This document shows positions 1 through 47,982 of a stretch of DNA of 47,982 nucleotides, piece by piece; within the stretch, counting starts at the first letter, position 1, and the number at the start of each line of letters is the position of its first letter. The stretch comes from Gammaproteobacteria bacterium (GTDB taxonomy: Bacteria; Pseudomonadota; Gammaproteobacteria; Pseudomonadales; Halieaceae), in contig JAUHYL010000027.1 in NCBI GenBank assembly GCA_030426545.1, positions 1-47,982 on the forward strand. The letters run 5' to 3'. Under the pieces are notes generated by a model. The model was not told the DNA's origin. It worked only from the letters and a program-made list of their open reading frames with translations, and did not search any database. The position numbers and the translations under genes are program-made.

Positions 1-439
1 AGATGCGCGAATCGACGATCTCGAAACAGGGCATGATGGTTGCCGTGGCGTCCAGCACATCCTGTTCCGTCACGCCCGGGCCTACCAGGTCTTTCTTTAG
101 CCTAAAGGCTATCTCGCCCTCGGCCCGGGGCTGGATAAGGTTACCGGAGATGGGGATGTCCGAACCGTCCGGGTACGCCATGGTATTGGTCAGGAAGCCA
201 AAATCAGGCTGGAATACACCGAGCATTTCCTGCACGGGTTTACTGGTAACGCCAATTTTTTTCCCGACGATGGTTTCGCCGTCTTGCTCCAGCCGCCTGC
301 TCACCATGCGTTGCGAGATATGGTAGGCATCTTCAATCGTGATATCCGGCTCGCGCTCGGTCAGCGGCGGCAACGTGCTGCATGACCTGAGGGCGGCGTA
401 CAGCTCATCACCCAGGGTCTCAATGCGATCTTGTTCCAT
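1..439 (-). CDS. mhpD: 2-keto-4-pentenoate hydratase (MhpD/TesE family), C-terminus cut by window edge
   Basis: Predicted to add water to 2-hydroxypenta-2,4-dienoate (or a substituted form) to give 4-hydroxy-2-oxovalerate, the step after hydrolysis in meta-cleavage routes. About 146 N-terminal residues of the usual 260-270 are present. The segment GKKIGVTSKPVQEMLGV is the conserved GxKxGxTS region, and QPRAEGEIAF carries the acidic pair that binds Mg2+ in this family. The ATG at 439 has TAGGACAG just upstream. It lies 86 bp downstream of the ring-cleavage hydrolase gene on the same strand, which fits the pathway order; an aldolase and acetaldehyde dehydrogenase would be expected beyond the left edge. 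It could instead be a related 4-oxalocrotonate decarboxylase, which has the same fold. Confidence 0.87.
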   Translation of the reverse strand, partial: MEQDRIETLGDELYAALRSCSTLPPLTEREPDITIEDAYHISQRMVSRRLEQDGETIVGKKIGVTSKPVQEMLGVFQPDFGFLTNTMAYPDGSDIPISGNLIQPRAEGEIAFRLKKDLVGPGVTEQDVLDATATIMPCFEIVDSRI

Positions 440-525
440 TTCTGTCCTACTCGTCAGGGCAAGCGGCAATTCTACACGCCCCTCGCAGCTGACAACAGAC
501 GAGGAACACCTGGCGCGCCGGAGAT

Positions 526-1359
526 TCAGCCGTTCTGCAGGAAATCCAGGCAGGCCCGGTTGAACATGTCCTCGTGCTCCACCATGACCCAGTGTCCGCA
601 CTCGGTCACCAGGATTAGACGCAGCTGTTTGAGGTTTTTCGCCATCGCCATGATGCCGTTCTCCGGCATCATTTTCTCGTCCATGCCCCAGAAGCCCAGC
701 ACCGGACAACGGATCTCTGGCAGGCGGTCAACAAGCACCGGGATCTGCATGGTGGCCATGACATGACCGTTCATGATTTCCATGATCTGCGTACGCTCTT
801 CCACCAGCTCGTCGGTAGCGTATTGCGGGTCGTGCATGAGGCCGGTGGCGAACAGATCCTTCATCACCTCATGCGTGACAGGCTCGCCAGAGCCGAACAC
901 CTGGAACACCTTCTGCATACCCGGCATGGCCTGGTACTCGGGTAGTTCACTCAGGCCGCCGGGCGCCATCAGAATCAGTTTCTCGACCAGGTCCGGGTAA
1001 TCCAGGGCCAGCCCGATGGCAATGGCGCCGCCCAGGGAGTTGCCCACCAGCGTGCAGCGATCCACGCCGGCAGCGTCGAGCGTCTGCTTGATGCATTCCA
1101 CAAAAAACGACAGGGGGTGATCCCTGTCGTCGGGCTTGTCTGAAAAACCATAGCCGATATGGTCCGGGACTACACAGCGATACCCCGCCTCCACGAGACG
1201 GGGATAATTGCCTTTAAAGTTACTGTGCCCGCTCGCGCCAGGGCCGGAGCCATGCAGGAACACCACCACGTCGCCTTTGCCCTGGTCGATGTAGTGCATG
1301 CGGTAGCCGTTGGCACACTCGGCGTACTGATCTTCCGGTAATCTCCCGATCATCTTCAT
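526..1359 (-). CDS. meta-cleavage product C-C hydrolase (MhpC/BphD/HsaD-like alpha/beta hydrolase)
   Basis: A 277-residue alpha/beta hydrolase expected to split the C-C bond of a vinylogous 1,5-diketone made by extradiol ring cleavage. Visible features: oxyanion-hole segment HGSGPG near residue 36, nucleophile Ser108 in GNSLGG, acid Asp227 in GMDEKM and His256 in ECGHW; length and spacing match MhpC, BphD and HsaD. The open frame extends upstream into the hydroxylase gene, but the start chosen at 1359 lies 10 nt after that gene's TGA with GAGGGT overlapping the stop, so the two are probably translationally coupled. The hydratase follows directly. Whether the preferred substrate is phenylpropionate-like (MhpC) or steroid-like (HsaD) cannot be told from the sequence alone. 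Confidence 0.88.
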   Translation of the reverse strand: MKMIGRLPEDQYAECANGYRMHYIDQGKGDVVVFLHGSGPGASGHSNFKGNYPRLVEAGYRCVVPDHIGYGFSDKPDDRDHPLSFFVECIKQTLDAAGVDRCTLVGNSLGGAIAIGLALDYPDLVEKLILMAPGGLSELPEYQAMPGMQKVFQVFGSGEPVTHEVMKDLFATGLMHDPQYATDELVEERTQIMEIMNGHVMATMQIPVLVDRLPEIRCPVLGFWGMDEKMMPENGIMAMAKNLKQLRLILVTECGHWVMVEHEDMFNRACLDFLQNG

Positions 1360-1369
1360 GTGCTGACCC

Positions 1370-2560
1370 TCACAGCGCGTAGTCGGCGTTTTCTTCGCCG
1401 AACAAAACCCCACCCATATTGGCGGCAAAGGGCGTGGAGTGATTGGCAACGTGCGCCTGGCTGGCCAGGATATCGAGGTGGTAGGCCAGCAGCTCGCTGT
1501 CCATGCGAATGCCGCCGCTACCGGCCGCTTTCAGCATCTTGCTGGACAGCGCCAGGCACCGATCCGCCACCACCGCAGAGTCATAGCGGTATCGAATGCG
1601 ATCCTCTACGGGAATAGGCTCGCCCGCGCGACAACAGGCCATCATGGCGTCGAAGTTGCGCAGCATGGTGAGCTTCATTTCTTCGATTTCGGCCTTCACC
1701 TCCGCTGCCAGTACTCTGGCGAATGGGTCGTCCTTCATCTTCACCGGACCGGCCTGGCGGGTTTTCGCCACCTCGACAAAAGCCTCCAGTGCACCCTCGC
1801 AGGCGCCCAGTGTGGCGGTACACACGGCGCGCACAAACACCTGCATGAACGGCATGCGATAGAGCGGCGCGGTGTTCACCGCGTTGCCCGGGTTGTCGCA
1901 GAGGAAGCCGTCGATGGATTTATGCGTGCGGTGCTCGGGCACAAACGCATCCTCCACCACGATGTCGTGGCTACCTGTGCCCTGCAGGCCGATCACTTCC
2001 CAGTTCGGGATGATCTCGTAGTCCTCGATAGGCACAAGAAATGTGCGGTAATTGGCCATATCAAAGGGCGCTTCCGGCGTCGGCACGACCGCGCCAAGGA
2101 AAGCCCACTTGCAGTGCTCCGAGCCACTGGAAAAACTCCAGCGACCGCTGAGGCGAAAACCGCCATCAACCACCTTCACCTTGCCCACCGGAGCATACGA
2201 CGAGGAAATGAGCACAGTGGGATCATCTTTCCAGACGTCCTGCGCCGCCTGGTCGTCAAACACGGCCAGCTGCCAGTTGTGGACCGCGATGACGCCGAGA
2301 ATCCATGCACTGGATGGACAGTGGCGCGCCACTTCCAGCCCCACCATATAGAAAACCTGGGGATCCATGGCATAACCACCCCACTGCTCCGGCTGCAGAA
2401 TTTTGAAGAATCCTGCTTTTTGGAATTCCTCCACCGTTTCAGTCGGTACGCGCTGATCCCTGGCCGCCTGGGCGCGGCGCTCCTTCAGTGTCGGCCCCAT
2501 GGCGCGGGCTGCGGTCAGCAGTTGCTTCGCCCGGGGGCTGTCTAATCCATACTCGTTCAT
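1370..2560 (-). CDS. hsaA: HsaA-type flavin-dependent phenol hydroxylase (acyl-CoA dehydrogenase fold)
   Basis: Predicted oxygenase subunit of a two-component group D monooxygenase that ortho-hydroxylates a phenol to a catechol using reduced flavin from a separate reductase. The 396-residue protein has the acyl-CoA dehydrogenase fold, but its middle resembles HsaA (the 3-HSA hydroxylase of steroid degradation): VISSSYAPVGKVKVVDGGF, a SGRWSFSSGSEHCKW segment, GLQGTGSHDIVVEDAFVP and a long helical C-terminus with FVRAVCTATLGACEGALEAF. The ATG at 2560 has AGGTGA upstream. The HsaB-type reductase partner is encoded at 15,097-15,603. It is followed within 11 nt by the C-C hydrolase. A dibenzothiophene or indole monooxygenase relative is the main alternative. 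Confidence 0.85.
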   Translation of the reverse strand: MNEYGLDSPRAKQLLTAARAMGPTLKERRAQAARDQRVPTETVEEFQKAGFFKILQPEQWGGYAMDPQVFYMVGLEVARHCPSSAWILGVIAVHNWQLAVFDDQAAQDVWKDDPTVLISSSYAPVGKVKVVDGGFRLSGRWSFSSGSEHCKWAFLGAVVPTPEAPFDMANYRTFLVPIEDYEIIPNWEVIGLQGTGSHDIVVEDAFVPEHRTHKSIDGFLCDNPGNAVNTAPLYRMPFMQVFVRAVCTATLGACEGALEAFVEVAKTRQAGPVKMKDDPFARVLAAEVKAEIEEMKLTMLRNFDAMMACCRAGEPIPVEDRIRYRYDSAVVADRCLALSSKMLKAAGSGGIRMDSELLAYHLDILASQAHVANHSTPFAANMGGVLFGEENADYAL

Positions 2561-2773
2561 GGGCTCACCTGTTCCATTGTTTGTTTGACGCCTTATGTAC
2601 CACGTCGGCGCCTTTTTTTAAGCGGCAAACGCGCTCATAGTCGCCTACTCTAAGGCAGCCTGTGCGGTGGCCGCATCCTCCAAATAGGTTATTTCGTAGC
2701 CCGGGGACACACCGCCGACGTGTTTGCGACACTGCCCGCTGGTGACCCGCGTGGCTGTCAGCAGTGCAACCGC
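2561..2773. other. intergenic region before hsaA
   Basis: 213 bp between the SDR stop and the hydroxylase start, both minus strand. A run of seven T (on +) beside GGCGCC near 2610-2620 is visible, but no clean hairpin with a U-tract and no convincing -35/-10 pair could be assigned. It is long enough for a promoter driving hsaA, hydrolase and hydratase. Confidence 0.3.
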
Positions 2774-3637
2774 CTACTCCACGACCACATCGCCATAGGT
2801 CGTAGTATCCCCGAAGAACTCGCGATGTGACATGGGCACCTTGCCGCCACTATCGGCGATACCGTACTCAGCACCCAACTCGGCACCAATCCATACCTTA
2901 CCCGTTTTACCCATCAGCCTCGGGTCACGGGCCAGCGCATCGATGACTTTGCCGGTAAACTCTGGCGTTTCGGCAGTCGAAACCAGGCCGGCATATTTGT
3001 CCGGCTCAGACTCGAATACCCGCTGCGTGCGCTCAGTCAGCAGCAAACCCATCCAGATCGATACCACAGCGACCTTGTACGGCCTGAAATCCACTGCCAT
3101 GTCATGTGACATCTTGTCCACTGCCGCCTTGCCGGCGCCATATGCAGGCCCGTGCATGTAGATGCGTCCACCGAAGGATGAGGTATTCACCACCAGACCT
3201 TCACCGTTAGCCAGCAGAAGCGGCGCTGCATAATAGCCGGCAACATAGTGTGAGCGCATGCCGACCTGCCAGATGTCCGTCAGTTCCAGCGGCTTCTCCC
3301 AGAACGGCCCTTTTTCTGTCAGCGCGTCATGCAGGCTGGTGGCATTGTTCACCAGGATATCCAGCCTGCCCTTTTCTTCCTTTACCTGTTCGAACAGGCG
3401 CTGCACCTCTGCATCATTGGCATGATCACAGTAAACCGGAATTCCGACACCACCGGCGGCGGTCACCGCATCCGCGGTGGCCTGCACGGTGCCCGGTAGC
3501 GGTGCATCTCCTTCATGTTGGGTACGCCCGGTGACGTACACAGTTGCACCCGTGGCGCCCAGGGCGATTGCGATGCCTTTACCCGCGCCCCGGCTGGCGC
3601 CGGTTACGACCACCACCCTATTGTTGTTCAATGCCAT
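2774..3637 (-). CDS. short-chain dehydrogenase/reductase (DHRS1-like)
   Basis: A 287-residue NAD(P)-dependent oxidoreductase of the classical SDR family, expected to oxidise or reduce an alcohol/ketone on the cluster's substrate. Seen directly: N-terminal VTGASRGAGKGIA nucleotide-binding loop, VNNAT in place of the usual NNAG, NTSSFGG (catalytic Ser) and the YxxxK pair in GPAYGAGKAAVDK. The C-terminus is longer than the 250-residue norm, as in DHRS1-like SDRs. The frame is open 18 codons further upstream, but the ATG at 3637 starts right before the Rossmann strand and is preferred; its SD (GGCGAG) is weak. The substrate cannot be predicted. Confidence 0.82.
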   Translation of the reverse strand: MALNNNRVVVVTGASRGAGKGIAIALGATGATVYVTGRTQHEGDAPLPGTVQATADAVTAAGGVGIPVYCDHANDAEVQRLFEQVKEEKGRLDILVNNATSLHDALTEKGPFWEKPLELTDIWQVGMRSHYVAGYYAAPLLLANGEGLVVNTSSFGGRIYMHGPAYGAGKAAVDKMSHDMAVDFRPYKVAVVSIWMGLLLTERTQRVFESEPDKYAGLVSTAETPEFTGKVIDALARDPRLMGKTGKVWIGAELGAEYGIADSGGKVPMSHREFFGDTTTYGDVVVE

Positions 3638-3925
3638 TCTCGCCAAATTCCAGAAATTGAGGATCGAGCGGGAATCCTTGCAAATTACCACGCCACCGAC
3701 AAGTACTGCAGGTAAATGACTTAATGCATCTGGAGTCTCTACTGTGCCAGTACCTGGCTCAGAGTTTCCTGTCTAGGGTGAAGACGGCTTCTCCATCGCT
3801 GGAACCCTTATCTTTCACGTCAGATGGACACACGCCCAGGCCGCACAGCCAACTGCGGCCCCTGACATTCAGCCCGACAATTTTACACCCACCCGTTACA
3901 GAAAAAGCTTGGTCGGTCGCCGATG
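3638..3925. other. intergenic region between GST and SDR
   Basis: 288 bp after the GST stop and before the SDR start (minus strand). It contains no supported gene. A small minus-strand frame covering part of it is an overlapping shadow of the GST 3' end. No terminator hairpin with a T-run was found; a promoter for the SDR is possible but not identified. Confidence 0.3.
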
Positions 3926-4723
3926 TCACGCGAGTGACTGCAGTCGCTCCGCCAATGCCTCGCGCGAGGCTCGCCCATGCCCGGCCAGTAGGTCTAGTCT
4001 CTCCGCTGGCAGGTAAGCCAACACTGCTTTTGCGTACGAATTCCGAGAGGCCATACGCTTGAACCAACGCTCCAGCGCACCTCCCTCTTCGACAAAGATA
4101 TCGTCCACGCCGTACTGATAAAGGGCATGGATATAAGGCATTACTGCTCCATCAGCAAGATCCGGCTCTGCCTCGCCCAACCAATCCTGTTGCTGTAAGG
4201 CGTCTTCCAGGTGCTGACAAAAATCTACATAGATGGCTAACGCCTGGATAACGTCCGGTGCATCCATGCCCTGCTCTAGAATACGCAACTGCCTGGAACG
4301 CCGCACAGGATCGGGGACGCGGAGCACCTTTGCCCGCGCCTCAGCCTCGCCCGCCTGCAGAAATTGCCTCCGCAGGGAAATGGCCCAAGCAAGCGCGCCA
4401 AGCGACGGATGCACCGCCTCGTCCACAGTTTTCATCCACAAACGTGTGGCGAGTCGCTGATGCACATCGCCGCGCAACAAAGGCTTACGAGGATAGACCT
4501 CGTCCAGGTATTCGCATATCAAACTGGATTCGACAATGGGTATGCCGCTATCCACCAGCGTTGGTACGACGCCGCGCGGATTCAAGCGCAGATAAGCGGG
4601 AGCCAGGTTCTCCTTCTCCACGATATTGACGATGTGAGAAACGTAATCCAATTTCTTCTCATAGAGCACCCACCGCACTTTCTGGGCACAGGGTGAGACC
4701 ATAGAATGGTAAAGCTCTAACAT
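3926..4723 (-). CDS. glutathione S-transferase family protein
   Basis: A 265-residue GST: thioredoxin-fold N-terminal domain (about residues 1-80), then an all-helical C-terminal domain. The start ELYHSMVSPCAQKVR places Ser10 and Cys12 where the GSH-activating residue sits in Ser/Cys-type GSTs; NPRGVVPTLV carries the cis-Pro and IVESSLICEYLDE the gamma-glutamyl-binding Glu-Ser. Bacterial GSTs in aromatic clusters act as ether-cleaving enzymes (LigE/F), epoxide or dehalogenating transferases, or isomerases; the sequence does not say which. It lies between the TonB receptor, which has a terminator before this gene, and the SDR 288 bp downstream, so it probably has its own promoter. The ATG at 4723 has no strong SD. 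Confidence 0.83.
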   Translation of the reverse strand: MLELYHSMVSPCAQKVRWVLYEKKLDYVSHIVNIVEKENLAPAYLRLNPRGVVPTLVDSGIPIVESSLICEYLDEVYPRKPLLRGDVHQRLATRLWMKTVDEAVHPSLGALAWAISLRRQFLQAGEAEARAKVLRVPDPVRRSRQLRILEQGMDAPDVIQALAIYVDFCQHLEDALQQQDWLGEAEPDLADGAVMPYIHALYQYGVDDIFVEEGGALERWFKRMASRNSYAKAVLAYLPAERLDLLAGHGRASREALAERLQSLA

Positions 4724-4740
4724 TGGATCTGCCCATAACG

Positions 4741-4765
4741 AAAAAAAGCGGGCGCTGGCGCCCGC
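4741..4765 (-). terminator. rho-independent terminator of the TonB receptor gene
   Basis: On the minus strand the sequence reads GCGGGCG-CCAG-CGCCCGC followed by seven T: a perfect 7-8 bp GC stem with a tetraloop and U-tract, starting 30 bp after the receptor stop codon. It separates the receptor from the GST gene. Confidence 0.9.
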
Positions 4766-4794
4766 AACGAATCACCCGCAAGAGTGATGAAAGC

Positions 4795-7041
4795 TCAGTT
4801 GGTGTCGTATCTGAAACGAACGTACCAGGTCGAGCCATCCCCGTAAGTACGCCCGGGCACAAAGCCGAACATTGTTGTGGTCCAGTATTCCTCATCAGTG
4901 AGGTTGTCACCGCCCACCATCACGCTCCACTTTTCATCCGCACTGGTGTAGGTAACGTTGGCACCCAGTAGCTCGTAACCATCGATAATCTCGCTATCGA
5001 AGTTACCCACGCCGAGGCCACTGTAGTGGTCATCCACGCCATTGTAGTCGAGCTGGAAGGTCAGAGAACCGTTGTCACCCAGTGGCATGAAGTAGCTGCC
5101 GCCGATAAGAAACGTGTATTCAGGTGCCGACACGGGCTCAGCATCCAAGCCTGGCGCGTTGCCGGGGATACCCAGATCAGCGAAGATCGGATGGTCAGGA
5201 TCTGCACTTTGATACTCCGCATCCAGTAGGCCCACGTTGCCAAAAAAAGTAATGTTGTCCGTAGGCAGCCAGCTGAAATCCAATTCCACCCCGTTTATGT
5301 CGACATCGGCAACAGCCGCTGTCTGCGGGTCAATTAACTCAACCTTATCTTGATACTCGCTGACAAACACCGCCACGTTAGTGCGCAGTTGTCCATCAAA
5401 CCAGTCGGCTTTCAGGCCCACTTCGAAGGTGTCGACAATCTCCGGGTCGAGCCAGCTTGAGGCAAATTCTGCCTCGGTGGCGCGCGCGCCCTCAAGCGAA
5501 CCCGCTTTAAAACCTTTCGAGTAACTCAGGTAAAGCATAACGCTTTCCGTGCTTTGCCACTCCAGCCCAAGGCGCGGCGTAAATTCACTCCAACTTTCAT
5601 CGGGGCTGACAGGAAACCCTGGAATAACCGTACTGCGGTCTTCGTACAAAGAAAGATAGTCCACTTCCTTCTCATCCCAGGTTTGGCGAGCGCCAAAGAA
5701 TATGTTCAGCGAGTCTGCGATCTGATAGTCAGCGTCGAAGTAGATCGCGTAGCTGGTAGTTTCCTGGCTGGTATCGTTCCATGCACCACCGAACTGCTCC
5801 GTCTGACCAGGGAAACAGCAGACTGGCGAGAACTCGATAGGCAATAGCGCTCCTACGTACTGAAATTGAGACCAGTCATTGTAGAAGTAGTAAAGTCCAG
5901 CGACATAACTGAGGTTGTCCCCCAGATCGCCAGAGAACTGGAACTCCTGCGTGAACTGCTCGAATTGATTGCTGCTGTCGACGTGCGTCCAGATACTCGC
6001 ACCAGGCGCTGGATTAAGTGTCGTGGGAAAGCTGCCCAGCTGTGACTTGTAGTCTTCATCGTACTCTCGCCAGCCGGTAATGGACTTGAGCGTACCAATC
6101 GAGAGTTCCCAGCTTCCCTTCAAGATTGCGTTGAAGCCCTCAAAATCGTGACCACCGTCCCCGGTGAGGGGCTCTGACACACCTTTGCTGACGCCGTAGA
6201 TCGGCTGAAAGTCAGCGGCACCTGTCTTGGAGAGAAACGTCGTTGGATCTGTGGGAAGAATGGGAGTAATCAAGTTGGTTCCGCTGTCCTGTTCCGATGC
6301 CTCTAGAATCAGCTGATAGGAGGATGTCTCGGAAGGCTCCCAGAGAAAGCCCAGCCGCCCCCCCAAATGCTCCTGCTCGCCGAATTGATCATCCAGTTCG
6401 GCGCCTGTGGGATCCACGCGAGTAACGTAGCCATCATTTGCTGTGCGGAAAAGATCAACCTTTACACCCAGAACATCTTTTACCAGCGGGGCGCTGTAGG
6501 TCAGCTTGACGTCCTGGCGCTCGTTCGAGCCCAGCGTACCTTCAATCATGAAACGCGTGTCTTGCAGTTCAGGCTTACGCGATGTAAAGCTGACTGAGCC
6601 GGTCGTTGCGTTCCGCCCGTATAGCGTTCCCTGCGGACCGCGCAATACTTCCACCGATTCCATATCCATCATGTCGATGTAGGCGCCCGAAGTGGACTGC
6701 AGGTAGACTTCATCGACAAACACCGCCACGGCATTTTCGTAATTCCAGTTATTTTCGGCCCGCCCAGCCCCACGCATAAAGAACTGCGGCGCGCCAAAGG
6801 TGACCGTGTTCCTGGGCGCCAGGAAGTTTGGCACTCGGGTGGACAAGTCCATGGCGTTCTGAACGTCGAAGCGATCCATCTGCTCTGCACTGAAAGCGGA
6901 CACTGCGATGGGCACTTCCTGCAGATTTTCCGAGCGTTTTCTTGCAGTTACAACAACTTCTTCCAAAGTACCCTGAGCAAGAGCATAGTCTGTAGCCAGT
7001 AGCGTACAGACCGCCAACGAGACAGTATTTAGCTTCTTCAC
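4795..7041 (-). CDS. TonB-dependent outer-membrane receptor
   Basis: A 748-residue outer-membrane beta-barrel transporter expected to import the cluster's substrate at the expense of TonB energy. An N-terminal signal peptide (KKLNTVSLAVCTLLA, cleaved around ALAQG) is followed at once by a TonB box (LEEVVVTARK), a plug domain with EVLRGPQGTLYGRNATTG, and a barrel rich in alternating aromatic strands. The frame is open 31 codons upstream, but the GTG at 7041 is chosen because GAGGA lies 7 nt before it and it starts the signal peptide. Similar receptors without siderophore-type features are common beside catabolic genes in marine bacteria, so an organic substrate rather than iron is inferred. 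A strong terminator follows. The dyad motif at 7163-7180 lies about 120 bp upstream. Confidence 0.93.
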   Translation of the reverse strand: MKKLNTVSLAVCTLLATDYALAQGTLEEVVVTARKRSENLQEVPIAVSAFSAEQMDRFDVQNAMDLSTRVPNFLAPRNTVTFGAPQFFMRGAGRAENNWNYENAVAVFVDEVYLQSTSGAYIDMMDMESVEVLRGPQGTLYGRNATTGSVSFTSRKPELQDTRFMIEGTLGSNERQDVKLTYSAPLVKDVLGVKVDLFRTANDGYVTRVDPTGAELDDQFGEQEHLGGRLGFLWEPSETSSYQLILEASEQDSGTNLITPILPTDPTTFLSKTGAADFQPIYGVSKGVSEPLTGDGGHDFEGFNAILKGSWELSIGTLKSITGWREYDEDYKSQLGSFPTTLNPAPGASIWTHVDSSNQFEQFTQEFQFSGDLGDNLSYVAGLYYFYNDWSQFQYVGALLPIEFSPVCCFPGQTEQFGGAWNDTSQETTSYAIYFDADYQIADSLNIFFGARQTWDEKEVDYLSLYEDRSTVIPGFPVSPDESWSEFTPRLGLEWQSTESVMLYLSYSKGFKAGSLEGARATEAEFASSWLDPEIVDTFEVGLKADWFDGQLRTNVAVFVSEYQDKVELIDPQTAAVADVDINGVELDFSWLPTDNITFFGNVGLLDAEYQSADPDHPIFADLGIPGNAPGLDAEPVSAPEYTFLIGGSYFMPLGDNGSLTFQLDYNGVDDHYSGLGVGNFDSEIIDGYELLGANVTYTSADEKWSVMVGGDNLTDEEYWTTTMFGFVPGRTYGDGSTWYVRFRYDTN

Positions 7042-7162
7042 CTTGAGTTCCTCGTATTGCCAGTTATTTGAGTTATACACATCGTTATTTTGGAGCTGAG
7101 CCGATACGCCACTCGCCGCACTACTCAGTGTCACATGCTATGCGGCAAGACCTGGACAAAGT

Positions 7163-7180
7163 ACCTAACTTTGGTCAGGT
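7163..7180. promoter_or_regulatory. 18-bp dyad motif, copy 1 (upstream of TonB receptor)
   Basis: ACCTAACTTTGGTCAGGT, an ACCT-N10-AGGT dyad 122 bp before the receptor GTG and overlapping the Nudix stop codon. Copies at 7789-7806 and 19,125-19,142 share the ACCTAWCTTTGG core and the AGGT half-site at the same spacing. A shared operator is inferred. Confidence 0.5.
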
Positions 7181-7785
7181 TGATTCATTCCGCCGCGCAA
7201 AAGCCAGTCCCTGGTCATGTATACGGCGGCAATACTTCTCGCCTCGGTAAACTCATCGCCCGTTACTAAGTCAAAGAGCCGTTGCATCGAGTAACTGTGG
7301 CTTTCTATGGGCTCGAGTTCATCGCCATCTGCTTCAGCCGGACTCAGGCCAGTGGCGACACAAACGCAAATGGTGTGCTGCAGGTGAGAAGGCACCAGGG
7401 AAAGGGTCTGCAGAAAAGTGACTTTTTCAGCGGTGTAGCCTATTTCTTCAGCGAGTTCCCGCCGGGCAGCCTCTTCAATGCTCTCGCCCTCGCCCACTCC
7501 CCCCATTGGCAAACCCAGCACGAATCCGTGCACACCGGGGGCGTATTCGCGAATCAGAATGAAGCGCTCTTCATCCAACATCGCGACAACGACGACAGAG
7601 CGATGGCCGCCGTCCAGGAGACGTTCAACGCGCAGTTCTTCCCCGCTGCGAAAACGCAACAGGCGTTCCTGCACATGGAAAAAACGGCTGTGGGCAACCA
7701 TTTCCTCCTCCACGACAACGGGCTTCTGCTTCACGCGGCCTCCTGCATTGTTATCGGGCCAACTATCCTTGCAGATAATGCTCAT
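7165..7785 (-). CDS. NudE-like Nudix hydrolase (ADP-sugar/NADH-type pyrophosphatase)
   Basis: A 206-residue Nudix enzyme. The full Nudix box GX5EX7REUXEEXGU is present at residues 95-117, with Arg109, Glu110, Glu113 and Glu114 in RRELAEEIGY. The surrounding sequence (LIREYAPGVHGFVLGLP, then SLVPSHLQHT and a C-terminal MTRDWLL) resembles NudE, which hydrolyses ADP-ribose, NADH and related compounds. The ATG at 7785 has AGG 4 nt upstream; the longer open frame has no SD. Its presence inside a catabolic island is odd; it may remove nucleotide by-products or act on a CoA/ADP conjugate. The gene is bracketed by two nearly identical 22-bp direct repeats. Confidence 0.85.
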   Translation of the reverse strand: MSIICKDSWPDNNAGGRVKQKPVVVEEEMVAHSRFFHVQERLLRFRSGEELRVERLLDGGHRSVVVVAMLDEERFILIREYAPGVHGFVLGLPMGGVGEGESIEEAARRELAEEIGYTAEKVTFLQTLSLVPSHLQHTICVCVATGLSPAEADGDELEPIESHSYSMQRLFDLVTGDEFTEARSIAAVYMTRDWLLRGGMNQPDQS

Positions 7786-7788
7786 CAA

Positions 7789-7806
7789 ACCTATCTTTGG
7801 GCAGGT
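7789..7806. promoter_or_regulatory. 18-bp dyad motif, copy 2 (Nudix/SMP-30 divergent region)
   Basis: ACCTATCTTTGGGCAGGT, extended to a perfect AACCT-N10-AGGTT dyad. It lies 3 bp before the Nudix ATG and 69 bp before the SMP-30 ATG. Over 22 bp it matches copy 1 at 20 positions. The position over the Nudix ribosome-binding site suggests repression of Nudix or control of the plus-strand lactonase gene. Confidence 0.5.
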
Positions 7807-7874
7807 TGATCGTCCAGGCGTGGCGTGCAAAGTACTGCAAACACACGCTGAATCACTATTCCAGGAGACAGCCA

Positions 7875-8780
7875 ATGCACACGCTTACCGATCAGTTACG
7901 TTTTCCGGAGGGCCCCGTCGTACTTGAGGATGGCTCTGTCATAGTGGTTGAGATCGCCACTGGCGGCGTTTCAAGGGTTTACGAGGATGGGCGAGTAGAG
8001 AAGGTTGCGGAGCCAGGTGGCGGCCCCAACGGGGCGGCGCTAGGGCCGGACGGGCGTCTTTACGTGTGTAACAACGGAGGCTTCAGCTGGCATGAGGATG
8101 ATGGGCTGTTGGCTCCGGGGAATACGCCAGCCGATTATTCTGGCGGCCGCATTGAGGCCATCGACATATCCACCGGCGATGTCGAGGTACTATACACCGA
8201 TTGCAATGGGAATCCCCTGAAAGGACCCAACGACCTCGTGTTTGATGGACACGGAGGCTTCTGGTTCAGCGACAACGGCAAGCGCTACGACCGCACAATG
8301 GACCGCGGAAGCATTTTGTACGCCAAAGCAGACGGCTCCCACATCGATGAGTGGTTTTTCCCCTTCGAGCACCCCAACGGCGTGGCGCTCTCGCCAGATG
8401 GCGGCACACTCTACTTCACAGAAACCGTTACAGGCCGCTGCTTTAAGGCAGAACTGGAGGCACCGGGCAAACCGGCGAGAGTGTTCGGCAGTTTTGACCC
8501 CGAGGGACTCCTCTACGGTGCCCCAGGAATGCAGTTATTTGACTCAATGGCCGTCGATTCTGAGGGCAACGTGTGTATTGGTACGATCATTAACGGCGGC
8601 ATTACTGTCATCTCGCCCGAGGGAGAGCTGGTTGAGCATGTGCCACTTCCCGATCCGTTCGTTACCAACATCTGCTTCGGTGGCGTCGATATGAAAACCG
8701 CTTACGCCACACTATCGGGTACCGGAAAGCTGGTCAGCTTTGACTGGCCCCGCCCGGGGCTTCGTCTGCATCACCAGTAG
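7875..8780 (+). CDS. SMP-30/gluconolactonase/LRE family lactonase
   Basis: A 301-residue six-bladed beta-propeller expected to hydrolyse a lactone with one divalent metal. The metal ligands of the family are visible: Glu in RFPEGPVV near residue 12, Asn in KGPNDLVFD and Asp in LFDSMAVDSEG; repeated GxxxxDxxGxxxF blades fill the rest. No signal peptide, so it is cytoplasmic. The ATG at 7875 has AGGAGA upstream; the longer frame lacks an SD. It is the only plus-strand gene in the island and is divergent from the Nudix gene. A lactone would arise from a Baeyer-Villiger-type oxidation, a reaction the nearby luciferase-like enzyme could carry out; that link is inference. Confidence 0.88.
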   Translation: MHTLTDQLRFPEGPVVLEDGSVIVVEIATGGVSRVYEDGRVEKVAEPGGGPNGAALGPDGRLYVCNNGGFSWHEDDGLLAPGNTPADYSGGRIEAIDISTGDVEVLYTDCNGNPLKGPNDLVFDGHGGFWFSDNGKRYDRTMDRGSILYAKADGSHIDEWFFPFEHPNGVALSPDGGTLYFTETVTGRCFKAELEAPGKPARVFGSFDPEGLLYGAPGMQLFDSMAVDSEGNVCIGTIINGGITVISPEGELVEHVPLPDPFVTNICFGGVDMKTAYATLSGTGKLVSFDWPRPGLRLHHQ

Positions 8781-8850
8781 CTCCCGGTGATCGAAGGAGA
8801 GCAGAGCCGGGATTCCTGACGCGCCCCGAGCGGCTCACCAACTACCTCAG

Positions 8851-8873
8851 GCTGCGCTGCAGCTCAGCGCAGC
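8851..8873. terminator. hairpin at the convergent SMP-30/hydrolase 3' ends
   Basis: GCTGCGCTG-CAGCT-CAGCGCAGC is a perfect 9-bp stem with a 5-nt loop that includes the stop codon of the minus-strand hydrolase. No T-run follows on either strand, so it may be an mRNA 3'-end stabiliser or a weak bidirectional terminator. Confidence 0.35.
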
Positions 8874-9718
8874 AGGAACTCGAGGTGAATACGATTGAAA
8901 GTGTCGCTGTCTTCAAACTGGGGCCAGTGACCACAATCGGTAATGAGCGCGTACTCCCCGTTGGGGATTGCCCTTGCGACCCGCTCGCCTACTTCCGGCG
9001 CGGCAGTAGGGTCTTTGGTCGTCCAGATAACCAGTGAGGGTGCCTGGATGTTACTCACTCGCTCCTCGTCCATAAGGTATAGCGCCCGCACTTCTTCCAG
9101 GTAGAGCACGGTACCGTTCTCGACGGCCCGCACCGCTCCCTCCTGCTCGTAAATCCGTGTACGGCACTCTACCAGATCCTCGTGCACACAGGACGGGTCA
9201 GCCATCAACCACTGCAGGCGCTCGCGCGTCGACTCCCGGGGGGCTCGCGCAGCCGCGAGCGTTTTATCTCGCACTGTTTTCATTACCTCCAGATTCATGG
9301 TTGCGCCGCCCATTGTGTTCAACACGAGTTTCCTGACCCGCTTAGGATGCGCAATGGCAAACGATCCGGCCACCCAGCCACCCAGCGATTCGCCTGACAG
9401 GTAGGCCTGTTGCGCACCGATGGCGTCGAGGAAGTCCCCAACGTGCTTGATATACGCTGGAATGTCATACGGTATGTCTGGCTTGTCGGAATAGCCGTGT
9501 CCGATCATGTCGATACTGTATGTGCGGAAATGCTTGCCGTGCTCAGCCAGATTGCGGATATAGGCCTCGGCGTGACCGCCGAAGCCATGCAGGAAGACCA
9601 GCACATCCTCATGCTCCTTACCCGTCATGAGGTAACGCGTGCGGATGCCCCCCGCGTCTACATAACCCTGCTCGAAGGACACGCCCTGTAAATCGACCCA
9701 CATGCTCTCATGCGCCAC
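8864..9718 (-). CDS. alpha/beta hydrolase (MhpC-like)
   Basis: A 284-residue alpha/beta hydrolase with the full triad: Ser111 in SGESLGGW, Asp236 in TKDPTA and His264 in DCGHWPQFE; the oxyanion loop is HGFGG near residue 44. It resembles C-C hydrolases of meta pathways but lacks the HGSGPG loop of the other hydrolase in this window, so it may be an esterase or epoxide hydrolase-like member. The start is GTG at 9718 with AGGAG 8 nt upstream, 32 bp after the luciferase-like gene, with which it almost certainly forms an operon. The pair may oxidise and then hydrolyse one intermediate. Confidence 0.85.
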   Translation of the reverse strand: MAHESMWVDLQGVSFEQGYVDAGGIRTRYLMTGKEHEDVLVFLHGFGGHAEAYIRNLAEHGKHFRTYSIDMIGHGYSDKPDIPYDIPAYIKHVGDFLDAIGAQQAYLSGESLGGWVAGSFAIAHPKRVRKLVLNTMGGATMNLEVMKTVRDKTLAAARAPRESTRERLQWLMADPSCVHEDLVECRTRIYEQEGAVRAVENGTVLYLEEVRALYLMDEERVSNIQAPSLVIWTTKDPTAAPEVGERVARAIPNGEYALITDCGHWPQFEDSDTFNRIHLEFLLR

Positions 9719-9750
9719 TTGTTGATCTCCTCTGGTTGCAGGCGTTGCTT

Positions 9751-10974
9751 TCAGGCGGCCTGGCGATTGGACGGTTTGACAGTATTAGTGAAGTGCGGCA
9801 GTACCTTTTCCGTCATCAGATCCATGGACTTCATCAGCATGTGCTGCGGGAGCAACTCATTACCTGTGAACAACCACAGGTGCTCGCACGGCATATAGCT
9901 GAAGACGTTTTCCATCTGTCGGATTACCTGGTCCGGTGTACCGCAGAACAGAATCTCACGCTCAATCAATGAATCCATATCCAGCGGAATCTTGCGCCAG
10001 TCCTCGTCGCCGCGAGCAAGGACCGCAGTGAATCCAAACTGATGAAAGAAGTACGTCCACTCGAAGGTGGCAAGCCGTGCCATTTCTTTGGCCTCTTCCT
10101 CGGTCTCGCCGACTATGCAATAGCGCGCAGAGCCAAAACCCTCTCCCGGCTCGCGATGAATACCCGCATCGGCCCAGCCGCGCTGGGCCTCGATGACCTG
10201 TTCTTCAATCAGAGACCTCTCTGTCTGGATCGCCACCGGTATCAGGCCGTTTTTTGCCGCTGTGTAGATGCTGGACTTGTGCGCAGCAAAGGGTTCGAAC
10301 ATGGTAGGAATGCGCTTGTTATAACAGGCCGGGGTAACACCCACTTCTGTAAGTTTGCCATTGGCGTCGATACCGGCGCCCATTTCGACAGTGGACTGGG
10401 CACCGGGCCAGTTGATGTTAGGCACTGGAACCTGCCAGTGCTTACCTTGGTGACTGAATGTGTCATTGCCCCAGGCCTTTTTGATAATCTCTAGATTCTC
10501 GGCAAACCATTCACGCTTGAGTTCGGTGTACGCTTCGGGATCCGTGATATTGTCAGCCATTCCGCGATGCTGTCCCATGATATTCACCCAACGCGTCTGT
10601 ACGCCGCGAGCAAAACCGGCTATGGCACGGCCCTGAGTCATCTGATCCAGCATCGCGACTTCAGCCGCCACACGAAAGGGGTCGTGCACTGGCAGAACAT
10701 AGCCTAGTACGCCAAAGTGCATGTTCTCTGTTTGCATGCCCAGGTAGAGGTCCAACATGCCGGGACAGTTGGAACAGGTCATACCCTCTATCGACATGTG
10801 ATGCTCTGTAAAGCCGATGCCGTAGTAGCCGTGTTCGTCAGTGTACTTGGCGAACTCGGTAATGTTTTTGAGCATGTTCTGGTAGAGATCGGTGCGGCGG
10901 CCTGCCATCCCTTTGTATAGCTCTTCCTTGGGTCCCACGGTGGGCGGAATAAAGAAGGAAACCTTCATATCCAT
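9751..10974 (-). CDS. luciferase-like (LLM class) flavin-dependent monooxygenase
   Basis: A 407-residue bacterial-luciferase-family TIM barrel that uses reduced FMN and O2. Recognisable segments are the N-terminal YYGIGFTEHH strand, the GVLGYVLPVHDPFRVAAEVA block, GRAIAGFARGVQ, and a C-terminal ILFCGTPDQVIRQME typical of the family. Members carry out Baeyer-Villiger, C-S/C-N or alkane oxidations, so the reaction is open. The frame starts 7 codons earlier, but the ATG at 10,974 follows AGGAG at 8 nt spacing and is preferred. It needs FMNH2, possibly from the HsaB-like reductase. The gene lies 220 bp downstream of the LuxR-type regulator and 32 bp upstream of the hydrolase gene. Confidence 0.85.
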   Translation of the reverse strand: MDMKVSFFIPPTVGPKEELYKGMAGRRTDLYQNMLKNITEFAKYTDEHGYYGIGFTEHHMSIEGMTCSNCPGMLDLYLGMQTENMHFGVLGYVLPVHDPFRVAAEVAMLDQMTQGRAIAGFARGVQTRWVNIMGQHRGMADNITDPEAYTELKREWFAENLEIIKKAWGNDTFSHQGKHWQVPVPNINWPGAQSTVEMGAGIDANGKLTEVGVTPACYNKRIPTMFEPFAAHKSSIYTAAKNGLIPVAIQTERSLIEEQVIEAQRGWADAGIHREPGEGFGSARYCIVGETEEEAKEMARLATFEWTYFFHQFGFTAVLARGDEDWRKIPLDMDSLIEREILFCGTPDQVIRQMENVFSYMPCEHLWLFTGNELLPQHMLMKSMDLMTEKVLPHFTNTVKPSNRQAA

Positions 10975-11194
10975 GACGCATACTCCTGTCTGCAAACGTT
11001 TTTGTTAGCCTTCAAGGCTATAGAACAACATCCAGGTAGGGGAAATATCCTCTCGAAAGTGAGGTAAGCTGATGGGTATATGGGCAAATTCGCGGCGCGG
11101 CACTCTTCTAGCGTTCAGCGCCTGGATAAAGTCGTCAATTTCCGGGTTCTGCTGGATGCGCAGGCACTCGACGCCACACCCCCAAATTTAGTGC
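10975..11194. promoter_or_regulatory. putative control region before the luciferase-like gene
   Basis: 220 bp between the regulator stop and the monooxygenase start. It holds a CCTC-N8-GAGG dyad at 11,049-11,064, about 75 bp before the start, and on the minus strand CTAAATTTGG (11,182-11,191), a degenerate relative of the core of the 18-bp dyad. No clear -35/-10 pair was assigned. Confidence 0.35.
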
Positions 11195-13930
11195 CTATTT
11201 GAGAAAGCCCAGGTGCTTCGCTCGGTGAATAGCCTGAGCACGGCGCCGCACATCCAGCTTTTGGAATATCTGCCGCATATACCACTTCACGGTACCCACG
11301 GTTAGCCCGAGATTCGCCGCAATCTGCTTGTTCATCATGCCCTGTTCAACCAGGCGTAGAATTTCGGTCTCTCGTGCATTCAGCGGCTCGACGGGAGAAT
11401 CTGACGCAACCGCGGGTTCCACCGTGTCAGCAGGGAAAATTCCGGCTTCACGCAACAGCCGGTCGCGCACTGGCATCAGCTTCTCGTCGGATATCTCAGC
11501 AGACTGCAGTAAATCGATAACTGGTGTGCCTCCGTCTATGACCGAGCGCACGAACCCACAATCATTCGCCCAGGTCAACGACTCCCGCAACAGTCGCAGT
11601 GCCTTGGGTTTGTCGCCCCGTATTATGGCGGCACGCGTAGCCAGGATATTGAATCGGATGGCGGAGCGCAGCGCGCCTCGTGAGATCAGGAATTTGCGCC
11701 AACGCTCCAGCAACTCGGATGCCTCTGTAACACGATTCTTGGCCAGGCCGATTTCCGCCCAGGCAAGCGCTTGTGGCTCCGAGAGCGAACTGAATGCCTG
11801 GGGACGGGTTAGCTCATCCAGCGAAGAAACCAGGCCATCTGCCCTGGCTATCCTGAAGCAACGCTCAATGTTGCCCTGCTCCAGCAGTATTTGGTAGCGT
11901 TCGCTCATCAGAATATGATGCAGGCGCCTGAAGTTACGTCGTTCGGCTACAGCAGAGCCTTCATCTAGCACCTTTAAAGCCCCATCAACATCACCGGACA
12001 GGCGTAACAATTTTGCCTGCGTGACATAGCCAGCAGCTAGTTGCCCCAGCAGCCCCATACGCGCTACGAGCGCCAGGTAGTCCTTTACCAGGCTACCGGC
12101 CTCTTCAAGCTCTCCACACTCGTAGAGCAACTCGGCCAGATGCAGCCCGGGCATTGCCGGCGTTGAACTATGCCGTCCACCCAGAGTAACAGCCACCTCC
12201 AAACCTCTGCGGTACATGCTCGCGGCACGCGCTATGTCCCCTCTGGAAAAAAAGCATGCACCAAAGATCGTATCGTTCCAGACTTTCGCCCAGTCCATCT
12301 CTGGCGCATCAAAGGCGGTTCGAATATCGGCTGCCTGCTCCAGGCCTGAGAAATCATAGCGTTCAACGCGCGACCAGATCAGCGATGTACGCACAACTGC
12401 TTCATCAAAACTGGAGCGCTCGTGGCCAAGTTCCAGCCACTCCGAGCACAGTCGTTCAGAGTCAGTGTGCTGATCTGTCAGTAGTGCCAACTGGCTCTCG
12501 CGGTGTAACAGCTCGGGATAGAGTGCATCACCGGCACCTTCATCTCGAGTTAAGGTACTCCTCACCTGATCGAGCACCTGTCGCGCTTCATCGAAGCGCC
12601 AGGAAAGGGTGAGCGCGTAGATTCTATCCAACTGCATCATCGGATAACGATTTGCGACCTTTGATGGCAGCATGGCCGCGTAGCGCATTACAGTGCCGCC
12701 ATAGCCCAATTCACGCAGTTCCGAGGCGACCGCAGCAAGCACCTCTCCAAGAAAGTTATCGTCATCCGATTGCGCCGCATGCATACAGGCGCGCACTGGA
12801 AGACCGTGGTCCCGATACCACTCGGCCGCCGCTCGATTAATGGCGGGGATTGCAGCGGCATCGCGCTCCACGAGATTACGCCTGAGGTGTTCGCCGAACA
12901 GCCGGTGGTAACGGTAAAAAACACGCTCATCGTCCATATTGAAAATAAAGAAGTTGCCGGTCTCAAGGCGGCCAATAACTTGTCGAGAGTCGTCCCTTCC
13001 AAAAATGCTATCGCACAGCTCGGCACTGAAAGAACTAAGCACTGCGGAACGCTCCAGAAAGTCCACCATGTCAGGACTCAGCCGAGCCAGAACTTCTTCA
13101 GCAAGCAGATCGCTGACATCGCGGTGCGTGCCGGAAAAGCGCTGGATAAACTCCTTGGTGTCCCCCTGCCCCCGCAGCGACAAGACTGCCAGTTGCAATG
13201 CGGCAATCCACCCGTCGGTACGTTCACACAAAGCGCGTACGTCATCCTGATCGACGGCCAGATCCTGTTGCACAGCAAAATATGCCTCGGCCTCTTCCTC
13301 AGAAAACTGCAAATCCAGTGGGCCCAACTCCAACATCGCGTGGCGCATGCGCACCCGCGCCAGGGGCAGATCTACAGCGTCACGCAAAATCAATATTACA
13401 TGCAGGTTAGCGAGCCCGTGGTTGACCAGCGAGGCGAAGATGCTGGTGGCTTCATCTTCCAGCGAGCCATGAAGGTCGTCGACTACCATGAACACTGGTT
13501 TGTCGTGGCCCTCTATAGCGCTGAAAAGAGCACTAAGTGTGGCTGAGACACTGGCCTCGAAGCCAGTATCGAAAAGGCCAGAGAGTTCGGCTGAAAGCTC
13601 CGGGGAAGACGCCGAAAGGCTCGCCGCCAGGTACATGAGTATGCGGGTTGGCTCACTATCCATTTCGTCCAGGCTAACCCACGCTCGGCTGCAACCTTCT
13701 GGCGCGTGATGCTGGAACCACTGTGCAACCGCAGTCGTCTTGCCGAAACCGGCAGGCGCAAATACCAGTGTCACTTCGTAGCTTGCCGCCTGGTCGAGCA
13801 GCGCACTGATGCGTGGACGTTCGACAATCACACTGCGCGTTGCTGGTGGGCGCAGACGTCCGCGCAATAGCGGCCATCCTCCCTGGCTAGCTGAGTTCGG
13901 CGATTGCTGTTCAATCTTCTTGTATTCCAT
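11195..13930 (-). CDS. MalT/AlkS-type LuxR family ATP-dependent transcriptional regulator
   Basis: A 911-residue STAND-type activator. Order of parts: short N-terminus; NTPase domain with Walker A in FAPAGFGKTTAV (about residues 60-72) and a Walker B-like VFMVVDDLHG; a long helical TPR-like sensor region; and a C-terminal LuxR helix-turn-helix (about 850-905) with LNARETEILRLVEQG and GLTVGTVKWYMRQIFQKL. MalT and AlkS are the model members: inducer plus ATP drives oligomerisation and activation. The ATG at 13,930 is chosen because it clears the preceding gene by 35 bp. It lies in the same direction as its neighbours within the island, so it is probably the pathway-specific activator and may be co-transcribed with the upstream genes. 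The inducer is unknown. Confidence 0.9.
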   Translation of the reverse strand: MEYKKIEQQSPNSASQGGWPLLRGRLRPPATRSVIVERPRISALLDQAASYEVTLVFAPAGFGKTTAVAQWFQHHAPEGCSRAWVSLDEMDSEPTRILMYLAASLSASSPELSAELSGLFDTGFEASVSATLSALFSAIEGHDKPVFMVVDDLHGSLEDEATSIFASLVNHGLANLHVILILRDAVDLPLARVRMRHAMLELGPLDLQFSEEEAEAYFAVQQDLAVDQDDVRALCERTDGWIAALQLAVLSLRGQGDTKEFIQRFSGTHRDVSDLLAEEVLARLSPDMVDFLERSAVLSSFSAELCDSIFGRDDSRQVIGRLETGNFFIFNMDDERVFYRYHRLFGEHLRRNLVERDAAAIPAINRAAAEWYRDHGLPVRACMHAAQSDDDNFLGEVLAAVASELRELGYGGTVMRYAAMLPSKVANRYPMMQLDRIYALTLSWRFDEARQVLDQVRSTLTRDEGAGDALYPELLHRESQLALLTDQHTDSERLCSEWLELGHERSSFDEAVVRTSLIWSRVERYDFSGLEQAADIRTAFDAPEMDWAKVWNDTIFGACFFSRGDIARAASMYRRGLEVAVTLGGRHSSTPAMPGLHLAELLYECGELEEAGSLVKDYLALVARMGLLGQLAAGYVTQAKLLRLSGDVDGALKVLDEGSAVAERRNFRRLHHILMSERYQILLEQGNIERCFRIARADGLVSSLDELTRPQAFSSLSEPQALAWAEIGLAKNRVTEASELLERWRKFLISRGALRSAIRFNILATRAAIIRGDKPKALRLLRESLTWANDCGFVRSVIDGGTPVIDLLQSAEISDEKLMPVRDRLLREAGIFPADTVEPAVASDSPVEPLNARETEILRLVEQGMMNKQIAANLGLTVGTVKWYMRQIFQKLDVRRRAQAIHRAKHLGFLK

Positions 13931-13965
13931 CGAAACGCCGTACTCAATTATTATGCGTGTTGTCG

Positions 13966-15078
13966 TTACGTATTCAGCGCTGAGCAAACATTCTCAGCGA
14001 TCGCCAAAGCAGCCGTCAATCCCGGAGACTCAATGCCGTGCAAGCTGCAGAAACCGGTGATGCCGTGCTCCCGGGGACGCAGAATGCAAAAATCGGCGGG
14101 GCGCTCATCTTTCCCGGATATCTTCGGACGTATGCCAGTATAGGCAGGCTGCAATCTTTGCGCCTCCAAAGCGGGAAAATAACTTCTTACGGCCTTTTCA
14201 AAATCAGCCCTCGCGCTGTCATCGAAGGAATAGTCGACATTATCGATCCAGCGCACATCAGGACCAAATCTCACCTGGCCCGCCAAGTCCAGGGTTGCGT
14301 GCACCCCCAGGCCACCTCGGCCAGGTAGCGGGTATACCAGCCTGCTGAAGGGTGCCTTACCAAAATAGCTGTAGTAGTGACCCTTGGCATAGAGCTGAGG
14401 CGGAATTTGCAGCTGCGCGCTACCACCGGACAGTCTGGACAAAACGTCACTGGCATAAAGGCCGGTGGCGTTAACCAGTAAACGACAAGCGATCGCAGCG
14501 GGCATTTCACCACCGATTTTCAGCTCGTGCAGCCCACCAGACCCAAGGGAACCAGACTCCAGCGGACTGTTTAAAGCGAGCATCCCGCCGGCAGATTCAA
14601 AGTCTCCCTGCAAGGCGAGCATGAACTGGTGTGAATCAACGATGCCGGTAGAGGGTGACCATAGCGCCAAAGGCGCCTCCACAGCCGGTTCAAGCAAGCG
14701 AAGCTGGCTGCGATCGAGCAACTCCAGATCTGCCACACCACAGCGCTCGGCATTGGCGCGCATTTCCTGCAGTCGGGCCTCATCGGCAGCACAGCTCGCC
14801 ACCACAAGTTTGCCACAACGCTTATGCGCGACGTTATGCGAGGCAGCGAACTCATAGAGAAGCTTCCTGCCACGTACGCAGGTTTGCGCCTTTAGGGAAT
14901 TCTCGGGATAGTAAATTCCGGCATGAATGACTTCCGAGTTGCGACTTGAGGTTTCTTCACCTATCTTGCCACGCCTTTCAACGATGATAGTTTCGAGACC
15001 GCGTTGAGCTAAGGCACGGCCAACGGCAAGGCCGACAACACCGGCCCCGATCACAATGGCGTCAGTTTGAAAGTCCAT
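13966..15078 (-). CDS. FAD-dependent oxidoreductase, LhgO-like (DAO superfamily)
   Basis: A 370-residue flavoprotein with an N-terminal dinucleotide fold (IVIGAGVVGLAVGRA) and the segment TSSRNSEVIHAGIYY that is characteristic of L-2-hydroxyglutarate oxidases. A C-terminal GIRPKISG and HGIESPGLTAALAIAE also match that family. LhgO oxidises L-2-hydroxyglutarate to 2-oxoglutarate; in this island a different 2-hydroxyacid or a glycine-like intermediate may be the substrate. The ATG at 15,078 starts the FAD-binding strand; its SD is poor. It is 18 bp downstream of the flavin reductase gene in the same operon. No membrane segment was seen. Confidence 0.83.
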   Translation of the reverse strand: MDFQTDAIVIGAGVVGLAVGRALAQRGLETIIVERRGKIGEETSSRNSEVIHAGIYYPENSLKAQTCVRGRKLLYEFAASHNVAHKRCGKLVVASCAADEARLQEMRANAERCGVADLELLDRSQLRLLEPAVEAPLALWSPSTGIVDSHQFMLALQGDFESAGGMLALNSPLESGSLGSGGLHELKIGGEMPAAIACRLLVNATGLYASDVLSRLSGGSAQLQIPPQLYAKGHYYSYFGKAPFSRLVYPLPGRGGLGVHATLDLAGQVRFGPDVRWIDNVDYSFDDSARADFEKAVRSYFPALEAQRLQPAYTGIRPKISGKDERPADFCILRPREHGITGFCSLHGIESPGLTAALAIAENVCSALNT

Positions 15079-15096
15079 GCCTGGTCAAAACGAGCC

Positions 15097-15603
15097 TTAT
15101 GGCGTAGCTGAACTGTCGCATTCCAGATACTGGCCATTAACGAACATTAGCGGCTCGCCTCCGCTGAATTCAAAAGACTCCACTTCACCTAGAATGATCT
15201 TGTGATCACCGCCAGCCATCACGTTGTGGCGCCTGCACTGAAAGCGTGCAAGACATCCTGCGATCCTCGGGACGCGTTTGCCATCATAGTCCCAGCGAAT
15301 CCCGTCATACTTTTCTGCACTGCTCTGTGCAAATCTGTCAGAAAGCCGACGTTGACTCGCGGCCAGAATGTGGATAGCGAAGTATTCGGCCGAGCAGAAC
15401 GCAGCGAACTGCGCGGCTCGATCCCCGACGCTCCACAAGACCAAAGTAGGCTCCAGTGAAACGGAGGAGAAGGAGTTGATAGTCATACCCAGCATTTCGC
15501 CTTCGTGTTCGGCGGTTACAACCGCGACACCAGTGGCGAAACATCCGAGCGCACTACGGTACTCGCGTAGGTCCTGATCTGGAATTTTTGCTTGCGCGGT
15601 CAT
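15097..15603 (-). CDS. NAD(P)H:flavin reductase (HsaB-type)
   Basis: A 168-residue flavin reductase-like protein of the split-barrel fold that supplies reduced FMN/FAD to a partner oxygenase. Recognised by ALGCFATGVAVVTA at the N-terminus, MTINSFSSVSLEPTLVLWSV, the segment DHKIILGEVESFEF and a final LMFVNGQY. It is the natural partner of the HsaA-type hydroxylase at 1370-2560 and could serve the luciferase-like enzyme too. The ATG at 15,603 overlaps the upstream esterase stop as ATGA with GGGAG 7 nt before it, so translation is probably coupled; this rules out the longer frame starting at 15,630. Confidence 0.88.
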   Translation of the reverse strand: MTAQAKIPDQDLREYRSALGCFATGVAVVTAEHEGEMLGMTINSFSSVSLEPTLVLWSVGDRAAQFAAFCSAEYFAIHILAASQRRLSDRFAQSSAEKYDGIRWDYDGKRVPRIAGCLARFQCRRHNVMAGGDHKIILGEVESFEFSGGEPLMFVNGQYLECDSSATP

Positions 15604-16529
15604 TTTTGAACTCCCTGCGCGCGATGCCATGTCGCGCGCAACATCGCTGCAACGTGCTGCACCGCGTCGTTCCCCTCATCGATTATGCCACCGAACGAAA
15701 AGAACCCATGAATGACGCCCTCGTAAAGATGCCAGGAAGCGTCTACACCAGCGGCGCGCAAGCGCTGCACGTAAGCACGAGCCTCATCTTCAAGAGGGTC
15801 GAGGCTTGTCGCCAATACGTAGGCTTTAGCAAGGCCGTGCAGGCTCTGGGCACGCAAGGGGGACACGCGCGGGTTTAGGAGGTCATCCCCGGCGTGCATC
15901 GCTATTACCCCGGCCAGACCTTCATCGTTGAGAAAATAGTCGCGGCTTATGCGACTGGGTGACTTGGATGCCATGTCCAACATCGGATACAACAGGATCT
16001 GCGCGAGTGGCTGCGGTAATTCGAGCTCTCGAGCGTCCAGACACAACGCAGCCGCGAGATAACCACCGCCGCTGTCCCCTGCGACAGCGATTCGATTGGA
16101 ATCACCACCCGCTACGCCGTTTTCCAGCAGCTGCCGGTAAACGGCCACACAATCATCCAGCGGCGCCGGAAAGGGATTTTCAGGTGCTTGTCGGAATGCC
16201 GGCACAACTACCGCACAGTCACCCTCGAGCGCCAGCCACGCACTCGTACTGTCAAAGTCCTCAGGTCGCAGCGTGCAGCAGCCACCACCATGCAAAAAAA
16301 GCAGTATCGGCAAGTCGGTAGTTGCTTCTGCGGGGGTATAAACAAGCGCGGGAATATCGCCTCCATCACCCGCAAAAACCACGTCTGTACGTGAGACTCC
16401 GGAAGGCGGGGGCGCTGCAAGACTCTGCCAAAGCTCACTGAAAGCGAGGCGCTGCTCCTCAATCGGAGGTGTGCTATCGGCATTCGGTATGCCGGCGAGG
16501 AACGATTCAACCTGAGGATGTATGTACAC
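15600..16529 (-). CDS. alpha/beta hydrolase fold-3 esterase (hormone-sensitive lipase family)
   Basis: A cytoplasmic esterase of about 309 residues. Diagnostic features: HGGG oxyanion motif in LFLHGGGCC, nucleophile in VAGDSGGGYLAA, Asp in SLDPLEDEA and His in EGVIHGFFSF, in the order typical of family IV (HSL) esterases. Expected to cleave a carboxylic ester on a substrate or intermediate. Start choice: the GTG at 16,529 has GGAG 9 nt upstream; the frame also allows a TTG at 16,544 (314 residues) without an SD. Its stop overlaps the flavin reductase start by 4 bp. It follows the halohydrin dehalogenase-like gene by about 80 bp. Confidence 0.87.
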   Translation of the reverse strand: MYIHPQVESFLAGIPNADSTPPIEEQRLAFSELWQSLAAPPPSGVSRTDVVFAGDGGDIPALVYTPAEATTDLPILLFLHGGGCCTLRPEDFDSTSAWLALEGDCAVVVPAFRQAPENPFPAPLDDCVAVYRQLLENGVAGGDSNRIAVAGDSGGGYLAAALCLDARELELPQPLAQILLYPMLDMASKSPSRISRDYFLNDEGLAGVIAMHAGDDLLNPRVSPLRAQSLHGLAKAYVLATSLDPLEDEARAYVQRLRAAGVDASWHLYEGVIHGFFSFGGIIDEGNDAVQHVAAMLRATWHRAQGVQK

Positions 16530-16612
16530 GCGAATTTGCTCCAATACTCACTTAGCTCACTTACACTGACTCTAGCGAAGCTGGCATAGATGTAACCTGC
16601 CTTTCGGCAGGC

Positions 16613-17281
16613 TCAAGAAGCCCAGGCTCCGGTCAGGGGAATGATCGCGCCAGACAGAAAGTTGCAGGCATCAGAAGCAAGGTAACGAACAAGGTTAGCC
16701 CCCTCTTCGCCGCTACCCAATCTACCGGCAGGTACTTCTGTGATCCGCTGCCGAAACTCAGCCGTTTCCTGGTAGGCAGCGGGAAAGTACTCCGGGTTTT
16801 CCACAAATATCTGCGCTGTAGCATTCACCTGTACACCCATAGGTGCCGCCTCCACCGCAGTGGCACGTACCCACGCATGCTGGGCAGCTCGCGCGGCTGC
16901 GTAGGCAGCGGATTTTGGAAATGCTCTGAGTGGTGCCGCAGAGCCAACCACCACGATCTTGCCGCTGCGTCGGCCATACATTCCCGGGAGATACTGACGA
17001 CCTATCGTCATCAGTGGATACACCAACGCTTCAAACAAAGGGCGAACATCGCTTTCCTGCAACTCGTGTGATGCGATATCCGGACGTGGGTGGGCGAGGT
17101 TTGCCACCACCACGTCGACATCACCTACAGCGTCGTACATGCGCGCCAGTGAATCCGGACTATTCACTTCCTCGTCGCACGGAACCACATGCGCCCCGGC
17201 CTGTGACAAAGCTTCTACCAGTGCCGGACCCATAAAGCGGCTACTGTGTGTGATCAGGATCTTCTTGTTACTCACATCCAC
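16613..17281 (-). CDS. halohydrin dehalogenase-like protein (HHDH, atypical SDR)
   Basis: A 222-residue SDR-derived protein that has lost the cofactor loop. It carries both hallmarks used to define halohydrin dehalogenases: T-x4-F-x-G at Thr11-Phe16-Gly18 (THSSRFMG) in place of the glycine-rich NAD loop, and S-x12-Y-x3-R at Ser114, Tyr127 and Arg131 instead of the usual Ser-Tyr-Lys. The C-terminal part (ENPEYFP, VPAGRLGSGEE, then a final GAW) also has the HHDH layout. HHDHs interconvert vicinal haloalcohols and epoxides with release of halide and no redox cofactor. The start is GTG at 17,281 with GAGG upstream, 42 bp after the SDR gene in the same operon. Activity and natural substrate are unproven; an inactive or carbonyl-acting SDR is the alternative. 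Confidence 0.8.
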   Translation of the reverse strand: MDVSNKKILITHSSRFMGPALVEALSQAGAHVVPCDEEVNSPDSLARMYDAVGDVDVVVANLAHPRPDIASHELQESDVRPLFEALVYPLMTIGRQYLPGMYGRRSGKIVVVGSAAPLRAFPKSAAYAAARAAQHAWVRATAVEAAPMGVQVNATAQIFVENPEYFPAAYQETAEFRQRITEVPAGRLGSGEEGANLVRYLASDACNFLSGAIIPLTGAWAS

Positions 17282-17323
17282 TGTCGCGATCCTCTTTATC
17301 GTTGCTCTGCTTACGCGGGTTAC

Positions 17324-18082
17324 TCACTTAGCGAGGTAACCCCCATCCACAACAACATTGGTACCCAATGCATAGGATGCCCTGTCGGAGAGCAGCCAGA
17401 CGACAGGCTCCGCGATTTCGTCAGGGCTTGCCAGGCGCCCTATAGGTTCAGCTTCAACAAGCACCTCACGCAGGCCTTCATTGGCATCCATCATCGTCGT
17501 CATCATTGAGGTTTCGGTAACGCCGGGTGACACCGCGTTGATACGTATCGCCTGAGATCCATACTCAAGAGCGGCAGTGCGCGTCAGACCCAGCACACCT
17601 GCCTTGGCGGCGCAGTAAGCCGACATATTGTATTGGCCGACCTCGGCGAGCGAAGACGCACAATTGACGATAGATCCGCCACCAGCCTGCAGCAGTGCAG
17701 GAATCTGGTAGCGCATACAGTTCCAAACCCCCTTTAGATTGACCGCCAACACGCGGTCAAAATCAGCTTCGGGATACTCTGCAGTGGGACACAGCGGGCC
17801 ATCGATCCCCGCGTTATTGAATGCCCCATCCAGCCCGCCCAATTCACTGATAGAGAACTCGAGCAGCGCCCGTACTGCTGAGGCGTCCGCCACGTCAACC
17901 TGGTGCACCCTGCCCTCGCCCCCCGCTGCGTGAATTTCAGCTGCCACCCGTTCAAGATTGGCAGAGGTCGTACCAGCCAGCACAAGCCGCGCGCCTTCCC
18001 TGGCACACAAGATCGCCGTGGCGGCCCCGATACCTTTCCCCGCGCCGGTAACCAGGATTCTTTTACCTGTAAGCAAACCCAT
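17324..18082 (-). CDS. classical short-chain dehydrogenase/reductase
   Basis: A 252-residue SDR with all canonical parts: VTGAGKGIGAATA loop, acidic Asp in VDVAD, NNAG in AFNNAGIDG, catalytic Ser in NCASSLAEVG and SAYCAAKAG (YxxxK), and a C-terminal TNVVVDGGY. It should oxidise or reduce an alcohol/ketone with NAD(P). The ATG at 18,082 has AGGAGA upstream and is 17 bp after the dioxygenase gene, so the two are surely co-transcribed. Functional contrast with the next gene: that one has the same ancestry but no cofactor loop. The substrate is unknown. Confidence 0.88.
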   Translation of the reverse strand: MGLLTGKRILVTGAGKGIGAATAILCAREGARLVLAGTTSANLERVAAEIHAAGGEGRVHQVDVADASAVRALLEFSISELGGLDGAFNNAGIDGPLCPTAEYPEADFDRVLAVNLKGVWNCMRYQIPALLQAGGGSIVNCASSLAEVGQYNMSAYCAAKAGVLGLTRTAALEYGSQAIRINAVSPGVTETSMMTTMMDANEGLREVLVEAEPIGRLASPDEIAEPVVWLLSDRASYALGTNVVVDGGYLAK

Positions 18083-18099
18083 TGCAGATTTTCTCCTGT

Positions 18100-19062
18100 T
18101 TATTGGTTTTGCGGATCACCGTGCATCATCGCGAAGCCGACAATCCAGCCGGGTATGGCGCGATAATAGTCCCGCCGCGCCGTGTATCGGCCGTCACTGT
18201 AGGCGTCCAGGGCTGCGAAGGGTGCAATCCAGTTTCGTATTTCCGCGGCACCGCGGCCTCCGCGCTCAATTATCTGCGAGTCTGGGATAGCGCATAGAGC
18301 GTCCAGATCACGGCGGGCGAAAAGCCCAATAATTTCCTCGTCCCAGTCTGCATCGAGGGGCTTCAGTTCACCCTCACCGCGACCATGTTCGCGTGCAAAA
18401 TCCAATACCCGTTCCACGCGAGCTTTCATGACTTCCTCAGTCCACTGGGGGGGGCCATCAATAATGCGCTGCTGGATCTCCGGCGGCGAATCCATAAACA
18501 CAGGCAGCGGCGGATCATGAGACAAGCCGCCTGAGCCCACAATGAGCACACGTAGATCGTCGAGACACTCTTTAATAAAGCATCCTATAGCTTCACCCAG
18601 CGCGCGAGCACGGAACAGTGGGGGCCGCATATCACCTCCGCAGTTGACGACAATCGGAACCACGGGAACTCTATCGATACCATCGAAATACAGGTCCAAC
18701 AGTTGCACGATCCCATGATCCACCGGCATCTTGTAGGAGTAACTGACATCGACCCCATGCCAATGCAAATACTCGATGAGTGCGCGCGCAGTCTCTTCGT
18801 CCGTGCTCAACGGCCCTGCCGAACAATTGAAGTCTCCCACACCATATGCGCGGACGCCTACGGTGAAAGGCGGCATCAGCTTCAGCCCGAAACCGCTGGC
18901 GTGATCATCACCAATTTTTATAACCAGTTCTGGCGCAAAGGCCTCAACCAGCTCCCTGTGGTGCGCCACGGCCGCTCTAGCCTCGGCTACCACGGCCTCA
19001 TCAGTCAGTCCTGGATAGTCCATCAGATGGGCATGACTACTGCAAAGCACTTTTAGAGGCAC
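18100..19062 (-). CDS. mhpB: class III extradiol ring-cleavage dioxygenase (MhpB-like)
   Basis: A 320-residue LigB-superfamily enzyme that opens a catechol ring next to a hydroxyl using Fe(II) and O2. It tracks E. coli MhpB (2,3-dihydroxyphenylpropionate 1,2-dioxygenase) along its length: CSSHAHLMD at the N-terminus, LMPPFTVGVRAYGVGDF, His116 in MPVDHGIVQ and His182 in GSGGLSHDPPLP (equivalents of the catalytic His115/His179), and a C-terminal IAPFAALDAY with IPGWIVGF. The start is GTG at 19,062 with GGAG at 6 nt. It is the first gene of the minus-strand operon, with dyad copy 3 63 bp upstream. Steroid clusters usually pair HsaA/B with a class I enzyme (HsaC), so the combination here is unusual. 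Confidence 0.92.
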   Translation of the reverse strand: MPLKVLCSSHAHLMDYPGLTDEAVVAEARAAVAHHRELVEAFAPELVIKIGDDHASGFGLKLMPPFTVGVRAYGVGDFNCSAGPLSTDEETARALIEYLHWHGVDVSYSYKMPVDHGIVQLLDLYFDGIDRVPVVPIVVNCGGDMRPPLFRARALGEAIGCFIKECLDDLRVLIVGSGGLSHDPPLPVFMDSPPEIQQRIIDGPPQWTEEVMKARVERVLDFAREHGRGEGELKPLDADWDEEIIGLFARRDLDALCAIPDSQIIERGGRGAAEIRNWIAPFAALDAYSDGRYTARRDYYRAIPGWIVGFAMMHGDPQNQ

Positions 19063-19439
19063 AGGCGACTCCGCTGCGTGAACCGATATCCACCTTCAGT
19101 CTATGTAGGCCCCGACCAACTGGCACCTAACTTTGGAAAGGTGAGTTTCCTGGAAGTGGCGCGAAGGATTGAGCCGCTGCGGAGCAATCAGCCAATGGGG
19201 GCGCGTTCAGATTGAACATCACCTTCGGGAGGCCCAAAGACGCCATGCCGCGGCATCGCACCGTTCATTCGAGCCGGGAGAAGGCTGCTGCTCACCACCA
19301 CAGCAGTAGGACTTCCGTTCAGCATAGACCTAAATGCCGTATCATTGACAAACCTTCACGACAGGGGACATGCTTCGGCTCAATAATCCTGACTCCAAGA
19401 GACAGTGCTGACCCTCTATCGGTCATTCACCAACCTGCC
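19063..19439. other. intergenic region between the catabolic island and the core genes
   Basis: 377 bp between the divergent mhpB and protease genes. It holds dyad copy 3 (19,125-19,142). A frame open from 19,212 joins the protease in phase but reads like non-coding sequence (His/Arg-rich, no SD). A TTGACA at 19,345-19,350 has no good -10 partner. No RNA gene was recognised. Confidence 0.4.
19125..19142. promoter_or_regulatory. 18-bp dyad motif, copy 3 (upstream of mhpB)
   Basis: ACCTAACTTTGGAAAGGT, extended to a perfect CACCT-N10-AGGTG dyad, 63 bp before the mhpB GTG. The first 12 bases are identical to copy 1. Its place ahead of the main operon makes it the best candidate for a true operator. 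Confidence 0.55.
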
Positions 19440-20234
19440 ATGCCCTGCTTTCGTCACTTGCGCAATGTGTTCGCCGTTTCACGCTACCGCCTTGGCGCCG
19501 CGAGGCGACGCTCGCTGCTGTTGCTTGTTCCGTTGGGCATTGCAGCTCTGAGCGCCGCAGGGGTCGCTGATGAGAGAAGACAGGTGTGGACTGGAGACCC
19601 CGCATGGCTGGGAGCCATCGGCAAATTACAGGTGCCCTCGCAGCGCTTCAAAGATCGGCAGACGCAGTACTACATCGAGGATTGCAGCGCGACCCTGGTC
19701 AGGATGCCCGGCAAGAGCGCCACCTCAGTCATTGTCAGCGCCTGGCACTGCCTTGAAGGCTATAGCGATCTTAGCCGTGACATTGTATTCACGCTCACGG
19801 GGGGCGGTGCCCAGATCGGACCTTTGCGGGCCCGCCGTATCGCCAGCGGGGGAAGTATGGCGGCGGACTGGGCCATCCTGCGTCTGGAAAAACCGCTGGA
19901 CCTCAGCACGCTGCCTGCATTGCCGCTGCAGACCGTGCATGACAAGTTGGCATCCGTCGTCACCATGGCCGGTTATTCACGGGATGCCGGCCGCGGTGCT
20001 GGCGGTGAGAAACTGACCTACGACCCGCACTGTGCCGTTCGCAGCACAAGCGCTGCGGCAGTGGAAACGGACTGCCAGGCGCACAAGGGCGCTTCGGGAG
20101 GTGCGGTTACGCAACAGGCCAGTTCCGGCGAGGTGCGCTTTGCCGGCGTGATATCCGAGGGCAACGGTGAAGGCATCAGCCGCTACGTGCCGCTGTCCAA
20201 ATTTCGCAGCGCACTGGAGCTTGCCCTGCACTGA
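19440..20234 (+). CDS. secreted trypsin-like serine protease
   Basis: A protein of about 264 residues with a basic N-terminus and hydrophobic stretch (RRRSLLLLVPLGIAALSAAG) that looks like a signal peptide or anchor, followed by a chymotrypsin-fold domain. The triad is visible: His in VSAWHCLEG, Asp in AADWAILRLE and Ser in HKGASGGAVT (GxSGG). The role is probably periplasmic or extracellular proteolysis. The start at 19,440 is chosen because it places the signal peptide near the N-terminus; no strong SD is present, so another start (for example a GTG downstream) is possible. It stands alone: divergent from the catabolic operon and convergent with trhO, with only 9 bp between stops. Confidence 0.82.
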   Translation: MPCFRHLRNVFAVSRYRLGAARRRSLLLLVPLGIAALSAAGVADERRQVWTGDPAWLGAIGKLQVPSQRFKDRQTQYYIEDCSATLVRMPGKSATSVIVSAWHCLEGYSDLSRDIVFTLTGGGAQIGPLRARRIASGGSMAADWAILRLEKPLDLSTLPALPLQTVHDKLASVVTMAGYSRDAGRGAGGEKLTYDPHCAVRSTSAAAVETDCQAHKGASGGAVTQQASSGEVRFAGVISEGNGEGISRYVPLSKFRSALELALH

Positions 20235-20243
20235 GCCGCCAGT

Positions 20244-21185
20244 CTAACCGGCGCGGTGCTTCTGACGTTCGGGCGGTGCTGCGCCGACATGTGCCTCACC
20301 GCGCTCGCGGGCGAGTTCCACCTGCTTCTGGCGCTCGCGAAACCGGGCCTGTTGCTCGGGCGACTGCCGGTCAAAACAATGCGGGCAGCACACACCCTTC
20401 TCATACTGTCCGGAGTGTTTGTCCTGTTCCGTAATGGGGTGGCGACAGCCGAAACACTGGTCATAGCTGCCCTTCTCCAACCGGTGATCCACCGCCACCC
20501 GATTATCGAAAACGAAACACTCGCCCTCCCAGCTCGATTGCTCGGGGGAAACTTCCTCAAGGTATTTGAGAACCCCGCCCTGCAGGTGATACACCTCCTC
20601 AAACCCCTCCTTGAGCATAAACGCGGAGGCCTTCTCACAGCGGATACCGCCGGTGCAAAACATCGCGACCTTGCGGTGCTTGTGAGGATCAAGGTTTTCG
20701 CGCACGAAATCCGGGAACTGTCGAAAATTGGTGGTGCGAGGATTAATGGCACCGCGGAAACTGCCGATATCACATTCATAGTCATTGCGTGTATCGATCA
20801 GTACAACATCCGGATCGTCGACTAGCGCGTTCCAATCTTCGGGAGCGACGTAAGTGCCCACCACCTGATTGGGATCGATGCCGGGGACACCCATGGTCAC
20901 GATCTCACGCTTCAGTTTCACCTTCATGCGGTAAAACGGCATATGGTCGTCGCGGGATTCCTTGTGCGCCAGATCTGCCAGTCGTTCGTCGCGGCGCAGG
21001 TACTCAAGCACGGAATCAATCGCGCTCCTGGTGCCTGCAATGGTGCCGTTAATGCCCTCTTCCGCCAGCAGCAAAGTGCCACGGGTACCCGCTGCCAGGC
21101 AGTGGTCGAGCAGCGGTTCGCGCAACGCCCGGTAGTCATTCAGCGTGACGAATTTGTACAGGGCGGCCACTACTATGTCAGTCAT
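20244..21185 (-). CDS. trhO: tRNA uridine(34) hydroxylase TrhO (rhodanese family, YceA)
   Basis: A 313-residue TrhO, which hydroxylates uridine 34 of certain tRNAs on the way to 5-methoxyuridine. N-terminal acylphosphatase-like domain ([12 protein letters not shown]), then a rhodanese domain with the catalytic Cys in [13 protein letters not shown], then a Cys-rich C-terminal segment ([15 protein letters not shown]) that probably binds zinc, and a basic tail. The ATG at 21,185 is 27 bp after bolA, so the two are co-transcribed. Typical length and architecture for Gammaproteobacteria. Confidence 0.95.
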
Positions 21186-21212
21186 ACCCGTTCACCCTCT
21201 CTCACCATCGCC

Positions 21213-21536
21213 TCAACTGCCCTCGGCATTGCTGCCGCCCAGGCAATCCGGAGACTGCGGCGCCTGCTGCGATCGATCGCGCCATTCTTCGGGCGTGTAG
21301 GTATGCAGGGCCAGCGCATGTACTGGCCCCTCCAGTTGCGCCGCCAGCTCGGCGTACACAGCCTGGTGGCGTGCCACCTTGCGCTGCCCGGAAAACACAT
21401 CGCTGGCAAGCACCACGCGAAAATGCGTCTGGGAATTTTCCGGCACGCTGTGCATGTGGCTCTCGTTTACCACTTCAAGGTACGCCGGGCTGAACGCGGC
21501 ACTGAGGCGCTCTTCTATTTCCTGCTGGGTATCCAA
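21213..21536 (-). CDS. bolA: BolA family protein
   Basis: A 107-residue BolA homologue, a small KH-like protein that pairs with monothiol glutaredoxins in Fe-S trafficking and acts on cell shape and stress responses. Visible: NESHMHSVPENSQTHFRVV, the conserved RHQAVYAEL segment and ALALHTYTPEEW at the C-terminus. The frame is open far upstream, but no ATG fits; the TTG at 21,536 (start of LDTQQEIEERL) gives the normal length and has GGGA 9 nt upstream. A sigma70-like promoter lies 62 bp upstream. It leads a bicistron with trhO. Confidence 0.9.
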   Translation of the reverse strand: MDTQQEIEERLSAAFSPAYLEVVNESHMHSVPENSQTHFRVVLASDVFSGQRKVARHQAVYAELAAQLEGPVHALALHTYTPEEWRDRSQQAPQSPDCLGGSNAEGS

Positions 21537-21597
21537 TGTTGTCTGTCCCTTTGCGTATTGCCCGTGACTGCCCCTCAGGGCCTGCGAGGCGGCGGCG

Positions 21598-21627
21598 ATT
21601 TTACCAGAGCCGGGGCGCGCCACCCAA
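21598..21627 (-). promoter_or_regulatory. sigma70-like promoter of bolA-trhO
   Basis: On the minus strand TTGGGT, an 18-nt spacer, then TAAAAT. It ends 62 bp before the bolA TTG and lies downstream of the AraC-type gene's stop region. Confidence 0.5.
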
Positions 21628-21634
21628 GCGCAGA

Positions 21635-22672
21635 TTAACCGGCATTGCGTCGGCTGGCGCGAAACTGGCCGGGTGTCTGATTGGTCCATTTTTTAAAGGA
21701 CCGGTGAAACGCACTGGGATCGGTGAACCCCAACTGCAGCGCAACGTCATTGATCGACAGCTCCGGCCTGTCCAGGCACAGCATGGCCGCCTCGCAGCGC
21801 GCCTCATCCTTGAGCTGTTGAAAGGTTGTGCCCTCACGTTTCAGGCGTCGGCGCAGGGTGGGTGCGGACATATTCAGCGCACTGCTGATGGCCTCAAAGC
21901 TGGGAAACCCTTCACTGAAATCGTGCCCTATCATGGCCTTCACCTGCGCCGAAAGATTGTTGCCTTCCGGATCGTTTTCCATCAATAGCAATTGGTAGGG
22001 GGCGGTGCGCAGGAATTCGCGCAGGGAATGTTCTGTATGCACCACCGGCCAGGCCAGACAGGCGCTGTCGAAGTACAACAGGTCGTTCGGTTGATTGAAA
22101 TACAGCGGGCAACCGAAGAGCTTTTCGTACTTTTCCCTGCGTTGTGGCTCGTCACCGGCAAAATCCACGCGCTTCAGCTCCAGCGGTCGGCCGCACAGCC
22201 AGCCAAAAAAGCGGTGCCACATTGAGAGACCGTAGGCGTCGGCCGCTTCCACGCGGGCACGGCCGGTGCCCTGTACCGTTCGGTAGCCGACACGCGCGTA
22301 CTGATCACTGAAGTTGGCATAGAGCTGACTGCGCACATCAAAGAATGTGCGGTAGAACTCCGACGCCCGCTGGATCGCCTGGCCAAGGTTGTCGCAGGAT
22401 ATGATGCAGTAGCACATCATGCGGAATGCGCCGGGCGCCACCAACTCACTGCCGGTCGTGCCAAAGGTCTCGTCCTGCAGGAGACTGAGCACGCTCTGGT
22501 AGATCCTGGAATACTGCATCGCACTGATTTCTGACCGGTAGTCCGCGTGCGCCTCGTCCATCGGATCAAACTCCAGGCCCGCGCCGGCCAGCACGGCACT
22601 GAAGTCATAGCCCCGGTCACCGACCATACGCAGCAGGGTCTGCACGAATCGTGTAGGTACACGGTCACTCAT
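21635..22672 (-). CDS. AraC family transcriptional regulator
   Basis: A 345-residue regulator with an N-terminal arabinose-binding-like effector domain of the OruR/ArgR-like type (about residues 15-200) and a C-terminal double helix-turn-helix: first helix pair around ISSALNMSAPTLRRRLKREG, second in INDVALQLGFTDPSAFHRSFKKWTNQTPGQFR, the family signature. The ATG at 22,672 is the only plausible start. It is transcribed away from the conserved hypothetical gene at 22,824, with 151 bp between them. Targets are unknown; family members in this group often control lipid, fatty-acid or amino-acid catabolism genes next to them, but no such gene is adjacent. Confidence 0.93.
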   Translation of the reverse strand: MSDRVPTRFVQTLLRMVGDRGYDFSAVLAGAGLEFDPMDEAHADYRSEISAMQYSRIYQSVLSLLQDETFGTTGSELVAPGAFRMMCYCIISCDNLGQAIQRASEFYRTFFDVRSQLYANFSDQYARVGYRTVQGTGRARVEAADAYGLSMWHRFFGWLCGRPLELKRVDFAGDEPQRREKYEKLFGCPLYFNQPNDLLYFDSACLAWPVVHTEHSLREFLRTAPYQLLLMENDPEGNNLSAQVKAMIGHDFSEGFPSFEAISSALNMSAPTLRRRLKREGTTFQQLKDEARCEAAMLCLDRPELSINDVALQLGFTDPSAFHRSFKKWTNQTPGQFRASRRNAG

Positions 22673-22789
22673 GGCTCAAACGAACAGCAGAAAAGGGCGG
22701 CCAATACTACCAGATGGCGGCGCCGCGCTGCAGGCCAATCATTGGTAACAGTACGACCAGCCCGGCGCGACCGCGACCCTGCACTGGCG

Positions 22790-22795
22790 TATACT
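22790..22795 (+). promoter_or_regulatory. -10 element of the acidic hypothetical gene
   Basis: TATACT, 28 bp before the ATG at 22,824. The -35 position (GCGACC) is poor, so an activator or an extended -10 would be needed. Confidence 0.35.
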
Positions 22796-22823
22796 GGGCC
22801 CGTGACAGCGCTGGATGAGGCGA

Positions 22824-23705
22824 ATGGAGCAACGTTTCAATATTTACTATGCGGCGCAGGTTGTGGAAGGCTGCGACCCGGCTGAAGTGCGGGCAAACCT
22901 CGGCAAACTGTTCAAAGCCAACGAGCAGACACTGGACAAGTTGTTCAGCGGCAAGGCGCAATTACTCAAGCGCGACTGCGACGAGGCCACTGCACAGAAG
23001 TACCAGCAGGCCATGCAACGCGCTGGCGCAGTCGCCCTGGTGCGCGCCGTGCAGGAAGCCGCAGCTGCGCCCTCCTCTACTACAGCCCCCACTGCCGCGC
23101 CGGCCGCGGCAGAAAAACCCATGACCGCCGCCGAGCGAATAGCGGCGCTGGCCGCCGCAGAGGGCGACTCGCGCTTTCGCGCCGATGCTGCGCCAGACGC
23201 ATCGCCCACTCAGAACAAAGCCGCCGGAAACGATGCAGCAGCCGACGCCTCTCCCGCCAGTGAACCGCCACCACAGGATGGCAGCCTCGGTCTGGAACCC
23301 GCCGGCACGGCGGTGCTGAAAGAAGAAGAACGCACACCCCCGGTGCAGCGCGAGGTCGACACCGGTGATCTGGCAGTTGACGCCAGTGCACAGCGATTAT
23401 CTGATGAACCTCCGCCACCGCCACCAGCGCCGGATACGTCACACCTGGACATGGGCGCGCCGGGCGAGACCATTCCCAACCTGCCAGGTGATACTGCTGA
23501 CATTCAGCCGGACATCAGCACTCTGGATCTGTCGCCGGAGGGCACAGACTTCACGGACTGCGCAGCGGACGAACCCATCGCGCCGGACATCGATCTTTCG
23601 GCCCTGGACCTCGCCCCCTCGGGCGCGGAACTATTGGAGCAAAGCGAGCGACGCAGACAGGAGGCAGCGCCCCCGTCTACCGATCATCTGAGCGTGGAGG
23701 ACTGA
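22824..23705 (+). CDS. conserved hypothetical protein with long acidic Pro/Ala-rich region
   Basis: A 293-residue protein of unknown function. The first 75 residues form a compact predicted domain (FNIYYAAQVVEGCD, LGKLFKANEQTLDKLFSGK, YQQAMQRAGAVALV) that resembles the N-terminus of uncharacterised proteins known from pseudomonads and relatives. The remaining 220 residues are low-complexity, rich in Ala, Pro, Asp and Glu, with five consecutive Pro, and look disordered; short DISTLDLSPEG and DIDLSALDLAPSG units repeat near the C-terminus. The ATG at 22,824 has GAGGCGA upstream and is preferred over the ATG at 22,815. Its 3' end overlaps the convergent histidine kinase gene by 29 bp. No signal peptide or membrane segment. 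Confidence 0.75.
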   Translation: MEQRFNIYYAAQVVEGCDPAEVRANLGKLFKANEQTLDKLFSGKAQLLKRDCDEATAQKYQQAMQRAGAVALVRAVQEAAAAPSSTTAPTAAPAAAEKPMTAAERIAALAAAEGDSRFRADAAPDASPTQNKAAGNDAAADASPASEPPPQDGSLGLEPAGTAVLKEEERTPPVQREVDTGDLAVDASAQRLSDEPPPPPPAPDTSHLDMGAPGETIPNLPGDTADIQPDISTLDLSPEGTDFTDCAADEPIAPDIDLSALDLAPSGAELLEQSERRRQEAAPPSTDHLSVED

Positions 23706-25077
23706 GGCTCGCCGGCAGGCGCACCCGAACCTGTAAACCGGGATTCGCACTACCCAGGTCCACACTGCCGTGATGAAATTGCGCGATCGCCTGCACCAGG
23801 CTTAAACCCAGGCCGTGTCCGGGAAATTCACTGCGACTGGCTTCAACCCGGTAAAAGCGACGAAACACATTCTTGCGCTCACTGGCCGAAATACCAGGGC
23901 CGGTATCGCTGATCACAACCAGGCAGTTGCCATCGGCATCACTGCGCAGCCGCACACCAATTTCCCCGCCATCCGGGGTGTATTTCACCGCGTTGTCCAC
24001 AATATTGGCAAACATCTGGAAGAGCAGATCGCTCTCTCCCGGGCACAGCAGTTCACCCGTGGCGTCCAGTGCAATACGGATGTCACGCTTTTGCGCCAGG
24101 GGCTCGTACAGTTCGACGACATCGGTCAGCAGCCGCTGCAATTCCACCTGTGTCGTGGCGGCGAAGCGGCTGCCGGACTCCAGTGTCGAGATGCGCAACG
24201 ACGCACTGAAAGCCGCCAGGAGGTCATCGCATTCTTCGATAACACGGGCAAGTTCCTCCCGTGCGACGGGCTGCGGCTGATCGCGCAGCTGGGTCAGATC
24301 ATTGCGGATTCGTGTCAGCGGTGTGCGCAGATCGTGAGCGATATTGTCCGACACGCGGCGCACACCCTGCATCAGGCTTTCCATCTGCTCCAGCATTTCA
24401 TTCATCAGGAGCACCAGGGCGCGCACATAGCCCTTCTCGCCCGTGACATCCAGGCGCTGGCCCGGGTCGCCCCGAATAACGCGCGCCAGATCCCGGTTGA
24501 TTCTCTCCACCCGGTTCAGCGCACGGGCGGCACTGAAGTAGCCACCGATAATGCCGAGCAGCAGTGTCGCCAGCATTGCCCGCACGAGATTGGAAAACAC
24601 CAGCCGCGCCCGGTCAACGATGTCTGCATAGCTGCGCGCAACGATCGCTTCATAACCGTCACCGAGTGCAATCGGCCGTGCCAGAAAGTCCACATCCACC
24701 GGGCCACCCCAATCCCGCAGCGCCATTTCAAAGCCCAGCCAGCCGTCATCGAATTCGCTGTAACGGGGCGCGGGCGGCAAATTACCGGCCACGGGATTGC
24801 CCTCGGCATCACTGACCAGATAGTAAAAGCGGTGCACCGCCGGTACGGCATTCTGCGCGTCGATATAATGCTCGACGCCTTGCAGCGACTCGCTGGAATA
24901 GACTGCCGAAAGCGTTTGCAGTTCTTCCAGCACGGACAGGCCAAGGTCCCTGAACGAGGTGTAGCTGAAGTACACGTAGAACGCGCCGAGAATCAGGAAA
25001 ACGCTGGCACTGAGCACAGCGACATACTTGGCGATATAGCGAAAGGTGAGGCTGTTCAATACCTCTACAGGGTGCAT
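23677..25077 (-). CDS. two-component sensor histidine kinase (OmpR/EnvZ class)
   Basis: A 466-residue inner-membrane kinase. First membrane helix at about residues 17-38, a periplasmic sensing region to about 160, second helix around 165-182, HAMP linker, HisKA with phospho-acceptor His248 in NIAHDLRTPLTRIRNDL, and HATPase boxes NIVDNAVKYTPDGG (N), ISDTGPGIS (G1) and GHGLGLSLVQ (G2). The start at 25,077 lies 10 nt after the response-regulator stop, so the two genes are coupled; the longer frame runs inside the regulator gene. The signal is unknown; the sensor region has no recognised fold. Confidence 0.94.
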   Translation of the reverse strand: MHPVEVLNSLTFRYIAKYVAVLSASVFLILGAFYVYFSYTSFRDLGLSVLEELQTLSAVYSSESLQGVEHYIDAQNAVPAVHRFYYLVSDAEGNPVAGNLPPAPRYSEFDDGWLGFEMALRDWGGPVDVDFLARPIALGDGYEAIVARSYADIVDRARLVFSNLVRAMLATLLLGIIGGYFSAARALNRVERINRDLARVIRGDPGQRLDVTGEKGYVRALVLLMNEMLEQMESLMQGVRRVSDNIAHDLRTPLTRIRNDLTQLRDQPQPVAREELARVIEECDDLLAAFSASLRISTLESGSRFAATTQVELQRLLTDVVELYEPLAQKRDIRIALDATGELLCPGESDLLFQMFANIVDNAVKYTPDGGEIGVRLRSDADGNCLVVISDTGPGISASERKNVFRRFYRVEASRSEFPGHGLGLSLVQAIAQFHHGSVDLGSANPGLQVRVRLPASLSPPRSDDR

Positions 25078-25087
25078 GTTCAGTCTC

Positions 25088-25777
25088 TCATCGCTTCGTT
25101 TCAGGCCCCAGCCTGTACCCAGTGCCGCGCACGGTTTCCAACAGCGGATGATCGAACTCGCGATCGATCTTCTGTCGCAGTCGGGAGACGTGTACATCAA
25201 TGACATTGGTCTGCGGATCGAAGCGATAGCCCCAGACGTGTTCCAGCAACATCGCGCGGGTCACCACCTGGCCCGCGTTGCGCATCAGGTATTCCAGCAG
25301 TTTGTATTCCCGGGGCTGCAGGTTGAGCGCCTTGCCCTGCCGCGCTACCTGCTGGCGCAGCAGGTCCATATGCAGGTCAGCTACCTGCAGTGAGGTTACC
25401 GTGTCGGCGCCGGGCGCTGCGCCACGCCGGTGCAGTACCTCCAGGCGGGCCAGCAGTTCCGCCATGGAAAAGGGCTTGATCAGATAATCATCGGCACCGC
25501 TGTGCAGTCCCTTCACCCTGTCATCGACATCCCCCAGGGCGCTGAGCACCAGCGCGGGCGTCTGGTCGCCGCGCTGTCGCAACCGTTCGATAATCGACAA
25601 ACCGTCGAGGCCAGGCAACAGCCGGTCGACGATGAGCACATCGAACGGCGACGCACAGGCGACGTCCAGGCCGACATCGCCGCGCGCTTCACGACGACAG
25701 TCGTGACCAGCCACAGACAGCTCGGAGGCAACAAATTCTGCGACCTGAGTGTCGTCTTCAATCAACAGGATCTTCAT
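25088..25777 (-). CDS. OmpR family response regulator
   Basis: A 229-residue regulator: receiver domain with acidic pair in LLIEDDTQ, phospho-acceptor Asp51 in VLIVDRLLPGLDG and Lys in DDYLIKPFSM; C-terminal winged-helix domain with LQPREYKLLEYLMRNAGQV and VDVHVSRLRQKID. It forms an operon with the kinase downstream. Promoter TTTACT-N17-TACATT lies 52 bp upstream and is enclosed in an inverted repeat. In sequence type it is nearest to the QseB/PmrA/CusR-like group, but its regulon cannot be inferred. Confidence 0.94.
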   Translation of the reverse strand: MKILLIEDDTQVAEFVASELSVAGHDCRREARGDVGLDVACASPFDVLIVDRLLPGLDGLSIIERLRQRGDQTPALVLSALGDVDDRVKGLHSGADDYLIKPFSMAELLARLEVLHRRGAAPGADTVTSLQVADLHMDLLRQQVARQGKALNLQPREYKLLEYLMRNAGQVVTRAMLLEHVWGYRFDPQTNVIDVHVSRLRQKIDREFDHPLLETVRGTGYRLGPETKR

Positions 25778-25829
25778 GACATGCGCCGCAAGTAGCGATT
25801 ACGTCCCGCTGGCTGCGGAACCGAATGCC

Positions 25830-25858
25830 AATGTAGCAGCGAACCCGCAGCCAGTAAA
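25830..25858 (-). promoter_or_regulatory. sigma70-like promoter of the two-component operon
   Basis: On the minus strand TTTACT, 17-nt spacer, TACATT. A perfect 10-bp inverted repeat, CTGGCTGCGG at 25,809-25,818 and CCGCAGCCAG at 25,845-25,854, overlaps the -35 end and the early leader, a layout that suggests autoregulation or an RNA hairpin. Confidence 0.55.
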
Positions 25859-25927
25859 TTTTCGTCAGACCTGTGCGCGGTCCTGAGCAGAGGTACGTCG
25901 GCTCGATGTGGATGATACACTTTCGCC

Positions 25928-26377
25928 ATGACGGCCATTCATGAAAGCCCCTCTCTGCTACGCAGACTTACCGCCATGCTCTACGACCTGCTGCTGGTCG
26001 TCGCAGTGGTTGGCGTAGTCAACGCCGCAGCACTCGGTATCCAGGTGAAACTGCTGGGTAGTACAGACCACGCCCTGAACCCGCACCTTGCCCAGGCGCT
26101 GATCGTCACCAGCGTGTACGGCTTTTTTATCCTGTTCTGGATCAAGAGCGGCCAGACGCTCGGCATGCAGGCCTGGCGCATCAAACTGGTGACTTTCGAT
26201 GGCCAGCAACCCAGTCTACGACACGCATTGATACGCTGCCTCGCTGCCACGCTCTCCGCGGCGTGCCTGGGCCTGGGCTACCTCTGGTGCCTGTTCGATT
26301 CACGCGGCCGCTACTGGCACGATTACCTCTCCGCAACGGAACTCATTCTGCTACCAAAAGAACCTGCCAGTGCCTAA
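25928..26377 (+). CDS. RDD family integral membrane protein
   Basis: A 149-residue inner-membrane protein. The RDD signature begins at LLRRLTAMLYDLLLV (Arg and Asp in the first helix), followed by a second hydrophobic segment (VTSVYGFFILFWIKSGQTLGMQ), and a third around LAATLSAACLGLGYLWCLF with the terminal WHDYLSAT typical of the family. Function is unknown; RDD proteins are suspected transporters or accessory membrane factors. The ATG at 25,928 is the first in frame. A TACACT directly upstream hints at a very short leader. It precedes pepA by 115 bp. Confidence 0.85.
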   Translation: MTAIHESPSLLRRLTAMLYDLLLVVAVVGVVNAAALGIQVKLLGSTDHALNPHLAQALIVTSVYGFFILFWIKSGQTLGMQAWRIKLVTFDGQQPSLRHALIRCLAATLSAACLGLGYLWCLFDSRGRYWHDYLSATELILLPKEPASA

Positions 26378-26409
26378 ACCACCAGCGCACTACGAGAATC
26401 CGTGGGAGG

Positions 26410-26438
26410 TTTAGTTTAACGTCTGCTGCGCTTACACT
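26410..26438 (+). promoter_or_regulatory. possible pepA promoter
   Basis: TTTAGT (26,410-26,415), 17-nt spacer, TACACT (26,433-26,438), 54 bp before the pepA ATG. Both boxes deviate from consensus. Confidence 0.35.
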
Positions 26439-26492
26439 AGCGACCCAGTTAACCACCCTTTTGCACGCAAACGCACCCGACCGAGGCAAGCA

Positions 26493-27986
26493 ATGGCAGC
26501 AATCAAGTTCAGCGCAAAGCAAATCAGCGAAATCGACAAGAGCAGTACCCAGTGTGCCGTACTACCGCTTTTTTCTGACAGAAAGCTCTCGAAACAGGCC
26601 CGCGCCCTCGACAAGATCACCGCAAAGGGTATCCAGCGTGCACTGGATCTGGGTGACTTTAGTGGCAAGTCCGGCCAGACCCTGCTGCTCACTGGCAGCG
26701 GCAAGATCAAGCGCGTCCTCCTGCTGGGCTGCGGTGATCCGGACAAGTTCGAACGCAAGGGCATGCGCGCGTTCGCCTCTACCCTCTACGAGGCCTGCAA
26801 AAAACTCAGCGCTACGGAAGCCACACTGCACATGCAGGGCCTGAAGCTGAAGGCAGCGGATCAGACCTGGTTCCTCAGCTATCTTGCGCGCCACCTGGTG
26901 TGTGCGAATTACCGCTACACCGAAACCCTGAGCAAACCCCGTCCGGCCTCGAAGCTGGCGCGCCTGGTGGTGAATGTCGGCGACACCCAACCGGTGGCCG
27001 CCGCAAACCGTGCGTTAAAGGAAGGCAGCCTGACTGGACAGGGCATGAACGAGGCGCGGGAACTGGCCAATCTCCCCGGCAACATCTGTACGCCCACCTA
27101 CCTGGCCAGTCAGGCGCGCAGCCTGGGTCGCAAACACAAGAAGCTCAGCGTCAGCGTACTGGACGAGAAAAAAATGTCGGAACTGGGGATGCACTCACTG
27201 CTCTCCGTCGCCGCCGGCAGCAAGCAGCCCGCGCGCCTGATCATCATGAATTATCGCGGCACAAAGGCCAGCGCCAGGCCCTACGTTCTGGTCGGCAAGG
27301 GCATTACGTTTGACAGTGGCGGCATCTCTCTCAAGCCAGGCGCCAAAATGGACGAGATGAAGTTCGATATGGGCGGCGCGGCGAGTGTGTTTGGCGCGCT
27401 CAGTGCCGCTGTGGAGATGAACCTGCCGCTCAACATTATCGGCGTGGTGGCGGCCGCCGAGAACATGCCCAGCGGTACCGCAACCAAACCTGGCGACGTA
27501 ATACAGAGCATGTCGGGCAAAACCATCGAGGTATTGAACACGGACGCGGAGGGCCGCCTGGTGTTATGCGATGCCCTCACCTATTCGCGCCGCTTCAAGC
27601 CCGCCGCCATCATTGATATCGCCACCCTCACGGGCGCCTGCATCGTGGCGCTGGGCTCGCACGCCAGTGGCCTGCTCGCCAATGACGATGACCTGGCCCG
27701 AGAATTGCTCGACGCAGGTCAGGAAAGCCACGACCGGGCCTGGCAACTGCCGCTCTGGGACGACTACCAGAAGCAACTCAACAGCAACTTCGCCGATATG
27801 GCCAACATTGGCAGTGCGGGCGCCGGTACGATTACCGCCGCCTGTTTCCTTGCTCGCTTTACCGAGGATATGCGCTGGGCTCACCTTGATATCGCCGGCT
27901 CCGCCTGGAACAGCGCACCAAAAGGCGCCACCGGGCGCCCCGTAGCGCTGTTACTGCGTTATCTGCAGGACCGCGCGGAGGGCTGA
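26493..27986 (+). CDS. pepA: leucyl aminopeptidase PepA
   Basis: A 497-residue cytosolic M17 aminopeptidase that removes N-terminal residues with two metal ions; in E. coli PepA is also a DNA-binding protein needed for Xer recombination and carAB control. N-terminal regulatory domain followed by the catalytic domain with GKGITFDSGGISLKPG, MKFDMGGAA and the signature NTDAEGRLVL. The final segment (HLDIAGSAW) is also conserved. It is followed 2 bp later by holC, the usual gammaproteobacterial order pepA-holC-valS. Confidence 0.96.
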   Translation: MAAIKFSAKQISEIDKSSTQCAVLPLFSDRKLSKQARALDKITAKGIQRALDLGDFSGKSGQTLLLTGSGKIKRVLLLGCGDPDKFERKGMRAFASTLYEACKKLSATEATLHMQGLKLKAADQTWFLSYLARHLVCANYRYTETLSKPRPASKLARLVVNVGDTQPVAAANRALKEGSLTGQGMNEARELANLPGNICTPTYLASQARSLGRKHKKLSVSVLDEKKMSELGMHSLLSVAAGSKQPARLIIMNYRGTKASARPYVLVGKGITFDSGGISLKPGAKMDEMKFDMGGAASVFGALSAAVEMNLPLNIIGVVAAAENMPSGTATKPGDVIQSMSGKTIEVLNTDAEGRLVLCDALTYSRRFKPAAIIDIATLTGACIVALGSHASGLLANDDDLARELLDAGQESHDRAWQLPLWDDYQKQLNSNFADMANIGSAGAGTITAACFLARFTEDMRWAHLDIAGSAWNSAPKGATGRPVALLLRYLQDRAEG

Positions 27987-27988
27987 CC

Positions 27989-28411
27989 ATGACCAAGGTT
28001 GGCTTCTATGTCGTGAAATCCGCCGAGCCCGCCCGGCGACTGGAAATTGCGATGCGCTTGACCGAGAAGGCCTTCCAACAGGGGCACAGAATCTTCCTTA
28101 ACGCCGGTGACAAGCAACAGGCGCAGCAGCTTAACGAGCAGCTCTGGACGTTTCGTCCCGCCAGCTTTCTCCCTCACGGCCTGCAGGGGGAGGACATCGC
28201 GCAATCCACCATCGCCATCGGCTGGGGTCAGGATCCGGGCGAACACTGTGATCTACTGATCAACCTGCAACTGGAAGTGCCGCCGTTTTTCAGCCGTTTC
28301 AAGCGTGTCGCCGAGGTGGTTACACAGGACGATGCGAGTCTTGTAGCGCTGCGCACCTCCTGGAAGTTTTACCAGGAACGCGGTTACGAGATGGAGAAGC
28401 ACGACCTGTAG
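27989..28411 (+). CDS. holC: DNA polymerase III subunit chi (HolC)
   Basis: A 140-residue chi subunit that links the clamp loader to single-strand-binding protein. The start MTKVGFYVVKS, the segment KAFQQGHRIFLNAGDKQQ and LWTFRPASFLPHG are recognisable, as is the C-terminal RTSWKFYQERGYEMEKHDL. Two bases separate it from pepA, so it is co-transcribed and probably translationally coupled. Length is close to the E. coli protein (147). The 365-bp gap after it ends the pepA-holC unit. Confidence 0.93.
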   Translation: MTKVGFYVVKSAEPARRLEIAMRLTEKAFQQGHRIFLNAGDKQQAQQLNEQLWTFRPASFLPHGLQGEDIAQSTIAIGWGQDPGEHCDLLINLQLEVPPFFSRFKRVAEVVTQDDASLVALRTSWKFYQERGYEMEKHDL

Positions 28412-28477
28412 TTCACGACCTGTTGTTGCAGTGCTATCCAGTCTCTTTCTGACAGTGGTGATAGCTGGAGCGGTACT

Positions 28478-28550
28478 GGCCTGAAGGCGCCTGGGGTGCA
28501 GAGCTCGGAAGGCTAAGATACTCGCCCTGCACCTCAGGCGCCTTCAGGCC
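28478..28550. repeat. 24-bp inverted repeat with 25-nt loop
   Basis: Left arm 28,478-28,501 (GGCCTGAAGGCGCCTGGGGT plus GCAG) pairs with right arm 28,527-28,550 at 23 of 24 positions. It would form a very stable hairpin in RNA from either strand. No T-run follows, so it is not a standard terminator; a REP-like element or a leader/attenuation structure is possible. Confidence 0.8.
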
Positions 28551-28727
28551 ATTTGGAATCTCGTTGTGGCTGCGGGAATTGTGCTGGGCGTGTGCGCTGT
28601 TTGCGGCGTTTCGCTCCCCGGCATGCAGGAGCGACGACTATGCTGCCTGCGGGATCCGCGCGCGGAACATGAAAACGGCTGTGCAGTACAGGCACGAACC
28701 ACCTTTCCGCGTCCACGACGACTAACG

Positions 28728-28733
28728 TATAAT
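28728..28733 (+). promoter_or_regulatory. -10 element of valS
   Basis: A consensus TATAAT 43 bp before the valS ATG. The best -35 is TTCCGC at 17-nt spacing, which is weak. Confidence 0.5.
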
Positions 28734-28776
28734 CGCGCCCTCTCCGTTCACGCCACAGTATCCAGTAAGCGATCCC

Positions 28777-31545
28777 ATGGAAAAAACGTTCCAACCCGCC
28801 GACATCGAAACCCGCTGGTACGACACCTGGGAGGCCGCCGGCTATTTTGCTCCGCAGGGCGGCGAGCGCGCCTACAGCATCATGATTCCGCCGCCCAACG
28901 TCACCGGCAGCCTGCACATGGGCCACGGCTTCCAGGAAGCCATCATGGACGCGCTGATTCGCTACCACCGCATGCGCGGTTTCAACACCCTGTGGCAGGT
29001 GGGCACCGATCATGCCGGTATCGCCACGCAGATGGTCGTCGAGCGTCAGCTCGAAGCGCAGGGCATCACGCGCCACGACCTGGGTCGCGACAAGTTTGTG
29101 GAGAAGGTGTGGGAATGGAAAGAAGAATCCGGGGGCACCATCACGCGCCAATTGCGACGCCTGGGCTCCTCACTGGACTGGTCGCGTGAGCGCTTCACCA
29201 TGGATCCGGGGCTCAGCGCTGCCGTGCAGGAAGTCTTCGTTCGCCTGTACCAGGAAGGGTTGATCTATCGCGGCAAACGTCTGGTGAACTGGGACCCGGC
29301 ACTGCATACCGCGATCTCTGACCTGGAAGTGGTATCGCAGGAAGAACAGGGCCACCTGTGGCATTTCAACTACCCTCTCGCCGGCGGTGAAGGCCACCTG
29401 ACCGTGGCCACCACGCGGCCGGAGACGATGCTCGGCGATACCGCCGTGGCGGTACACCCCGAGGACGACCGCTATGCGCACCTGATCGGTCGCAGCCTGG
29501 AGTTGCCCCTGACCGGCCGAGAGATACCGGTGATCGCCGATGAGCACGTCGATAGAGAGTTCGGAACTGGCTGCGTGAAGATTACACCCGCCCACGACTT
29601 CAACGACTACGACATCGGCAAGCGACACGGCCTGCCCATGATCAACCTCTTTGACGACAACGCCGCCCTCTCCGATGCCGCGCCCGAGGCCTACCGGGGC
29701 CTGGACCGCTTCGAAGCACGCCAGCGCGTGGTGGCAGACCTGGATGCACTCGGGCTGCTGGAGAAAGTCGAGGATCACACCCTGATGGTACCGCGCGGCG
29801 ATCGCTCTGACGTGGTGATCGAGCCCTATCTCACAGACCAGTGGTACGTGGACGCGCGCGAGTTGGCCAAGCCGGCAATCGCGGCCGTTGAGAATGGCGC
29901 TATCGAATTCGTTCCCAAACAGTGGGAAAACACCTACTTCGCGTGGATGCGCGATATCCAGGACTGGTGTATCAGTCGTCAACTCTGGTGGGGCCACCGA
30001 ATCCCCGCCTGGTACGACGAGGAAGGACAGGTTTACGTCGGCAACAGTGAAGAAGCCGTGCGCCAGGCGCACAACATCGATGCGTCGGTGACGCTGCGGC
30101 AGGACGAGGACGTACTGGACACCTGGTTCTCTTCCGCACTGTGGACATTCTCGACGCTGGGCTGGCCAGAGGACACAGAAGAACTCGCGACCTTTCATCC
30201 CAGTTCTGTACTGGTCACTGGCTTTGACATCATCTTTTTCTGGGTCGCCCGCATGATCATGATGACCCTGCACTTCCGCAAGGAAGTGCCCTTCCACACC
30301 GTCTATGTCCACGGCCTGGTGCGTGATGCGGAAGGTCAGAAAATGTCGAAATCCAAGGGCAATGTGCTGGATCCGATCGATCTGATTGACGGCATCGAAC
30401 TGGAACCGCTGGTCGAAAAGCGCACCGGTGGCATGATGCAGCCGAAACTGGCTCAACGGGTGGAAAAAGCGACCCGCAAGCAGTTTCCCGAGGGCATTGC
30501 GGCCTACGGCACGGATGCTCTGCGTTTTACCTACTATTCGCTGGCGTCGACCGGGCGCGATATTCGCTTTGATGTCGGGCGCATCGAGGGCTTTCGGAAT
30601 TTCTGTAACAAGATCTGGAACGCGGCGCGCTACGTGCACATGAACTGCGACGGAGAAGACTGCGGCGTTGCAGGTGACGAGCCGCTGGAACTGAGCCTGG
30701 CGGATCGCTGGATCGTCGCACGCATGCAGCAAACCGCCGCGGACGTGGCTCGCGCATTCGATCAATACCGTTTCGACCACGCTTCGCAGGCGCTGTATGA
30801 ATTTATCTGGAATGAATACTGTGACTGGTACCTGGAACTGTCCAAGCCAGTGCTGTGGGACGATGACGCATCGGCCGGGGCAAAACGTGGCACGCGCCGC
30901 ACGCTGGTGACAGTACTGGAAGCCTGGTTGCGCCTATTGCACCCACTCATGCCGTTTATCACTGAAGAAATCTGGCAGTCCGTTGCGCCGCTGGCCGGCA
31001 AGCGCGGGGACACCATCATGCTGCAGCCTTACCCGGAGCCGGAGAAACACGCTCAGGATGAACAGGCAACGCGAGACATCGAGTGGCTGAAATCCGTCAT
31101 TGTCGGGATTCGTACCATTCGCTCGGAGATGAATATTCCGCCGGGCAAGGAGATCCCCGTACTGCTGACGAGCACCTCCGGGGACGACAAAAAAAGACTG
31201 GAGCAAAATTCGCAATACCTGAAAAAGCTGACTAAACTTGCTGACGTGCGCTGGCTGGCAGATCGCAACGACGCTCCGGCGGCCGCCACTGCCCTGGCAG
31301 GAGAACTGGAAATCCTGGTTCCGATGGCGGGATTGATCGACAAAGACGCCGAAATTGGCCGACTAAACAAAGAGATAGGAAAACTGGAGAACGACGTTTC
31401 CAGAATAGAGGGCAAACTTGGCAACCCCGGCTTTGTAGACCGCGCACCCGCTGACGTGGTCAACAAGGAACGCGACAAACTCGCTGCCCAGCAGCAGGCC
31501 CTGGAAACGCTCCGCGAAAAGCTGCAACGAATTCAAACCATGTAA
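28777..31545 (+). CDS. valS: valyl-tRNA synthetase
   Basis: A 922-residue class Ia synthetase that charges tRNA-Val. HIGH motif appears as [15 protein letters not shown] near residue 42, followed by the editing (CP1) domain with [17 protein letters not shown] and [12 protein letters not shown], then KMSKS in [14 protein letters not shown] near residue 520, the anticodon-binding domain, and a C-terminal coiled coil ([17 protein letters not shown] onward) typical of ValRS. Length is close to the E. coli enzyme (951). It has its own promoter after the holC gap. Confidence 0.98.
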
Positions 31546-31652
31546 CCGCCGGACGTCCTTTCGCGGTCGGTACATAAGAGTACGAATTCTGCGTATCACC
31601 CCATTGGGTGGCGCCGATTATAAAAAAAACAGGTCAGGCTGAGGAAAGTGGT

Positions 31653-31865
31653 ATGGACGATCGTGTAAGTGGCACGGTGAAGTGGTTCAACAACGCCAAA
31701 GGATTTGGCTTTATAACAAGGCAGGAAGGAGACGAGGATGTATTCGTACATTTTCGCTCCATTCAGGGCGATGGGTACCGCACCCTGAACGAAGGACAGA
31801 CTGTCGAGTTCAAGTTGATCGAAGGCCCCAAGGGCCTGCAGGCCGAGGATGTGCTGAAGCTCTGA
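31653..31865 (+). CDS. cold shock domain protein (CspA family)
   Basis: A 70-residue single cold-shock domain, a beta-barrel that binds single-stranded RNA/DNA. RNP1 is KGFGFIT and RNP2 is VFVHFRSI; the domain starts with [15 protein letters not shown] and ends with KGLQAEDV. The open frame begins 15 codons earlier, but the ATG at 31,653 has GAGGAAAG upstream and gives the family length. It lies 107 bp after valS. A second CSD gene with a membrane anchor follows 210 bp downstream; the two domains have the same SIQG/SIRG-type loop, which suggests a local duplication. Confidence 0.95.
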
Positions 31866-31899
31866 CGAGTTTCTCGGCCGCCGTTATCTGAGCATCCGG

Positions 31900-31917
31900 G
31901 GTGCCCCAGAGGGCGCC
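31900..31917 (+). terminator. possible terminator after the csp gene
   Basis: GGTGCCC-CAGA-GGGCGCC forms a 7-bp stem (one G-U pair) 35 bp after the stop. The T-run (TTTTTT) lies 15 nt further on, farther than usual, so termination is uncertain. Confidence 0.35.
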
Positions 31918-32075
31918 TCAAGCCACCGCTGTTTTTTCTCTTTGCTTCCCGTGCAGCGCACCCCTCTCTCCCTCCCGAACCTGATCGCTTGGTGATAGAA
32001 TGCCCCGCTTTCGTCGCCAGGGCAGTGCTGCATCACGCCACCGGCGTCCAATTACAATCAGCCAAGGGGAAACCG

Positions 32076-32525
32076 ATGAGCCTCACCACCAAATTGATTG
32101 TCAGCCTTGTTATCGCTGCGCTGGCTGCCGCCGTTGCCTCCACCCTGCTTACCGGCAGCCTGTTTTCACCGGCGCTGCTCACTGGGTTTGCAGTGGCCTG
32201 TATTGCCAGCGTACTGGTGGGTGCTGCGGGGAGCGCCACCGGCGAGGACGTCGAGTACTACTCGGAGACTGATTCAGCAGCAGACAGCCACACCGGCGCC
32301 GTCAGCCAACAGGACGGCAACAGGGAATACGGCAAGGTGAAGTGGTTCAATGTGTCAAAGGGCTTTGGGTTTATTGTCAAAGACGATGGCGAGGAAATTT
32401 TTGTGCACTTTCGCTCTATTCGCGGCAGCGGGCGTCGCGGCCTGAAGGACGGCCAGGCCGTCAGCTTTGTGACGACCCAGAGTGACAAAGGCCCGCAGGC
32501 AGAAGACGTGGCAGCTGAGGGTTAG
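32076..32525 (+). CDS. membrane-anchored cold shock domain protein
   Basis: A 149-residue protein with two N-terminal hydrophobic segments (LIVSLVIAALAAAVASTLL and a second at LLTGFAVACIASVLVG), a polar linker of about 30 residues (EYYSETDSAADSHTGAV) and a C-terminal cold-shock domain with VKWFNVSKGFGFIVKD (RNP1) and IFVHFRSIRG (RNP2). The domain would face the cytoplasm and could tether RNA to the membrane. The ATG at 32,076 has AAGGGGAA upstream; the longer frame is not supported. It ends 4 bp inside the convergent TetR gene. Function is unknown. Confidence 0.85.
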   Translation: MSLTTKLIVSLVIAALAAAVASTLLTGSLFSPALLTGFAVACIASVLVGAAGSATGEDVEYYSETDSAADSHTGAVSQQDGNREYGKVKWFNVSKGFGFIVKDDGEEIFVHFRSIRGSGRRGLKDGQAVSFVTTQSDKGPQAEDVAAEG

Positions 32526-33175
32526 GCGAGTTGCTCGGCGACGATGGCCGCCCAGTAGCGCTGAATCATCAGCGAACCTTCACAGAGAATGTGATCGGTA
32601 GAGAGCGTTTCGTCCTCCAGCGCCATTTCGACGATGGCATAGCCCATGTCGATGGAAAGTCGTGCCTGGCTCAGCAACTGGTCGTCCACCTCGCGACCGA
32701 GAAGATCCGCCGCGATAGCGGCAAACTGTTTCGCCACCAGGCGATGTGACTCCAGTCGCACCTCCTGCAGTGGCCCGACCGCGCGCAATGCCTGCACAAT
32801 TTCCAGCCCACCGGGTTGCTCCCTGGTGACATCCAGCGTTGCCCTCAGCAGCGCTTCGATATTGTCGAGCAGCCCTCCGAGGTTATTCTCACCCAGGTTT
32901 TTCTCAAACCAGTGGCGAAACACTGCGTTCTGCCGATCCATCAGGCCTGCGCCAAGCGCATTGAGAACCGCGTACTTGTTGGGAAAATAACGATAGAGAG
33001 CCGGCACGGTAATCCCCGCGCGCTCGGCCACAAGGTTAGTTGAGATACGTTCCACACCGACCTCAACCAGCAGTTCAGATGCGGCGCTCAGAATGGCCTC
33101 GTAGGTGCGCTTTGCGCGCTCCTGTCGGGGCTTGTTCTTTTCCAGCAATTCAACCTGTCGTCTTACCGCTACCAT
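32522..33175 (-). CDS. TetR family transcriptional regulator
   Basis: A 217-residue repressor-type regulator. The N-terminal helix-turn-helix spans about residues 20-65 (ILSAASELLVEVGVERIST, LVAERAGITVPALYRYFPNK), followed by a ligand-binding C-terminal domain without recognised specificity. The ATG at 33,175 is the likely start. It is divergent from the DUF3604 gene with 183 bp between; TetR members often control the divergent neighbour, so this gene is the best candidate target. Its 3' end overlaps the CSD gene by 4 bp. Confidence 0.92.
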   Translation of the reverse strand: MVAVRRQVELLEKNKPRQERAKRTYEAILSAASELLVEVGVERISTNLVAERAGITVPALYRYFPNKYAVLNALGAGLMDRQNAVFRHWFEKNLGENNLGGLLDNIEALLRATLDVTREQPGGLEIVQALRAVGPLQEVRLESHRLVAKQFAAIAADLLGREVDDQLLSQARLSIDMGYAIVEMALEDETLSTDHILCEGSLMIQRYWAAIVAEQLA

Positions 33176-33358
33176 CCCTAATCGCCTCTGCCCGTTGGAT
33201 TCCCTGCCACCCGGAGTTTTTATCCTAGACCAGCAACCCTCGCATAGCTATAAGGACGCACTGGTACATCTAAAGTATACGCAGAATATGGCTTCACGGT
33301 TCAGTGAGTGCGACAATATGACCCATTTTTCCACCCCACTAACAAGAGGCCGCAGCTA
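33176..33358. promoter_or_regulatory. divergent TetR/DUF3604 control region
   Basis: 183 bp between divergent starts, with an AT-richer stretch around 33,240-33,290 (CTATAAGGACG, AAGTATACGCAGAATATGG). An operator for the TetR protein is expected here, but no clear palindrome of the usual size was seen. Confidence 0.35.
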
Positions 33359-35449
33359 ATGCCCAACAACCGCTTCCCCGGCCGCCCATCCGCCCTGCTT
33401 CGCGAGCAACCGCTTGTTCGCCTCGCGCAGCTGCTGTGCGTCTGTCTGCCAGCGTTCTTCTGCATCACTACCCAGGCGTTCGAGCGCACAGAGGAGCGCG
33501 AACCCTGCGCCGAGCAAGCCGTTACCAAGCGCCCAATGTTCGGCGATCTGCACGTGCACACAAGTTATTCCTTTGACAGCTACGTCTCCAGCCAGCGCAA
33601 TGACCCCAGCGCAGCGTACCGCTACGCGAAGGGTGAAGCGATCACACTCTCCGACCCGGATTCCAACCAGACCATCAAGGCGCAGATACAGCGGCCGCTG
33701 GATTTTACCGCCGTCACCGACCACGCAGAATTTCTGGGCCCGATCGAGCTCTGTACGCAGGATTCTTCCACGCTGGCTTATTGGTTCCCCGCGTGTATCG
33801 CCTCGCGCAGCGAAAACTTCTACATACAACTCCTCGCGGCAAACTACTGGGTCAGCCTGGGTGTCACCGACTCGTCCAGCCAGAAAGCAGAGTCCTTTGT
33901 ATGCAGGCTGGGTGACTGCGCTGACGCGCATCGCGCGGCCTGGCAGCGTATTCAGCAGGCGGCGGAAGCGCACTACGATCGCAGCGAGGAATGCGCGTTT
34001 ACCACATTCGTCGGCTACGAATACACCGACGCACCGGACTACGCCAACCTGCATCGCAATGTCATTTTCCGCAATGAAAAGGTCACGGACAGCGCCATTT
34101 CTACCTATGACACCGGCTCGAAAAACTACCCGGCTTTGTGGCGCATGCTGCGCGAGCAGTGCCTGGAGCGGCAGCCAGGCTGTGACGTCATATCGATTCC
34201 GCACAACCCCAATCTCAGCCGCGGCCTGATGTTCCCCGATCCCGCTACCGAAACAGAGGCCCGCGACCGCCTGATTTTCGAACCGCTGGTGGAACTGGTG
34301 CAGCACAAGGCCGCCAGCGAGTGTCGCTTCGACCGACTTCTGGGCCGCGGCGTGGCAACGGAGGATGAGCTTTGTGATTTCGAGCAGGCGCTGTCCGACA
34401 ACCTGTCAATGCTGGGCACGGTCTTTGGCAAAGTCCGTACCGAGGAAGCCAGCCCCGTCTCAGTGGATGATTTTGGCCGGCGCAACATGGTGCGCAACAC
34501 ACTGAAAGACGGGCTCGCCCTTGACGCAACGTCGGGGATCAATCCCTTTCGCATGGGTTTTATCGGCAGCACAGACACGCACAGCGCCACACCGGGCGGC
34601 GCCGAAGAGGACAACTATGTCGGCCACCTGGGCCGTCGCGATGCGGGCTATCGCAATGTGCAGGACCACTTCTACGATAACCCCGGTGGTCTTGCAGTCG
34701 TGTGGGCAGAGGAAAACTCGCGTGACGCCATATTCGCAGGCATGCAAGCGCGCGAGGCCTACGCCACCAGCGGCACACGCCCTATCGTGCGTTTTTTCGC
34801 GGGCGCAGAGTATCCGCAGCAATTGTGTGATGATCCCGAGATGCTCACGACAGCCTACGCCGGCGGCGTACCCATGGGGGGAGAGCTCGATGCCCCCTCC
34901 ACCTCACCGCACTTTCTTATCAGCGCAAGCAAGGACCCTGGCCCTCCCGGACGACCGGGTGTCGATCTGCAACGCCTGCAGATCATCAAGGGCTGGCTGG
35001 ATGCCGATGGCGCAACCCATGAACAGGTGATCGATGTCGCCGGCAGCGCAGACAATGGCGCCTCCGTCGACCCCAACACCTGCGCACCCACCGGCAAAGG
35101 CCACGCCAACCTCTGCACCGTGTGGCGTGATCCGGCCTACGACCCCGCCCAACACGCCTTTTACTATGTGCGGGTACTGGAGAACCCTTCCTGCCGCTGG
35201 TCAACGCTGCAGTGCCAGGCCGCGGGCGTGAACCCCTTCGCCGCCGATTGCGACGCACAGGCAAGCGCGAAGAACCTCGAGATGGAAGAGCGTGGCGCCA
35301 TCGGCGATGTGTACGGCAAGTGTTGTACCGATCCGGCCACGCAGCCCTTCTATTCTCCGGTATTACAGGAACGCGCCTGGACCTCGCCCATCTGGATTAA
35401 CCCCGCGGTTGCGAACGTTGCCGCGGCCGATCAACTGCCACACCAATAA
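33359..35449 (+). CDS. DUF3604 domain protein, exported
   Basis: A 696-residue protein with an N-terminal signal peptide (VRLAQLLCVCLPAFFCITTQA) and a DUF3604 domain covering the rest. The start of the domain carries a PHP-like metal motif (FGDLHVHTSYSFDSY) and later FTAVTDHAEFLGP; VISIPHNPN and GFIGSTDTHSATPG add more potential metal ligands, so a phosphoesterase-like metalloenzyme is likely. The family is common in marine bacteria but its substrate is not known. The ATG at 33,359 has GAGG upstream. It is divergent from a TetR gene and followed 10 bp later by a methyltransferase gene. Confidence 0.88.
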   Translation: MPNNRFPGRPSALLREQPLVRLAQLLCVCLPAFFCITTQAFERTEEREPCAEQAVTKRPMFGDLHVHTSYSFDSYVSSQRNDPSAAYRYAKGEAITLSDPDSNQTIKAQIQRPLDFTAVTDHAEFLGPIELCTQDSSTLAYWFPACIASRSENFYIQLLAANYWVSLGVTDSSSQKAESFVCRLGDCADAHRAAWQRIQQAAEAHYDRSEECAFTTFVGYEYTDAPDYANLHRNVIFRNEKVTDSAISTYDTGSKNYPALWRMLREQCLERQPGCDVISIPHNPNLSRGLMFPDPATETEARDRLIFEPLVELVQHKAASECRFDRLLGRGVATEDELCDFEQALSDNLSMLGTVFGKVRTEEASPVSVDDFGRRNMVRNTLKDGLALDATSGINPFRMGFIGSTDTHSATPGGAEEDNYVGHLGRRDAGYRNVQDHFYDNPGGLAVVWAEENSRDAIFAGMQAREAYATSGTRPIVRFFAGAEYPQQLCDDPEMLTTAYAGGVPMGGELDAPSTSPHFLISASKDPGPPGRPGVDLQRLQIIKGWLDADGATHEQVIDVAGSADNGASVDPNTCAPTGKGHANLCTVWRDPAYDPAQHAFYYVRVLENPSCRWSTLQCQAAGVNPFAADCDAQASAKNLEMEERGAIGDVYGKCCTDPATQPFYSPVLQERAWTSPIWINPAVANVAAADQLPHQ

Positions 35450-35458
35450 GGAAGTACC

Positions 35459-36082
35459 TTGAGCAAGAAAAAAGCCGTTACGGAGCGCCGCTTCAGGGGT
35501 ATCACTATCCCGACCAAGTCCCATCCAGCCATTCGCAGAATTCGCCGTCAGGGCATCGAACCGAGCATCCACGGAGATAAATTCTGGGGCTCCAGTTGCC
35601 TGCTCATCGACTACCTGCATAACAACCCTCCGGAGCATAGCAAGCGTGTGCTGGATGTGGGCTGCGGCTGGGGCCTGGCGGGTATCTGGTGCGCACGGGA
35701 GCTCGGCTCAAAGGTGACCTCGGTCGATGCCGATGCCGATGTATTTCCCTACCTGCAGGCCGCCGCGGACATCAACGGGGTGAGCACCAAGCAGTTGGTC
35801 TCGCGCTTCGAAAAGCTCAACAAGCGCACGCTGGCAAAGTACGACATGCTGATCGCCGCCGATGTCTGCTTCTGGGATGACCTGGTCGACCCCGTTTCCA
35901 ACCTGGTCAACCGCGCGGTCAGCGCCGGCGTGAAACAGATATTGATTGCCGACCCGGAGCGCTCGCCGTTCTTTGATGTTGCCGAGCGCGCCATGAAGCG
36001 GCACTGCGCAGAAATTGTTGAGTGGAAAACGCGCTCGCCGATCAAGTCTGAAGGCGCCATTCTGGTAGTGGAAAACGCCTGA
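35459..36082 (+). CDS. SAM-dependent methyltransferase
   Basis: A 207-residue class I methyltransferase. Motif I is VLDVGCGWGLAGIWCA, motif II VTSVDADADVF and the post-II segment YDMLIAADVCFWDDL; the layout is like the small lysine/protein methyltransferases of the METTL group, but the target is not predictable. The N-terminus is basic (SKKKAVTERRFRG). The start is TTG at 35,459 with AAGGAAG upstream, 10 bp after the DUF3604 stop, so it is in that operon. No reason for the pairing is evident. Confidence 0.82.
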   Translation: MSKKKAVTERRFRGITIPTKSHPAIRRIRRQGIEPSIHGDKFWGSSCLLIDYLHNNPPEHSKRVLDVGCGWGLAGIWCARELGSKVTSVDADADVFPYLQAAADINGVSTKQLVSRFEKLNKRTLAKYDMLIAADVCFWDDLVDPVSNLVNRAVSAGVKQILIADPERSPFFDVAERAMKRHCAEIVEWKTRSPIKSEGAILVVENA

Positions 36083-36235
36083 TCGACAGACGCCCTGTGG
36101 CATTTGACAGCATCTACAGGGCGCAAATTCTCAAAGGCAACGCCACCGCACCGTTGCAGCAGGCGCTCCTGCCCCGCACAGCTACGCGGAGTTGCAACCA
36201 ACACGGCAACCCCGGACGCCTCGATTCAGTGTGCC

Positions 36236-37612
36236 CTAGCGCAAACGGTGGTAACTGCGCTCCAGACCCGACATCGCCTCCGCCTCGCCGTTCAGCCAGC
36301 GTGGCCTGAAGCGCACCGCACGCAGTGCGCGCGCAGCACTGGCCGCAGCGCGCTCTGACCCTTCTGGCGCGGTGATCACCTCGATATTACTGCTGCGGCC
36401 TGTGGCCGAAACATCAAAGCGGAGTCGCAACGCTGACTGCGCCGGCGCGTCGGGCGTGTGATAGCGCCGAAAGACGCCGGTTGCCGGCAGCTCTACCGGC
36501 TCGCCGAAGACTTCGCGCAGCGTGCCGGTTTCACCCGCCGACACCAATAGCTCCCGGGCCAGGCGGTAGTTCCTGGCAGCGTAGGCACGCAACCCGTACC
36601 ACTGGTACCAGTCGCCCAGGGCCAACGCGAGTTGCGCGCGCTGCAGAACACTGGCGCCGCTACCCAGTTCGGCCATGCTCTGCTCCAGCAGGGTTGCACC
36701 CAGATTCATCGCACCGCGGCGCAGGCGCTGCACGCGCAGGGTTATGAATTCCTCGAAGGACGACTGTTGCCTGGCCGCTGCGCCGGAACCGGCTTCAGTC
36801 AACCACTCGTCCTGCTCCTGGGGAGGAAAAAACTCCTGTAGGACATACAGGTTGTTCACCTGGCTGAGTGTGGCGTCTACCAGCCAGCGGGCATGCATTG
36901 CACTTGAATCTTCAACCACCGACGCCTGTGCGCGCGATTGTCGAACCAGTTCCAACAACGACTCGTTCAGCGTCAGCGCGTTGAGCATGCGCTTCTGTGC
37001 GCCCGCCGCCATCCCCTGGCGCAAGGCCTCACGTTGCCAGCGCAGGTAACTGAGTGTGGCGCGCATGCGCAAATCGGACAGCGGAGGTTTGCCGGCACCC
37101 AGCAGGCGAAAATAGTATTCGTAGCGATCATCCAGCGCATCCAGATCGCCCAGCTTTTGATACAGGCCCAGCTCTGCACGCACCAGCGGCACCTGGGCTT
37201 CACTGTTGAGGCCCTGGTTGACGCGCAACAGGTGTAGCGCGCGTCGGTAGAGGCGCAGCGCCTCACTGTGCTCTCCACGCACTTCGTGGTGGCGGGCGAG
37301 ATCAGACAGGGTTTCACTCAGCGACGCGCCATAGGGCCCCTCGACTGACTCCAACGCCTCCAATCGGGCGACATAGTTGGCGTTGCCAGCTGCTGGCATC
37401 GCGGGCGTCTCCGCCAGTACGGGTATTGGGCTGTCCAGCGGCATCTCACCCAGGCGAAGCAAAGTATCGCCGTAGGCATAACCCGGCGAGCCCCCGGGTA
37501 ACGCGGCGGTGGCCGGGACGCAAAACAGCCACAGGGCCGCCGCTGCCGCGGTGCTGCAGGCAGACCAACTATTCAGCTTAGTGTACAAATAACGAACAGT
37601 TGCAGTGGCCAT
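36236..37612 (-). CDS. periplasmic TPR-like protein with TonB-C-like terminal domain
   Basis: A 458-residue hypothetical protein. It starts with a signal peptide (about residues 15-36, STAAAAALWLFCVPATA), followed by helical repeats consistent with TPR (LARHHEVRGEHSEALRLYRRAL, LALGDWYQWYGLRAYAARNYRLA). The last 70 residues (RLRFDVSATGRSSNIEVI, AARALRAVRFRPRWLNG) read like the C-terminal domain of TonB-family proteins. It may act as a periplasmic adaptor. The ATG at 37,612 is preferred; a GTG at 37,678 would add 22 residues before the signal peptide. It is divergent from the wax ester synthase gene. Function unknown. Confidence 0.7.
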   Translation of the reverse strand: MATATVRYLYTKLNSWSACSTAAAAALWLFCVPATAALPGGSPGYAYGDTLLRLGEMPLDSPIPVLAETPAMPAAGNANYVARLEALESVEGPYGASLSETLSDLARHHEVRGEHSEALRLYRRALHLLRVNQGLNSEAQVPLVRAELGLYQKLGDLDALDDRYEYYFRLLGAGKPPLSDLRMRATLSYLRWQREALRQGMAAGAQKRMLNALTLNESLLELVRQSRAQASVVEDSSAMHARWLVDATLSQVNNLYVLQEFFPPQEQDEWLTEAGSGAAARQQSSFEEFITLRVQRLRRGAMNLGATLLEQSMAELGSGASVLQRAQLALALGDWYQWYGLRAYAARNYRLARELLVSAGETGTLREVFGEPVELPATGVFRRYHTPDAPAQSALRLRFDVSATGRSSNIEVITAPEGSERAAASAARALRAVRFRPRWLNGEAEAMSGLERSYHRLR

Positions 37613-37883
37613 GCGGGGCTCTTCAGTGGTATAAACGCGCTCCGGATTTTCAGGGTCAAACCCTCCCCAAAATGCCACGGTAAAGTGCTTGCTGCAAGGC
37701 GTTGCAGCGACGCTTCAAGGGCCGGGTTGCAGGTCAGACCCCGACCGTTCCGGTTTTAAGCGGAACGCTGGCCGCGCTCGGCGATGAATAATTGCACGCG
37801 CTGGGCTATGGTTAAAAGGTATTGGGTTTACTGGACACTTGTCACGCCTTGTACAGGCGCGCACCCCGAGGGGTAAGAGGAAC
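37613..37883. other. divergent intergenic region with inverted repeat
   Basis: 271 bp between the TPR gene and the wax ester synthase gene. It contains an inverted repeat, CGTTCCG at 37,746-37,752 and CGGAACG at 37,761-37,767, with an 8-nt AT-rich centre. It could be an operator; there is no U-tract of terminator type. No clean promoter pair was found. Confidence 0.35.
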
Positions 37884-39698
37884 ATGAAACAGCTTGGCAT
37901 TTTGGATTCTGCATTCATCAACCTGGAGCAGAGCAACACGCCCCAACATGTGGGTGGCATGGGCATCTACGACCCATCGACTGCACCCGGGGGCTTCGTT
38001 CGTTTCAAGGACGTTATCGCCAGCTTCGAGCGGCGGCTGGGCAACATGCCGCTTTTCAGGACGCGTCTGGTTGAAGTGCCCGGCGACTTCGACAGGCCCT
38101 ACTGGGTCAAGGACGCCAACTTCGACGTTGAATTTCATCTGCGCCACATCGCACTTCCCGATCCGGGTGACTGGCGTCAACTGTGTATTCAGGTAGCTCG
38201 CCTGCATTCACGCCCGCTGGATATGTCGCGCCCCCTGTGGGAGGCCTACATTATCGAGGGCCTGGACAATATACCCAACGTCCCCGAGGGCAGCTTCGCG
38301 GTGTACACCAAAATGCACCACGCCCTGGTAGACGGCGCCGGTGGCGCCTCCTTCATGGCCGTACTGCATGACCTGGTGCCCAATCCCGACCAGGGAGAGG
38401 AACCTGCACCCGAACCGCGCCTCGTCGACGTCGCGCCCTCCATGAGCGAACTGCTTACCCGGGCTGCGGTTAACAGTGTGAAAAACACTGCGCAACTGGT
38501 CGCAGGCACCGTAAGAACCTCTGCCGCCATGGGCAAGTACGCCCTTGACGTTGCACGCCACGAGGTGCCCTCACCCGACGTCAATGCGCCAAAAACCATC
38601 CTGAACAAACCGGTAGGCCCACACCGCGTTTTCGACGCGGCAGAATTTCCGCTGGAAGGCTTCAAGGATATCAAGAACGCCGCGGGCGTCACCGTCAACG
38701 ACGTTGCCCTGGGCATCATCGGCGGCGCGCTGCAGCGCTACCTTGAAAGCAAGGGTGAGGCACCGGCGGAAGGCTCACTCGCCGCGGCACTGCCATTGAA
38801 CATGCGCACCCGGCGCGGCGTAACGGATGAAAACAACCAGATTGGCTCCGTGTTTGCATCATTGCACACCGACATCAAAGACCCGATTGAACGCCTGAGG
38901 GCAATCACCGAATCTACCGCTGCAGCAAAGAAAAGCGGCGAGGCCAGCCCCATGGTGGATGCGATGAAGATCGCCGGTGCCTTTTCGCCGGTCGTGGCAA
39001 AGTCCGTCGCCGCCTTCTGGTCGCGCAACGAACTGTCGCGCCATATACCGGTCAACGTCTCCACCTGCATTTCCAACGTGCCGGGCCCCGACTTCCCGCT
39101 GTACTGCGCAGGCGCACGCATGGTCGACTACTACGGCCTGGGCGTGCTGACCCCGGGAATGGGGATATTCCACCTTGTCTTCAGTTATTCAGGAATGGTC
39201 ACTCTCTCGGTGCTTGCCGACCGCGACATCATGCCCGACCCGGAGAACTACCACGATCACCTGGTCGCCGCGTATGAAGAGATGTACGCCGCCGCGCACA
39301 AACTCGCACCGCGCGTTGCCGACAAGGAAGCGGTTGCCGCCAAGGCGAAAATACAGTCGCCCAAGCGCGAACGGTCTGTCGGTGAAAGCAAGCCAAAACT
39401 CAGCGGCGCGAAGCGCAAGCCCGCGCGCAAAATTAAGGGCCGCAAAAAGACAAGCGCTGCGACAAAAGCAAAGGCCGGCGTGAAGGCGAAGAGCAAAACC
39501 AAAACCAAACCAAAAGCAAAGGCAAAGGCAAAGACTGCAACGGCCACCAGGTCACGCGCCGCAACCAAGGCAAAGGCCGGCGCGGCCAAAAAAGCCACAA
39601 CGCGTAAATCCGCCGCGGCGAAAAAATCCGCCACAGCGCGACCCAAGGTAAGCCGTCGGCCTGGCGCCAAGGCCCAGCCCAAACTGAAGTCGGCTTAA
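37884..39698 (+). CDS. wax ester synthase/acyl-CoA:diacylglycerol acyltransferase (WS/DGAT) with Lys/Ala-rich tail
   Basis: A 604-residue bifunctional acyltransferase that makes wax esters or triacylglycerol storage lipid from acyl-CoA. Catalytic motif HHxxxDG is present in KMHHALVDGAGG; other conserved parts are QLGILDSAFINLEQ, PLNMRTRR and a later NVPGPDFPLYCAGAR. The catalytic part ends near residue 480, giving the usual family length. After it comes a tail of about 120 residues made almost only of Lys, Ala, Thr, Arg and Ser (for example AKAKAKTATATRSRAATKAK), like histone H1 or AlgP tails. The ATG at 37,884 follows AAGAGG. A terminator follows the stop. Confidence 0.94.
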   Translation: MKQLGILDSAFINLEQSNTPQHVGGMGIYDPSTAPGGFVRFKDVIASFERRLGNMPLFRTRLVEVPGDFDRPYWVKDANFDVEFHLRHIALPDPGDWRQLCIQVARLHSRPLDMSRPLWEAYIIEGLDNIPNVPEGSFAVYTKMHHALVDGAGGASFMAVLHDLVPNPDQGEEPAPEPRLVDVAPSMSELLTRAAVNSVKNTAQLVAGTVRTSAAMGKYALDVARHEVPSPDVNAPKTILNKPVGPHRVFDAAEFPLEGFKDIKNAAGVTVNDVALGIIGGALQRYLESKGEAPAEGSLAAALPLNMRTRRGVTDENNQIGSVFASLHTDIKDPIERLRAITESTAAAKKSGEASPMVDAMKIAGAFSPVVAKSVAAFWSRNELSRHIPVNVSTCISNVPGPDFPLYCAGARMVDYYGLGVLTPGMGIFHLVFSYSGMVTLSVLADRDIMPDPENYHDHLVAAYEEMYAAAHKLAPRVADKEAVAAKAKIQSPKRERSVGESKPKLSGAKRKPARKIKGRKKTSAATKAKAGVKAKSKTKTKPKAKAKAKTATATRSRAATKAKAGAAKKATTRKSAAAKKSATARPKVSRRPGAKAQPKLKSA

Positions 39699-39712
39699 GC
39701 CTGCAGTGGTAA

Positions 39713-39739
39713 GCGGACACCCCCGGTGTCCGCCTTTTA
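39713..39739 (+). terminator. rho-independent terminator of the wax ester synthase gene
   Basis: GCGGACACC-CCC-GGTGTCCGC, a perfect 9-bp stem with a 3-nt loop, then CTTTTAT, 15 bp after the stop codon. Confidence 0.85.
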
Positions 39740-39912
39740 TACAGTTAACTTTAAAATATGCCTGTATCACATTGTTTCTATTGGGTTTATTGAAAGATCT
39801 CCCAGGAGATACACCGTGAATTTTGGCGACCAATGGGGCACACTGCCCCCTGGTGCAGTCACCTTGTACCGCCGGGCCTGCCGGTCAACTCTGACAAACG
39901 CTGGATCGCCGC

Positions 39913-40740
39913 ATGGGTAAGAACAGTAAGCGCGACATTCCCGTCTTTGCGACCCCGATCATTGAGACCCATTGTCACCTGGACTACCTCGATGCCGGCG
40001 AGTTGGACGCTACACTGGCGCGCTCCAGGGCGGTGGGCGTGCAGCGCATCATTACTATCGCAGTCTCGCCGGGAAATCTGGCCACGGTCCGCAATCTCAC
40101 GGAGTACGCAGACGATATCTGGGGTACCCAGGGCATCCACCCGCACGAAGCAGAGACCTACAACGATGCGGTGGAGCACGCAGTTCGCGAGGGCCTGCGT
40201 GCAGAGCGTATCCTGGCCGTAGGTGAAATCGGTCTGGACTACTACTACGACAACGCCGACCGCGGCGTACAGCGCGCAGTATTTGAACGGCAGCTGCAGC
40301 TTGCCGTCGACACACAGCTACCGGTTGTCATCCACACTCGCTCCGCGGACGAGGACACCCGCAGTATTCTGCAACAGTTCAGCGGCAAGCTGCCGCGCGG
40401 TGGTGTCATCCACAGTTTTACCTCGGGTATGGCGCTCGCCGAGTACTGTCTTGCTGAAGGCTTCATGCTCGGCTTTAACGGCATCACCACCTTCAATCGT
40501 GCAGAGAATGTGCGCGAGGTGGTGCGCGCAACGCCTATCGAGCAACTTTTGCTGGAAACCGATGCACCCTACCTTACCCCCGTCCCCTATCGCGGCAAGA
40601 CAAACGCACCCTTCTATTTGCCGTTTATCGCCGAGCAGGTCGCAGCGCTGAAACAACTGGACGTTGAAGCACTACTCGCCCAGGCTTTCAACAATAGCGA
40701 CAGGCTTTTCTTCGCAGAAAAGGTGCCGTCAACGGCCTGA
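39913..40740 (+). CDS. TatD family metal-dependent nuclease
   Basis: A 275-residue TIM-barrel hydrolase of the TatD family, active as a DNase/3'-5' exonuclease in characterised members. Metal-binding segments: IIETHCHLDYLD (HxH), VGEIGLDYYYD, VIHTRSADEDT, IHSFTSG and LLETDAPYLTPVPYRGK, all in the usual order. It corresponds to the YcfH/YjjV subgroup rather than being tied to Tat export. The ATG at 39,913 is the only in-frame choice near the HxH motif; the SD is weak. It is followed 92 bp later by rapA. Confidence 0.93.
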   Translation: MGKNSKRDIPVFATPIIETHCHLDYLDAGELDATLARSRAVGVQRIITIAVSPGNLATVRNLTEYADDIWGTQGIHPHEAETYNDAVEHAVREGLRAERILAVGEIGLDYYYDNADRGVQRAVFERQLQLAVDTQLPVVIHTRSADEDTRSILQQFSGKLPRGGVIHSFTSGMALAEYCLAEGFMLGFNGITTFNRAENVREVVRATPIEQLLLETDAPYLTPVPYRGKTNAPFYLPFIAEQVAALKQLDVEALLAQAFNNSDRLFFAEKVPSTA

Positions 40741-40832
40741 AACGAGCGTCTGTTCCACGCACCGCGGTACGCCACCACCGCTTTCGGTGCTACACTACGC
40801 GCCCTCAATCAAGGCCGTATTTCCACACGCAA

Positions 40833-43595
40833 ATGGACTACATTATTGGACAGCGCTGGGTAAGCCACGCTGACGCTCAACTCGGCCTCGGTATCGTCGT
40901 CGATATAGACGGCCGCCGTGTCACCCTCGCCTTTCCCGCGGTAGAAGAGGAACGCACCTACGCAACGGACAATGCGCCACTCACCCGGCTGCGGTTCAAA
41001 GCGGGCGATCATGTAGCGACTGTCAACGGCGTCGAGGTACTGGTTTCGGAGGTGCACGAACACGATGGCCTGCTGGTCTACGTGGGCAGAGATCACCACG
41101 ACGAGGAGGTGCAGATATCCGAGCTGGAACTGGATGCCCACGTCCAGCTAACGACGCCGCAGCAGCGGCTGCTCAACGGCCACTTTGATCGCAACAGCGA
41201 GTTCGCCCTGCGTGTTGCTACCTGCAACCATCTCGACCGCCTGCAGCAGTCTGATGTGCGAGGGCTGCTCGGTTCGCGCACCAGCCTCCTGCCACACCAG
41301 GTCTTTATCGCCAGTGAAGTTGCCGGACGTTTCGCACCGCGCGTTTTGCTGGCAGATGAAGTTGGCCTGGGCAAGACCATTGAAGCCGGTATGATCATGC
41401 AGCAGCAGCTGCTGACCGGCCGCGCCTCGCGCATACTCGTGCTGGTACCTCCCACGCTGCTACATCAGTGGCTGGTAGAAATGCTGCGGCGCTTCAGCCT
41501 GCGGTTTGCGTTGTTTGACGAAGAACGACTGCAGAACATCGACGACGACAACCCGTTTGAGGCAGAGCAACTGGTGCTGTGCAGCCTCGATCTTTTTCTC
41601 CAGCGGCCAGACCTGCAGGCACAGGCACTACAGGCCAGCTGGGATCTTGCCGTGGTGGACGAAGCCCATCACCTGCATTGGTCGGAGCAGGAAGCCGGCG
41701 AGGACTACCGCTTCGTGGAACAACTATCAAGCGCCTGTAGCGGCCTGCTGCTGCTAACGGCCACACCCGAGCAAATCGGGGTGTCCAGTCACTTCGCTCG
41801 GCTGCGCCTGCTCGACCCTTCCCGCTTTCACGATCTCGAGCAGTTCACGCAGGAAGAGCAGCACTTCAGACAGTGGAGCGAACTGGTGGACCAACTGGAC
41901 GCCGGGGAAGTGCCGGCTGAACTGCCTGCGGGCCTGGACCCGGCTGATCCACCCGAGCGCCTGATCGAACAGATACTGGATCGACACGGCACCGGCCGTG
42001 TACTGTTCCGCAACACCCGCGCGGCCATCTCGGGCTTTCCTCAACGGGTATTGCATCGTTACGCGTTAGCCGCACCAGAGGAATACGCGAACAGCGATGA
42101 CACCATTGAAAGTCGTCTCTACCCGGAGCAGTGCTGCCCCGACGAAGGCTGGCTCGACTACGACCCGCGGGTGCCCTGGCTGGTTGAGAAACTGAAGGCG
42201 CTGCGGCCGGAGAAAGCGCTGGTAATCTGTGCGAATGCCGACACCGCAGTCGCCCTCGAGCACCACCTGCACCTGCGCGCGGGCATTCGCTCTGCGGCCT
42301 TTTACGAAGGCCTTTCCATTCTGGAGCGCGACCGGGCCGCCGCCTATTTCGCGGATGAAACTGGCGGCGCACAAACGCTGGTCTGCTCCGAAATCGGCAG
42401 TGAAGGGCGCAACTTTCAGTTTGCGCACCACCTGATCCTGTTCGACCTGCCCCTGAACCCGGATTTGCTGGAGCAGCGTATCGGACGGCTGGACCGCATC
42501 GGCCAACAGAACGACGTGCAGATTCACGTACCGTACCTGGCCGATGGCGCACAGGAAACCCTGCTCGACTGGTACGATCGGGGGCTGGACGTTTTCCAGG
42601 ACAGTTGCTCCGCGGGCCACATGATCATGCAGACCTTCCGCGAACGCCTGTTCAGCGAGTTGCAGCAGCGTTCGGCAGAGTTCGACACACTGCTGACGGA
42701 AACGGCCAGCCTTACCGTGGACACCCGGCGCGAGCTACGCGAAGGGCGCGACAGGCTCCTGGAGCGCAATTCCTGCCGGCCGGACGTCGCACAATCACTG
42801 ATCAACGCCATCGTCGCCAGTGAACAAAGCGAAACGCTGGAAAACTATTTCGAGGGGCTTTGCGAGGTGTTCGGCGTCGAGCAGGAATTCCACTCCCAGC
42901 ACAGCCTGATTCTGAAACCCTCTGAACACATGCTGACGGGGCACTTTCCCTACCTGCGCGATGAGGGCACCACTGTGACCTTCAGTCGCGAGCGGGCACT
43001 CGCCCGCGAAGACATGGAATTCCTGACCTGGGAACACCCCATGCTGCAGGAAGCGATGGAGATGGTGGTTGCCACCGAACTGGGCAACGCCGCCATCGGC
43101 ACACTGAAGCTGAACGGCGTGCCCGCGGGCACAATGTTGCTGGAAGTACTGTACACCGTGAACTGCGTGGCGCCACGCGAGTTGGGCCTGGAGCGTTACC
43201 TGTCTGTGAACCCGATTCGCCTGCTGGTGGACGCGCGCGGCAAAAACCTCGCTGAAGTGGTGCCCCATGAGCGTCTGAATGCACTGATCGAAAAAGTCAA
43301 AAAGCCCACTGCCCTGGCCATCATCAAACAGGTGCGCAGTGAAGTGGAAGCAAAAATGGCGCTGGCACAGACGCTGGCGCAGGCGGAACTGGAAGGCATT
43401 CTGACTCGCGCGCAGACCCACATGCGCGACAGGCTGGGCGATGAGTTACAACGCCTGCGTGCACTCAGCGCGCACAATCCCTCCATCCGCGAGGATGAAA
43501 TTGCACACCTGGAGTATCGCATCGAGGAGTGCGCGCTGCACATACAGCACGCAAGCCTGCAGTTGCAGGCTCTGCGGCTGATCATTACCACCTGA
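40833..43595 (+). CDS. rapA: RNA polymerase-associated ATPase RapA
   Basis: A 920-residue Swi2/Snf2-type ATPase that recycles RNA polymerase. N-terminal Tudor-like domains (IIGQRWVSHADAQLGLGIV), then helicase motif I DEVGLGKTIEAGMI, motif II VVDEAHHLHW, motif III LLLLTATPEQIG, and the C-terminal lobe with VCSEIGSEGRNFQFAHHL and EQRIGRLDRIGQ (motif VI). The length is that of E. coli RapA (968) less a short stretch. The start MDYIIGQRW is typical. Convergent with the glycosyltransferase gene, 16 bp apart. Confidence 0.97.
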   Translation: MDYIIGQRWVSHADAQLGLGIVVDIDGRRVTLAFPAVEEERTYATDNAPLTRLRFKAGDHVATVNGVEVLVSEVHEHDGLLVYVGRDHHDEEVQISELELDAHVQLTTPQQRLLNGHFDRNSEFALRVATCNHLDRLQQSDVRGLLGSRTSLLPHQVFIASEVAGRFAPRVLLADEVGLGKTIEAGMIMQQQLLTGRASRILVLVPPTLLHQWLVEMLRRFSLRFALFDEERLQNIDDDNPFEAEQLVLCSLDLFLQRPDLQAQALQASWDLAVVDEAHHLHWSEQEAGEDYRFVEQLSSACSGLLLLTATPEQIGVSSHFARLRLLDPSRFHDLEQFTQEEQHFRQWSELVDQLDAGEVPAELPAGLDPADPPERLIEQILDRHGTGRVLFRNTRAAISGFPQRVLHRYALAAPEEYANSDDTIESRLYPEQCCPDEGWLDYDPRVPWLVEKLKALRPEKALVICANADTAVALEHHLHLRAGIRSAAFYEGLSILERDRAAAYFADETGGAQTLVCSEIGSEGRNFQFAHHLILFDLPLNPDLLEQRIGRLDRIGQQNDVQIHVPYLADGAQETLLDWYDRGLDVFQDSCSAGHMIMQTFRERLFSELQQRSAEFDTLLTETASLTVDTRRELREGRDRLLERNSCRPDVAQSLINAIVASEQSETLENYFEGLCEVFGVEQEFHSQHSLILKPSEHMLTGHFPYLRDEGTTVTFSRERALAREDMEFLTWEHPMLQEAMEMVVATELGNAAIGTLKLNGVPAGTMLLEVLYTVNCVAPRELGLERYLSVNPIRLLVDARGKNLAEVVPHERLNALIEKVKKPTALAIIKQVRSEVEAKMALAQTLAQAELEGILTRAQTHMRDRLGDELQRLRALSAHNPSIREDEIAHLEYRIEECALHIQHASLQLQALRLIITT

Positions 43596-43611
43596 TAGCG
43601 CTGCGACCGGG

Positions 43612-44790
43612 TTAACGAACCGCGTCATAAACAGCGGCGGTTTGGGCGGCGCAGCGCTGCCAGTTAAACTGCGCGGCGCGCGTGAGCCCGCGTTGTGCCC
43701 AGGCTGCCTGTTCCTCCGGTGCCTGCAGCAACGCAGCGAGCGTTGTCGCCAGTTCCTCGCCACTGCCCTCTTCCATCAACAGGCAATCACCCTCAGCAAA
43801 CTCCGCTACCGAAGTGCCGGCCCGACAAATCACCGGCACGCCGCTGGCCATTGCGTCAAGCGCCGGCAGACCGAAGCCCTCGTAAACAGATGGGTAGGCA
43901 AAGAGCGTTGCACCGGCAAACACATCCGGCAGGATGCGCGCATCGACGTAGCCCAGGTGCAACAGGGTGCCGTCGTCCAGGAAGGGCTGCATTTTTTTCT
44001 TCAGCGCATCGTTGCGCCAACCGCTGGAGCCGGTCAGCACCAGAGGATACGCCCGGCGCAGTTCCTGTGGCAGCATGGCCCAGGCCTCGAGCAGCGTGTC
44101 CAGCCCCTTGCGTGGCTCCAGGGTGGCGGAGACCAGCACGTAGCGCTTGTAGTCAAGACGCAGCGATTGCAGCACGGCCGCACATTCGCCCGCATCCCGG
44201 GGCCGGTAACTTTCCTCAACACCGTGGTAGATCGCCGTTACACGCGACGGATCGATATTGAAATTTTCCAGCACTTCCGCGCGAACCAGTTCACTCGGCG
44301 TGATGATATGCGCGCAGCGTGCCACTGAAGCCTCCAGGCGCCGATTCATCGTTGCCACCAGGTCCGGTTTGTGAAATTCGGGATACTTCAGATGCGACAG
44401 ATCGTGCACCGTGATCACGGCGGGCAACGCGCAGGGTTTCAATAGATAGTTCGTCTCGTGATAGACAGCACCGGCGAGTGAGTCAGCGTACTGTCGAAAG
44501 CGCCTGTCCATCACCTTGTCGTACAGCGCTTTGCTACCGGGCACGTAGCCAATGATTGTGCGCAAATTCTGCACCAGCGCCTCGAGCGCGCCCTGCTCAC
44601 GCTTTTCAGCCGTCATATTGTGCCGGGCGGTTTCCACCGCGTCTGCAGCCGCCAACCAATCGGTGCCACTGAAGCAGTGCACGCGGGCGATATCCTCGCT
44701 CTGCAGCAGTTCACGCAGCAGGTGATAGCTGTAGACGCCCACGCCCGTGATCGGGGGGCGCAGTGCCTCTGCATTAAAAACCAGTTCCAC
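43612..44790 (-). CDS. GT4-family glycosyltransferase
   Basis: A retaining GT-B glycosyltransferase of about 392 residues, expected to move a sugar from a nucleotide donor to a polysaccharide or lipid acceptor. N-terminal Rossmann half with VFNAEALRPPITGVGVYSYH and HETNYLLKPCALPAVITVHDLSH; donor-binding half with YVLVSATLEPRKGLDTLLEA and the GT4 signature PSVYEGFGLPALDAMASG (E-x7-E region). Start choice: the frame is open to 44,910, but conserved sequence begins at the GTG at 44,790, which has GAGG 7 nt upstream. The adjacent GTG at 44,793 is equally possible. It stands alone; no polysaccharide genes are near, so the acceptor is unknown. Confidence 0.87.
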   Translation of the reverse strand: MELVFNAEALRPPITGVGVYSYHLLRELLQSEDIARVHCFSGTDWLAAADAVETARHNMTAEKREQGALEALVQNLRTIIGYVPGSKALYDKVMDRRFRQYADSLAGAVYHETNYLLKPCALPAVITVHDLSHLKYPEFHKPDLVATMNRRLEASVARCAHIITPSELVRAEVLENFNIDPSRVTAIYHGVEESYRPRDAGECAAVLQSLRLDYKRYVLVSATLEPRKGLDTLLEAWAMLPQELRRAYPLVLTGSSGWRNDALKKKMQPFLDDGTLLHLGYVDARILPDVFAGATLFAYPSVYEGFGLPALDAMASGVPVICRAGTSVAEFAEGDCLLMEEGSGEELATTLAALLQAPEEQAAWAQRGLTRAAQFNWQRCAAQTAAVYDAVR

Positions 44791-44927
44791 CACCAGCCCT
44801 CGTGTTGTGTTGCCAATATACGCGTGGGTTAGCGCCTGACGCGCTCCCTGCCTGTTGCGGCCATTGGCCATTATGCGTGATTCGCCGGCCCCGTTCCGGC
44901 ATTGAATCACAGTTCACGTTGCAAGAT

Positions 44928-47012
44928 TCAGGGTTGGGCCGTGCAGATGGCTTCCACCGCGCGCGCAGCGGAAGCGGTGGCGCCGGCTATCAGGCCAGGT
45001 CCGTTGCAGTCGCCAATCGCCCGCACACTGAAGCCCGCGCTTGTTAACGCCTCGGCGAGCGTGGTATCTCGTTCCGCATCGCCGGCAATAATCACATTGT
45101 CCGCGCGGATCTCACGCTCGCTCGCGTTGACTGCAATCACCACGCCGCTGGCGCTCACGCGCACGATATCGACAGCAGTATTGAGCACCACGCGCAGGCC
45201 ATCGAGGCGGTCCATATGCTCATGGCGCCGCTTCTTACCCACTTCGGGAATGATTTTGCGTGCGCTGGTCAGCACTTGCACCTGGCGACCCCGCCTGGCG
45301 ATGAATTCGGCCAGTTCGACAGCGGCCAGATCGGCTCCAACAATCACCACCCGTTTCCCCAGCGGCATCCAGGCCCGACTCACCGTGCGCAGAATGGCTG
45401 GCTTCAGGCAGCGCTGCAGCAGCGGCGACAGACCTTGCAGCAAGCGTTCCTGCCAACGGGGTAACCGCCCACGCTGTGGCGGGTCGATTCTACCGGTAAG
45501 CGCCTGGCGCAACAGTGCGCCGGTCAGTACACCCGGTGATTCGGCGCCGGGAATAGACGCTGTCGTGAGCCGCGCTCCGCTGGCGACCAGTACTTCATCG
45601 GGCGCCTCGGCGCGTACCAGTTCGGGTGTTGCCTGCGTGCCCAGGCGAACGTCCACCGGTAGCCGCGCCACTTCCGCCAGCAGCCAGCGCAAAAACCGTT
45701 CGTTGTCTGAGTGCACGGTTGCGGCCAATTGCAGTGAACCGCCCAGGCGCTGCTGTCGCTCTACCAGCACCACGCGGTGACCGGCCTCGGCTGCCAGTCG
45801 GGACGCTTCCAAACCGGCAGTGCCGGCGCCAATAATGAGGATTTTTTTCGATGCGGCCGGCACAGGGTAGTCCGCTTCCCTGCCCGAGTAGGGATTAATG
45901 GCACAGCCGAGATTGTCGTGCGTCTGCATGGAATCAATGCAGTTCTCGCAGGATATGCAGCGTCGTATACGTTGCGGCTGAGCGGACAACACCTTTGCAG
46001 GCAGGAACGGATCGGCCAACAGCGGCCGCGCCATGGCGATCAGGTCCGCCTTACCCTCGGCCAGTATCCGCTCCCCGACTTCAGGATCGTGTATGCGCCC
46101 CACCAGCATCACCGGCACGTCGACCACGCTCTTGATTGCGGCCGCCTGCGCGATATTGTGCGCGTCGCCGTACTCCGAACGCCCCACCATCATGGTCACC
46201 AGCGAATCAGAAATGCCGCCGCTAACGCGAAAACAATCCACCCCCGCTGCCACCAGCTCCGGCGCCAGCCGTTGCGTATCGTCCAGCGCCCTGCCCCCCG
46301 GCGTTCGCTCGTAACCAGAAATACTCAGGGTGACGGGAAAGTCCGTCCCCGCACGCGCTTTTATTTCACCGAGCACTTCGTTGATCAGCCGTGTGCGCGT
46401 CTCCGCGCGAAAGGCCGAATACTCGTCGGTGCGCTTGTTGCGCAGCGGCGACAGGAACGATGCCAGCAGGTTGTAACAGTGCGCGGCATGCAACTCTATT
46501 CCGTCGTAGCCCGCCTCCCTGGCCCGCCGCGCCGCCTCGCCGTACTGCCGGGCAATCGCGGGCAGTTCCGCGATATCCAGCGGCCGACTGTGCCAGCCCC
46601 AGACAGGAGCAACATTGACCGAGGGGCCCACTGGTTGCGGCCCGTCAAACATGGGCGCCACGCTTTCCGGGCCGGTATGGCTGATCTGCGGCTGCACCTT
46701 CGCGCCGTGTTCGTGGATGCGTTCGGTGATGCGGCGGTGACCCTCGATGAATCGATCGTGCCCCAGTGTCATTGAACGATGCATATAGCGATGCGTTTCA
46801 TCGACGGTGATCAATTCCATGGTGATCAAACCTACCCCGCCGCGGGCGCGCTCCTCGAAGTAGCGAATAAGGCGCTCGCTGGGTGTCTGATCATCATTGC
46901 AGTACGCGGTGGTCATCGGCGACATGACCATGCGGTTCTTCAACGACATACTGCCAATACGTGCGGGCGAGGCGAGTAACGGAAACTGGGTCACTGCCGG
47001 TTTGAAACTCAC
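44928..47012 (-). CDS. FadH/OYE-type NADH:flavin oxidoreductase with Fe-S cluster
   Basis: A 694-residue multidomain flavoenzyme built like 2,4-dienoyl-CoA reductase and trimethylamine dehydrogenase. Residues 1-340: OYE-type FMN TIM barrel with FPLLASPARIGSMSLKNRMV and GYDGIELHAAHCYNLLASFL. Then a 4Fe-4S site (CISCENCID followed by LGCAINP). The remainder is an FAD/NAD(P) module with ILIIGAGTAGLEASRLAAEAGH and a second VVIVGADLAAVELAEFI. Probably reduces a conjugated double bond in an acyl-CoA or cyclic enone. The start is GTG at 47,012, overlapping the MaoC gene stop by 4 bp (GTGA), so the two are coupled. Confidence 0.9.
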   Translation of the reverse strand: MSFKPAVTQFPLLASPARIGSMSLKNRMVMSPMTTAYCNDDQTPSERLIRYFEERARGGVGLITMELITVDETHRYMHRSMTLGHDRFIEGHRRITERIHEHGAKVQPQISHTGPESVAPMFDGPQPVGPSVNVAPVWGWHSRPLDIAELPAIARQYGEAARRAREAGYDGIELHAAHCYNLLASFLSPLRNKRTDEYSAFRAETRTRLINEVLGEIKARAGTDFPVTLSISGYERTPGGRALDDTQRLAPELVAAGVDCFRVSGGISDSLVTMMVGRSEYGDAHNIAQAAAIKSVVDVPVMLVGRIHDPEVGERILAEGKADLIAMARPLLADPFLPAKVLSAQPQRIRRCISCENCIDSMQTHDNLGCAINPYSGREADYPVPAASKKILIIGAGTAGLEASRLAAEAGHRVVLVERQQRLGGSLQLAATVHSDNERFLRWLLAEVARLPVDVRLGTQATPELVRAEAPDEVLVASGARLTTASIPGAESPGVLTGALLRQALTGRIDPPQRGRLPRWQERLLQGLSPLLQRCLKPAILRTVSRAWMPLGKRVVIVGADLAAVELAEFIARRGRQVQVLTSARKIIPEVGKKRRHEHMDRLDGLRVVLNTAVDIVRVSASGVVIAVNASEREIRADNVIIAGDAERDTTLAEALTSAGFSVRAIGDCNGPGLIAGATASAARAVEAICTAQP

Positions 47013-47533
47013 GTGTCTGCACCCGGGGTGCAGTCAGCGCCCGTATCCCGCTGCGGATCGCAGGCGATCAGGCTTGCTGCGCGAATGCTGAACACGGTCT
47101 CACCGTGCTGGTTTTCCAGCCGCGTGAGATAGCCGACAATGCCACAACCGGGCCGGCTGCTGGACGTTCGCAGGCTGTCGATGAGGGAGAAGCAGCGCAG
47201 CGTATCGCCCGCGTAAACCGGCTTGAGCATGCGCATCTCGTCGAAGCCCAGCCCCGCCACCGCCTGCTGCACCACACCGCTCTGCCAGCGCTGGCTGGTG
47301 CTGCAGAAGATCGAGAATATATGTGCAGAACAGGCCGTAAGTCCTTGAAATGCTGACTTTTTTGCAACCTCTTCATCGATATGGAAGGGCTGGGGATCCC
47401 ACTGGCTGGCGAAGCTGATAATTTCCGCGGCCGTGACCGTATGCACGCCCGCCGCGTGCTCCTGCCCCTGCACGTAATCGTCAAAATAAAAGGGCCGACC
47501 GGCCTGTTGTTGCGTCACGTCCTGTTCATCCAT
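47009..47533 (-). CDS. MaoC-like enoyl-CoA hydratase
   Basis: A 174-residue hot-dog-fold protein. The hydratase motif is visible as SQWDPQPFHIDEEVAKKSAF, with the Asp and His of the catalytic dyad, followed by GLTACSAH where the usual Gly-His/Ser turn lies. Expected to add water to an enoyl-CoA or act in a degradation route with the downstream FadH-like enzyme. The ATG at 47,533 is chosen; a GTG one codon earlier is also possible. The stop overlaps the next start by 4 bp. It lies 45 bp after the SDR gene at the window edge. Confidence 0.87.
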   Translation of the reverse strand: MDEQDVTQQQAGRPFYFDDYVQGQEHAAGVHTVTAAEIISFASQWDPQPFHIDEEVAKKSAFQGLTACSAHIFSIFCSTSQRWQSGVVQQAVAGLGFDEMRMLKPVYAGDTLRCFSLIDSLRTSSSRPGCGIVGYLTRLENQHGETVFSIRAASLIACDPQRDTGADCTPGADT

Positions 47534-47578
47534 CACTCATTCATTATTCACCTGCACGTAGCGAATCCTGCGCCTGCG

Positions 47579-47982
47579 TCATTCGACCAGGGGGCAGCGC
47601 TCGCGCTCCAGGTGGCCGCTTCGCACCATCCACGACAGGGTATCGGCAAAGGTCTCGCCTGGCTCGCGCAATGTCAGGCCGCGTTCCGCCAATGCAGAGG
47701 TGTTGGCAATGCGTGGCCACAGCGTAGCGTAACGCATGGTCTCGGCGGAAATCGGTGCATCGACGGGCCTGAAGCGTCGCACGACGTCGATCATTCGACC
47801 CAGCATGCGCAGCTTCCAGCCGCTCGCGGGAATACGCTTGAGTGTGCAACCGGATACCTGTTCCACGGTGGCTGCCAGCTCTGTCCACTTCAGGTACACA
47901 CCCGGCAGCAGGAAGCGGCCATCGCCACCGTCCGAGACCAGTGCTGCTATCAAGGCTGCACGGTCACGCACATCCACATGCT
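47579..47982 (-). CDS. extended SDR/NAD-dependent epimerase-type protein, N-terminus beyond window edge
   Basis: The last 134 residues of a longer protein are visible. The first ones (HVDVRDRAALIAALV) match the HVDDxA region of extended SDRs, just after their catalytic YxxxK, which would lie outside the window. The rest (GRFLLPGVYLKWTELAATVEQVSG, then a typical Leu-rich C-terminus) is consistent with a dihydroflavonol reductase-like or 3-beta-HSD-like member. It is in the same direction as the MaoC and FadH-like genes with 45 bp spacing, so likely in the operon. The catalytic residues cannot be checked. Confidence 0.7.
   Translation of the reverse strand, partial: HVDVRDRAALIAALVSDGGDGRFLLPGVYLKWTELAATVEQVSGCTLKRIPASGWKLRMLGRMIDVVRRFRPVDAPISAETMRYATLWPRIANTSALAERGLTLREPGETFADTLSWMVRSGHLERERCPLVE

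Follow-up and report, generated by a model that had tools for sequence, protein, structure and literature searches.

Within the 47,982-nucleotide stretch of DNA analyzed here (the window), a gene for a halohydrin dehalogenase (HHDH) lies among genes that resemble an aromatic meta-cleavage operon. The reading we favor, with a probability of roughly 0.6, is that it encodes a cofactor-free HHDH of the B/D branch and that this lineage acquired it, as an accessory step, through insertion into a conserved meta-cleavage operon between two of the operon's genes; the catalysis, the insertion event and the physiological role are what we infer in this reading. The enzyme family is known, and the protein is an unusually divergent member of it in an interesting operon context. 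A divergent HHDH in a recognizable catabolic operon, together with sister operons that carry none, offers a clean with/without comparison of substrates, and the protein would bring a distant sequence into a family that is employed in biocatalysis. The natural role assumed for HHDHs is the detoxification and degradation of haloalcohols (PMC11536340). None of the titles and opening parts of abstracts listed for the open literature describes an HHDH in a meta-cleavage operon; one article listed (PMC8657726) contains both 'halohydrin dehalogenase' and 'extradiol dioxygenase'.

The first-pass annotation had placed an HHDH here on the basis of two signatures. Its coordinates are correct; the gene runs along the minus strand, which is open for 222 aa when read from 17281 to 16613; the plus strand of 16613-17281 contains two stops in the frame tested. 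HHDHs are defined by the motifs T-x4-F/Y-x-G and S-x12-Y-x3-R (PMC4989007, PMC11976700), and both claimed signatures are exact in the translation (THSSRFMG; S114/Y127/R131). As a control, we used four SDR queries (tblastn, E ≤ 1e-12) to gather SDR-like ORFs of 200-420 residues from the window and the loci collected, which gave 106 distinct sequences. Both HHDH motifs occur in 67 of the 106, most of which had been retrieved for their similarity to the window protein, motif 1 being one of the two search patterns used. At E ≤ 1e-25, each of these 67 matches the window protein, compared with none of the 39 ORFs with neither motif (0/39). This shows that the motifs discriminate HHDHs beyond chance, which is distinct from how frequent they are. 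Among the relatives of the window protein, 98 of 100 locus proteins carry both motifs. In L044 and L045 the Thr of motif 1 is replaced by Ser, and in the tree these two group with L041-L043 and L097 in a deep clade. The window's own genome has one HHDH gene, after which the strongest match to the query there is an SDR with 29% identity.

Table 1 Positions in the window of the HHDH gene, its motifs, the flanking repeat and the genes of the surrounding cluster.
Feature	Position	Strand	Remarks
HHDH gene	16613..17281	minus	222 aa, GTG start, RBS-like AGAGGA upstream
HHDH motif 1, T11-x4-F16-x-G18 (THSSRFMG, residues 11-18)	17228..17251	minus	exact match
HHDH motif 2, S114-x12-Y127-x3-R131 (SAAPLRAFPKSAAYAAAR, residues 114-131)	16889..16942	minus	exact match
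12-bp direct repeat, copy 1 (GCTAAGTGAGTA on the minus strand)	17321..17332	minus	overlaps the upstream SDR's stop codon
12-bp direct repeat, copy 2	16545..16556	minus	immediately upstream of the esterase gene
Class III (LigB/MhpB-like) extradiol dioxygenase, 320 aa	18100..19062	minus	NCBIfam 289.9 vs cut-off 291
Classical SDR (SDR_B), 252 aa	17324..18082	minus	TGAGKGIG and YCAAK present
HSL-type esterase	15600..16544	minus	GTG at 16529 is the likelier start, by eye from the L138 relative
Flavin reductase	15097..15630	minus	best models p-hydroxyphenylacetate hydroxylase reductase, FerA and HsaB, all under cut-off
FAD-dependent DAO-family oxidoreductase	13966..15078	minus	best curated model L-2-hydroxyglutarate oxidase, under cut-off
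MalT-type LuxR regulator, 930 aa	11195..13987	minus	
Luciferase-like monooxygenase (LLM)	9751..10995	minus	best solved relative 3,6-diketocamphane monooxygenase, E 1.3e-11
Meta-cleavage product hydrolase-like alpha/beta hydrolase	8864..9718	minus	best solved relative meta-cleavage compound hydrolase, E 2.8e-26
HsaA-like flavin-dependent hydroxylase component	1370..2560	minus	379.7 bits, cut-off 450
Second HsaD/BphD-like C-C hydrolase	526..1449	minus	under cut-off
2-Hydroxypentadienoate hydratase-like gene (presumed), 5' part	2..439	minus	cut by the contig end; 69% relative in L140

In a search of PDB chains, the best matches are 8xxb (E 4.4e-49), by its PDB title an HheD8 triple mutant with chloride, and 7b73 (E 6.9e-47), which is HheD2 (PMC9629495; the enzyme is also described in PMC5892878). 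These are followed by HheB 4zd6 (E 7.7e-35) and 6a41 (E 1.1e-27), and ordinary FabG chains begin at E 9.1e-20. We built a tree of 75 rows comprising the window protein, 20 family homologs (the partial L012 was excluded), 45 genome_contigs homologs (the first 45 of the 59 left after removal of near-copies from 80), five PDB rows and four SDRs. The window protein falls inside the B/D HHDH branch (98/95) with the HheB and HheD rows, and the four SDRs fall outside (100/96). Its own fork within the branch is weak (94/45), with a bootstrap that had not settled. Birth of the gene by tandem duplication of the neighboring SDR was rejected because the tree groups the protein with HHDHs.

The predicted structure points in the same direction. 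The AF2 model, made from a 46-row alignment, has a mean pLDDT of 92.1 and a pTM of 0.90 and predicts a cofactor-less Rossmann fold resembling solved HHDHs. Foldseek ranks 1-9 for this model are all HheD8, HheD2 and HheB chains (TMq 0.94-0.96, rmsd 1.4-1.6) and rank 10 is 6a41; NAD-type SDRs reach a TMq of at most 0.89 among the best 50 rows. We looked in the protein for a glycine-rich loop of the TGxxxGxG type and for the catalytic Lys of YxxxK, and both are absent; an alignment with the neighboring SDR shows a gap of about 29 residues in the cofactor-side region. Profile libraries give a different picture, which would suit an ordinary NAD(P)-dependent SDR that resembles HHDHs in its motifs by chance: the two Pfam models matched are both SDR models, both above their gathering scores, and the 25 best of 180 NCBIfam matches are likewise all SDR models, with scores far under cut-off and no HHDH model among these two and 25. 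Such an origin of the motifs is hardly credible given that tree, motif control and fold all group the protein with HHDHs and that the glycine-rich motif, the catalytic Lys and the cofactor-side residues are gone. By PDB matches, tree and predicted fold, the protein is almost certainly a member of the HHDH family, as the first-pass annotation had proposed. Of the two outcomes it had named as counter-evidence, placement among NAD-binding SDRs was not found in the tree; as to the other, a model with an intact cofactor site and no halide pocket, an intact cofactor motif is absent from the protein, and a residue-by-residue comparison of the pocket (below) shows one pocket-loop residue, N158, replaced.

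Within the family the protein stands apart. Its identity is at most 49% to every match listed, the closest being a protein from a Mycobacteriaceae MAG (L046). Its end branch in the first tree measures 1.56 compared with a median of 0.2, and it is the sole B/D HHDH row flagged as long. In a second tree of 53 rows, from which the SDRs were omitted and in which the subtype groups were named after viewing the first tree, the window protein lies outside both a 29-row HheD clade (99/96) and a 13-row HheB clade (97/89). With these groups chosen post hoc, an AU test does not reject joining it to the HheD clade (p 0.253) and weakly rejects joining it to the HheB clade (p 0.031). It shares with the HheD-type enzymes HheD2 (7b73) and HheD8 (8xxb) both motifs, the Ser-Tyr-Arg residues, a similar length, TMq values of 0.95-0.96 and 39-42% identity in structure alignment, but differs from them in its position outside the HheD clade of the free tree and in the replacement of W79, N158, Q212 and G219. 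The motifs and the short cofactor-less fold are also common to HheB (4zd6, 5b12; 36% identity, TMq 0.94), from which the protein is set apart by the weakly rejected joining and by Phe rather than Tyr in motif 1. It could represent an HHDH subtype of its own, distinct from B and D and sampled here for the first time, with an adaptation to an aromatic or alicyclic epoxide or halohydrin derived from the pathway and with dedicated catabolic partners (hydroxylase, extradiol dioxygenase and C-C hydrolase) in place of an epoxide hydrolase; we regard this as unlikely.

We compared the protein with 103 relatives, made up of 100 locus proteins (at least one pair being the same gene) and three PDB rows. 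Of 77 window positions in columns that are at least 85% conserved, 59 are kept and 18 are lost. The kept positions include T11, G18, S114, Y127, R131, Q157, F159, V160, N162, P163, Y165 and W220, and F16 is kept in a column with 85 F and 18 Y. The lost positions include W79V, G142A, N158I, V210S, Q212A and G219A; the column of G219A has Gly in 103/103 relatives, and that of N158I has Asn in 94/103 and Ile in 1/103. By alignment, N158 would be located in the loop equivalent to the halide-site loop of HheC. Residue by residue, the putative halide pocket retains F16 and the seven residues from Q157 to W220 listed above and has Ile in place of N158. Since the end branch is long and 18 of the 77 conserved columns are lost, the activity may have shifted or decayed.

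Details of the Tyr/Arg/Ser mechanism beyond its published outline come from work on HheC. By homology with this enzyme, Arg131 would lower the pKa of Tyr127, which would deprotonate the hydroxyl group of a vicinal haloalcohol bound by Ser114. The resulting alkoxide would displace the halide to give an epoxide; Thr11-Gly18 (Phe16) and the loop at about residues 157-166 would line the pocket that receives the halide, and in the reverse reaction epoxides would be opened by small anions. The Tyr/Arg/Ser mechanism of HHDHs is described in PMC4989007. In our estimate, the window protein probably acts on haloalcohols or epoxides. If the fold had instead been repurposed, Ser-Tyr-Arg chemistry would be kept and a non-halogenated pathway intermediate would be the substrate, for example by opening or isomerizing an epoxide made by one of the flavin monooxygenases of the operon, or by eliminating water or another leaving group. 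The long branch, the 18 lost columns and N158I in the pocket loop are consistent with a changed substrate of this kind, as is the presence of two kinds of flavin monooxygenase in the cluster. Nevertheless, both defining motifs are fully intact, as in nearly all the relatives, and nothing specific indicates a changed reaction, which leaves repurposing a minor possibility.

The neighbors claimed in the first-pass annotation (extradiol dioxygenase, SDR, esterase and flavin reductase) are present on the same strand as the HHDH gene, which begins 42 bp downstream of the SDR and ends 68 bp upstream of the esterase ORF. The cluster has matches to a dioxygenase, a hydroxylase and C-C hydrolases, and it therefore looks like a pathway of phenol hydroxylation and meta-cleavage, in agreement with the aromatic catabolic operon that had been suggested. 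Compared with known MhpB and HsaA-HsaB-HsaD pathways, the hydroxylase, reductase, extradiol dioxygenase, C-C hydrolase and hydratase are all recognizable in the window, the last as a putative assignment. On the other hand, the window adds the MalT-type regulator, the LLM, the HSL esterase and the HHDH, and the best NCBIfam matches of its core enzymes stay under the curated cut-offs, in the case of the dioxygenase barely. A NudE-like NUDIX gene, a TonB receptor, a GST and an SDR lie between the C-C hydrolase on the LLM side and the HsaA-like hydroxylase. An SMP-30/gluconolactonase-like gene on the plus strand (7797-8780), the ORF of which overlaps that of the NUDIX gene, has a relative (74-81%) in all three of the sister clusters described below. 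The contig ends inside the hydratase-like gene (1-439), which truncates the catabolic cluster, and any further pathway genes would sit on another contig. On inspection of its genes, no halogen-specific gene was recognized in the cluster. An epoxide-hydrolase query (from L066) has no match at E ≤ 1e-15 on the window's contig and three on the other contigs of the genome.

We then asked where else this cluster occurs. Dioxygenase searches covered 140 family genomes at E ≤ 1e-20 and 369 class genomes at E ≤ 1e-60, and LLM searches covered 390 order genomes at E ≤ 1e-60 and 398 phylum genomes at E ≤ 1e-150. The genomes searched at order, class and phylum level are a sample, and with many assemblies in pieces, some carriers may have been overlooked. 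These searches found the cluster in three other genomes (G024, G662 and G038). In G024 (L130 and L140), a genome from the window's own family, the identities are 80% for the dioxygenase, 71% for the SDR, 76% for the esterase, 65% for the flavin reductase, 63% for the DAO, 78% for the regulator, 93% for the LLM, 85% for the hydrolase and 69% for the hydratase. The value for the LLM is above those of the other full-length cluster proteins compared (63-85%). In G662 (L138), where a 9215-bp contig ends inside the SDR, the LLM is 85%, the hydrolase 75% and the esterase 72% identical. The cluster of G038 (L139, 19.9 kb) is rearranged, with matches to the dioxygenase (65%), the LLM (79%) and the regulator (51%) and none to the DAO.

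The cluster stretches L130, L138, L139 and L140 as fetched contain no HHDH, and the HHDH query matches just SDRs in them. In L138 the HHDH slot is empty, the SDR being followed by the esterase after a gap of less than 100 bp. In L130 the slot (5081-5851) is occupied by a 256-aa SDR-type protein with His at the position of the catalytic Tyr (HSTAK), and in L139 a symporter-like gene, assigned by ORF inspection, lies upstream of the esterase. An HheD/B-like gene is present in G024 but on a different contig from the cluster, and the best match to the HHDH query in G038 has an E-value of 3.1e-14 and 33% identity. Because the cluster stretches of three other genomes lack an HHDH, the core pathway seems not to need one. 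The HHDH looks accessory, and therefore the operon alone does not indicate a halogenated or epoxide substrate; the step from operon context to a halogenated or epoxide-bearing aromatic, which the first-pass annotation had taken, is not supported. As an accessory enzyme, the HHDH would remove a halogen or process an epoxide on a substrate side chain, before or after ring cleavage, and would let a pathway that also runs in its absence accept a wider range of substrates. A real role in the meta-cleavage pathway is, in our judgment, an even bet. We infer the gain of the gene from four clusters, and loss in the others may account for the pattern instead.

The flanks of the gene carry a possible trace of its arrival. 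The HHDH gene is flanked by two copies of a 12-bp direct repeat, spaced 776 bp from each other, which suggests an insertion. Simulated gap pairs of the same lengths shared 12 bp in 1 of 3000 cases, in a test conceived post hoc, and the window has five other places with 12-mers repeated 500-1100 bp apart. Read with a single repeat copy, the junction would consist of the SDR stop, 18 bases holding GGAG and the GTG start of the esterase, which by eye resembles a normal operon junction. The GC3 of the HHDH gene is 0.561, compared with 0.56-0.61 for the adjacent LigB, SDR_B, esterase, flavin reductase, DAO and regulator genes, and its codon score resembles theirs; the other cluster genes have values of 0.59-0.77, and four genes farther along the window 0.69-0.74. 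Composition, which is weak evidence, does not mark the HHDH gene as a very recent foreign gene.

These data also bear on the view that the gene is a bystander, inserted and cotranscribed with the operon, and serving general detoxification or no particular role. The three sister clusters without an HHDH and the repeat flanking the gene are what a bystander would leave, and the HheD/B-like genes of relatives occupy other contexts. Against this, GC3 and codon score fit the adjacent LigB-to-MalT genes, the insertion thus being not obviously recent or foreign as far as composition can tell, and the gaps to the neighboring genes are short; we consider a bystander quite improbable.

We also surveyed the loci of other HHDH relatives. 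In the family survey, 22 of 140 genomes, counting that of the window, have a match to the window protein at E ≤ 1e-25, and in the genome_contigs pattern search at least 535 of the 594 pattern matches listed encode relatives at E ≤ 1e-3. The earlier description of HHDHs as rare needs care in light of these counts. A conserved genomic context of the relatives was rejected: by tblastn of 20 window proteins, none of 80 genome_contigs loci and none of seven family stretches shares a cluster with the window, the likeness being limited to scattered SDR, AraC, TonB and LLM genes in loci of which many end at contig ends. In the locus of the closest homolog (L046), the gene adjoins amino-acid-permease-like and cardiolipin-synthase-like genes, as judged by ORF inspection, and no genes of the window cluster were found. 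G473 and G372 have both an MhpB-like gene and an HHDH, but these are separated by about 36 kb or lie on separate contigs, and linkage was rejected. MhpB-like genes at 39-41% occur in G251 and G232, and G011 has two dioxygenase matches at 34%.

A census of ORFs within 4.5 kb in 86 loci (80 genome_contigs and six family loci), clustered by single linkage on mechanically called ORFs with spurious frames included, found no dominant neighbor; the largest clusters, SDR and glyoxalase-like, extend to 10 loci. In 5 of the 86 loci (L053, L056, L066, L090 and L092), an epoxide-hydrolase-like gene adjoins the HheD-like HHDH gene. It lies 8 bp before the HHDH in L056 and L066, 5 bp before it in L092 and 78 bp before it in L090, and it follows the HHDH in L053. 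The gene of L066 matches EphA (E 5.9e-80), and the other four were assigned by BLAST clustering. A 2016 review mentions two operons of this HHDH and epoxide-hydrolase kind.

The plasmid collection holds one HHDH relative (41%) and no near match to window 8600-19100. A Sulfitobacter alexandrii plasmid from a dinoflagellate culture (L141, NZ_CP018081.1 235000-270000), typed as conjugative by PLSDB, carries a cluster of LLM, 4HPA-hydroxylase and MhpB-like genes with identities of 30-51%, which may be compared with the window cluster by analogy only; the HHDH has no match in this stretch. Around the HHDH gene of the window, promoter-like and terminator-like sites are not clearly above shuffles (1 vs 2.1 and 5 vs 3.8, respectively). 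Directly 3' of its stop codon, at 16596-16611, lies a hairpin without a T tract (CCTGCC-TTTC-GGCAGG), which may be a processing or pausing site.
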